Shown: positions 1 to 27,208 of the stretch, piece by piece
Layout of the letters: the number at the start of each line of letters is the position of its first letter
How positions within the stretch are numbered: position 1 is the first letter of the stretch
Virus record (IMG/VR): IMGVR_UViG_3300045999_008439
Location: 1-27,208 of that record
Reading direction: 5' to 3' (one strand)
DNA from: a virus
Length of the DNA stretch: 27,208 nucleotides
Translations under genes and position numbers: made by a program
The notes under the pieces: generated by a model
Databases searched by the model: none
What the model was told of the DNA's origin: nothing
The model's input: only the letters and a program-made list of their open reading frames with translations

Positions 1-2
1 GG

Positions 3-359
3 AGGAGGCGCACCGTGTCGCATCGTGCGGATGCCATCACCATGATGCCCGGCGACTTCGTACTGTGTCGGAGCGTCGAGCACTTTGTCATCCCCGATGA
101 TGTCATGGTGACCGTGCTGGGTAAGTCGACGTACGCACGCTGTGGCATCATCGTGAACGTGACACCGCTCGAGCCCGGGTGGTGCGGCCACGTTACCATC
201 GAGCTGAGCAACACCAACACCGTGCCCGTCGTGGTCTACGCCAACGAGGGCATCGCACAGTGCATCTTCCACCGTGGTGAGCGTCCTGCCATCACGTATG
301 CAGAGAAGGGCGGCAAGTACCAGCGCCAAGTCGGCGTGGTCCTGCCGATGGTGGACTAA
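3..359 (+). CDS. dcd: dCTP deaminase, 3' part (gene split by the window ends)
   Basis: This is the C-terminal part of a deoxycytidine triphosphate deaminase, which converts dCTP to dUTP (some family members go on to dUMP) and so feeds dTMP synthesis. The reading frame is open from the first bases. Joined to 26890-27206 it gives 181 residues, the usual family length. The family signature is clear: GKSTYARCGIIVNVTP (about residues 103-118 of the joined protein), then GHVTIELSN with the expected catalytic Glu (E130), YANEGIAQ, and KYQRQVGV near the C-terminus. The GTG at 15 is internal and is not the start. The first seven bases differ from the other copy and are probably an assembly end. The stop codon overlaps the next ATG (TAATG). 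Confidence 0.93.
   Translation, partial: RRRTVSHRADAITMMPGDFVLCRSVEHFVIPDDVMVTVLGKSTYARCGIIVNVTPLEPGWCGHVTIELSNTNTVPVVVYANEGIAQCIFHRGERPAITYAEKGGKYQRQVGVVLPMVD
8..130 (+). repeat. Terminal direct repeat, left copy (circular overlap)
   Basis: Positions 8-130 are identical to 27084-27206. The repeat lies wholly inside dcd coding sequence, and collapsing it restores an intact dcd. The simplest reading is the redundant end of a circular or circularly permuted molecule assembled from reads, giving a unit of 27,076 bases. A physical direct terminal repeat is possible but less likely, because gene-internal ends are typical of assembly breakpoints. Confidence 0.95.
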
Positions 360-607
360 TGGCAATTACAAACTCTCCAGCGGTTGAGGACTATGCAGTA
401 GAGATGGTGAATGCGCTTCACCGCTCATGGCGCAAAGGTACGCCGATCTACAAGATAGATGCCATGTGGGACGTATACCTATTCATTCCACATCCCAATG
501 GCGGCATGATATCAAGCACCGCTGACAGTGTGTGGTACATGCTCACACCACACATACAAGATATCTATGACTATGCACGTCGAACATATAACGTAGAGGT
601 GGACTGA
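359..607 (+). CDS. Hypothetical protein, 82 aa
   Basis: The start overlaps the dcd stop by one base (TAATG) and the stop lies one base before the methyltransferase ATG, so the three genes appear co-translated. The 82-residue product is mixed alpha/beta-like, rich in aromatic residues (several Trp and Tyr), with no signal peptide, membrane segment or cysteine motif. I do not recognise it. Base composition is visibly more AT-rich than dcd and the structural genes and matches the methyltransferase downstream. This suggests the two arrived together as a cassette. Confidence 0.7.
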   Translation: MAITNSPAVEDYAVEMVNALHRSWRKGTPIYKIDAMWDVYLFIPHPNGGMISSTADSVWYMLTPHIQDIYDYARRTYNVEVD

Positions 608-608
608 G

Positions 609-1454
609 ATGTCATATCAAATTATTCAAGGCGATTGCATAGAGGGCATGAAGACACTGTCCGACCAATGTGTACACACCGTGATTACATCGCCTCCGTA
701 CTATCGTCTGCGGGATTATACTTTGGAAGGGCAAATCGGCCTTGAAGAAACGCCAGAAGCCTACGTGCAACGTCTTGTTGACGTGTTTCGTGGGGTACGT
801 CGTATCCTACGAGATGACGGCACGGTATGGCTGAATCTTGGTGATAGTTATGGCGCAAAAAAGCAATTGTTTGGTATCCCGTGGCGTGTTGCCTTTGCAC
901 TTCAAGCCGATGGCTGGTATTTGCGGCAAGACATTATCTGGCATAAGCCCAATGCCCTGCCAGAGAGTGTAACCGACCGATGCACCAAATCACATGAATA
1001 CATTTTTTTGTTGAGCAAGTCGCAACGATATTACTTTGACCACGAGGCGATAAAAGAGCCATTCGCTAAAGAGCATGCTAAGCCTAGCGGAAAAGGTAAG
1101 TATGCAACGCAGGCATACGGGAAAAGTCCTCAGCAAGGTTTTTCAAAAAGTAAATGGCTAAATGAACAAACAATCGGACGCAGTCGCAGATCAGTATGGA
1201 GCATTGCTACACATGCATATAAAGAAGCGCACTTTGCAGTATATCCACCGAAACTTATTGAACCATGCGTGCTGGCAGGATGTCCAGAAGGTGGCACTGC
1301 TTTTGATCCGTTCACTGGAAGTGGCACGACCGCACTTGTGGCATTACAGCACAATCGACGATTTATTGGCACAGAGCTAAATCCAGAGTACATCGCACTC
1401 GCAGAGAAACGATTGTCAGCGGTGCAGCCACTATTAAAAGGTGAGGTCGACTGA
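609..1454 (+). CDS. Site-specific DNA methyltransferase, beta class (N4-cytosine or N6-adenine)
   Basis: The 281-aa protein has motif IV TSPPY at residues 27-31 and motif I DPFTGSGTT at 233-241. Catalytic motif before AdoMet motif is the order of the beta-class amino-methyltransferases. Between them are DIIWHKP and a SHEYIFLLSKS stretch typical of this family. It transfers a methyl group from S-adenosylmethionine to an amino group of cytosine or adenine. TSPPY with SGTT is seen in both N4C and N6A enzymes, so specificity cannot be assigned. No restriction endonuclease is next to it, so it looks like an orphan, perhaps protecting phage DNA from host restriction. A GAGGTGG Shine-Dalgarno-like sequence precedes the ATG. 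Composition is more AT-rich than the rest of the genome. Confidence 0.93.
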   Translation: MSYQIIQGDCIEGMKTLSDQCVHTVITSPPYYRLRDYTLEGQIGLEETPEAYVQRLVDVFRGVRRILRDDGTVWLNLGDSYGAKKQLFGIPWRVAFALQADGWYLRQDIIWHKPNALPESVTDRCTKSHEYIFLLSKSQRYYFDHEAIKEPFAKEHAKPSGKGKYATQAYGKSPQQGFSKSKWLNEQTIGRSRRSVWSIATHAYKEAHFAVYPPKLIEPCVLAGCPEGGTAFDPFTGSGTTALVALQHNRRFIGTELNPEYIALAEKRLSAVQPLLKGEVD

Positions 1455-1621
1455 TGGTCACCTACATCGCCGACAGCGTGATACCGGGCATGACGATGGA
1501 GGAATTGATTGCCTACATGGCCCGCATCTCCAACCCTGCCAATCAGCATTACCACGACACCGCGCCGCGCCTTATGAAGTATCTGGCAACGCATCAGCAC
1601 TGGTCGAACAAAACCCGATGA
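1454..1621 (+). pseudogene. thyX: Truncated ThyX-like (flavin-dependent thymidylate synthase) N-terminal remnant
   Basis: This 55-codon reading frame starts at the ATG overlapping the methyltransferase stop (TGATG). Its product carries the N-terminal ThyX pattern: ARISNPANQ, then RLMKYLATHQHWS. Intact ThyX proteins have R(V/I)SNPxNQ, then LLKYLxxHxHWSPFE. Here the frame reads HWSNKTR and stops, so the FAD/dUMP-binding RHRxxS core and about three quarters of the usual 200-250 residues are missing, and I find no continuation in other frames before the amidase. It is probably a dead remnant of a dTMP-synthesis module partnered with dcd. A translated peptide with another role is not excluded. Confidence 0.7.
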
Positions 1622-1628
1622 GATTGTA

Positions 1629-1660
1629 ATTTGACGCACTCCGTACAATAGAAGTAGGAG
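1629..1660 (+). promoter_or_regulatory. Promoter/RBS-like module upstream of the amidase
   Basis: The sequence contains TTGACG (1631-1636), seven bases, TACAAT (1644-1649), then RGAAGTAGGAGG directly before the amidase start. The same arrangement with the same 7-base gap is found inside the protease-capsid gene at 6961-6992. The gap is too short for a normal -35/-10 pair, so TACAAT may act alone or with a phage factor. GTAGGAGG is a strong Shine-Dalgarno. This is a candidate late promoter for lysis and structural genes. Confidence 0.4.
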
Positions 1661-1668
1661 GCAACGTC

Positions 1669-2220
1669 ATGACCAAGTTTCGCTACGACTTCCGCCACTG
1701 GCCAAGCGCCGCACTGCTTCGTGCGCATCTCGCACAGTACCCGCCCAGCATCGCATCGTGGGCCAAGGGCGTCACCCTGCACCATACATGGAAGCCACGC
1801 CGACAGGATTGGCGTGGCCTTCGCACGATGCAAGGCATCAAGCGCTACTACGAGGGGCTCGGCTGGGATGCCGGGCCGCATCTGTTCATTGCGCATGGCT
1901 CACCCGATCCAGCGCATGACGGCATCTGGCAGATGACGGCACTCAATGAGAAGGGCATCCATGCGGGCTACCCCGCCAACGCCCAGCATTGGGGCATTGA
2001 GGTGGTTGGCAGCTACGACACCGAGCCGTGGCCATGGGCACTGCATGACCTCGTCAGGGACACCACGCTGGCACTGCTCGATTGGCGTGGCCTCGCTGTC
2101 AGCGCTGGCACACTGAAAGGGCATCGTGAGTGGGGTAGTCCCAAGACATGCCCGGGCAAGGCCATTGATATGAACATCATCCGCACGCAGTTCGCACAAG
2201 CACAGGCGAGGGAGCAATGA
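1669..2220 (+). CDS. N-acetylmuramoyl-L-alanine amidase (endolysin, Amidase_2/PGRP type)
   Basis: The 183-aa protein matches the zinc-dependent amidase_2 fold. It has TLHHT at 36-40 (first Zn-ligand His), an IHAG segment near 97-100, HWGIEVVG near 107-114, and KGHREWGSPKTCPG at 150-163 with the His and Cys/Asp-type ligands of this family. It cleaves the amide bond between MurNAc and the stem peptide of peptidoglycan and is the probable endolysin. There is no signal peptide and no separate cell-wall-binding domain. Two small membrane proteins follow immediately, forming a lysis cassette. AGTAGGAGG lies 9 bases before the ATG. The stop overlaps the next ATG (ATGA). Confidence 0.9.
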   Translation: MTKFRYDFRHWPSAALLRAHLAQYPPSIASWAKGVTLHHTWKPRRQDWRGLRTMQGIKRYYEGLGWDAGPHLFIAHGSPDPAHDGIWQMTALNEKGIHAGYPANAQHWGIEVVGSYDTEPWPWALHDLVRDTTLALLDWRGLAVSAGTLKGHREWGSPKTCPGKAIDMNIIRTQFAQAQAREQ

Positions 2221-2423
2221 CCGAAAGTGTAGAGGTCAAGCTGGCACGGCTTGAGGAGAAAATCGACCAAGTGTTGAGGCGCCTCGAAAACGGTGACCGG
2301 CAATTCCGTGAGATGGATAACCGGGTCGCACACCTCGAGCAACAAATCAACCGACTGTGGGGTGGCCTTGCCCTGGCGACGGTCATCATCCCGCTGATTA
2401 TCCGTTACATGATGGGAGGCTAA
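2217..2423 (+). CDS. Coiled-coil plus single-TM protein, XhlA-like (lysis accessory)
   Basis: The 68-residue product has a strongly heptad-patterned N-terminal 45 residues (VKLARLEEKIDQVLRRLE and VAHLEQQINRL), followed by one hydrophobic segment at about 48-64 and a short MMGG tail. This is the architecture of XhlA-type haemolysin/holin accessory proteins and of other phage membrane-anchored coiled coils. It overlaps the amidase stop (ATGA) and precedes the holin-like gene. I infer a role in lysis timing or endolysin release; the family match is by architecture only. Confidence 0.8.
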   Translation: MTESVEVKLARLEEKIDQVLRRLENGDRQFREMDNRVAHLEQQINRLWGGLALATVIIPLIIRYMMGG

Positions 2424-2425
2424 GT

Positions 2426-2605
2426 ATGGCCAAAGAATGGTACAAATCGAAGACGCTGTGGGTCAACGTCTTGACCCTGCTGGCACTTATCCTCGGCACT
2501 GTGGCACAGTGGCCAGAGCTGCAAAGCATCGCACCGCAGTTACTCGGCGCGCTCAGCGTGGTCAACATCGTGCTGCGCTTCATCACTGATAAGCGCTTGG
2601 TGTAG
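2426..2605 (+). CDS. Holin-like small membrane protein
   Basis: The start at 2426 follows the previous stop by two bases and has a GGGAGG Shine-Dalgarno. The 59-aa product begins MAKEWYKSKTLWVN and has two hydrophobic segments (about 11-27 and 37-53), ending in a charged DKRLV tail. The pattern KSKTLWxNVLTLLAL then VNIVLRFxTDK is common in small phage holin-like proteins placed next to endolysins. It would form membrane lesions that release or activate the amidase. An earlier in-frame ATG at 2357 lies deep in the upstream gene and lacks a ribosome binding site, so I rejected it. Confidence 0.75.
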   Translation: MAKEWYKSKTLWVNVLTLLALILGTVAQWPELQSIAPQLLGALSVVNIVLRFITDKRLV

Positions 2606-2607
2606 TC

Positions 2608-3024
2608 ATGGCGCCACGCAAGCCAAAAGCCGAGCGTGAGGTGCTGATGATACGCTTGCCCGAAGTCATCGACGCCATTGCCGAGCTGGGAGTGATCCGC
2701 CATGCGTGCGAGGCCATGGGCTTTGAGCGCAAAGCCTTGTACCGACTAATGGGGTCTGACCCCGTCGTTGCCGATGCGGTGCGCGATGCAGTAGAGCGTG
2801 GCAGAGAGAAGCGGCGCGACTACCTCGAGAGCATTGCGTATCAGATGGCGCCGGACAACCCCGTGATGGTCATGTTCCTCCTCAAGCGCGAGGACCCCAG
2901 CTACAGAGAAAGCTACAATGTCCACAACACCACAGTTCCCACCGACTACATCATTGACCTCGCCCTCCCCGCTGACGGTGAAGCACACGACGCAGACCCC
3001 GCCACAACGGAGGTTCTGGAGTGA
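2608..3024 (+). CDS. Terminase small subunit
   Basis: The 138-aa protein lies directly before the terminase large subunit. Residues about 12-50 form a helix-turn-helix-like region (IAELGVIRHACEAMGFERKALYRLM), as in DNA-recognition subunits of phage terminases. A basic helical region (GREKRRDYLESIAYQMA) and an acidic C-terminal tail follow. It would bind the packaging site and recruit the large subunit. Its last 107 bases overlap the start of the large subunit in another frame. The assignment rests on position, length and HTH rather than on a strong signature. Confidence 0.8.
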   Translation: MAPRKPKAEREVLMIRLPEVIDAIAELGVIRHACEAMGFERKALYRLMGSDPVVADAVRDAVERGREKRRDYLESIAYQMAPDNPVMVMFLLKREDPSYRESYNVHNTTVPTDYIIDLALPADGEAHDADPATTEVLE

Positions 3025-4132
3025 TGCGCACCGCTTCCGTCTTTTTGTCGGTGGTCGTGGCAGCGGTAAGACGAGAGCCGGTGCGGTGGAGGTGCTCCGT
3101 CAACCGCCGGGTACGACGTCGCTCATCATCGCACCAACGTATCCCATGCTCAGACTCGGTGCTATGGAAACCATCCTCGCACTAGTCGCACAGATGGGGG
3201 TGGCGGTATCATGGAACAAGTCGGACATGGAGCTGAAATTGCTGGGCGACCGTCGCATCATCTTCCGCAGTGCTGACAACCCCGACCGACTGCGTGGCGC
3301 CAACGTCGGCTTTTTGTGGCTGGATGAGGCGGCGCTGATGAATGAAGAGATATGGCCCATCGCCATCGCCACGCTTCGGCATCGTCCCGGTCGTGCCATT
3401 GCAACGACCACGCCACGGGGCAAGAATTGGCTCTACACATTGTGGATAGACGGTGGAGAGGACTACAGCATCATTGAGAGCGCAACGACGGACAACACGT
3501 ATCTACCAGCGCACTTCGTGGCCACGCTCAAGCAGAGCATGACCTCGGAGATGTATGCGCAGGAGGTGCAGGGCCGCTTCATCGATCCGCTTGGCTCGCT
3601 GTTCCAGCGTCATTGGTTCAGTGTCGTGCCCACTGCACCGCAGGGCCTCGCATGGTCACGGTACTGGGACCTCGCCGCCTCGACCAAGCAAAGCGCCGAC
3701 TACAGTGCATCAGTACGATGCGCCATGCATGACGGTGTGCTGTACATCGCCGACGGCATCAAGCTGAAAGCAGAGTGGCCCGATGTCCGCAAAGTGATTG
3801 TCGCCACCGCACTGAACGAGCGTGGTACAGTGCTCGGCATCGAAGAGGCTCTGCATGGCCTTGCCGCTGTGCAGGAACTGCGCCGCATGCCCGAGCTTGC
3901 ATCGACCACGCTGCGCGGCATCAAGGTGGACAGAGACAAGACCAGCCGCGCCATGCCATGGGCGGCGCGTGCCGAAGCAGGGGCGGTGCGCATCGTGGCC
4001 GGAAGCTGGGTCAAAGATTTTATTGACGAAGTGGTGTCGTTCCCGAGCGCACCACATGACGACTACGTGGACGCCGCAAGCGGTGCCGTGGCGATGGTCG
4101 CACGGCCCACAGTGAAATGGGGTTTCGTATGA
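2918..4132 (+). CDS. Terminase large subunit (packaging ATPase/nuclease)
   Basis: The 404-aa protein has Walker A GGRGSGKT (45-52), Walker B-type FLWLDEA in the middle of the ATPase domain, and TTTPRGKNW after it. The C-terminal RNase H-like nuclease carries RYWDLAAST and PHDDYVDA acidic metal-binding motifs. It is the motor that translocates DNA into the prohead and cuts it. I chose the ATG at 2918, which overlaps TerS out of frame. The only plausible later start is the GTG at 2978, and it has no ribosome binding site. The length is on the short side for the family but both domains are present. Confidence 0.95.
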   Translation: MSTTPQFPPTTSLTSPSPLTVKHTTQTPPQRRFWSDAHRFRLFVGGRGSGKTRAGAVEVLRQPPGTTSLIIAPTYPMLRLGAMETILALVAQMGVAVSWNKSDMELKLLGDRRIIFRSADNPDRLRGANVGFLWLDEAALMNEEIWPIAIATLRHRPGRAIATTTPRGKNWLYTLWIDGGEDYSIIESATTDNTYLPAHFVATLKQSMTSEMYAQEVQGRFIDPLGSLFQRHWFSVVPTAPQGLAWSRYWDLAASTKQSADYSASVRCAMHDGVLYIADGIKLKAEWPDVRKVIVATALNERGTVLGIEEALHGLAAVQELRRMPELASTTLRGIKVDRDKTSRAMPWAARAEAGAVRIVAGSWVKDFIDEVVSFPSAPHDDYVDAASGAVAMVARPTVKWGFV

Positions 4133-6168
4133 CACTACAGTGGCTCAACCGTGTTGAGCATGGCGACAAGCTGGGCACGACATCGCAGGCATATAGCTGG
4201 GTGCCAGCCCTGCACCGCGCGGTCAACCTTCGAGCAAGTGCACTTGGCACCGTGCCAGCTCAGCTTTACCGAGGGGACAACGAGGTCGATTGGCCATTTC
4301 GGCAGGAGCTTGGTCAGTTAATGCAGGACACCGAGCGTAGTCTTCTACTCTACGGTGCGGCGTATTGGCTGCGTCTCTACCGTGGCCGAACATTGGTTGG
4401 ATTTCGTGTACTCAATCCGCGCTTCATGAGCGTACAGCCCAACCTCCGTGCCAGCGTCGCCGACCCATATGACGGCGCGCGCTTTCTATGGGGCGACGGA
4501 TCGACCACGCTTGCAGAGTGGAGCCTTGAGGACATCGTGTACTTCCGTGAGCCCAGCATTGATAGCGACGTCCTGCCCGGCATCCCACCGGCACGCGTCG
4601 CACTGCAGAGTGCACAGCTTGCGCACTACCTCGACCGATTTGCCAGCGTCTTTTTTGAGAGCGGAGCACAGCCGGTGACACTGATGCAGTTGCCCGACTA
4701 TCTTGGTGACAGCGAGTACGACCGCATCAAGGCGGAAACCAACGGGCTTTTTTCCGTAGTCAATAAAGCCTGGCGCTGGATGATTCTGCGAGCACAGGAT
4801 ATCAAGGTGACCAAAATCACCCCCGACATCAACTCGATGATGATGCCGGAGCTTGCCCAGCGTGCACTGACGGACATCTGTATGACCATGGGTGTGCCCC
4901 GTACCATGCTCGAGGCGAGTGCGGCAAATTACGCTACAGCCGACAGCGACCGGCAGAGCTTTTGGCGGGAAACCATCGTGCCACGACTCAGCACTTACCG
5001 CGCGGTGCTCAATGAACAAATCTTTGAGCCACTCGGCCATGAGCTGTATTTTCAACCCGAGGCCCTCGACGTCCTGCAGACGGATGAGGCGATGCGTGCC
5101 GGGTCACTGCTCCAGCTCGTCCAAGCCGGCGTGCCACTGCGTGGGGCAATGACCATCCTCGGCTACGACATGATCGAGGAGGCGCTTGGACCAGAGCCCG
5201 TAGCAGAGCCGACGCCACCGGCACTGCCGCCACCGCCGCCATCAGAGCCAACACCACCGGCATTGCCTGACCCTGCCACCGATGCGCCAAGCGATGCGGC
5301 GGCCATGCGCTCTGCCGAGTTTGAGCTTCTCGCCAAAAAGTTAGAGCGACGCATCAAAGCGGGGAAGTCTTTGCACTGCAGTTTCAAAAGCGACGTGCTG
5401 AGCGATGACGACATTGCCAGCGTGATGGAGCGGCTCAGCGACGGCATGAGCGTGGCCGATGTGCGCACGGTGGTCGACGCAGTCAAAGCGGAGGACCTCA
5501 CCCCAGAGGAAAAAAGCATTTTTGACCGCCTCATCGGGCCACTCACCGCACGGGGTGAGCGCTGGGCACGGCGTATCATGCGAGGCGAGGATATCAGCGA
5601 CGCCGAGGGTAAGGTCAGCGACATCACCGCCCCCGTACTCAGCGATGAGCTAGGCAGGGTGATGGGCGGACGCATCGACCGACTAGGCCGACAGTTTCAA
5701 CCCATCGACCCGACTGAGGCCAGCGACATCGTACAAGATTGGCTTTTCGAGTATGTGCCCGAACGCAATCGACAGCTGGATGCGTCGACCATCTCTGTAC
5801 TCAAGCGCGCCATCGCCGCCTACCGCACCACGCCAGGCATGACCATACAGGACGTGATGCGCAAAGTTGCTCCAGCGACGGATCGGGCTCGTGCTCGGAG
5901 CATCGCTATCACCGAGGTGACCCGTGCAGCGGCGCAGGCTGAAGTGGATTATCAGACCTACCTCGCAGGCAAGGGCATCATGATGGAGCGCACGTGGATT
6001 ACCAACGTTGACGAAAAAGTGTGTCCGACGTGTGGACCACTGCACAACCTCGTCGAGGACGAAGTCACCTCCACGTATCCGCAGGGCTGGGTGATGGAGT
6101 ATCCCGAGGGTCCACCAGCGCATACTAACTGCCGATGCAGTACCGCACTCACGGTGGTGCGCCGATGA
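4129..6168 (+). CDS. Portal protein fused to a C-terminal MuF-like head morphogenesis domain
   Basis: The start at 4129 overlaps the TerL stop (ATGA); an in-frame ATG at 4117 is an alternative. Residues about 1-365 are an HK97-type portal (WVPALHRAVNLRASALG; MGVPRTMLEAS; TDSDRQSFWRETI-type region). A proline-rich linker (about 365-395) follows. The C-terminal part ends in a MuF signature: ARSIAITEVTRAAAQAE, then CPTC (632-635), PPAHTNCRC (H665, C668, C670), which probably binds zinc. The portal ring is the DNA entry channel. MuF domains are packaged or act in capsid assembly. The two are usually separate adjacent genes, so this is a fusion of 679 residues. Confidence 0.93.
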   Translation: MTLQWLNRVEHGDKLGTTSQAYSWVPALHRAVNLRASALGTVPAQLYRGDNEVDWPFRQELGQLMQDTERSLLLYGAAYWLRLYRGRTLVGFRVLNPRFMSVQPNLRASVADPYDGARFLWGDGSTTLAEWSLEDIVYFREPSIDSDVLPGIPPARVALQSAQLAHYLDRFASVFFESGAQPVTLMQLPDYLGDSEYDRIKAETNGLFSVVNKAWRWMILRAQDIKVTKITPDINSMMMPELAQRALTDICMTMGVPRTMLEASAANYATADSDRQSFWRETIVPRLSTYRAVLNEQIFEPLGHELYFQPEALDVLQTDEAMRAGSLLQLVQAGVPLRGAMTILGYDMIEEALGPEPVAEPTPPALPPPPPSEPTPPALPDPATDAPSDAAAMRSAEFELLAKKLERRIKAGKSLHCSFKSDVLSDDDIASVMERLSDGMSVADVRTVVDAVKAEDLTPEEKSIFDRLIGPLTARGERWARRIMRGEDISDAEGKVSDITAPVLSDELGRVMGGRIDRLGRQFQPIDPTEASDIVQDWLFEYVPERNRQLDASTISVLKRAIAAYRTTPGMTIQDVMRKVAPATDRARARSIAITEVTRAAAQAEVDYQTYLAGKGIMMERTWITNVDEKVCPTCGPLHNLVEDEVTSTYPQGWVMEYPEGPPAHTNCRCSTALTVVRR

Positions 6169-6632
6169 TGAGTGTAGAGATGACAAAACTCGGCATCGAT
6201 TTATCCAAAGCCATCGGCGACGTCGTGACATCGGTCAGCCTCGCCTACGCCAAGGAGGTGCAGGGCAGACTACAGAAGGCAACGCCGCCAAAGCCCAAGC
6301 GTGGCTCGATGGTGTACAAAAGCGAGAAGCAGCGGCGATTTGTCATGGCGATGATAGCGCAGAAAAAAATCAAAGTCCCGTATGAGCGTGGCCAGGGCAA
6401 CGGGCTTCGGGGCAGTCAGTCGCTCAACCGCGGTTACCGCGTCGACAAGGAGGGATTGGAAGCGGTGCTCTACAATGCGGCTGCGTATGCGCCCTATGTC
6501 GTCGGTGACCAGCAAGCGCAGATACACCGAGACCGCTGGGCGACGGCGATGCAGGTTGCCGCCGACATCGCACGAGACGGCACACTCGATCAGGTTACAC
6601 AGGATGCGATACGGAAAGCGGGGCTTGCATGA
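6165..6632 (+). CDS. HK97 gp10-like/virion morphogenesis protein
   Basis: I chose the ATG at 6165, which overlaps the portal stop (ATGATGA). An upstream in-frame ATG at 6135 would increase the overlap and has no clear Shine-Dalgarno. The 155-aa product is basic in the middle and has the pattern YNAAAYAPYVVGDQQAQIHRDRW, resembling the NxxxYAxYVxxG core of gp10-like neck/tail proteins that adapt the tail to the head. Its place between portal and protease-capsid is unusual, since gp10-like genes normally follow the head-tail adaptor. Function is inferred from this motif only. Confidence 0.65.
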   Translation: MMSVEMTKLGIDLSKAIGDVVTSVSLAYAKEVQGRLQKATPPKPKRGSMVYKSEKQRRFVMAMIAQKKIKVPYERGQGNGLRGSQSLNRGYRVDKEGLEAVLYNAAAYAPYVVGDQQAQIHRDRWATAMQVAADIARDGTLDQVTQDAIRKAGLA

Positions 6633-8680
6633 CGACCAAAGCCGAAACCGATACCCACACCCCGCCGCAAGCCGTGGCCGACAATGCCCGCCTTGCGCTC
6701 GAAGTGCGAGCAGAGAAGCCACCGTCACAGCGGGGCATGACCCCAGTCGGTATTGCTCGAGCACGGCAGTTGGCCAATCGTCAGCCGGTGAGCGTGGCCA
6801 CACTCCGGCGCATGGCCAGCTACTTTGCTCGCCATGAGGTGGACAAGCGGGGGGCGACGTGGGACGAGCAAGGGCCGGGCTGGCAGGCATGGATGGGCTG
6901 GGGTGGTGACGAGGGCTGGGCATGGGCTCGGCGCATCATCGAATCGGAAGACACGAAGGCATTTGACGACCCCCATATAATGGAAGTAGGAGGGAGATTA
7001 CCGATGGATTACAAGGTAAAATCGAGCGGCTACGCCGTGAAGTTTGTTGAAGACGGGGAAGCGGCGCTTGTGCGAGGTAAGGGCATTGTTTTCGGCGGTG
7101 CAGACCTCGAAGACGACTACTTTACCCGGGAAACTGACTTTGGCGAAACCCGGCCATTCGAGGGCATGCCGGTCTACTACGACCATGCCCGGCGCAGCCT
7201 CAAGTCACAAATCGGCGTCGTCAAGTCGTGGATGCCGGGCGACGAAGGCATCGACGTGGAAATCGAGCTCGACCGCAGTCATCAGTACTACGAGATGATC
7301 GCCGAGCTCGTCCGCACGGGACGTATGGGACTGAGCACGGGAAGCCTTCCGCAAACCTATGCCCGCATGAGCGATGGCGAGATCAAGCGCTGGATAGTCG
7401 GCGAAATTAGCCTCACCATGACCCCAGCCGAGCCCCGCACCATCGGGGTGGCGGCCAAGAGCACCGAAGTCACGAGCACAGAGGACACCGCGCCGAGCGA
7501 TGCTGGCACCGTGTCAGAGCCTGACGATACAGAGACCGACCACACACACACAGAGGATGATATGCCACACGACATTGACCAGATTATCGCCGCCGCCGCT
7601 GAGCAGGCCGCCGAGAAAGCCTACGCACGGGCACAGAAAGAAATCGGCGACCACGCCGAGGGCGGCATCACCGCCAAGAGTGCGAGTGCACCAGCTGTGC
7701 ATGTGCGCAGTGAAGACCAGAAGCGTGCCGAGCGCTACAAGGCTTGGGACGCGTTTTATCGTAAGGGCGAAAAAGCCGCTGTGCTCGAAGAGCCACAAGA
7801 GCGCACGTTGCCAAGCGGGCAAAAGGCATTGCTTCCCACCACCACTCCTGGTTCGTATCTGCTTGAGCCCGAGTGGGAAACGCAGATTATCGCTAAGCGC
7901 AACCAAGATTCATTGCTTGGCGTGTTCCCCATCACCCGTCGCACCATCGGCACGGACAAGTACGACCTCCGCTCTGAGAGCACCCGTGTCACGCTGGCGC
8001 CGCTCACTCCTGGCAGTGAGTTCCCCGACCAGACTCCGGGCATGACAGCACGACAGGTCGCCATCTATGATATGGCCATGCAGGTGCGGGTCAACAAACG
8101 CGTCCTCGCCGACACCGCCTTCGATTTGCTCGGCTTCATGAACGAGATCATCGCCGGCGCCTACATCGATAGCGTCAACAAGTACCTCACTATCGGCACC
8201 GGTAGCTCACAGCCCTACGGCGTGATTACTCGTGGCACGGCGTTCAACCTCGCTGGTGCATCGGCTATCACCGTGGGCGAAGTCAAGGGGATGTACTACA
8301 GCATCAAGCCGCAGTACCGCCGCCCCGGCGAAGTCGGCTGGGCCATGAACACCGACACCCTCAGCGCTATCCGCTCACTCACCGTCGCCAACGAATTTGC
8401 CTACGCTGAGACCCCAGGTGGACGACAGGAAGAGACCATGGAGTCACTGCTGCGTCGCCCCGTCTTCGAGTCGCCAGACATGGCCGATCTTGGCACGACT
8501 AACAAACCCGTCGTTTTCGGCAACTGGCGCTATCTCTACTTCGTCGAGAATCAGGGCATCAGCGTAGTCCGCGATGAAAGCAACCGCGCCAACTACAACG
8601 AGACGGTCTTTTTCGTCACCGCTCGCTACGGTTCAGACGTTGCGCAGGACGAGGCCTTCGCCGTCGCCGTCAACGCCTAA
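6629..8680 (+). CDS. Prohead protease fused to HK97-fold major capsid protein
   Basis: The single 683-aa frame has four parts. Residues about 36-105 are a small Trp-rich module (GMTPVGIARARQLA; ASYFARHEVDK; WMGWGGDEGWAWARRI) common near phage head proteins and of unclear role. Residues about 126-280 are a U35-type prohead protease with MPVYYDH (H186) and GRMGLSTGS (S236) as likely catalytic residues. Residues about 280-350 are an acidic then helical linker resembling a scaffold/delta domain. Residues about 370-683 are the HK97-type capsid domain. In-frame starts with Shine-Dalgarno sequences lie at 7004 (M126) and 7562 (M312) and could give separate protease-capsid and capsid-only products. 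The start overlaps the previous stop (ATGA). Confidence 0.93.
   Translation: MTTKAETDTHTPPQAVADNARLALEVRAEKPPSQRGMTPVGIARARQLANRQPVSVATLRRMASYFARHEVDKRGATWDEQGPGWQAWMGWGGDEGWAWARRIIESEDTKAFDDPHIMEVGGRLPMDYKVKSSGYAVKFVEDGEAALVRGKGIVFGGADLEDDYFTRETDFGETRPFEGMPVYYDHARRSLKSQIGVVKSWMPGDEGIDVEIELDRSHQYYEMIAELVRTGRMGLSTGSLPQTYARMSDGEIKRWIVGEISLTMTPAEPRTIGVAAKSTEVTSTEDTAPSDAGTVSEPDDTETDHTHTEDDMPHDIDQIIAAAAEQAAEKAYARAQKEIGDHAEGGITAKSASAPAVHVRSEDQKRAERYKAWDAFYRKGEKAAVLEEPQERTLPSGQKALLPTTTPGSYLLEPEWETQIIAKRNQDSLLGVFPITRRTIGTDKYDLRSESTRVTLAPLTPGSEFPDQTPGMTARQVAIYDMAMQVRVNKRVLADTAFDLLGFMNEIIAGAYIDSVNKYLTIGTGSSQPYGVITRGTAFNLAGASAITVGEVKGMYYSIKPQYRRPGEVGWAMNTDTLSAIRSLTVANEFAYAETPGGRQEETMESLLRRPVFESPDMADLGTTNKPVVFGNWRYLYFVENQGISVVRDESNRANYNETVFFVTARYGSDVAQDEAFAVAVNA
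6961..6992 (+). promoter_or_regulatory. Internal promoter/RBS-like module within the protease-capsid gene
   Basis: Inside the open frame lies ATTTGACG, a gap, TATAAT (6976-6981), then GGAAGTAGGAGG, followed by an in-frame ATG at 7004 (MDYKVKSSG). Spacing and sequence match the module upstream of the amidase (1629-1660). It separates the Trp-rich N-terminal module from the protease domain. It may be the remains of an intergenic region absorbed by a gene fusion, or a working internal promoter and start. Confidence 0.4.
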
Positions 8681-8695
8681 TCCGCTCACGCATCA

Positions 8696-8723
8696 CGAAG
8701 GCACTGTGCGCACAGTGCCTTCG
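8696..8723 (+). terminator. Perfect 28-bp palindrome after the capsid gene
   Basis: Positions 8696-8709 and 8710-8723 are exact reverse complements (14-bp arms, no loop). It lies 16 bases after the capsid stop and 13 bases before the next ATG. There is no U tract, so it is more likely a 3'-end stabiliser or partial attenuator of the capsid message than a full rho-independent terminator. As DNA it could also be a protein-binding or cruciform site. Confidence 0.6.
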
Positions 8724-8736
8724 CAAAGGATAGACT

Positions 8737-8916
8737 ATGCAGGTACAGTATCTCGACGACTTTGCCGGGAAGTTTGCAGGACATCGCATCGCTGGCAGTG
8801 CTGGCGAGGTGGCCGATGTCCCGGACGACGCTGGCGAGGAGCTCATCAAGCAAGGCTTCGCCGTCCGCATGGACGAACCCGAGCCCGAAAAACCCAAGCG
8901 CCGAAAGGTGATTTAA
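8737..8916 (+). CDS. Small protein after the capsid gene, 59 aa
   Basis: The frame runs from ATG at 8737, with AAAGGA ahead of it, to TAA at 8914-8916, directly followed by the adaptor ATG. The product begins MQVQYLDDFAGKF and ends in a charged PEPEKPKRRKVI tail. The segment GEVADVPDDAGEELIKQGFAV resembles short phage head-region proteins with a GxVxxVxxxxAxxLIxxGxA pattern, often between capsid and connector genes. The role is unknown; head decoration or connector accessory are guesses. Confidence 0.75.
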   Translation: MQVQYLDDFAGKFAGHRIAGSAGEVADVPDDAGEELIKQGFAVRMDEPEPEKPKRRKVI

Positions 8917-9540
8917 ATGGCATACTTCACGACGGCAGAACTCAAAGCCTACCTGGGCATCACGTCGTCGTCGGATGATGTTCAGCTCGGCTACCTACCT
9001 GACCGGGTCACAGCGGCGATTGACCACTACTGCCACCGCCACTTTGAGCCCGAGTCAGCGCATGGCCCCGCCGCATCGCATACGCACAAGTTCACACCGC
9101 TGTACGACTGGGATGGCGGCGACTTGCTCGATGACCAGACACTCCTACTGCGTCACGATCTCTGTGAGCTGACCAGCATCACCAACGGCAACGGGGTGGC
9201 GATCTCTCTGTCTGACGTCGTGCTTCTGCCGCCCAATGCCGTGCCCGAGCGCCCTGCCTATGCCATCCGCATCAAGACCGGTGCCGCTGTGCGCTGGACG
9301 TACAGCGGAAGCCCTGAACAGTCGGTATCTGTCACTGGCAAGTGGAGCTACAGCACCGACGTGCCCGACGACGTCAAAGCGGCAGCACTGCGCTGGGGGG
9401 CGCATCTGTACCGACTGCGCACGGGCGCCACGTCAGTGCCAGCGGACATCACGGTGAGTGCCGACGGCAGTGCCTTTGCATCGAACCGCATCCCAAGCGA
9501 CGTGGCACAGATGCTCAAGCCGTACATTCGGAGGTCATAG
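8917..9540 (+). CDS. Head-tail connector/adaptor protein (gp6-like)
   Basis: The 207-aa protein starts MAYFTTAELKAYLGI, an N-terminal helix pattern (TxxELKxYLxI..DD..L) typical of gp6-like head-tail adaptors. It is placed right after the capsid genes, as expected. The middle region is beta-rich (WTYSGSPEQSVSVTGKWSYS) and the C-terminal helices (DVKAAALRWGAHLYRLR) fit a family that helps join portal to tail. It would form a ring under the portal. The alternative is a generic neck protein. The start follows the previous stop with no gap. Confidence 0.8.
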   Translation: MAYFTTAELKAYLGITSSSDDVQLGYLPDRVTAAIDHYCHRHFEPESAHGPAASHTHKFTPLYDWDGGDLLDDQTLLLRHDLCELTSITNGNGVAISLSDVVLLPPNAVPERPAYAIRIKTGAAVRWTYSGSPEQSVSVTGKWSYSTDVPDDVKAAALRWGAHLYRLRTGATSVPADITVSADGSAFASNRIPSDVAQMLKPYIRRS

Positions 9541-9541
9541 C

Positions 9542-9994
9542 ATGGCAAGCAACCTTGACAGCATCTTGGACGCACTGCAGGCCATGACCATCACGGGGTA
9601 CAGCTACACCGTCCTGCGAGGAGCGACGCTGAAGAACGTGGTCGACATCGCCACCACGCCGTGCCGAGTGATTAGCGCCATTGGTATCGAGTCTAGCCAA
9701 GTGCGGCAGATGACCCCAGTAGCCAACGGCATCGTGCAGGTGACGTGGACCATCACGGATAGCGCCCTGATGCGTCCTGCATCGCTCGGCGTCGGGCTCA
9801 TGGACATCGCTCCAGCGATGGAGGGCTATATCACGGCGTATCACGATGCCCTACGCAGTCTGCACACGCCATCATACCGCTGGACCATCGCAGAGCCACG
9901 GCTTCGCTCGCAGGTGCTTGAGTGGCCAGCCGCATCGGGAAATTATTTTGACGCAGTTGTCGCTACGCTCAGCGTCGTCGACATCATTCAGTAA
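9542..9994 (+). CDS. Candidate tail terminator/tail completion protein
   Basis: I chose the ATG at 9542, one base after the adaptor stop, with GGAGG ahead of it. The longer in-frame version from 9458 lies inside the adaptor gene. The 150-aa product begins MASNLDSILDALQAM and has alternating beta-strand-like stretches. It shows no signature I recognise. Its place between connector and tail tube is where tail terminator or head-closure proteins usually sit, so the role is inferred from order alone. Confidence 0.72.
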   Translation: MASNLDSILDALQAMTITGYSYTVLRGATLKNVVDIATTPCRVISAIGIESSQVRQMTPVANGIVQVTWTITDSALMRPASLGVGLMDIAPAMEGYITAYHDALRSLHTPSYRWTIAEPRLRSQVLEWPAASGNYFDAVVATLSVVDIIQ

Positions 9995-10005
9995 GGAGAC
10001 ACCGT

Positions 10006-10449
10006 ATGCCGAGTATTACCGAGGCGATTAGCGCCAATAAATGGACACTGAGCTTGAAAATTGCTGATGGCGCATATGCAGACATCAGCGTGCGTAGCTT
10101 GGACTTTACGTCATCGGCGATTGGCCGAGAGCTCGCAGAGTACCACACTCCGGACAGCCTCTACGCGAAGGCTGTAGTAGGGTCGTATACCTCAGGTGAT
10201 ATGACCATCCGCATCATCTACACCGAAACTTCGAGCGAGGCGTGGCGACTTTTCGAGGCGGCAGTGCATGACGGCAGTTCAGTACAACTCAAGTGGAGCA
10301 TGGCGGATAGCACGGGCTACACCGAAACCGCCGCTGGGTGCAAAATTCGCTCAGTCATGCCACCGCAGGGCATCGAGGGCACAGAGCTGTCGGTGTCAGA
10401 AGTCGTGGTATGGGTGCCCGGATTCAACGAGTTCACCGCCGCCGTATAG
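10006..10449 (+). CDS. Major tail (tube) protein, probable
   Basis: The 147-aa protein is preceded by AAGGAGA. It begins MPSITEAISANKWTLSL and is rich in beta-strand patterns with Ser/Thr/Val, as expected for a tube subunit. It lies just before the chaperone pair and the tape measure, the usual place of the major tail protein, and is followed by a strong hairpin, as highly expressed virion genes often are. Length is typical of small siphovirus tube proteins. No diagnostic motif is visible, so the call is positional. Confidence 0.78.
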   Translation: MPSITEAISANKWTLSLKIADGAYADISVRSLDFTSSAIGRELAEYHTPDSLYAKAVVGSYTSGDMTIRIIYTETSSEAWRLFEAAVHDGSSVQLKWSMADSTGYTETAAGCKIRSVMPPQGIEGTELSVSEVVVWVPGFNEFTAAV

Positions 10450-10456
10450 TAGGGCA

Positions 10457-10486
10457 GGGCGGTGCGCTTGGGATGCCGCACCGCCC
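10457..10486 (+). terminator. Hairpin after the major tail protein gene
   Basis: A perfect 10-bp GC stem (10457-10466 with 10477-10486) and 10-base loop start 8 bases after the stop. A short TTTT lies 10 bases further on, too distant for a classic terminator. Together with the palindrome after the capsid gene, it suggests hairpins that protect or limit read-through of the two most abundant structural messages. Confidence 0.6.
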
Positions 10487-10524
10487 AGCCAACAATTTTG
10501 CATCCCGTACCTAGGAGCATCCCA

Positions 10525-10755
10525 ATGTCGAGCATTACTGAGTACACCGTCAACCCCGACCACATCTACCTCGACGACATCGCCGAGCTGAGTGAAGCAC
10601 TAAAATCCACAGACTTTGCCCGCATGAACGCCGTGCTGGTCCGCTGTGTGACCGACATCGACGGCAACCCCGTCACGCGCATCAAGGCCACGCATGCGGT
10701 TAAGCTGGCACGGCGCATCGTTGAGGCGATCACGGAGCAAGACGCGGGAAACTGA
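10525..10755 (+). CDS. Tail assembly chaperone, upstream product (gpG-like)
   Basis: The ATG at 10525 has CTAGGAGC about 8 bases ahead. The 76-aa product begins MSSITEYTVNPDHIYLDDI and ends EAITEQDAGN. It lies between tube and tape measure genes, where the overlapping chaperone pair of siphoviruses is found. Its last sense codons form the slippery heptamer GGGAAAC (10746-10752), read as G GGA AAC, right before the TGA stop. So a -1 shift would extend it into the next frame, as in lambda G/GT. The chaperone coats the tape measure during tail assembly. Confidence 0.82.
   Translation: MSSITEYTVNPDHIYLDDIAELSEALKSTDFARMNAVLVRCVTDIDGNPVTRIKATHAVKLARRIVEAITEQDAGN
10746..10752 (+). promoter_or_regulatory. 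Programmed -1 ribosomal frameshift site (GGGAAAC)
   Basis: GGGAAAC fits the canonical X XXY YYZ heptamer in the zero frame of the upstream chaperone gene and is followed at once by TGA. Slippage re-pairs GGA AAC as GGG AAA and continues CTG AGG ACG into the frame of the 10764-10952 open reading frame, which is open across the junction. Lambda uses GGGAAAG at the same place in its tail genes. A GC-rich region downstream may supply a stimulatory structure. Confidence 0.85.
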
Positions 10756-10763
10756 GGACGGCG

Positions 10764-10952
10764 GTGCTGGAGCATCTGTGGACATCGGGCCCCATGCCGC
10801 TGGAGTACCTCGAGCTGGTGCTGTGTCGCGATGTCTACCACTGTCCACCCGCCCAGCTTCCGCCGTGGCATCGCATCAAAAAGCACCTCACCATCATGGA
10901 GGTCGAGGCGCAGGTTCAGAAGGCACGGAGTCAGATGAAGGGTAAGAGATGA
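10764..10952 (+). CDS. Tail assembly chaperone, frameshift extension (gpT-like domain)
   Basis: The frame is open from before the slippery site at 10746 to the TGA at 10950-10952. The GTG at 10764 is only a formal start and has no good ribosome binding site. Translation as a fusion from 10525 by -1 frameshifting is the likely route, adding about 66 residues. The segment PLEYLELVLCRDVYHCPPAQLPPW and the basic end KARSQMKGKR fit a C-terminal domain that contacts tail tube or tape measure. The stop is one base before the tape measure ATG. Confidence 0.8.
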   Translation: MLEHLWTSGPMPLEYLELVLCRDVYHCPPAQLPPWHRIKKHLTIMEVEAQVQKARSQMKGKR

Positions 10953-10953
10953 T

Positions 10954-12726
10954 ATGGCCGAAACCGTAGTCATACGATTTAGAGGCGAAGACGATGTCAC
11001 CCCGGTCGCCAACAAGGTGGAGGACAGTGTCGACAAAGTCGGCAAGGCTGCCAAAGAGGCTGGCAGTGGCTTTGACTCACTCAGAGAGGTGGGCATCGGC
11101 GCACTGCGTGGCATCGGCGAGATAGCGCTTGACCTGGGCAAAAACGCCTTGGGCGGCGTGGCGAACTTTTTTCAAACTGCAGTGCAGGGCACGCTCGACT
11201 ATCAAAATGCCCTTGCTCAGACCGAAGCGGTCTTTAAGTCGACAAGCGGTGCCGTCGGCGTGACCGTCGAAGAACTCGAAAATCTTGCCCGCAACCTCAG
11301 CGCCGTCGAGGGGCAAAGCCTCTTCACTGACGACCAGATTCTCGGTGCGCAAAACGTATTGATGACGTTCACCAACATCCAAGACCTTGAGTTCGCCGAC
11401 GCTACGGCCGCCATTGTCGACCTCAGTCAGGCGATGGGTCAAGACCTGCAAAGCTCAGCAGTGCAAGTCGGTAAAGCCCTCAATGACCCTGCCGAAGGCA
11501 TCACCGCACTGACCCGTGTCGGTGTGTCGTTCACTGAAGAGCAGAAGGCGATGGTCGCATCGCTCGTTGAGACGGGCGACACGGCAGAAGCCCAGCGCAT
11601 CATTCTGTCAGAGCTCGAACGCCAATTCGGTGGCAGTGCGGCGGCGGCGGCAGGAACGTTTAGCGGTCAGATGGTCGTCATGCAGGAGAAAATCGAGGAC
11701 GCAAAAGGCGCCATCGGCGATGCCTTGGTGCCGCTCCTGCAGGAGATGAGCGTCATCTTCACGGAAAACATCTTGCCCGTCATCCAAGACGTCACCGCGC
11801 GTATCGGTGAGTTTTTTCAGGGCATCAGCGACAATGGCGGTGTAGTGGCGACGTTGGACGGCATCAAGAAAAGCATCATGGCGTTTATCGAGTCACAACC
11901 CGTCCTGCAGAAGCTCATTGAGCTAGGCACCAAAGTATGGGAGACTCTGACTTCGCTCTTCGCTGACACGATGGAGCTGGCTAGTGATCCAGCGGTGCAA
12001 AATTGGCTAGGCCAAGTCGCCGCAGTGCTGCAAGGCGTGTTCATCGTCGCACTCGATGCGGTCATCCTTGCCCTCGATGTCCTGCGCATCGCCTTCGGGC
12101 TTATCGTCGACGGCATCAAGATTTTTGCTGAGGCCATGACCCCGATTTTCAACTACGTCTATCCCAAGATGGTCGAGGCGCTCAATGCCATCTCCGCCTT
12201 GCTTCGAGGGGATTTCAGCACGGCATGGAACACCATCAAAACGCTGGTGCTGGGTATCTGGTCGGACATCAAGACCACGGTGGAGAACGTCGTGAAAGAG
12301 ATTTCGACTCGTGTCGGCACGTTCATCGACGAGACCATTGGCAAGGCCAAAGACCTCGGCCGCGACATCGTTGCAGGCATTACCGAGGGCATCAACAACG
12401 CCAAGAACAAAGTCAGAGAGGCATTGATGAGCGCTATCAAGTCAGGCATCGATGCGGTGAAGAGCTTCCTTGGCATTGCCTCGCCTAGTCGCATGATGGC
12501 GCAAATCATCGGCCAGCCCATCGCGCAGGGCATCGCCGCTGGCATCGTGAGCGGTGTGCCCGATATCCAGCGTGCGCTCAACGTCGCCGTCAGCAGTGCG
12601 ACGGGTGCGCCGACCCAGACCGTGCAGAATTTTTACCTCACCGCAAACTACCAAACCGCACAAAGTCAGTCATCGCTTACCGCTGACCTCAGGGCCATGC
12701 AGCTGCTGGCAGGAGGCGTCGCATAA
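10954..12726 (+). CDS. Tape measure protein
   Basis: The 590-aa protein has helical, Ala/Gly-rich N-terminal sequence, then the TMP core pattern (DYQNALAQTEAVFKSTSGAVG; LVETGDTAEAQRIILSELERQFGGSAAAAAGTF; a QMVVMQEKIEDAKGAIGDALVPLL segment). Hydrophobic stretches lie near residues 350-390 and a SPSRMM-type region near the end, as in many tape measures. It sets tail length and is ejected with the DNA. At about 1.5 angstrom per residue a tail near 90 nm would be expected (an inference from length). The gene overlaps the next start by one base. Confidence 0.95.
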   Translation: MAETVVIRFRGEDDVTPVANKVEDSVDKVGKAAKEAGSGFDSLREVGIGALRGIGEIALDLGKNALGGVANFFQTAVQGTLDYQNALAQTEAVFKSTSGAVGVTVEELENLARNLSAVEGQSLFTDDQILGAQNVLMTFTNIQDLEFADATAAIVDLSQAMGQDLQSSAVQVGKALNDPAEGITALTRVGVSFTEEQKAMVASLVETGDTAEAQRIILSELERQFGGSAAAAAGTFSGQMVVMQEKIEDAKGAIGDALVPLLQEMSVIFTENILPVIQDVTARIGEFFQGISDNGGVVATLDGIKKSIMAFIESQPVLQKLIELGTKVWETLTSLFADTMELASDPAVQNWLGQVAAVLQGVFIVALDAVILALDVLRIAFGLIVDGIKIFAEAMTPIFNYVYPKMVEALNAISALLRGDFSTAWNTIKTLVLGIWSDIKTTVENVVKEISTRVGTFIDETIGKAKDLGRDIVAGITEGINNAKNKVREALMSAIKSGIDAVKSFLGIASPSRMMAQIIGQPIAQGIAAGIVSGVPDIQRALNVAVSSATGAPTQTVQNFYLTANYQTAQSQSSLTADLRAMQLLAGGVA

Positions 12727-13607
12727 TGGCATACTCAATCACCTACACTACGGGCGGGACGACCTACAACCTGAACGGCACCAACGCCGCATTGGGCGGA
12801 CTGCGACTGCGCTACCTCGGCGACCAGGGCTTTGGCCTCGCTCCACTGCATCGCATCACCCAGCGTGGTCCACTGCAGCACGGTGACAGCGACGTTGATT
12901 TCCGCCTCGATCCGCGCATCCTACAACTGCCCCTCGTGGTCGAGGCATCGACCATCGAGGCGGGCTACAGCGCACGCGAGGCGCTGACACGCATTTTCAG
13001 CCCCGCATCGGGCGGCGGTATCCTACGCATCACTACCGATGCCTATGACCGTGCCATCGAGTGCCGAACGCTGGGCGGGCTTGAGTTTAATGTGGAGCAG
13101 GGCACGGGCTATCATATCCGCACCGTCGCACAGTTGAGGGCATCGGACCCCACGTGGTACGACCCCACACCCGTCAGTGGTGGCGCAACGCCAGCGGTGG
13201 AGGGCACACCCACCCCAGTGCCGCTACTCATCCCGTGGACGGTGGGTGCATCGAACATCAACTCGACCATCCCCATTACCAACGCTGGCACGTGGCGTGC
13301 CTTCCCCATCATCACGGCGGTGGGGCCCATCACCGATTTGATTATGACCAACACGACGACGGGTGATAAAATCGAGGTAGACGGCACCATCCCCAACGGC
13401 GACACGTGGGTCTTTGACCTCAGCTACGGGCGCAAGACGGTGGTTGACCAGACTGGTGCAAATAAAATCACCGCCATCACCGCCGACTCATCGCTGGCAA
13501 CGTGGTCACTCGAGCCTGGCGCAAACAGCATTACCGTGACGGGATCATCGCCAGGCGCATCATCCGCCGTCAGCATCGTCTACTACACCAGATACATAGG
13601 AGTGTGA
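12726..13607 (+). CDS. Distal tail protein (Dit-like)
   Basis: The 293-aa protein directly follows the tape measure and has an all-beta pattern. It resembles siphovirus distal tail proteins in layout: an N-terminal beta region with GLRLRYLGDQGFGLAPLHRITQRGPLQHG, then VEASTIEAGYSAREALTRIFSPASGGGILRI, a central ASDPTWYDPTP segment common in Dit-type proteins, and a C-terminal galectin-like beta domain. It would form the ring joining tail tube to the hub. Its start overlaps the tape measure stop by one base. The family call rests on position and the DPTWYDP-type motif. Confidence 0.8.
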   Translation: MAYSITYTTGGTTYNLNGTNAALGGLRLRYLGDQGFGLAPLHRITQRGPLQHGDSDVDFRLDPRILQLPLVVEASTIEAGYSAREALTRIFSPASGGGILRITTDAYDRAIECRTLGGLEFNVEQGTGYHIRTVAQLRASDPTWYDPTPVSGGATPAVEGTPTPVPLLIPWTVGASNINSTIPITNAGTWRAFPIITAVGPITDLIMTNTTTGDKIEVDGTIPNGDTWVFDLSYGRKTVVDQTGANKITAITADSSLATWSLEPGANSITVTGSSPGASSAVSIVYYTRYIGV

Positions 13608-13608
13608 C

Positions 13609-14484
13609 ATGGCAGAGCAAAGCATGTTTTGGCCCACGACGGGCACGGGCGACGGCATCAGCGGTGGCTACACCTCCGACCGCCTCGCCAGCATCTGGAA
13701 ATCGGTGCTCGGCGACGGGCTACTGAAGTACTTGAACGACCTTGCGCCGACGGGTAGTAGCACCACGCTGTCTATCAATACCGGTGCAGCGTTGGTCAAC
13801 GGATACCTGTATGAAAACACGTCGTCGGCATCGATTGCCACGTCAACGCTGGGCACGGGGTCATATGGGCTATACCTCATTGCCAATGAATCGGCTTCAG
13901 CGCTCGCCGTGTCCCGCTCAGTGGCTGGCACCACTGTGGCATCAAAGACGGTGCGCCTTGCACTGAACCTCACCACGCCGACCCAGCCCTACATCAAGCT
14001 GGCAGTGGTAAGCATCACGTCAGGTACTATCACGGGCATTTCGACCACATCCGTCACCAACCGCTGGGCGGTGTCCCGCTCAACAGCGCCGTCTAACTAC
14101 GCATACATCAACGTTTCTTCGATGAGTATCACCACGAGCACAGTGACTGCCGTTGCAGGAGCGGGGGCGGCTGAGGAAAGTAGCGACTACGTCACCGTTG
14201 ATGGCACGACGGGCAATATCACTTTTCTACAGGCTGGCACGTATGCCATTCAGATGGAGGCGACGTGGGACACCAATACGACCAACCGCCGCCGATTGAC
14301 TGTGAGCGGATACCGTGGCAGTCAGCTCACGGCGACCAGCTTCATCACGGCGACGTACTCCATGCAGGTCTACACCGAGTACTATCGACCTGTCCTCGGT
14401 GAGACAATTCAGTGCCAAATTTGGCAGGATAGTGGCTCGACTCGCACAGCGACCAACGTTGCCGTGACTATCGTGAAGCTCTGA
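13609..14484 (+). CDS. Tail/baseplate protein with C1q-like (jelly-roll) C-terminal domain, candidate receptor binder
   Basis: The 291-aa protein has an N-terminal region (MFWPTTGTGDGISGGYTSDRLASIW) that resembles baseplate upper proteins, then a Ser/Thr-rich beta region. The C-terminal 125 residues have a C1q/TNF-like pattern: YVTVDGTTGNITFLQAGTYAIQM, WDTNTTNRRRLTVSG, and a final beta strand ending VAVTIVKL. Such domains trimerise and often carry receptor binding. It sits between Dit-like and hub genes and overlaps the latter start (TGATG). A similar domain ends the 15547-16041 protein. Confidence 0.75.
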   Translation: MAEQSMFWPTTGTGDGISGGYTSDRLASIWKSVLGDGLLKYLNDLAPTGSSTTLSINTGAALVNGYLYENTSSASIATSTLGTGSYGLYLIANESASALAVSRSVAGTTVASKTVRLALNLTTPTQPYIKLAVVSITSGTITGISTTSVTNRWAVSRSTAPSNYAYINVSSMSITTSTVTAVAGAGAAEESSDYVTVDGTTGNITFLQAGTYAIQMEATWDTNTTNRRRLTVSGYRGSQLTATSFITATYSMQVYTEYYRPVLGETIQCQIWQDSGSTRTATNVAVTIVKL

Positions 14485-15569
14485 TGGCAGTACAGTACAC
14501 CGTCATCACCTATGACAGCGCAGGCGCACGCACCTCCTACGTGAGCGACGTGCTCGACATCGTCATCAGCAGGGCGGTCAACGGCGTGGACATGGCACGC
14601 ATCACGGTGGGCGGCACGAGTGCATCGGTGCCGTACCTCGTGTACGGCGCCATCCTCGAGGTCTACCGTGAAGACCGTGACGCTGGCATCGCCTACTATA
14701 GGGAGTTTGCTGGCATCATGCGCATGATAGACACCGTCATCGCCGATGTCACCACCATCACGGTGCAGGCAGTAGGCTTTGCCGCACTGCTCGCCGACCG
14801 CATCGTGGCATGGAAAAGCGGTGTCGCCGATCGCTCGCAGTTTGTCAGCGTCGCCGCCGAAACGGTGCTGAAAACACTGTTCAACTACAACGTGGGGAGC
14901 AGTGCCACCACGGCGAACGGGCGACTCCTCAGCGGTGTGCTGACGGGGGCAACCACGGCCGCCACTGGGGGCAATGGCAACCTGATTTCGCTCTCAGTGT
15001 CTGGGCAAAACCTCCTCACCGCCATGCAACGCGTGCAAGAGGTGGCAGGCGGGGACTTCGACCTCGTCTTCACTGCGCCAGCGACGTACACCTACACGTG
15101 GTACACGGGGCAGCGGGGCACCAACCGCACTTCTACCGTCATCTTCAGCGTGGCCAATGGCACCATCGGCTCACTGCGCATCGTGGTCGACCGCATCGCC
15201 GACGCAACGGCCGCCATCGTAGCAGGGCAAGGCGAGGGGGCGACAAGGAGTTTTGTCATCCGCCCAGCCACAGCGCCAACGGGGCTCGATCTGCGTGAAG
15301 TGTGGGTTGATGCACGCAACCAAAGTACCACAGCAGAGTACACTGCCAGCGGTGATATCACCCTCGCAGAAGCCGAGCGCCAGCGCAGCCGAGTCGATGC
15401 GCGAATTCTGCAGAGCGAGGCACTGCGGTATGGACGGGATTATGTGCTTGGCGACCTCGTGAGCGTCTACACGGGGTCAACCACGCTGACCCGCAAAGTG
15501 CAGACCATTGGTATCCGCTATGCAAGTGACGGGAGTGAAAGCATCGATGTCGGACTCATTTCTCAGTGA
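14484..15569 (+). CDS. Tail hub protein (ReqiPepy6 Gp37-like/Tal-like)
   Basis: The 361-aa protein starts MAVQYTVITYDSAGAR. It has the hub-type pattern with a beta domain (RISRAVNG-type strand, YREFAGIMRMIDT), a central LLTAMQRVQEVAGGDFDLVF helix, and a C-terminal ARILQSEALRYGRDYVLGDLVSVYTG region, a layout shared with Gp37-like siphovirus tail hub proteins. It would cap the tail tube and anchor receptor-binding subunits. It has no peptidase or lysozyme motif. Its last 23 bases overlap the next gene in another frame. Confidence 0.8.
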   Translation: MAVQYTVITYDSAGARTSYVSDVLDIVISRAVNGVDMARITVGGTSASVPYLVYGAILEVYREDRDAGIAYYREFAGIMRMIDTVIADVTTITVQAVGFAALLADRIVAWKSGVADRSQFVSVAAETVLKTLFNYNVGSSATTANGRLLSGVLTGATTAATGGNGNLISLSVSGQNLLTAMQRVQEVAGGDFDLVFTAPATYTYTWYTGQRGTNRTSTVIFSVANGTIGSLRIVVDRIADATAAIVAGQGEGATRSFVIRPATAPTGLDLREVWVDARNQSTTAEYTASGDITLAEAERQRSRVDARILQSEALRYGRDYVLGDLVSVYTGSTTLTRKVQTIGIRYASDGSESIDVGLISQ

Positions 15570-16041
15570 CTACCTGCGCACACGGTCACGCGTTGACCAG
15601 CTGGAGCGCATCGAGAGCGGAGGGGGTGGCAGTGCAGGCGCGGTGTATCTCACACTGACGCGCACAACGACCGTAGGTGTCGGCGGAGCAGGCGCGATCA
15701 TCACGTGGCAAAGCGAAGACCGGGGTAATGGAATTTCGTGGTCGGGCTCGGTTATCACCATCCCCAGCAGTGGCTACTACCTCATCGATGTGGCAGGCAA
15801 CTGGAACTCGGGTGGTGCTCAGACCTATGGCCGCCTCTACGTCAACGGCGTCATGGTCGAGCGCATGGCCAATCACTACCAGGCTTCTATCGTGGAATTC
15901 CGCGTCATGGCCCTGCGTTTCTTCAGCGAGGGCGATGCGGTCGAGGTCCAGCTAATCAACGGCGCTTTGCGCACTCTGCTGGTCACTACGTATGACCTGC
16001 AGTCCAACTCTCCGTATCTCCATATCGTAAAGGTGGCCTAG
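15547..16041 (+). CDS. Short tail protein with C1q-like domain
   Basis: I chose the ATG at 15547 (MSDSFLSDYLRTRSRVDQLERIE), which has GGGAG about 12 bases ahead. The TTG at 15508 would lie deep in the hub gene. The 164-aa product has an N-terminal helix that could trimerise, a Gly-rich hinge (ESGGGGSAG), and a beta-rich domain with IPSSGYYLIDVAGNW and GRLYVNGVMVERM. This is a C1q-like pattern parallel to the C-terminus of the 13609-14484 protein. It is probably a second receptor-binding or head/tail decoration fibre. Confidence 0.78.
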   Translation: MSDSFLSDYLRTRSRVDQLERIESGGGGSAGAVYLTLTRTTTVGVGGAGAIITWQSEDRGNGISWSGSVITIPSSGYYLIDVAGNWNSGGAQTYGRLYVNGVMVERMANHYQASIVEFRVMALRFFSEGDAVEVQLINGALRTLLVTTYDLQSNSPYLHIVKVA

Positions 16042-16042
16042 C

Positions 16043-16354
16043 ATGTACTACCGGACATACGACATTGACACGCTGATGACGTTATATATCGACCGCTACG
16101 GCACTGCCTACCCTGATATCGGCGATGCAGACTTCGAGGACGTGCCAAGTGCTGACGAGGCCATGGCCATGGTGCGGGATGAGCGCAAGCGCCGCCTTGA
16201 GCAGTGCGACTGGACGCAGCTCGGCGACGTGCCGCTGTTGCCGGCACAGGTGACACAGTGGCGCATCTACCGCCAAGCGTTGCGCGATATGACGCAGGGC
16301 TTTGCATGGAACGTGACGACGTGGCCAGTGCCACCAAGTGATCCAGATATGTGA
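16043..16354 (+). CDS. Tail fibre assembly/chaperone-like protein (Phage_tail_APC type)
   Basis: The 103-aa protein carries the family pattern near its C-terminus: RDERKRRLEQCDWTQLGDVPL, then WRIYRQALRDMTQGF, and ending TTWPVPPSD. The RxxxLxxCDWTQLxDxxL...WxxYRQALRD...WPxxP motif is common to small proteins encoded at the end of tail-fibre operons and is thought to assist fibre assembly. It is the last gene of the structural block. The next gene starts 578 bases further on. It begins one base after the previous stop. Confidence 0.85.
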   Translation: MYYRTYDIDTLMTLYIDRYGTAYPDIGDADFEDVPSADEAMAMVRDERKRRLEQCDWTQLGDVPLLPAQVTQWRIYRQALRDMTQGFAWNVTTWPVPPSDPDM

Positions 16355-16360
16355 TATACT
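16352..16360 (+). promoter_or_regulatory. Extended -10 promoter P1
   Basis: TGATATACT fits the TGnTATAnT extended -10 pattern at the very end of the structural operon. It is the first of four similar copies (16352, 16453, 16547, 16614). The +1 would fall near 16367, where a GTG lies 6 bases after the hexamer. No good -35 is visible. Confidence 0.45.
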
Positions 16361-16366
16361 ACCAAC

Positions 16367-16451
16367 GTGATTTTGTACCGGTAGGTTACAGCGGTGCAGC
16401 ATCGCGGTGGAGCGAATGGCACTGCAGAGGCGCGCAGTGCCATTCGTTTTT
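16367..16451 (+). ncRNA. Candidate small RNA from P1 to terminator T1
   Basis: If P1 fires at about 16367, the transcript would run roughly 85 bases and end at the 13-bp terminator stem with a TTTTT tail. No convincing reading frame or ribosome binding site lies between. It is an inferred compact RNA unit; equally, the terminator may simply serve the structural operon and P1 may be inactive. Confidence 0.3.
16413..16451 (+). terminator. Rho-independent terminator T1 of the structural operon
   Basis: A perfect 13-bp stem pairs 16413-16425 with 16434-16446 across an 8-base loop, followed directly by TTTTT (16447-16451). It lies about 60 bases after the last tail gene, a natural end for the late transcript. 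The T tract runs into promoter P2. Confidence 0.85.
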
Positions 16452-16452
16452 A

Positions 16453-16461
16453 TGCTATACT
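16453..16461 (+). promoter_or_regulatory. Extended -10 promoter P2
   Basis: TGCTATACT follows the T tract of terminator T1 with one base between. The predicted +1 near 16468 coincides with an ATG. The 11-base context TATGCTATACT is identical at P4 (16612-16622), showing a duplicated promoter unit. Confidence 0.5.
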
Positions 16462-16516
16462 ACATGCATGGCTGACCTTCTTGTTGCGGAACGAATACGC
16501 AGCCACCTATCTCCGC

Positions 16517-16549
16517 CACCGCGCCGCCCAGCATCGGGCGGCGTTGTGG
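16517..16549 (+). other. GC-rich hairpin between P2 and P3
   Basis: The arms 16522-16529 and 16536-16543 form a perfect 8-bp stem (CGCCGCCC/GGGCGGCG) with a 6-base loop. An outer CCAC/GTGG pair (16517-16520 with 16546-16549) extends it. The right edge abuts the -10 of P3. No T tract follows, so it is a structured RNA or DNA element rather than a terminator. Confidence 0.5.
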
Positions 16550-16555
16550 TATACT
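16547..16555 (+). promoter_or_regulatory. Extended -10 promoter P3
   Basis: TGGTATACT matches the extended -10 pattern. The predicted +1 near 16562 is the first base of an 11-bp inverted repeat, so the transcript would begin with a hairpin. As in P1 and P2, an RTG triplet lies exactly 6 bases after the hexamer. Confidence 0.45.
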
Positions 16556-16561
16556 AGTGAC

Positions 16562-16606
16562 GTGCCGAGTTGTCGCACTTCGCTACACATATCTTCAACT
16601 CGGCAC
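16562..16606 (+). other. 11-bp perfect inverted repeat at the P3 transcription start
   Basis: GTGCCGAGTTG (16562-16572) and CAACTCGGCAC (16596-16606) are exact reverse complements around a 23-base loop. The left arm starts where P3 transcription should start, giving an RNA with a sequestered 5' end. It could also be a protein operator overlapping P3. Confidence 0.55.
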
Positions 16607-16613
16607 AAAACTA

Positions 16614-16622
16614 TGCTATACT
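16614..16622 (+). promoter_or_regulatory. Extended -10 promoter P4
   Basis: TGCTATACT in the same TATGCTATACT context as P2. Transcription would start near 16628-16629 and meet the 18-bp stem at 16675-16714 after about 50 bases, so the product would be another short RNA of about 90 bases. Confidence 0.5.
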
Positions 16623-16674
16623 AAATGCGGACATCTGGACCCAAACCCCGAACCTCGATCTCCTCACACGCAGC

Positions 16675-16720
16675 ACACCGAGCCCCTACATATCACTATG
16701 TAGGGGCTCGGTGTTGGTAT
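16675..16720 (+). terminator. Strong 18-bp stem-loop terminator T2
   Basis: Positions 16675-16692 and 16697-16714 are exact reverse complements with a TCAC loop. A T-rich stretch with interruptions (TTGGTATTTT) follows on the + strand. It isolates the promoter array from the early promoter downstream. The opposite direction lacks a T tract. Confidence 0.7.
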
Positions 16721-16743
16721 TTTGGTCGACCCCTGGGCTATAC

Positions 16744-16756
16744 ATCACCTCCTTTC
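16744..16756. other. 13-base match to the 3' end of 16S rRNA (anti-Shine-Dalgarno); perfect SD on the - strand
   Basis: ATCACCTCCTTTC on the + strand equals the conserved 3' end of many bacterial 16S rRNAs (GGATCACCTCCTTTCT). On the - strand it is GAAAGGAGGTGAT, an ideal Shine-Dalgarno, but the ATG there follows GGAGG by only two bases and opens a 19-codon frame. No gene is served by it in either direction. Confidence 0.5.
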
Positions 16757-16805
16757 GGTAGGCAATGCCGCTCAAGATTCACCGCTGTGGGGCGGGATTG
16801 ATACG

Positions 16806-16814
16806 ATTATAGCA
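16806..16814 (-). promoter_or_regulatory. Leftward extended -10 promoter candidate
   Basis: The - strand reads TGCTATAAT, a perfect extended -10. With a 17-base spacer the -35 would be TTCAAC, a weak match. Transcription would run left over the 16S-like element and into the T2 stem. No - strand gene lies in its path, so it could make a short antisense or regulatory RNA. Confidence 0.35.
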
Positions 16815-16831
16815 CGATTCCGAAACTCGTT

Positions 16832-16853
16832 GAAAATTGGTCGAAAATTGGTC
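16832..16853 (+). repeat. Tandem 11-bp direct repeat GAAAATTGGTC x2
   Basis: GAAAATTGGTC occurs at 16832-16842 and 16843-16853 with no gap, one helical turn apart, just upstream of the early promoter -35 and over the -35 region of the leftward promoter. This fits an activator or repressor binding site shared by the two divergent promoters. Confidence 0.5.
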
Positions 16854-16863
16854 AAAAAAGCAC

Positions 16864-16892
16864 TTGACAAGATATCTATATAGATATATACT
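16864..16892 (+). promoter_or_regulatory. Early promoter (near-consensus sigma70 type)
   Basis: TTGACA (16864-16869), a 17-base spacer and TATACT (16887-16892) form a near-consensus vegetative promoter 40 bases before the first early gene; +1 is expected near 16899. It is by far the best -35/-10 pair I see. The spacer contains a palindrome, so repression is likely. Confidence 0.85.
16872..16887. promoter_or_regulatory. Palindromic operator in the early promoter spacer
   Basis: ATATCTATATAGATAT is a perfect 16-bp palindrome lying between -35 and -10. A bound repressor would block RNA polymerase. The phage encodes a ribbon-helix-helix protein (21283-21462), a family that binds short palindromes, and it is the best candidate ligand. 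Confidence 0.5.
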
Positions 16893-16902
16893 ATGTACAT
16901 AA

Positions 16903-16916
16903 GGTTCAGATGAACC
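16903..16916. promoter_or_regulatory. Inverted repeat at the early transcript 5' end
   Basis: GGTTCA-GA-TGAACC is a 6-bp perfect inverted repeat with a 2-base centre, starting about 4 bases after the predicted +1 and ending just before the AAGGAG ribosome binding site of the first early gene. With a loop of only two bases it is more likely a protein site than an RNA hairpin. Confidence 0.4.
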
Positions 16917-16932
16917 GAAGGAGATTGAAGAC

Positions 16933-17436
16933 ATGAGCAAGCACATCATTTCACAGGACACCCCAGTCGCACAGCTCGAGCAGATGGTATACGACGCACT
17001 CACCGAAATCAACGAGAACATGACCAACGTGGCTGAGTGCAATTCCATGGGTGACCTGTACGACATGGTCATGAGCGGGTTTACCGTCTACGACGAGGAC
17101 GTGGTCACGATTGAGATGGTTAAGCGCATTCGTGAAGAGTGGGTGTCGGACATGCAGGAAATCGAGCAATTCGACTCGACCGAAGTCATCGAGACCCCAG
17201 CCGTCGAAGTCGTCGCCGAGCAGGATGAAATCGAACGAGTAAATGCATTGCTGTCACGTGAGACAGTCAAGGCTGTCTGGAGTGAGACGAAGCGCATGGA
17301 TCGCGGCCAGGTGTACGAACTGTACCATGCAACTGTGGATGCATATCGTGGCTACTATGCACTGGGGTGCACTGACGTAGTAGTCGAGGCGCGAATTCGT
17401 GCCATCAAGCAGGTACTGGAAGCCAAGCGAAAGTGA
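16933..17436 (+). CDS. First early gene, acidic hypothetical protein, 167 aa
   Basis: It is preceded by AAGGAGAT at the usual distance and is the first gene after the strong early promoter. The product is helical and acidic in its first two thirds (for example DYDMVMSGFTVYDEDVVTIEM-like acidic clusters and VEVVAEQDEIERV) and becomes basic at the C-terminus (RIRAIKQVLEAKRK). It has no cysteine motif, signal or membrane segment. I do not recognise it. First-position early genes in phages often encode host-takeover or anti-defence proteins, but nothing in the sequence proves this. Confidence 0.82.
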   Translation: MSKHIISQDTPVAQLEQMVYDALTEINENMTNVAECNSMGDLYDMVMSGFTVYDEDVVTIEMVKRIREEWVSDMQEIEQFDSTEVIETPAVEVVAEQDEIERVNALLSRETVKAVWSETKRMDRGQVYELYHATVDAYRGYYALGCTDVVVEARIRAIKQVLEAKRK

Positions 17437-17459
17437 TAAGCGAGTCACACCGCAAGCCC

Positions 17460-17482
17460 AGCGCCGTCACATCGGCGGCGCT
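17460..17482 (+). other. Intergenic GC hairpin, variant R0
   Basis: AGCGCCG (17460-17466) pairs with CGGCGCT (17476-17482) across a 9-base loop, between two early genes and before AAAGGAGAT of the next. The arrangement stop, ACACCGC-like sequence, GC hairpin, RBS is the same as at 20053, 20456 and 20779, though the sequence differs. Confidence 0.45.
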
Positions 17483-17502
17483 CAACACCAAAGGAGATTG
17501 GC

Positions 17503-17805
17503 ATGAAAATCATTCAGATGGAGCGCGCGATTCTCAACCCCCACGCCGACCCCAGTCAGTGGGTCGCAGGCTACGCAGGCATGTGGCAGACCCCAGAGGA
17601 CGTCTTCGTCCTGCAGTGTCGTCAAGTATCTGGCAGTCCACTCATCTCACCGAAAGTCGACCCCACACCAATCCTGTGTGCATTGTGGGTATACACTCCG
17701 ACTGGCATGGAGAGCATCGCCACGTGGTGGGGCCCTGTCGACTGCATCGCCAATGACATTTCGACCCTGATGCAGCAGGAGGTCACCTTGACATGGCAGA
17801 GCTAG
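17503..17805 (+). CDS. Hypothetical protein, 100 aa
   Basis: A clear AAAGGAGAT precedes the ATG. The product begins MKIIQMERAILNPHADPSQW and is beta-rich with several Trp, Val and Pro residues and two Cys far apart. No known motif, signal or membrane segment is evident. Its last 13 bases overlap the next gene. It belongs to the early operon, and its function is unknown. Confidence 0.78.
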   Translation: MKIIQMERAILNPHADPSQWVAGYAGMWQTPEDVFVLQCRQVSGSPLISPKVDPTPILCALWVYTPTGMESIATWWGPVDCIANDISTLMQQEVTLTWQS

Positions 17806-17996
17806 ACCGACAGTATGCCGAGCAGATCGCATGGCTCATCCAGTGGCGCCAGCGATGCGATGAGCTGATTGAGAGTGGTCAGGTATCACCCAAGGAGTTT
17901 GTGAAGGTCGAGGCGGAGGTGCTGGACGAGATTCGCCGACTGCGTGACCTGCGTCGGCACCGCATCGCTGAACGACTGGAGGCAAAGCGTGATTGA
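17793..17996 (+). CDS. Small helical protein, 67 aa
   Basis: AGGAGGT lies about 10 bases before the ATG at 17793, inside the preceding gene. The product is nearly all helix and highly charged (EIRRLRDLRRHRIAERLEAKRD at the C-terminus), consistent with a coiled coil or nucleic-acid-binding helix pair. The family is not recognised. It is translationally coupled on both sides: its stop overlaps the GTG of the next micro-gene. Confidence 0.75.
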   Translation: MAELDRQYAEQIAWLIQWRQRCDELIESGQVSPKEFVKVEAEVLDEIRRLRDLRRHRIAERLEAKRD

Positions 17997-18075
17997 TGGA
18001 CTAATCGTGGTCGGGACCGTGGCGGCGTTCGCAGTAGTGTGTTATCTGATTGACAAAGCGAGGGGACGGATATGA
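17989..18075 (+). CDS. 28-aa single-pass membrane microprotein
   Basis: The GTG at 17989 has GGAGG (17978-17982) six bases ahead. The peptide begins MIDGLIVVGTVAAFAVVCYL and ends IDKARGRI, i.e. one transmembrane segment flanked by an acidic N-terminus and a positive C-terminus. The frame overlaps the previous gene by 8 bases and the next by an ATGA, filling the gap exactly, which supports it as real. The predicted orientation has the basic end in the cytoplasm. Role unknown; superinfection exclusion or membrane-stress functions are only possibilities. Confidence 0.6.
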   Translation: MIDGLIVVGTVAAFAVVCYLIDKARGRI

Positions 18076-18377
18076 TGCAGCATACGTATCGGATGTGGTT
18101 GGGTGAGCTGGAGATGACGGTACACGTGGTACAGCTCGAGGACGCAATGCCCAGCCTGGTGTGGATGACCGCACGGCCCATCATCGTGCGAGCTACGGTG
18201 GAGGTCAGCGACCCCAGTGCTGGCAGTGAGGCAGTCCGCGTGGTGCACATGCAGGACTATGCAGTCGATGTGTGGGACAGCGGGATTACCTTGGCCATCG
18301 CCGAGAAAATCAGCGTAAAAACCATGATGGGCAGTATGCAGCAGATCGAGCCCGTTATCAGTGGAGAGGAGTGGTAG
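18072..18377 (+). CDS. Hypothetical protein, 101 aa
   Basis: Tandem ATGs at 18072 and 18075 follow GAGGGGACGG; the first overlaps the stop of the microprotein (ATGA). The product is rich in beta-strand patterns (LEMTVHVVQLED; IIVRATVEVSD; AVRVVHMQDYAVDVWD) and ends ISGEEW. No motif is recognised. It resembles compact, early, accessory phage proteins in size only. Confidence 0.75.
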   Translation: MMQHTYRMWLGELEMTVHVVQLEDAMPSLVWMTARPIIVRATVEVSDPSAGSEAVRVVHMQDYAVDVWDSGITLAIAEKISVKTMMGSMQQIEPVISGEEW

Positions 18378-18378
18378 T

Positions 18379-18573
18379 ATGGAAATCAGTATCGCACTCG
18401 TGGTCATGCTCATCATCTGCATGGTGGCACTGACGATTGTCCAAGCACTGGCATGGTATGAGCGCTATAGCGCACGGTGGCACCATGAGATGATGCTGGA
18501 GAGCTACGCCGATGGATGGGACGCGGCCTGCAAGGCGATAAAAGAGCAAGTGGAAGGGGAGGAAAAACGATGA
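18379..18573 (+). CDS. Small single-TM protein, 64 aa
   Basis: I chose the ATG at 18379, one base after the previous stop, with GGAGAGGAG ahead; an in-frame ATG at 18361 lies inside the previous gene. The product has an N-terminal hydrophobic segment (about residues 4-26, ISIALVVMLIICMVALTIV) and a soluble, charged helix ending EEKR. This is a typical type I/III membrane anchor with a cytoplasmic tail. Function unknown. Its stop overlaps the next ATG. Confidence 0.75.
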   Translation: MEISIALVVMLIICMVALTIVQALAWYERYSARWHHEMMLESYADGWDAACKAIKEQVEGEEKR

Positions 18574-18734
18574 CCACATTCCAGCAGATTACCCAGCTCC
18601 TCGAGGAGCGCAACCGCCTCAACCGCCAGATGGACTGCATCACCGAGCCCGCAGTTCGCAAGGCGTACCTCAAGCGCCTTGCCCAGCTCGAAGCGATGCT
18701 CACCAAGCTGCGGGGTGACCGCAATGCCTCGTAA
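18570..18734 (+). CDS. Small coiled-coil protein, 54 aa
   Basis: The ATG at 18570 overlaps the previous stop (ATGA) and has GGGGAGG upstream. The product is helical (QITQLLEERNRLNRQMDCI, then LKRLAQLEAMLTKLRG) with Leu at heptad spacing, so probably a two-helix coiled coil. No known family. It overlaps the next gene by 11 bases. Longer in-frame starts lie inside the upstream gene and lack ribosome binding sites. Confidence 0.72.
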   Translation: MTTFQQITQLLEERNRLNRQMDCITEPAVRKAYLKRLAQLEAMLTKLRGDRNAS

Positions 18735-18918
18735 AACAATTAGTGGCAGAGGCGCCCAAAAACTGCTCATCACCATCTACCCTGATGATGCTGAGCGACT
18801 GGAGGAGATGCGCCGCACGATGGCGCAGGAGCTCGGACGACACGTGGCCTATGCGGAGGTGATCCGCACGATTATCAGCAATGCGCACAAGGAGATGAAG
18901 GACGATGAGGGCGTATAG
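18724..18918 (+). CDS. Small putative DNA-binding protein (RHH-like), 64 aa
   Basis: Starts MPRKTISGRGAQKLLITIYPDDAERL. A short strand (LLITIYP) followed by two helices (DAERLEEMRRTMAQELG; YAEVIRTIISNAHKEM) is the layout of ribbon-helix-helix proteins, which bind DNA as dimers through the strand. The match is weaker than for the 21283 protein, so the family call is tentative. CGGGGTG lies before the ATG. The last bases overlap the next gene. Confidence 0.68.
   Translation: MPRKTISGRGAQKLLITIYPDDAERLEEMRRTMAQELGRHVAYAEVIRTIISNAHKEMKDDEGV
18892..18909 (+). repeat. 18-bp direct repeat at a gene junction, copy 1 (copy 2 at 19167-19184)
   Basis: GAGATGAAGGACGATGAG occurs here and again at 19167-19184. 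In both places it holds the end of one gene, an AAGGACG ribosome-binding site and the ATG of the next. The repeat brackets the 18905-19186 gene, so that gene may have been inserted or duplicated through this junction. Confidence 0.55.
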
Positions 18919-19186
18919 GTTATCAACGAGTATTGGCGAGACAACTATCACCATCGTCATGACGCCAGTCGACATGAATGTCAAAAGTTTTTTTGGCGAG
19001 CCACATACTCACATCAGGTGTGACGTCGAATGTGTCATGGGACTGAGCATGCAGGCATCCAGCTTTGTGGTTGTACAGGCTGGAGGATGGGGACCATTCG
19101 AGGCCCGGCAGTTGGTGGAAAGCATTTTTGCAGACATGCAGCGTCGCAAGAGCATTGTACAGGAGGAGATGAAGGACGATGAGTGA
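18905..19186 (+). CDS. Hypothetical protein, 93 aa
   Basis: The ATG at 18905 lies within the preceding gene and follows AAGGACG. The product has beta-like segments (TTITIVMTPVDM; HIRCDVECVMG; SSFVVVQAGG) and a C-terminal helix that ends EEMKDDE. The end EMKDDE resembles the C-terminal EMKDDEGV of the preceding protein; the underlying DNA GAGATGAAGGACGATGAG recurs at 18892-18909 and 19167-19184, so the gene junction itself was duplicated. Function unknown. Confidence 0.7.
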   Translation: MRAYRLSTSIGETTITIVMTPVDMNVKSFFGEPHTHIRCDVECVMGLSMQASSFVVVQAGGWGPFEARQLVESIFADMQRRKSIVQEEMKDDE

Positions 19187-20048
19187 TTTTTCATTAGCTG
19201 GATACCAGCCCGAGAGTTATGACGACACCGCAGAGCGCTACCCGCTCATCTACTGGCTCAACTCGACCAAGCTGGGCGGCGTGGTCGGCGCATGGCACAC
19301 CTCGAGCCTCAGCGCCGCTCCCGCTGGATGGGAACAGGTGGAGCGCTTCGACAACGAAGAGCTCGCCTTTGAGACACGGTCGCTGACCTTCGTGCCACTC
19401 CGCCAGCGCATGCAATGGTATCTGTCACTAGATGACGGCTCAACCAAGGCCATCCCGCACTACATGGACGCCGTGGCGGCCAAGACGTACCTCGCCAAGC
19501 ATGGCGAAACTCGGCAGTACGCTGGCGTGCGCAGTACCACCCAAATACTGGCCATGGTCAAGGGCATTGCCGAGCCCGTGGTCATCCAAGCCAAGGGCCT
19601 CGTGGCGATGAAATTGTTCAAGCGCCCAACCAAGCGCAGCGGTGGCGGCGAGGTGTACCTCTGGATCAATGCGTGCACGTCGCTGGCAAACCAAACCAAG
19701 AAGGGTTCCGACCCCATCCCCCACTTCGCCTTCTGGGCAACGCTGGTAACCCCGCTCACGGCCAAGGGCAAGCCCGTCACGACCGAGGTATCACAGGGTG
19801 CAGTCGTGGTCTACCCTCAGCTCCACAACGAGCCATCGAAGGTCACGCGGGAGGAACTTGTTCGCCAATTTATCGGCCGTGACCTGCTCCAGCTCGCCCA
19901 TGCGATGTACCTCGACGGCGAGGCGTGGGCAAGTGAGCCCGCACGGGATGACTTCGCCGGCGGTGCTGATGCCCAGCCCGTCGCATCGCCAGCGCCAAGC
20001 AACGTGGCACAGTCCATCGAGGACGACGAAACGCCGATGCCGTTCTAG
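19179..20048 (+). CDS. Putative single-stranded DNA-binding protein with acidic C-terminal tail
   Basis: The 289-aa protein overlaps the previous gene by 8 bases. Its core is mixed alpha/beta with no enzyme motif I recognise. The last part is low-complexity (Ala/Pro/Ser) and ends SIEDDETPMPF: a disordered linker followed by acidic residues and a terminal Pro-Phe, the pattern used by SSB proteins (for example DDDIPF in E. coli) to recruit replication partners. It lies in the early region upstream of the primase-helicase. The SSB role is inferred from the tail, size and context; the fold is unconfirmed. Confidence 0.7.
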   Translation: MSDFSLAGYQPESYDDTAERYPLIYWLNSTKLGGVVGAWHTSSLSAAPAGWEQVERFDNEELAFETRSLTFVPLRQRMQWYLSLDDGSTKAIPHYMDAVAAKTYLAKHGETRQYAGVRSTTQILAMVKGIAEPVVIQAKGLVAMKLFKRPTKRSGGGEVYLWINACTSLANQTKKGSDPIPHFAFWATLVTPLTAKGKPVTTEVSQGAVVVYPQLHNEPSKVTREELVRQFIGRDLLQLAHAMYLDGEAWASEPARDDFAGGADAQPVASPAPSNVAQSIEDDETPMPF

Positions 20049-20052
20049 TGAG

Positions 20053-20093
20053 TAAACACCGCGCCCCACTTGGCCAGAGCTGGGTGGGGCGCG
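20053..20093 (+). repeat. Intergenic hairpin repeat, copy R1
   Basis: A 40-bp sequence (20053-20092) is identical to 20779-20818. It forms a perfect 10-bp stem (20060-20069 with 20084-20093, CGCGCCCCAC/GTGGGGCGCG) and a 14-base loop, between the SSB-like stop and the AAAGGAGG of the next gene. No T tract follows. It may be an mRNA processing or stabilising element, or a recombination seam. Confidence 0.8.
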
Positions 20094-20110
20094 GGAAAGG
20101 AGGTTGAGAG

Positions 20111-20452
20111 ATGGGATTAATTGAGTTGCTGAAAATGCTGAAAAAACGCTCGGAGACTGCACGGGAGCTTGATAGGTACGACAATTTGTACTGGCACTTG
20201 CCGATATACGCACAGGAAGTGAAGTACCGCAGCATCATAAAGTCCTTAAAATCGCAGGGGCGTACACCACATCCACTCATACTCGAGCATTATCGCAAGG
20301 TGGAGCAGTGGGCGGGATTTTTCAACGCATATCGGCATCTTGGATTGAGGCTTGATGATGAGTACTACGCAGCACGCAAGGAGGCCATCGACTGGATACA
20401 TAGCAGGGGAAATGGCGCCATGGACATGCTGAAAACGTGGATTGATGACTAA
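20111..20452 (+). CDS. Hypothetical protein, 113 aa (hairpin-bounded gene 1)
   Basis: AAAGGAGGTTGAG precedes the ATG. The product is helical and basic (LLKMLKKRSETARELDRYDN; QEVKYRSIIKSLKSQG) with an aromatic-rich centre (WAGFFNAYRHLGLRL) and an acidic WIDD end. No family recognised. It is bounded by hairpin repeats R1 and R2 and is more AT-rich than its neighbours, which fits a recently acquired gene. Confidence 0.75.
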   Translation: MGLIELLKMLKKRSETARELDRYDNLYWHLPIYAQEVKYRSIIKSLKSQGRTPHPLILEHYRKVEQWAGFFNAYRHLGLRLDDEYYAARKEAIDWIHSRGNGAMDMLKTWIDD

Positions 20453-20455
20453 CAA

Positions 20456-20488
20456 AACACCGCCCCGCTCAGCATGACCAAGCGGGGC
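20456..20488 (+). repeat. Intergenic hairpin repeat, divergent copy R2
   Basis: AACACCGCCCCGCT... forms an 8-bp stem (20462-20469 with 20481-20488, GCCCCGCT/AGCGGGGC) after the stop of the previous gene. The start AAACACCGC is shared with R1 and R3; the arms and loop differ but keep base pairing, so structure rather than sequence seems conserved. Confidence 0.6.
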
Positions 20489-20508
20489 ACAGACGAGGAG
20501 AAGCAGGG

Positions 20509-20781
20509 ATGAAGCGATACATACTGACTATGCCGATTCAGCCAGGAATTGATTTGGTGATGTACATGGGAGCGAATCTCGTCCGACACCGCAATTGGTT
20601 TCGATACCGACTGTACCTCGTGGTGGTTCGAGCCGAGGTGGTGCATGGTGGCCATACGATACAGGTGGAAAAATTTGAGGTGAATGTGACTACGCGCTGG
20701 ACTGCACATACTGCGATGCAAATCGCAGAGGAGTACGTAGCGAGTATGCGCAAGCAGATGACCATAGTAGTATCAGACTAA
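20509..20781 (+). CDS. Hypothetical protein, 90 aa (hairpin-bounded gene 2)
   Basis: GAGGAGAAGCAGGG lies before the ATG. The product is beta-rich and basic (YRLYLVVVRAEVVHGG; IQVEKFEVNVTTRW), with a C-terminal helix (AMQIAEEYVASMRKQM). No motif recognised. It lies between hairpins R2 and R3. Its beta-strand plus terminal helix outline is shared by the next gene product (IEMQLDGKLIAVTGKS, then EQAREAVQQW), but I cannot show homology by eye. Confidence 0.72.
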   Translation: MKRYILTMPIQPGIDLVMYMGANLVRHRNWFRYRLYLVVVRAEVVHGGHTIQVEKFEVNVTTRWTAHTAMQIAEEYVASMRKQMTIVVSD

Positions 20782-20818
20782 ACACCGCGCCCCACTTGGC
20801 CAGAGCTGGGTGGGGCGC
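20779..20818 (+). repeat. Intergenic hairpin repeat, copy R3
   Basis: Identical over 40 bp to 20053-20092, starting inside the TAA stop codon of the preceding gene. The stem is the same (GCGCCCCAC/GTGGGGCGC). AAAAGGAGATTGAG and the next ATG follow closely, as at R1. Confidence 0.8.
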
Positions 20819-20835
20819 AGAAAAGGAGATTGAGT

Positions 20836-21189
20836 ATGGAGATAGAATGGCATCGATTTGAGATTACTTATTTCACCGTTCCGCACGACATCATGGGATT
20901 CGTCTATATCCGCATCGAGATGCAGTTAGATGGGAAGCTCATTGCGGTGACAGGGAAGTCGCACTGCTATCACTACCCAAAAGCCGCAGGATACCGCGCA
21001 TGGATGTATCCGACCATTGAGCAAGCGCGGGAGGCAGTGCAGCAGTGGCCAGAGTCGCTGATTCGGCTATGCCTCGAGAGCGTTGACACTATCTACGATC
21101 TCAACGAGGTGGCAGCACATAACCGCGAGATTGCACACCGGCAGTTTATGGAGGGATACAATCTGTATCAAGCGGTGCTGTTCGACTAA
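20836..21189 (+). CDS. Hypothetical protein, 117 aa (hairpin-bounded gene 3)
   Basis: I chose the ATG at 20836 (MEIEWHRFEI) with AAAAGGAGAT ahead; the TTG at 20830 would sit too close to that Shine-Dalgarno. The product alternates strands and helices (VYIRIEMQLDGKLIAVTG; TIEQAREAVQQWPESLI; AAHNREIAHRQFMEGYN). No known motif. It lies between repeats R3 and R4, the third of three orphan genes separated by hairpins. Confidence 0.75.
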   Translation: MEIEWHRFEITYFTVPHDIMGFVYIRIEMQLDGKLIAVTGKSHCYHYPKAAGYRAWMYPTIEQAREAVQQWPESLIRLCLESVDTIYDLNEVAAHNREIAHRQFMEGYNLYQAVLFD

Positions 21190-21225
21190 GCACCGCGCCC
21201 CACTTGGCATCAGCTGGGTGGGGCA
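21187..21225 (+). repeat. Intergenic hairpin repeat, degenerate copy R4
   Basis: TAAGCACCGCGCCCCACTTGG then CAGCTGGGTGGGGC matches R1/R3 apart from a small change in the loop (CATCAGC for CCAGAGC) and a shortened right arm (7-bp stem GCCCCAC/GTGGGGC). It begins in the stop codon of the previous gene and ends the repeat-bounded block. The RHH gene promoter follows. Confidence 0.7.
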
Positions 21226-21246
21226 TTGTGTTGTCTAAGCATTGTA

Positions 21247-21255
21247 TGGTATAAT
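21247..21255 (+). promoter_or_regulatory. Promoter of the RHH regulator gene
   Basis: TGGTATAAT is a perfect extended -10; the -35 region is weak (TTGTGT with 18-base spacing). GGTA-TAATC-TACC (21249-21261) is an inverted repeat over the -10, suitable for autoregulation. +1 would lie near 21262, leaving a leader of about 20 bases with GGGAGGG before the ATG at 21283. Confidence 0.65.
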
Positions 21256-21282
21256 CTACCTACATTGTTTATGGGAGGGCAT

Positions 21283-21462
21283 ATGCCACAGCGAAGCGAT
21301 AAGACCACAGCTAGCATGGTCAATACTGGGCTTTATCTGCCCCAAGCACTGATTGATGCACTAAACCGCATGGCCGACAAGAAGGGGATGAGCCGCAATG
21401 CGCTGATTACCCAGCTCCTCACCAAGGCGGCCAAGAAGTACATCCAGGAGGTGCGGGGATGA
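21283..21462 (+). CDS. Ribbon-helix-helix transcriptional regulator (CopG/Arc type), 59 aa
   Basis: I chose the ATG at 21283 with GGGAGGG ahead; an in-frame start at 21226 would begin before the promoter. Residues 13-52 fit the RHH fold: strand VNTGLYLP, helix ALIDALNRMADKKG, turn MS, helix RNALITQLLTKAAKKYI. Such dimers insert the strand into the major groove of palindromic sites. It has its own promoter and is the likeliest repressor of the early promoter palindrome at 16872-16887 and of itself. The target is inferred. Confidence 0.88.
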   Translation: MPQRSDKTTASMVNTGLYLPQALIDALNRMADKKGMSRNALITQLLTKAAKKYIQEVRG

Positions 21463-21809
21463 AAACCAAGTGGATCATGAAGACCAGCTACATCACACTG
21501 TCGGACGACGCGGGACAGCTCATGCACTGCCCAGCATGTGGCTATAGCTACACAAGCCATGAACGCGTCGATGTGTACCAGCGGGACAGCGAAGATTCGG
21601 CGACTGGCATACATGTCAGCGTCCACGAAACCGACGTAGACATCGACCGTGTTATGGGCTTCAATCCCAGCGACCGTCGCAATGGTATCCGCATTTACTT
21701 CTCATGCGAGGGATGTGGCGAAGACCATCCGGGATTTTCGATTACTATGGTGCAGCACAAGGGGCGCACGTTTTTCGAGGCGCAGTACTACGTAGAGGAT
21801 CAGTCATGA
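21459..21809 (+). CDS. Zinc-ribbon-like hypothetical protein, 116 aa
   Basis: Starts within the previous stop (ATGA). Two CxxC pairs, C24-P-A-C27 and C83-E-G-C86, flanked by Gly and aromatic residues (HCPACGYSYTS; YFSCEGCGEDHPGF), form a probable zinc ribbon. The stretch between them is polar with acidic repeats. It may bind nucleic acid or a replication protein. Its stop overlaps the primase-helicase ATG, so the two are translated together. Confidence 0.82.
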   Translation: MKTKWIMKTSYITLSDDAGQLMHCPACGYSYTSHERVDVYQRDSEDSATGIHVSVHETDVDIDRVMGFNPSDRRNGIRIYFSCEGCGEDHPGFSITMVQHKGRTFFEAQYYVEDQS

Positions 21810-23995
21810 GCACAGCCGACGCAGTTCTTCAGGAGCTCAAGCTTCGCCAAATCGGGGAAGGCAAGTGGCGGGGTAACTCGCCATTTCGCTCAGACTCTGA
21901 CAGCGATAGCTTCACGCTCACCGTGCATGATGCCGAGCACGGTGCATGGTTTGACCATGTCAGCGACACCGGTGGCACGCTGTATCAGCTCGCCAAGCAC
22001 CTCGGCATCGCACTGCCAGCGCAGGGCCCAGTCAGCGACACCAAGCGCGCGGAAACCTTTGAGCAATTCGCACAGGATCATGGCGTTGATGTCAGCGTCT
22101 ATGAGCGTGCTGGATGGAAAGCCACGACGTATCAGCGCATCCCAGCGATTGCGTTTAACACCAAGACGGGCACGCGCTACCGCCTCCTGCAGGGCCCTGC
22201 CAAGTATAAGAGCGTGACTGGATACAAAGCATGTTGGTATCGCCTCGAGGAGGCATTGGCCATTACCAAGCAAAGCGGCATGCCGCTAGTGCTGTGTAAT
22301 GGCGAGGCGTCCACCGTGCCAGCACAGGCTATGGGCGTGCCTGCAACGTGCATCACGGGTGGAGCTGAACGTCAGATACCCGAAGTACTTTTACAGGAGC
22401 TTACAGAGGCGTACAGAGGCGACATTGTCATTGCACTAGACTGCGACGAGAAGGGCCGCGCCTCGGCACGCAAACTGCATACCCAGCTCAAAAGCGTGGC
22501 CACACTCAAGCCGCGCATCGTTGACATGCGGTTGGGCGAGAAAGGCGATCTAGCCGACTACCTGCGACTGTGGAGCGCCAAAGACCTCTTGGCATTGCCA
22601 GATATTTCGGTACAGGAGTACATCGCCGCACTGCCACGCTCTATCACGGCTGCAGAACTCCAAGGCATCACGGTGCCGCCCCTCGAGTACATCATCGATG
22701 AGCTCATGGTGCCAGGATGTTACTTGCTGGCAGGTGCGCCCAAGAGCCGCAAAAGCTTTGTCGCCCTGCACATGGCCATTGCCATTGCGTCGGGTGGTGT
22801 GGTTTTTAGTCGCTTCAAGGTGCCACAGCGACATGGCGTGCTCTACCTTGACCTTGAGATGAGCCAAAATTCGGTGTACCGCCGTGTGCGCACGATGATA
22901 GACAAGAGTGAGCAATGGCCGGCAAACCTACACTTTATGTTCAACGATGCATGGACATTTCGTGGCCTCGAGGCGGGTGCGCATCTGGATAACTGGCTGG
23001 ATGCGCACCCCGATGTCCGCGTAGTTATCATCGACGTATTGGCGCAATGGAAGGAACCTGTCGACCCACGCACGCCAGTGTACACCGCCGACTACGACGC
23101 ACTTAAGTTTATCCAGCGTATTGCTACACGGCGCAACATCGCTATCATCGTGGTACACCATACCAACAAGAGCAAGCTCAGCAAGGGCGACAACCCATTC
23201 GATAAAATTAGCGGCTCAACTGGCATCCAAGGCGCGGTCGACGCAATGTGGCTGTTGATGCGTGATCCAGAGAACCCCATGAGCACCACGCTTCAGATGA
23301 CTGACCGCAATATTTTCGATATTGACCGTGTCGACCTCATCTGGGATGACTACTTAGGATGTCATACTATCGACCCCAAGCTTAAGCTCCTACAGAACAC
23401 CACCGCTGAGCGGCGCGCTATCTACAATACACTCAGTGAGAGCGGTACCACGATGACGCCAGCAGAGTTGGCCAGCGCGATTGGCAAGAGCGATGCCAAC
23501 GTCAAGAAGATGTTATCCCGCCTTGTCCAAGACCAACTCATTGAGAAGGTGGGGTATGGTCGGTATAAGGCTATTACCATCAACACCACCCCTCCTACTA
23601 ATAACGGTTACTCTAGTTACTCTGGTAACTCTAGTTACTCTAGTTACTCTGGTTACTCTGTAGATGAGAGTAACCCAGATGGTGAGAGAAGAGTAACCGA
23701 GGAGTACCCAAGAGTAACCGGGAGTAACCAAAGAGTAACCGGGGAGTTTGAGGCAGTAGAATCACCTAAACCCCCCAAGAGTAACCAGAGTAACCAATTA
23801 TTGTATAGAGAGCAAATCATCAGGGAACTTGGACGCAAAGTCATGCTCGAGCGATTGCTGTGGCCACGCATCGTGCGACGCACCGAATTGGAGGCATTCC
23901 AAGAGGCATTGACTGCAATGGTCGAATCTGGTGAGTTGCGCCGTACCGAAACCGCACAGGGTCCAGCCTATCAAACCGCCATCGCCACCGTATAA
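21806..23995 (+). CDS. Primase-helicase: Toprim plus RecA-like (RepA/AAA_25) helicase
   Basis: I chose the ATG at 21806 (ATGA overlap), 729 aa. Residues about 24-62 resemble a primase zinc-finger region (NSPFRSD...WFDHVSDTGGTLYQLA) without its cysteines. A Toprim domain carries CNGEAS (E167) and DCDEKGR (212-218). A RecA-like ATPase has Walker A GAPKSRKS (310-317), VLYLDLEM, VVIID (406-410) and VVHHTN (449-454). A winged helix lies near 535-585. Then comes a low-complexity stretch encoded by 9-bp iterons (about 601-664), followed by a C-terminal helical domain. It would unwind DNA and prime replication, probably at the iterons in its own gene. Confidence 0.93.
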   Translation: MSTADAVLQELKLRQIGEGKWRGNSPFRSDSDSDSFTLTVHDAEHGAWFDHVSDTGGTLYQLAKHLGIALPAQGPVSDTKRAETFEQFAQDHGVDVSVYERAGWKATTYQRIPAIAFNTKTGTRYRLLQGPAKYKSVTGYKACWYRLEEALAITKQSGMPLVLCNGEASTVPAQAMGVPATCITGGAERQIPEVLLQELTEAYRGDIVIALDCDEKGRASARKLHTQLKSVATLKPRIVDMRLGEKGDLADYLRLWSAKDLLALPDISVQEYIAALPRSITAAELQGITVPPLEYIIDELMVPGCYLLAGAPKSRKSFVALHMAIAIASGGVVFSRFKVPQRHGVLYLDLEMSQNSVYRRVRTMIDKSEQWPANLHFMFNDAWTFRGLEAGAHLDNWLDAHPDVRVVIIDVLAQWKEPVDPRTPVYTADYDALKFIQRIATRRNIAIIVVHHTNKSKLSKGDNPFDKISGSTGIQGAVDAMWLLMRDPENPMSTTLQMTDRNIFDIDRVDLIWDDYLGCHTIDPKLKLLQNTTAERRAIYNTLSESGTTMTPAELASAIGKSDANVKKMLSRLVQDQLIEKVGYGRYKAITINTTPPTNNGYSSYSGNSSYSSYSGYSVDESNPDGERRVTEEYPRVTGSNQRVTGEFEAVESPKPPKSNQSNQLLYREQIIRELGRKVMLERLLWPRIVRRTELEAFQEALTAMVESGELRRTETAQGPAYQTAIATV
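23606..23795. repeat. Inverted 9-mer iteron array, candidate replication origin
   Basis: Six tandem 9-mers on the + strand (GGTTACTCT, AGTTACTCT, GGTAACTCT, AGTTACTCT x2, GGTTACTCT; 23606-23659) face seven reverse-complement copies (AGAGTAACC type at 23667, 23690, 23711, 23721, 23732, 23778 and 23787) plus one degenerate copy near 23701. The reverse copies fall in two reading frames (RVT and SN), so DNA sequence rather than peptide is conserved. An AT-rich patch (ATTATTGTATAG) follows. This resembles lambda, whose origin iterons lie inside gene O. Confidence 0.8.
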
Positions 23996-24011
23996 AAAAA
24001 TGGAGGAGATC

Positions 24012-24437
24012 ATGACCGAGCATTGCCTTTGTTGCCGCACACGGCTCGACACCGCTACACCCTATCCCCAGCTCTGCGTTGCCTGCAGGGCCACGGGCAC
24101 GGAGTTGGCCATGCGCCGCATTAGTTCCGACATTGACCTCCTGGCCAGGGCATGGGGTGCCAAGGTGGCCGCACTGGGTCCCGCAGAGCAAGACCGCTTC
24201 GAGAAGATGCTGATAGCGTGGGACGAGGCATCGACCTCGCCAGCACCGTACGCCACGTATCGCACGCGGATCAATGTCTTCCGCAGGCGCCTCGACGCCA
24301 CCATCGACGTGGGCGATGCCTTCGCCGATGCGGTGCTGACGTGGTGGCAGTGCATGCAGCGCCATGCCGACCGCGACGTGCTGCGCCAGCACATTGCCTT
24401 CACGGAGCACGCAGGACAGCGAGGGTTTGAGCTATGA
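24012..24437 (+). CDS. Zinc-finger-like hypothetical protein, 141 aa
   Basis: I chose the ATG at 24012, which has TGGAGGAGAT ahead; the in-frame start at 23931 lies in the primase-helicase. The N-terminus has two CxxC pairs (C5/C8 and C22/C25) separated by 13 residues, a small zinc finger, followed by an all-helical body (PAEQDRFEKMLIAWDEA; VLTWWQCMQRHADRDVLRQH). It probably contacts DNA, RNA or the replication complex. Family not recognised. The stop overlaps the next ATG by 4 bases. Confidence 0.8.
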   Translation: MTEHCLCCRTRLDTATPYPQLCVACRATGTELAMRRISSDIDLLARAWGAKVAALGPAEQDRFEKMLIAWDEASTSPAPYATYRTRINVFRRRLDATIDVGDAFADAVLTWWQCMQRHADRDVLRQHIAFTEHAGQRGFEL

Positions 24438-25534
24438 CAGAGCAGAAACGAAAACGGGTCAATTGGACACCTGAAGCCATGGCCACACTCAAGCGCATGG
24501 CCACAACCCAGCCCGTCGCCGTCATCGCCAAGCACTTCGACACCACCGAGCGGGCCGTGCGTCGCCAGATTGGCAGGATGGGCATCACTCTGCAGGGCAT
24601 ACAACGACCGACCATCAAGCGACGCACGGTGCACCATCCACCACGGCGCTGGACACCGCAGGAAGAGCAATTCGTGGCCGCGCATTACGGCACGATGCCA
24701 ACGCGGAAGATTGCCCAGCGCCTCAAGCGCTCATTTGCATCGGTGTGGGGCAAGGCGTACAAGCTTCAGGCTCACGAGGAGCTCCGCCACGATGCAGAGA
24801 TGATGATGACCAGCACCGACGTAGCCGAGTTCCTTGGTGTCACCAAGCACACTGTCGGCACATGGTGGAAAGACAACGGACTGCCATACCACGTACGAGG
24901 CCAAATGTACCTCGCCTACGAGGGCGAAATCCTCAATTGGCTTCGCACCGATGCCAACGTCTTGCGCCTCACTCGCGATGCGATCGAGCCACGTCTTCAG
25001 CGACTGTACGATGCAGTGCGGCGTGAGCACTACACACTCGATGAGCTTAATGCGCTTGACGTGCCAGCGCTGATGCCACGCCAATGGAAATGGGGAGAAG
25101 CGCAAGAATGCGGTGCGTCACCACCCAGGGCCATCATCATTGGACGCAACGGCGGTGGCAACGGCAGTGCAAGTCGCCAGTCACGCGTCGTCTACTACCG
25201 CAAGGACGAAGTCAGGGCATGGGCCTACGCATGGGCGCATGTCATCCCCGAGAATGTCAAGCACCCTGACATCGCCGACGTGGTACTGGCGTGGCAGTCG
25301 CGCTACGTGCTCAATGCCGAGCTGTACGCACTCATCCCCCAGCACAACATTAGCAATTGGTACACATCAAAAGGCTTTCCCCGCCAAGTCAAGTTCCGCA
25401 TGTACTACGATCGCCTCGCCGTCGTCGCATGGTGCAAGGCGCATCGATTCCCTGACATTGCCCGAGCATTGTACCGTGGCGTTCCGCTGTGCTATGATGA
25501 GGTCATACGAGAGAGGGAGCGCCGCCATGCGTAG
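24434..25534 (+). CDS. Multi-helix-turn-helix DNA-binding protein, 366 aa
   Basis: The N-terminus has two Myb/SANT- or GcrA-like repeats (10-50, NWTPEAMATLKRMA...IAKHFDTTERAVRRQI; 72-110, RWTPQEEQFVAAHYG...IAQRLKRSFASVWGKA). A MerR/excisionase-type HTH follows (about 126-172, STDVAEFLGVTKHTVGTWWKDNGLPYHVRG). The C-terminal part repeats parts of that last pattern (VVYYRKDEVRAW; LIPQHNISNWYTSKGFPRQVKFRMYYDRLAVVAW). I see no catalytic motif. It could bind the iteron array or act as a late-gene regulator. Its last 8 bases overlap the nuclease gene. Confidence 0.85.
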   Translation: MTEQKRKRVNWTPEAMATLKRMATTQPVAVIAKHFDTTERAVRRQIGRMGITLQGIQRPTIKRRTVHHPPRRWTPQEEQFVAAHYGTMPTRKIAQRLKRSFASVWGKAYKLQAHEELRHDAEMMMTSTDVAEFLGVTKHTVGTWWKDNGLPYHVRGQMYLAYEGEILNWLRTDANVLRLTRDAIEPRLQRLYDAVRREHYTLDELNALDVPALMPRQWKWGEAQECGASPPRAIIIGRNGGGNGSASRQSRVVYYRKDEVRAWAYAWAHVIPENVKHPDIADVVLAWQSRYVLNAELYALIPQHNISNWYTSKGFPRQVKFRMYYDRLAVVAWCKAHRFPDIARALYRGVPLCYDEVIRERERRHA

Positions 25535-25802
25535 AGCTGCCAAGATTGACACAACACATCGCCCTATCGTGGAAGCCCTGCGTGCGGTCGGCGCCAGCGT
25601 CATCGACCTCGCCACGGTCGGCCACGGATGTCCCGATTTGCTCGTGGGCTACCGTGGTGACACGTGGCTCGTCGAGGTCAAGGGCCCCAAGACCAAGCTG
25701 AGTGAGAGCCAAGTCAAGCTCCATGCCGCATGGCGGGGCAAGGCCATTGCCGTAGTCCGCACCGTGGACGAGGCTTTGGCACTGATTGGGGCAGTGCCGT
25801 GA
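25527..25802 (+). CDS. VRR-NUC/Holliday-junction-resolvase-like nuclease, 91 aa
   Basis: I chose the ATG at 25527 with GAGAGGGAG ahead; the longer frame from 25113 overlaps the HTH gene almost wholly. The compact nuclease fold is visible: HGCPDLLVG (D37), then WLVEVKGPKTKLSESQ (E50, K52, Q62), the GxPDhhhh...(E)VKxxxxxLSxxQ pattern of VRR-NUC and related PD-(D/E)xK enzymes. Such phage proteins cleave branched or flap DNA during replication or packaging. The length matches stand-alone phage forms. Confidence 0.88.
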   Translation: MRRAAKIDTTHRPIVEALRAVGASVIDLATVGHGCPDLLVGYRGDTWLVEVKGPKTKLSESQVKLHAAWRGKAIAVVRTVDEALALIGAVP

Positions 25803-26032
25803 CACTACGCTGGCGCCGTGAGATCGGGCGCTACCCCGTCAGCCTGTATGTGATACCGCCGTCGATGCGCTACATCCTCGTCCGTGAGATGCCTGGCGAT
25901 GCGGACGACGAGGTGATAGCGCACGGCAGGGCACTGCCAGGCATGACGGCAACGGACATACTGAGATGGGTCGCCGATGAGCTAAGGGAGATTGCTGATG
26001 AGCTGGAGGAAACCGATGCAATGGACGTATAG
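25799..26032 (+). CDS. Hypothetical protein, 77 aa
   Basis: The GTG at 25799 overlaps the nuclease stop (GTGA) and defines the N-terminus MTLRWRREIGRYPVSLYVIP. A beta-hairpin-like region (RYPVSLYVIPPSMRYILVREM) is followed by an acidic helix (ATDILRWVADELREIADELEETDAMDV). No known motif. It ends inside the next micro-gene. Function unknown. Confidence 0.72.
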   Translation: MTLRWRREIGRYPVSLYVIPPSMRYILVREMPGDADDEVIAHGRALPGMTATDILRWVADELREIADELEETDAMDV

Positions 26033-26138
26033 TGACACCGCACTGGCCACGCTGTTCTGCTGTGTAGTGGTGCTAATTATTTTCGTGACGACGGTGGGGA
26101 GCATCGTCGCACGCTATTGGGGAAGCGACGATGATTGA
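26016..26138 (+). CDS. 40-aa single-pass membrane microprotein
   Basis: The ATG at 26016 has GGAGG (26005-26009) six bases ahead. The peptide begins MQWTYSDTALATLFCCVVVL, continues IIFVTTVGSIV and ends ARYWGSDDD, i.e. one hydrophobic segment of about 23 residues with a polar N-terminus and an acidic end. It overlaps both neighbours, filling the space between them. An alternative start at 25998 adds six residues. Its role could be lysis or membrane-related, but this is a guess. Confidence 0.6.
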   Translation: MQWTYSDTALATLFCCVVVLIIFVTTVGSIVARYWGSDDD

Positions 26139-26475
26139 GATGAGTGACGTGGACGAGATGAAAGCGCAAATTGAGTTACTCTATGATTTTCGTATGGCGT
26201 ATCACGCGCTCCTGGTGAGTGAGTGGGCACGGCAAGGACTGTACGACGTGCACAAGTCATACCGCCACCACGATGGAGAAAAATGCTTTGGTGATGATGA
26301 TTGGTTTATCGTGGTTGCCATGCTGCCAACGGGGCAGGTGTCCAATCACTATCATAAGGACCATTGGCAGTTGTTTCAGTGCCCCGAGGTGCCACTTGCC
26401 AAATACCCATTCGATTGGCATACACCACAAGATGCAGTTCAGCGGTTGATTGCATTGAGTCTAGCCCATGATTGA
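26131..26475 (+). CDS. Conserved phage hypothetical protein, 114 aa
   Basis: The ATG at 26131 has TTGGGGAAG ahead; a second in-frame ATG lies at 26140. The product carries the pattern WFIVVAMLPTGQVSNHYHKDHW, then LFQCPEVPLAKYPFDWHTPQDAVQRL. This is a widespread small-phage-protein type (FIxxxxTPxGQxxxHYxxxxWxxF, later WDGHTxxDVxxRL). The conserved His and Asp residues hint at metal or substrate binding but no activity is established. It overlaps the next gene by 8 bases. Confidence 0.82.
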   Translation: MIEMSDVDEMKAQIELLYDFRMAYHALLVSEWARQGLYDVHKSYRHHDGEKCFGDDDWFIVVAMLPTGQVSNHYHKDHWQLFQCPEVPLAKYPFDWHTPQDAVQRLIALSLAHD

Positions 26476-26890
26476 AATATTCTTCGCACTGCTCTGCATG
26501 GGCGGCGTGTGCCACCCCGAGTATATGACCCTGTCCCACGAGGCCGCCGCCGTGGCGAGCTGTGAGAGCGGCGATACGGTGACGCTGGGGTCGTTGAATT
26601 GGCGTGCCACCAATGTCAACGTTGATGGCACGATCGACACCGGTGCGTTTCAGTTCAACGGCTACTGGATATGGTCGAGCGATGACCGCTGGATGATGCG
26701 CCGCATTGCCCAACACTTGGCCATGTCGAGCGATGCCGTGTTGAGTGCATGGCCACGTGCTGGCGATGCGCCGCCAGCGGTGCAGCTCGCCGCATTCGAA
26801 GTGGTATGGGATGAGGGCAACGGGTGGCGCCATTGGGCGGCGTCACGGCCATGCTGGGAGAAGTGGATAGACATTGAGGAGATTGAGTGA
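26468..26890 (+). CDS. Exported lysozyme/transglycosylase-like protein, 140 aa
   Basis: The N-terminus (MIEIFFALLCMGGVCH) is a probable short signal sequence or anchor. After it comes VASCESGDTVTLGSLNWRAT and GTIDTGAFQFNGYWIW. ExxxE/CESG followed by a (D/G)xGxFQ motif is the pattern of lytic transglycosylase and lysozyme-like domains (E33 the likely catalytic acid). It would cleave glycan strands outside the membrane, complementing the amidase or aiding DNA entry. The fold is compact, so it could be inactive. The stop overlaps the dcd ATG. Confidence 0.72.
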   Translation: MIEIFFALLCMGGVCHPEYMTLSHEAAAVASCESGDTVTLGSLNWRATNVNVDGTIDTGAFQFNGYWIWSSDDRWMMRRIAQHLAMSSDAVLSAWPRAGDAPPAVQLAAFEVVWDEGNGWRHWAASRPCWEKWIDIEEIE

Positions 26891-27208
26891 TGATTCTGAA
26901 TGACCGACAAATTACCGCTCTTGCCGCCGACGGCATGATCACCCCGTTTGCGCTGGGCATCAAGCGTCCTGGCATCATCAGCTATGGGGTCACCTCGTTC
27001 GGCTACGACATGCGCGTGGCTGATGAGTGGACGCACTACGTGGGCGAGTTCTCCACGCTCGACCCCAAGCGCATCGACACACAGCGCACCGTGTCGCATC
27101 GTGCGGATGCCATCACCATGATGCCCGGCGACTTCGTACTGTGTCGGAGCGTCGAGCACTTTGTCATCCCCGATGATGTCATGGTGACCGTGCTGGGTAA
27201 GTCGACTC
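26890..27208 (+). CDS. dcd: dCTP deaminase, 5' part (gene split by the window ends)
   Basis: The ATG at 26890 overlaps the previous stop (TGATG). The protein begins MILNDRQITALAADGMITPF and includes ISYGVTSFGYDMRVADEW, the conserved substrate-site region of bacterial dCTP deaminases (ISYGLSSYGYDIRVxDE). The frame runs off the window within GKST. Continuing at 131 after the terminal repeat gives GKSTYARCG and a normal 181-aa enzyme. Bases 27207-27208 disagree with the other copy and are probably an assembly end. Confidence 0.93.
   Translation, partial: MILNDRQITALAADGMITPFALGIKRPGIISYGVTSFGYDMRVADEWTHYVGEFSTLDPKRIDTQRTVSHRADAITMMPGDFVLCRSVEHFVIPDDVMVTVLGKST
27084..27206 (+). repeat. Terminal direct repeat, right copy (circular overlap)
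   Basis: Identical to 8-130. See the left copy for the reasoning: it is inside dcd and closes the genome to 27,076 bases. Two mismatched bases follow it at the right end and seven precede the left copy. Confidence 0.95.

Follow-up and report, generated by a model that had tools for sequence, protein, structure and literature searches.

Between its late and its early genes, the window (the whole stretch of DNA analysed here, a virus record of 27,208 bases from an uncultured tailed phage) carries a row of promoter-like sites and hairpins that is probably a modular array of phage small-RNA transcription units, most likely acting in trans and, as we assume, with promoters recognised by the host. 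At the level of sequence, the sites, their predicted folds, the conservation of the architecture, the differences by whole units among relatives and the absence of conserved coding are established; promoter firing, RNA ends, RNA stability and the role in trans are what we infer for the predicted RNAs. Phage small-RNA genes are of a known kind, and the novelty would lie in the modular and recombining array.

Promoter-like sites and hairpins at the junction of late and early genes

The genes for terminase, portal, head, tape-measure and tail proteins run rightward up to 16354, and another block in the same direction, which includes a primase/helicase-like gene and a D5-like gene, begins at 16933. 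The head and portal proteins have distant matches only, bacterial genomes yielded no relative for the minor tail protein and the window DNA gave no match to phage records. The motif TGnTATACT occurs four times, at 16352, 16453, 16547 and 16614 as the original prediction had placed it, and nowhere else in the window on either strand, against 0.27 occurrences expected for 27 kb and both strands; none of 100 shuffles reached four, and the three occurrences within 16355-16932 compare with a maximum of one in 2,000 shuffles. All four sites (P1 to P4) have the form of an extended -10 promoter, that is TGn before a TATAAT-like hexamer with no -35 needed, and the earlier remark that none has a good -35 agrees with a sigma-70 scan that passed no -35 at P1-P4 and whose sole plus-strand match between 14000 and 19000 was the early promoter at 16864-16892, the hexamer of which is the same TATACT. 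The sites read TGATATACT at 16352, TGCTATACT at both 16453 and 16614, and TGGTATACT at 16547. The features of the region are the following.

16043..16354, plus strand: last late gene, tail-fibre assembly-like (PHROGs match); its stop codon TGA lies within P1
16352..16360, plus strand: P1, extended -10 TGATATACT, predicted +1 at 16367 (from the sequence)
16367..16451, plus strand: R1, predicted small RNA of ~85 nt from P1 to T1 (fold z = -7.2; RNA inferred)
16413..16451, plus strand: T1, intrinsic terminator, 13-bp core stem and TTTTT (sequence, scan and fold)
16453..16461, plus strand: P2, extended -10 TGCTATACT, predicted +1 at 16468 (identical in the relative L008)
16522..16543, plus strand: 8-bp GC hairpin after P2, without U-tract (identical in L008)
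16547..16555, plus strand: P3, extended -10 TGGTATACT, predicted +1 at 16562 (identical in L008)
16562..16606, plus strand: 11-bp stem from the P3 +1, with a 23-nt loop (fold; pair kept in one relative)
16614..16622, plus strand: P4, extended -10 TGCTATACT, predicted +1 at 16629 (identical in L008)
16675..16724, plus strand: T2, terminator-like 18-bp hairpin with a weak T-run (scan and fold; hairpin identical in L008)
16864..16892, plus strand: early promoter TTGACA-17-TATACT (scan; present in L011 and L012 too)
16933..17436, plus strand: first early gene, of unknown function (sequence and family searches)

The spacing of the four promoters is irregular (101, 94 and 67 bp). P2 and P4 do have a sequence in common, as had been proposed, which we restate as the 17 bases TATGCTATACTAMATGC, and the RTG triplet reported exactly six bases after the hexamer is found as GTG at P1, ATG at P2 and GTG at P3, P4 having none. 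The four hairpins described earlier are likewise present: T1, with a 13-bp core (arms 16413-16425 and 16434-16446) and then TTTTT; an 8-bp GC stem (arms 16522-16529 and 16536-16543); an 11-bp stem (arms 16562-16572 and 16596-16606) whose first base is the predicted +1 of P3; and T2, an 18-bp stem at 16675-16714 followed by the weak T-run TGGTATTTT. Compared with dinucleotide shuffles, the four spacers gave fold z-scores of -7.2, -3.0, -6.2 and -6.3.

A terminator scan picked T1 and T2, both with a GC-rich stem and a U-tract, that of T2 being weak. A U-tract was also sought after both middle hairpins and not found there, the bases being GTTGTGG past the P2 hairpin and AAAACTATG past the P3 hairpin. 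Because these two hairpins have no U-tract, the RNAs from P2, P3 and P4 would probably be nested, with a single 3' end at T2, and because P1 alone directly precedes a terminator, the array does not make four equally terminated RNAs. The original idea of a promoter-hairpin unit holds in that the unit is repeated and apparently non-coding, but only T1 and T2 are terminator-like. R1 is predicted to fold into a 5' hairpin with T1 at its 3' end, and P1, R1 and T1 together have the make-up of a small-RNA gene (own promoter and terminator, non-coding structured sequence); downstream of P4, a largely unpaired stretch precedes T2.

We propose that host RNA polymerase would start at the extended -10 promoters, with transcripts beginning at the seventh base past TATACT. 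Since a -35 is dispensable for such promoters, the -35 region of one promoter can be occupied by the 3' arm of the hairpin before it. The P1 RNA, of ~85 nt, would stop at T1, and the three others, from P2, P3 and P4, would probably share the 3' end at T2, with predicted lengths of ~255, ~160 and ~95 nt. In bacteria, 5' stems and 3' terminator hairpins stabilise RNA, and the transcripts, which would have both, should be stable. Their most likely role during infection would be to base-pair with RNAs of the host or the phage, or to titrate such RNAs or RNA-binding factors. T1 and T2 would additionally part late from early transcription.

Searches for known families and targets gave the following. 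At the Rfam gathering score there was no match in the window, and eleven other loci gave tRNAs only; the window contains neither tRNA nor tmRNA. The single-stranded segments of the predicted RNAs pair no better than shuffles with the start regions or with the phage's own genome as antisense targets. The sequence ATCACCTCCTTTC just past T2, which resembles the end of 16S rRNA, was considered as an anti-Shine-Dalgarno mimic and rejected, being altered in the close relative L008.

Unit number in related phages

Protein searches retrieved relatives that form a small family of uncultured phages. The array holds a constant position in all of them, downstream of the tail genes and, in contigs that are long enough, upstream of a TTGACA-type promoter, and at least one strong terminator is present at the site in every relative; in the window too, the array follows the last tail gene and precedes the early promoter, at the junction of late and early transcription already recognised in the original prediction. 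One contig (L007/L032) has the same four promoters as the window. L008, the minor tail protein of which matches at 99%, has three promoters and cleanly lacks the P1-T1 unit, the junction falling inside TATACTAC, which is common to P1 and P2. L009-L012 (~80%) have two promoters and two strong terminators of differing sequence, and L013-L015 (~57%) a single promoter, whose TATAAT shares bases with the stop codon of the late gene before it, plus one strong terminator. L035 (67%) has three promoters, one additional 93-bp unit lying between two copies of the 16-nt promoter repeat TGTGATATACTGAGAG; the RNA of this unit is predicted to form a hairpin at its 5' end and a terminator, joined by an 8-nt linker, and the 190 bases that begin with the second TGTGATATACTGAGAG copy are identical to L010. 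Comparison with L008 and L035 thus shows that units come and go as wholes, at the repeated promoter cores. Conservation in related genomes had been put forward as a check, and it is the architecture that is kept rather than the sequence, the promoter spacing varying since the unit number varies.

Between the window and L008, the array (16462-16720) shows 9 changes over 259 bases; the spacer just past T2, with 16 over 149, has diverged more. No change is seen in the three promoter cores compared, in the GC hairpin or in T2, and the single change in the P3 stem, from A-U to G-U, retains the pair; the bases directly past the P4 hexamer are altered. The distinct relatives are few, and covariation within the window's own family is thin.

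Some other observations were made in the same phage family. L008 and L018 are the same 29,472-base contig, with the minor tail gene apparently whole at one end and partial at the other, which suggests a circular or circularly permuted genome. On the minus strand, between T2 and the early promoter, TGCTATAAT lies at 16806-16814 and is kept in L008, and TGGTATCAT lies at about that position in L009, L011 and L012; the minus-strand TGCTATAAT could be a source of RNA antisense to the array. The early mRNA leader (16899-16935) has a small hairpin near its +1 (GGTTC/GAACC), which is kept with changed sequence as GGTTAAG/CTTAACC in L011 and GGTTGAA/TTCAACC in L012.

Arrays of the same design in other phages

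IMG/VR was searched by pattern scans for tandem TGnTATACT and then with a promoter-plus-terminator chain finder. The matches listed amount to 2.0 Mb of viral loci and include overlapping or related records. We counted among them at least 25 chains of two or more units, at least 15 of which had three or more, whereas the reversed or complemented motif gave no chain among them. A nearly identical pattern retrieved 67 loci from 84,980 bacterial and archaeal species genomes, with no chain under the same criteria; the viral loci having been preselected for paired promoters, it is this contrast with bacterial loci and control motifs that is informative and not the raw viral count. A triple-promoter scan returned mostly repeats within coding DNA, which we did not consider further.

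Temperate phages of Lacticaseibacillus carry such arrays, with 45 phage records of similar DNA, and a second group of arrays is found in loci slightly similar to Lactobacillus phage phig1e; one locus (L213) has five units and another (L129) four. The arrays located in named phages are listed here.

Lrm1 array (L224), 4090-4290: opposite to an arpU/DUF1492-type gene; unannotated
iLp84 array (L225), 3091-3490: opposite to an arpU/DUF1492-type gene; unannotated
R3.1 array (L226), 3091-3430: opposite to an arpU/DUF1492-type gene; unannotated

These three have two to four promoter-stem-terminator units each, and the Lacticaseibacillus arrays overall two to five, placed between the arpU/DUF1492-type gene and its neighbour and on the strand opposite to both. 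Their longer units consist of TATACT, six bases, a 5' stem such as GGAGGCC/GGCCTCC, a loop of ~40 nt and a terminator, which is the layout of the P3 hairpin of the window and of the extra unit of L035. Alternative stems (GGAGATGCTT/AAGCATCTCC, GGAGGCAG/CTGCCTCC and GAAGATGG/CTGTCTTC) preserve pairing through two-sided changes, and a few units have one stem mismatch. The resemblance between the window array and those of other phages is possibly due to convergence, and no common ancestry is claimed.

Variants of the design were also seen. In L087, an unrelated phage with terminase and portal genes on the strand opposite to the array, at least six tandem TGnTATACT alternate with hairpins at 7640-8300, several with U-tracts. 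On the reverse strand of L093 (6840-7130), three extended -10 promoters are each followed by a hairpin without U-tract, a common YTCACTTYY-like stretch standing in its place. Two Lacticaseibacillus-group phages, L166 (7355-7560) and L201 (reverse strand, 897-1125), have a second, shorter promoter-terminator chain.

Alternative explanations and known systems

The main rival to a set of trans-acting RNAs is that the array only punctuates transcription, T1 and T2 halting late transcription while the promoters give short throw-away transcripts or a polymerase road-block and the sequence of the RNA is irrelevant. In its favour are the position precisely at the boundary of late and early genes, the one or more strong terminators that each relative has at this place, the variation of the RNA sequences among relatives and the failure to find a target within the phage genome itself. 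This explanation nevertheless leaves up to four promoters and the stems at the +1 unaccounted for, as well as the opposite-strand arrays of the Lacticaseibacillus phages, and we regard it as rather unlikely, favouring a role in trans over mere punctuation. Less likely again is regulated read-through in the manner of lambda pR'-tR' or HK022 put, in which constitutive promoters would yield short terminated RNAs until a factor or the 5' hairpins let polymerase past T2 into the early genes: a promoter followed by a close terminator, hairpins at the 5' end and early genes downstream on the same strand would all suit it, but those genes have their own strong promoter past T2, unit number and hairpin sequence vary freely, and the family searches run on the window recognised no antiterminator, all of which makes it improbable.

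We are still more sceptical of a reading at the DNA level, with the core recognised by a phage protein as binding sites, an origin or a packaging element. Direct repeats in non-coding phage DNA could be of this kind, yet the core is a textbook extended -10 whose hexamer is that of the early promoter, the spacing is irregular and the unit number varies among close relatives; for the repeated binding sites of a phage factor offered in the original prediction, we found no evidence pointing that way. The RTG at the +1 could also be the start codon of leaderless mini-genes, one short peptide per unit. It lies exactly at the +1 in three of the four window promoters (P1-P3) and recurs in both promoters of L009-L012, as GTG six bases past the hexamer. 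However, the P1 frame has only five codons and P4 has no RTG, and relatives differ by one-base indels in the P2 unit and in the second unit of L011 and by a four-base indel in the first unit (L009/L011 versus L010/L012). As these one- and four-base indels break long frames, no conserved gene begins at the RTG; the non-triplet indels in the three units tested speak against leaderless mini-ORFs, which we rejected, and mini-genes appear very improbable overall.

Phage small RNAs have usually been found singly and in cultured phages. With a recognisable grammar (TGnTATACT, six bases, stem, terminator, next TGnTATACT), small RNAs would become findable from sequence alone, in uncultured phages included. 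The gain and loss of whole units suggests changing selection on the RNAs themselves, the targets of which are a testable question, and the hosts of the Lacticaseibacillus phages with arrays are named, which allows a direct check of RNA production. A bolder proposal, which we hold to be doubtful, is that several unrelated phage groups carry exchangeable small-RNA gene cassettes (extended -10 promoter, 5' stem-loop and terminator) that recombine at the promoter core and have a fast-changing RNA payload, for example decoys directed against RNA-based control or defence of the host; if true, these would be an RNA counterpart of anti-defence gene islands.

Several known systems can be compared with the array. 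Lambda pR'-tR' (6S RNA) is a factor-independent promoter with a terminator close behind, giving a short RNA, and is like the window in this close succession; it is a single unit ahead of late genes under Q control, whereas the window has four units and an early operon with its own promoter. C4 of P1 and P4 is a short structured phage RNA antisense to transcripts of its own phage, unlike the window array, which has no own-genome target found and no Rfam match. The AgvB anti-sRNA and RNA anti-CRISPRs are decoys from mobile elements, small structured RNAs that titrate host RNA or protein; the window RNAs differ in that a mimicked host RNA was identified for none of them. PAK_P3 sRNA1 and sRNA2 and T4 band C and D are small non-coding RNAs of lytic phages, of unknown function, and are single and not described as promoter-hairpin arrays in the passages searched of the PAK_P3 study (PMC4933390); neither these passages nor those searched of a 2025 review of phage small RNAs (PMC12197685) mention such arrays. 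The original prediction knew of no named phage element with this design, and no Rfam match or publication was indeed found, which is weak evidence as the search covered open-access papers only, but the design itself is also present in other phages. The Lacticaseibacillus arrays (Lrm1, iLp84 and R3.1) are unlike the window in that no sequence similarity was found, an opposite-strand arpU/DUF1492-type gene adjoins them and nearly every unit has its own terminator; they are like it in their succession of TGnTATACT, six bases, a 5' stem-loop and a terminator that abuts the next promoter.

Follow-up and report, generated by a model that had tools for sequence, protein, structure and literature searches.

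A divergent candidate single-stranded DNA-binding protein with an acidic Pro-Phe tail in a tailed phage genome

Near the primase-helicase gene of a tailed phage lies an open reading frame for a 289-residue protein that ends in IEDDETPMPF and matches no family in Pfam or PHROGs. A preliminary description, made from the letters of the DNA, compared this end with the interaction tails of single-stranded DNA-binding proteins (SSBs), saw no typical OB pattern in the core and suggested that the protein may represent a divergent family of phage SSBs. Is the protein the phage's own SSB, or does it serve another function? The window analysed here is the whole virus record IMGVR_UViG_3300045999_008439, 27,208 bases long, and all positions are numbered on it.

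The candidate gene and its genomic context

The window encodes a tailed phage with terminase, portal, HK97-type capsid, tape measure, Dit and a Gp37-like tail protein. A perfect direct repeat of 123 bp is found at its ends (bases 8-130 equal bases 27084-27206). Since the ends are identical over this length, the genome is effectively complete and circularly mapping (~27.1 kb), despite the record not being flagged complete. Within the structural genes, the portal gene (4117-6168) is fused to a Mu-F-like head-morphogenesis domain. The capsid protein (683 aa, 6629-8680) matches Phage_capsid in residues 408-680 only, and its residues 178-352 match a 'major head and protease protein' family (E 5e-6). 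The structural genes are followed by a module that holds the SSB candidate gene, a primase-helicase, a D5-like regulator with HTH, a dCTP deaminase-like gene and a weak match to the VRR-NUC nuclease family (21.0 bits against a cut-off of 23.8). The dCTP deaminase-like gene spans the window ends.

The candidate gene runs on the plus strand from an ATG at 19179 to a stop codon at 20046-20048. It is preceded by an RBS-like purine stretch (AGGAGG ... AAGGA, 19161..19176, plus strand), and AAGGAG stands before the gene in seven of the eight relatives shown, the eighth (L008) having AAAGGG. The upstream ORF (18905-19186) shares 8 bases with the candidate gene. Three parts can be distinguished in the protein, all encoded on the plus strand: a core of residues 1-256 (19179..19946), in which residues ~20-252 are predicted to adopt an OB-like fold; an Ala/Pro/Ser-rich disordered linker of residues ~260-279 (19956..20015), poorly conserved and with pLDDT <50; and the acidic tip IEDDETPMPF, residues 280-289 (20016..20045). 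The core carries a net charge near zero (-1 to +2), which counts against an SSB. Thus, the reading frame and the DDETPMPF end given in the preliminary description were correct, and its disordered linker was recovered in the model, where residues 253-289 have pLDDT <50. Its term 'early' is fair as far as position goes, as the gene lies upstream of the primase-helicase.

The primase-helicase gene (21806..23995, plus strand) matches the PHROGs family DNA primase/helicase and, in Pfam, AAA_25 and Toprim_2, the latter below its cut-off. The listed ORF (21704-23995) probably starts too early, because a start codon of one relative (L006) corresponds to 21806 and another (L002) diverges right after that ATG. 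The bacterial-type SSB family PF00436 was matched in none of the 10 records that carry the candidate gene, and the control gave matches in 10 of 14 genomes; the label SSB was likewise absent among the 30 window proteins, the candidate included, that were compared with PHROGs. Hence the candidate gene is found together with replication genes, in a genome in which PF00436 and PHROGs reveal no other SSB. DNA polymerases of families A and B had no match in the window genome.

Comparison of the window with L002 revealed an exchange beside the gene. The two DNAs match up to window position 21809 and the match resumes at 23973; the exchanged stretch comprises 21810-23972 in the window and 9603-12040 in L002. 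In L002, a D5_N/DUF5906 protein that uses the same start codon takes the place of the AAA_25-type primase-helicase. The D5 type is also present in L008, L009 and L010, with a Prim-Pol match, below the cut-off, in L010 alone; L006 has the AAA_25 type, and in L001 the window type can be seen over its first 150 residues. The helicase type is readable only where a contig reaches far enough, and L003-L005 stop before. Since the candidate SSB is kept beside two helicase types, its essential contacts would be with DNA and with something constant, for example host replication proteins. The exchange thus suggests that the protein is independent of one particular helicase, and that its tail may address the host.

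An intergenic hairpin, CCCCACTTGGC...AGCTGGGTGGGG, occurs in three copies on the plus strand (20064-20089, 20790-20815 and 21198-21223), each between a stop and a start codon. The first copy lies directly 3' of the candidate gene and has a 16-bp stem with a z-score of -6.0; the other two reach -4.2 and -3.2. An exact-pattern scan of IMG/VR found the hairpin only in the contigs of L001 and L002, the latter with five copies. No T-run follows the hairpins, and no Rfam family matched at gathering scores in 15500-27208. Possibly, the sequence acts as an mRNA-processing or stability element. Between two of its hairpin repeats, L002 also carries two adjacent copies (5925-6161 and 6201-6470) related to the window ORF 20509-20781, at 27% and 93% identity, respectively.

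A new sequence family with a conserved acidic tail

Repeated scans of IMG/VR, queried with the protein or with successively enlarged alignments, converged on nine other contigs, a number to be read with the short-peptide seeding of these scans in mind, which can miss distant relatives. One relative is identical over the match (L001) and eight are 93-46% identical (L002, 93%; L003-L005, 77-79%; L006, 64%; L008-L010, 46-47%). Pattern-based scans of a genome contig collection of 84,980 species gave no relative, and 50,697 GenBank phage records, searched with E limits from 0.01 to 10, gave no credible one. The weak matches in these and similar searches, such as those to a DNA polymerase of Lactobacillus phage Ldl1 (E 2), to Pseudomonas phage RVTF4 (E 9) and to a sulfite reductase chain (E 0.5), were rejected as not credible, and a sequence search of the PDB likewise yielded no credible relative of the window protein. 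No Pfam family was matched by the window protein at E <= 10 and none in PHROGs; the nine aligned members, compared with families at E <= 10, gave just stray matches with E 0.12 or worse. In the eight pairs for which it was computed, dN/dS was 0.063-0.378. The gene is therefore conserved and under purifying selection. It defines a family that is new at the sequence level, most likely one more branch of a familiar kind of protein and not a kind of its own.

A constant feature of this family is its end. In all nine distinct sequences (the window protein and eight relatives, the identical L001 being left aside) the protein terminates in PF, with three or four acidic residues among the last 10, and the tail is retained although the relatives diverge down to 46% identity. 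The linker before it varies: among four sub-clade representatives, 7-8 of 18-20 linker positions are identical, against 105-192 of 228-233 positions in the core. Such ends are rare in ORFs at large. When the window and four phage stretches (L035, L036, L052 and L053) were read in six frames with a minimum ORF length of 60 aa, one ORF in 624 ended in PF, namely the candidate ORF itself, and three of the 624 combined at least three acidic residues in the last 10 with a final F. A tail by chance is unlikely. E. coli SSB has an acidic tip that ends in Pro-Phe and stands behind a disordered linker. By analogy, the linker and tip of the candidate are built like the C-termini of bacterial and phage SSBs. 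For the phage proteins T7 gp2.5 and Enc34, both OB-variant SSBs, acidic and disordered C-termini are described in a passage of PMC5686142. Loss of the tail is reported there to increase affinity or to loosen ssDNA specificity in T7 gp2.5, gp32 and Enc34.

Predicted fold of the core

An AF2 model of the window protein was built from the alignment of nine sequences (pLDDT 62.9, pTM 0.64). It shows a long strand pair, helices at residues 98-107, 140-147 and 158-172, and then more strands. We also modelled the core of L010 (47% identical); this second prediction drew on the nine sequences used for the first, and its confidence is poor (pLDDT 44.5). The two models are not independent, because both were built on one set of sequences, and the agreement of the second counts as a weak second vote because its confidence is poor.

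A Foldseek search of the PDB with the window model gave no match at E <= 0.001; ranks 1 and 2 were taken by a kinesin, of low probability and implausible, and BRCA2 was third (E 0.18). VIA-align was then run on Foldseek's best 993 PDB chains, of which 22 reached Z >= 2, with 19 rows listed. The best was 9teh_I (Z 6.5, rmsd 4.8, 159 aligned), the chain of the recombination directionality factor (RDF) of phiC31, confirmed by phmmer to be gp3 itself. It was followed by gp32 of T4/RB69 (1gpc, Z 5.8, rmsd 4.5, 152 aligned; 2a1k, 5.1; 8gme, 4.8; 2atq, 4.3), three BRCA2 entries (Z 4.8-2.9) and four RPA or XPA-RPA entries (Z 3.2-2.7). These proteins fill the top 12 of the 19 rows listed. The lower rows (Z 2.4-2.0) hold two CST entries and another RPA, and also the unrelated NusG (domain 2) and ATP-grasp proteins, besides NlpE. 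The kinesins, antibodies and proteasome subunits of Foldseek's top ranks do not occur among the 19 rows listed. With the L010 model, 9teh_I again ranked highest (Z 6.5, rmsd 4.6, 157 aligned), followed by 1gpc (Z 4.7), BRCA2 (4.1) and eIF5A (3.8). RPA reached no more than 2.1 there, close to the unrelated Kir channels, MalK and a carboxylase (~2). The aligned regions of BRCA2, RPA, CST and eIF5A are OB folds. All Z-scores are 6.5 or lower, in the range below 8 in which, by VIA-align's own note, an arrangement may be due to chance. The listing of structural neighbours is coherent although the Z-scores stay below the safe level.

With modest confidence, the models suggest that the core is probably OB-like and arranged in the manner of gp32. 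The view that the core lacks a typical OB pattern holds for the sequence and is probably wrong for the fold. The structure prediction that had been proposed as a check for an OB fold placed phiC31 RDF, gp32 and BRCA2 at the top, within the Z-scores and model confidences given above.

In BFVD, Foldseek found 23 predicted viral structures at E <= 0.001. The top three share 23-28% identity with the candidate, and no functional name is attached to any of the 23. At rank 42 stood a record named single-stranded DNA-binding protein (E 0.025). Two of the phages behind these records were inspected: Pf-WMP4 ORF22 matched nothing in PHROGs or Pfam, and within the part of phage Lana that was analysed no gene has the length given by BFVD. 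On visual inspection, gp3, gp32 and the candidate seem to share a similar strand pattern, a likeness that we did not count as evidence.

Proposed role and comparison with known systems

The best explanation, to which we assign a probability of roughly 0.78, is that the gene encodes the replicative SSB of the phage itself, made of an OB core and a partner-recruiting tail. The divergent phage SSB family proposed at the outset is supported by the tail in 9/9 sequences, the lack of a recognised family, PF00436 in 0/10 records and the structural neighbours of the two models; such a protein would bind ssDNA. In the proposed mechanism, the phage primase-helicase would open the DNA and the core (residues ~20-252), folded OB-like as in T4 gp32 or phiC31 gp3, would coat the exposed ssDNA. 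The flexible linker would carry the acidic Pro-Phe tip which, when free, may occupy the ssDNA site, by analogy with E. coli SSB, T7 gp2.5 and gp32. DNA binding would displace the tip from this site, and the tip could then dock replication or repair partners while the host polymerase would copy the coated strand. The tail partners are most likely host proteins, because neither DNA polymerase family A nor family B was matched in the window genome. Diverged SSBs of this kind can escape sequence libraries, so that a phage genome may seem to have no SSB; the family described here gains a testable identity.

Three other readings were weighed against a replicative SSB. The protein might be an RDF like phiC31 gp3 (PF18897), which steers a serine integrase to excision, as the phiC31 RDF chain is the best structural neighbour of both models and phiC31 gp3 likewise lies near replication genes. 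However, PF18897 did not match the candidate family, with the control phiC31 gp3 scoring 64 bits, and serine recombinase (PF00239) and tyrosine integrase (PF00589) families were found in 0/10 records, which include the effectively complete window genome and others that may be fragments. Moreover, in a passage of PMC5311408, phiC31-type RDFs are reported to have replication roles, and a statement in PMC12924846, citing Alsaleh 2025, describes the RDF of TG1 as an SSB that was recruited to serve as a cofactor, the TG1 integrase having apparently been adapted to recognise an SSB for excision. With no integrase in the window genome, the RDF reading is largely refuted and we regard it as scarcely probable.

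A protein without any nucleic-acid binding, whose PF tail and weak OB likeness are coincidental and which has another early function such as host takeover, would fit the missing sequence-level link to known SSBs, the low model confidence and the lack of a PDB match at E <= 0.001 in Foldseek. This is very unlikely given that the tail persists in every distinct sequence down to 46% identity and that ssDNA-binding OB proteins top the lists of both models; the gene also persists while its neighbours turn over, though the contigs were selected for carrying it. A third reading is an OB protein for single-strand annealing or recombination mediation, like T7 gp2.5, in place of a general SSB of the fork. 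The gene neighbourhood is of the same type, T7 gp2.5 is labelled for both activities and the module holds the weak VRR-NUC match. However, no annotated annealing-protein family was matched (Pfam 0 at E <= 10; relatives with stray matches, E >= 0.12), none of the neighbouring genes tested was called an exonuclease, and another SSB that could do the coating was not detected. We consider it unlikely.

The replicative SSB proposed here can be set beside four known systems. Bacterial-type SSBs (PF00436, E. coli SSB) share the linker and the acidic Pro-Phe tip, whereas the candidate core is not PF00436; the core of E. coli SSB is smaller than that of the candidate. T7 gp2.5 and Enc34 are OB-variant phage SSBs. 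For another phage SSB, from a lactococcal phage, complementation of a temperature-sensitive E. coli ssb mutant is reported to have been used as an assay (PMC3208561). The T7-type profiles PF21265 and PF10991 did not match the candidate, with the control T7 gp2.5 detected. In T7-type SSBs, strand 2 is followed at once by a long capping helix; as a possible counterpart, the model has the 10-residue helix 98-107 after a strand at 89-92, with strand assignment uncertain. Both the bacterial and the T7/Enc34 types are absent from the structural matches listed, an absence that excludes nothing. The gp32 proteins of T4/RB69 (PF08804) are the next best structural match after gp3; they are similar in length (301 against 289 aa) and both have an acidic C-terminal region. 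In contrast to the candidate family, none of five gp32 sequences ends in PF. The zinc ligands of gp32 are His-Cys3, and the candidate has no gp32-type zinc site, since an invariant Cys is absent among the nine sequences. PF08804 did not match the candidate, with the control T4 gp32 scoring 226 bits, and hhalign gave no significant alignment with the gp32 family (E 0.43) or with the gp3-like family (E 0.12), at a query Neff of 1.64 in both cases.

The closest structural match, phiC31 gp3 (PF18897, PHROG 9220; 244 aa), is encoded two genes past an exonuclease, with primase and polymerase genes downstream of it. A gp3-like RDF would be expected together with a cognate serine integrase, and PF00239 matched nothing in the window genome. 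Unlike the candidate, phiC31 gp3 has no acidic PF tail, and likewise five other members of its family. An acidic tail closing in Phe was found in two of the eight aligned gp3-like members whose C-terminus was in hand, a ninth (MinS1) being cut. Streptomyces phage AbbeyMikolon (L039) ends in ...DDPTEDYADEPPF (...ADEPPF) and Microbacterium phage Eula (L045) in ...GDEDEPAF; both proteins are annotated as RDFs. The tie between RDFs of the phiC31 group and SSBs is already in print, in view of the TG1 statement (PMC12924846), and the structural tie to phiC31 gp3 seen here agrees with a recent proposal in which replication proteins serve serine integrases as switches of direction. At rather less than even odds, one may speculate that the candidate family, the tailed gp3-like members and gp32 all branched from a single lineage of phage SSBs. 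In it, the window protein would stand for the ancestral role, a tailed replicative SSB of a phage that has no integrase, and the tail-less phiC31 gp3 would have been taken over as an integrase cofactor.
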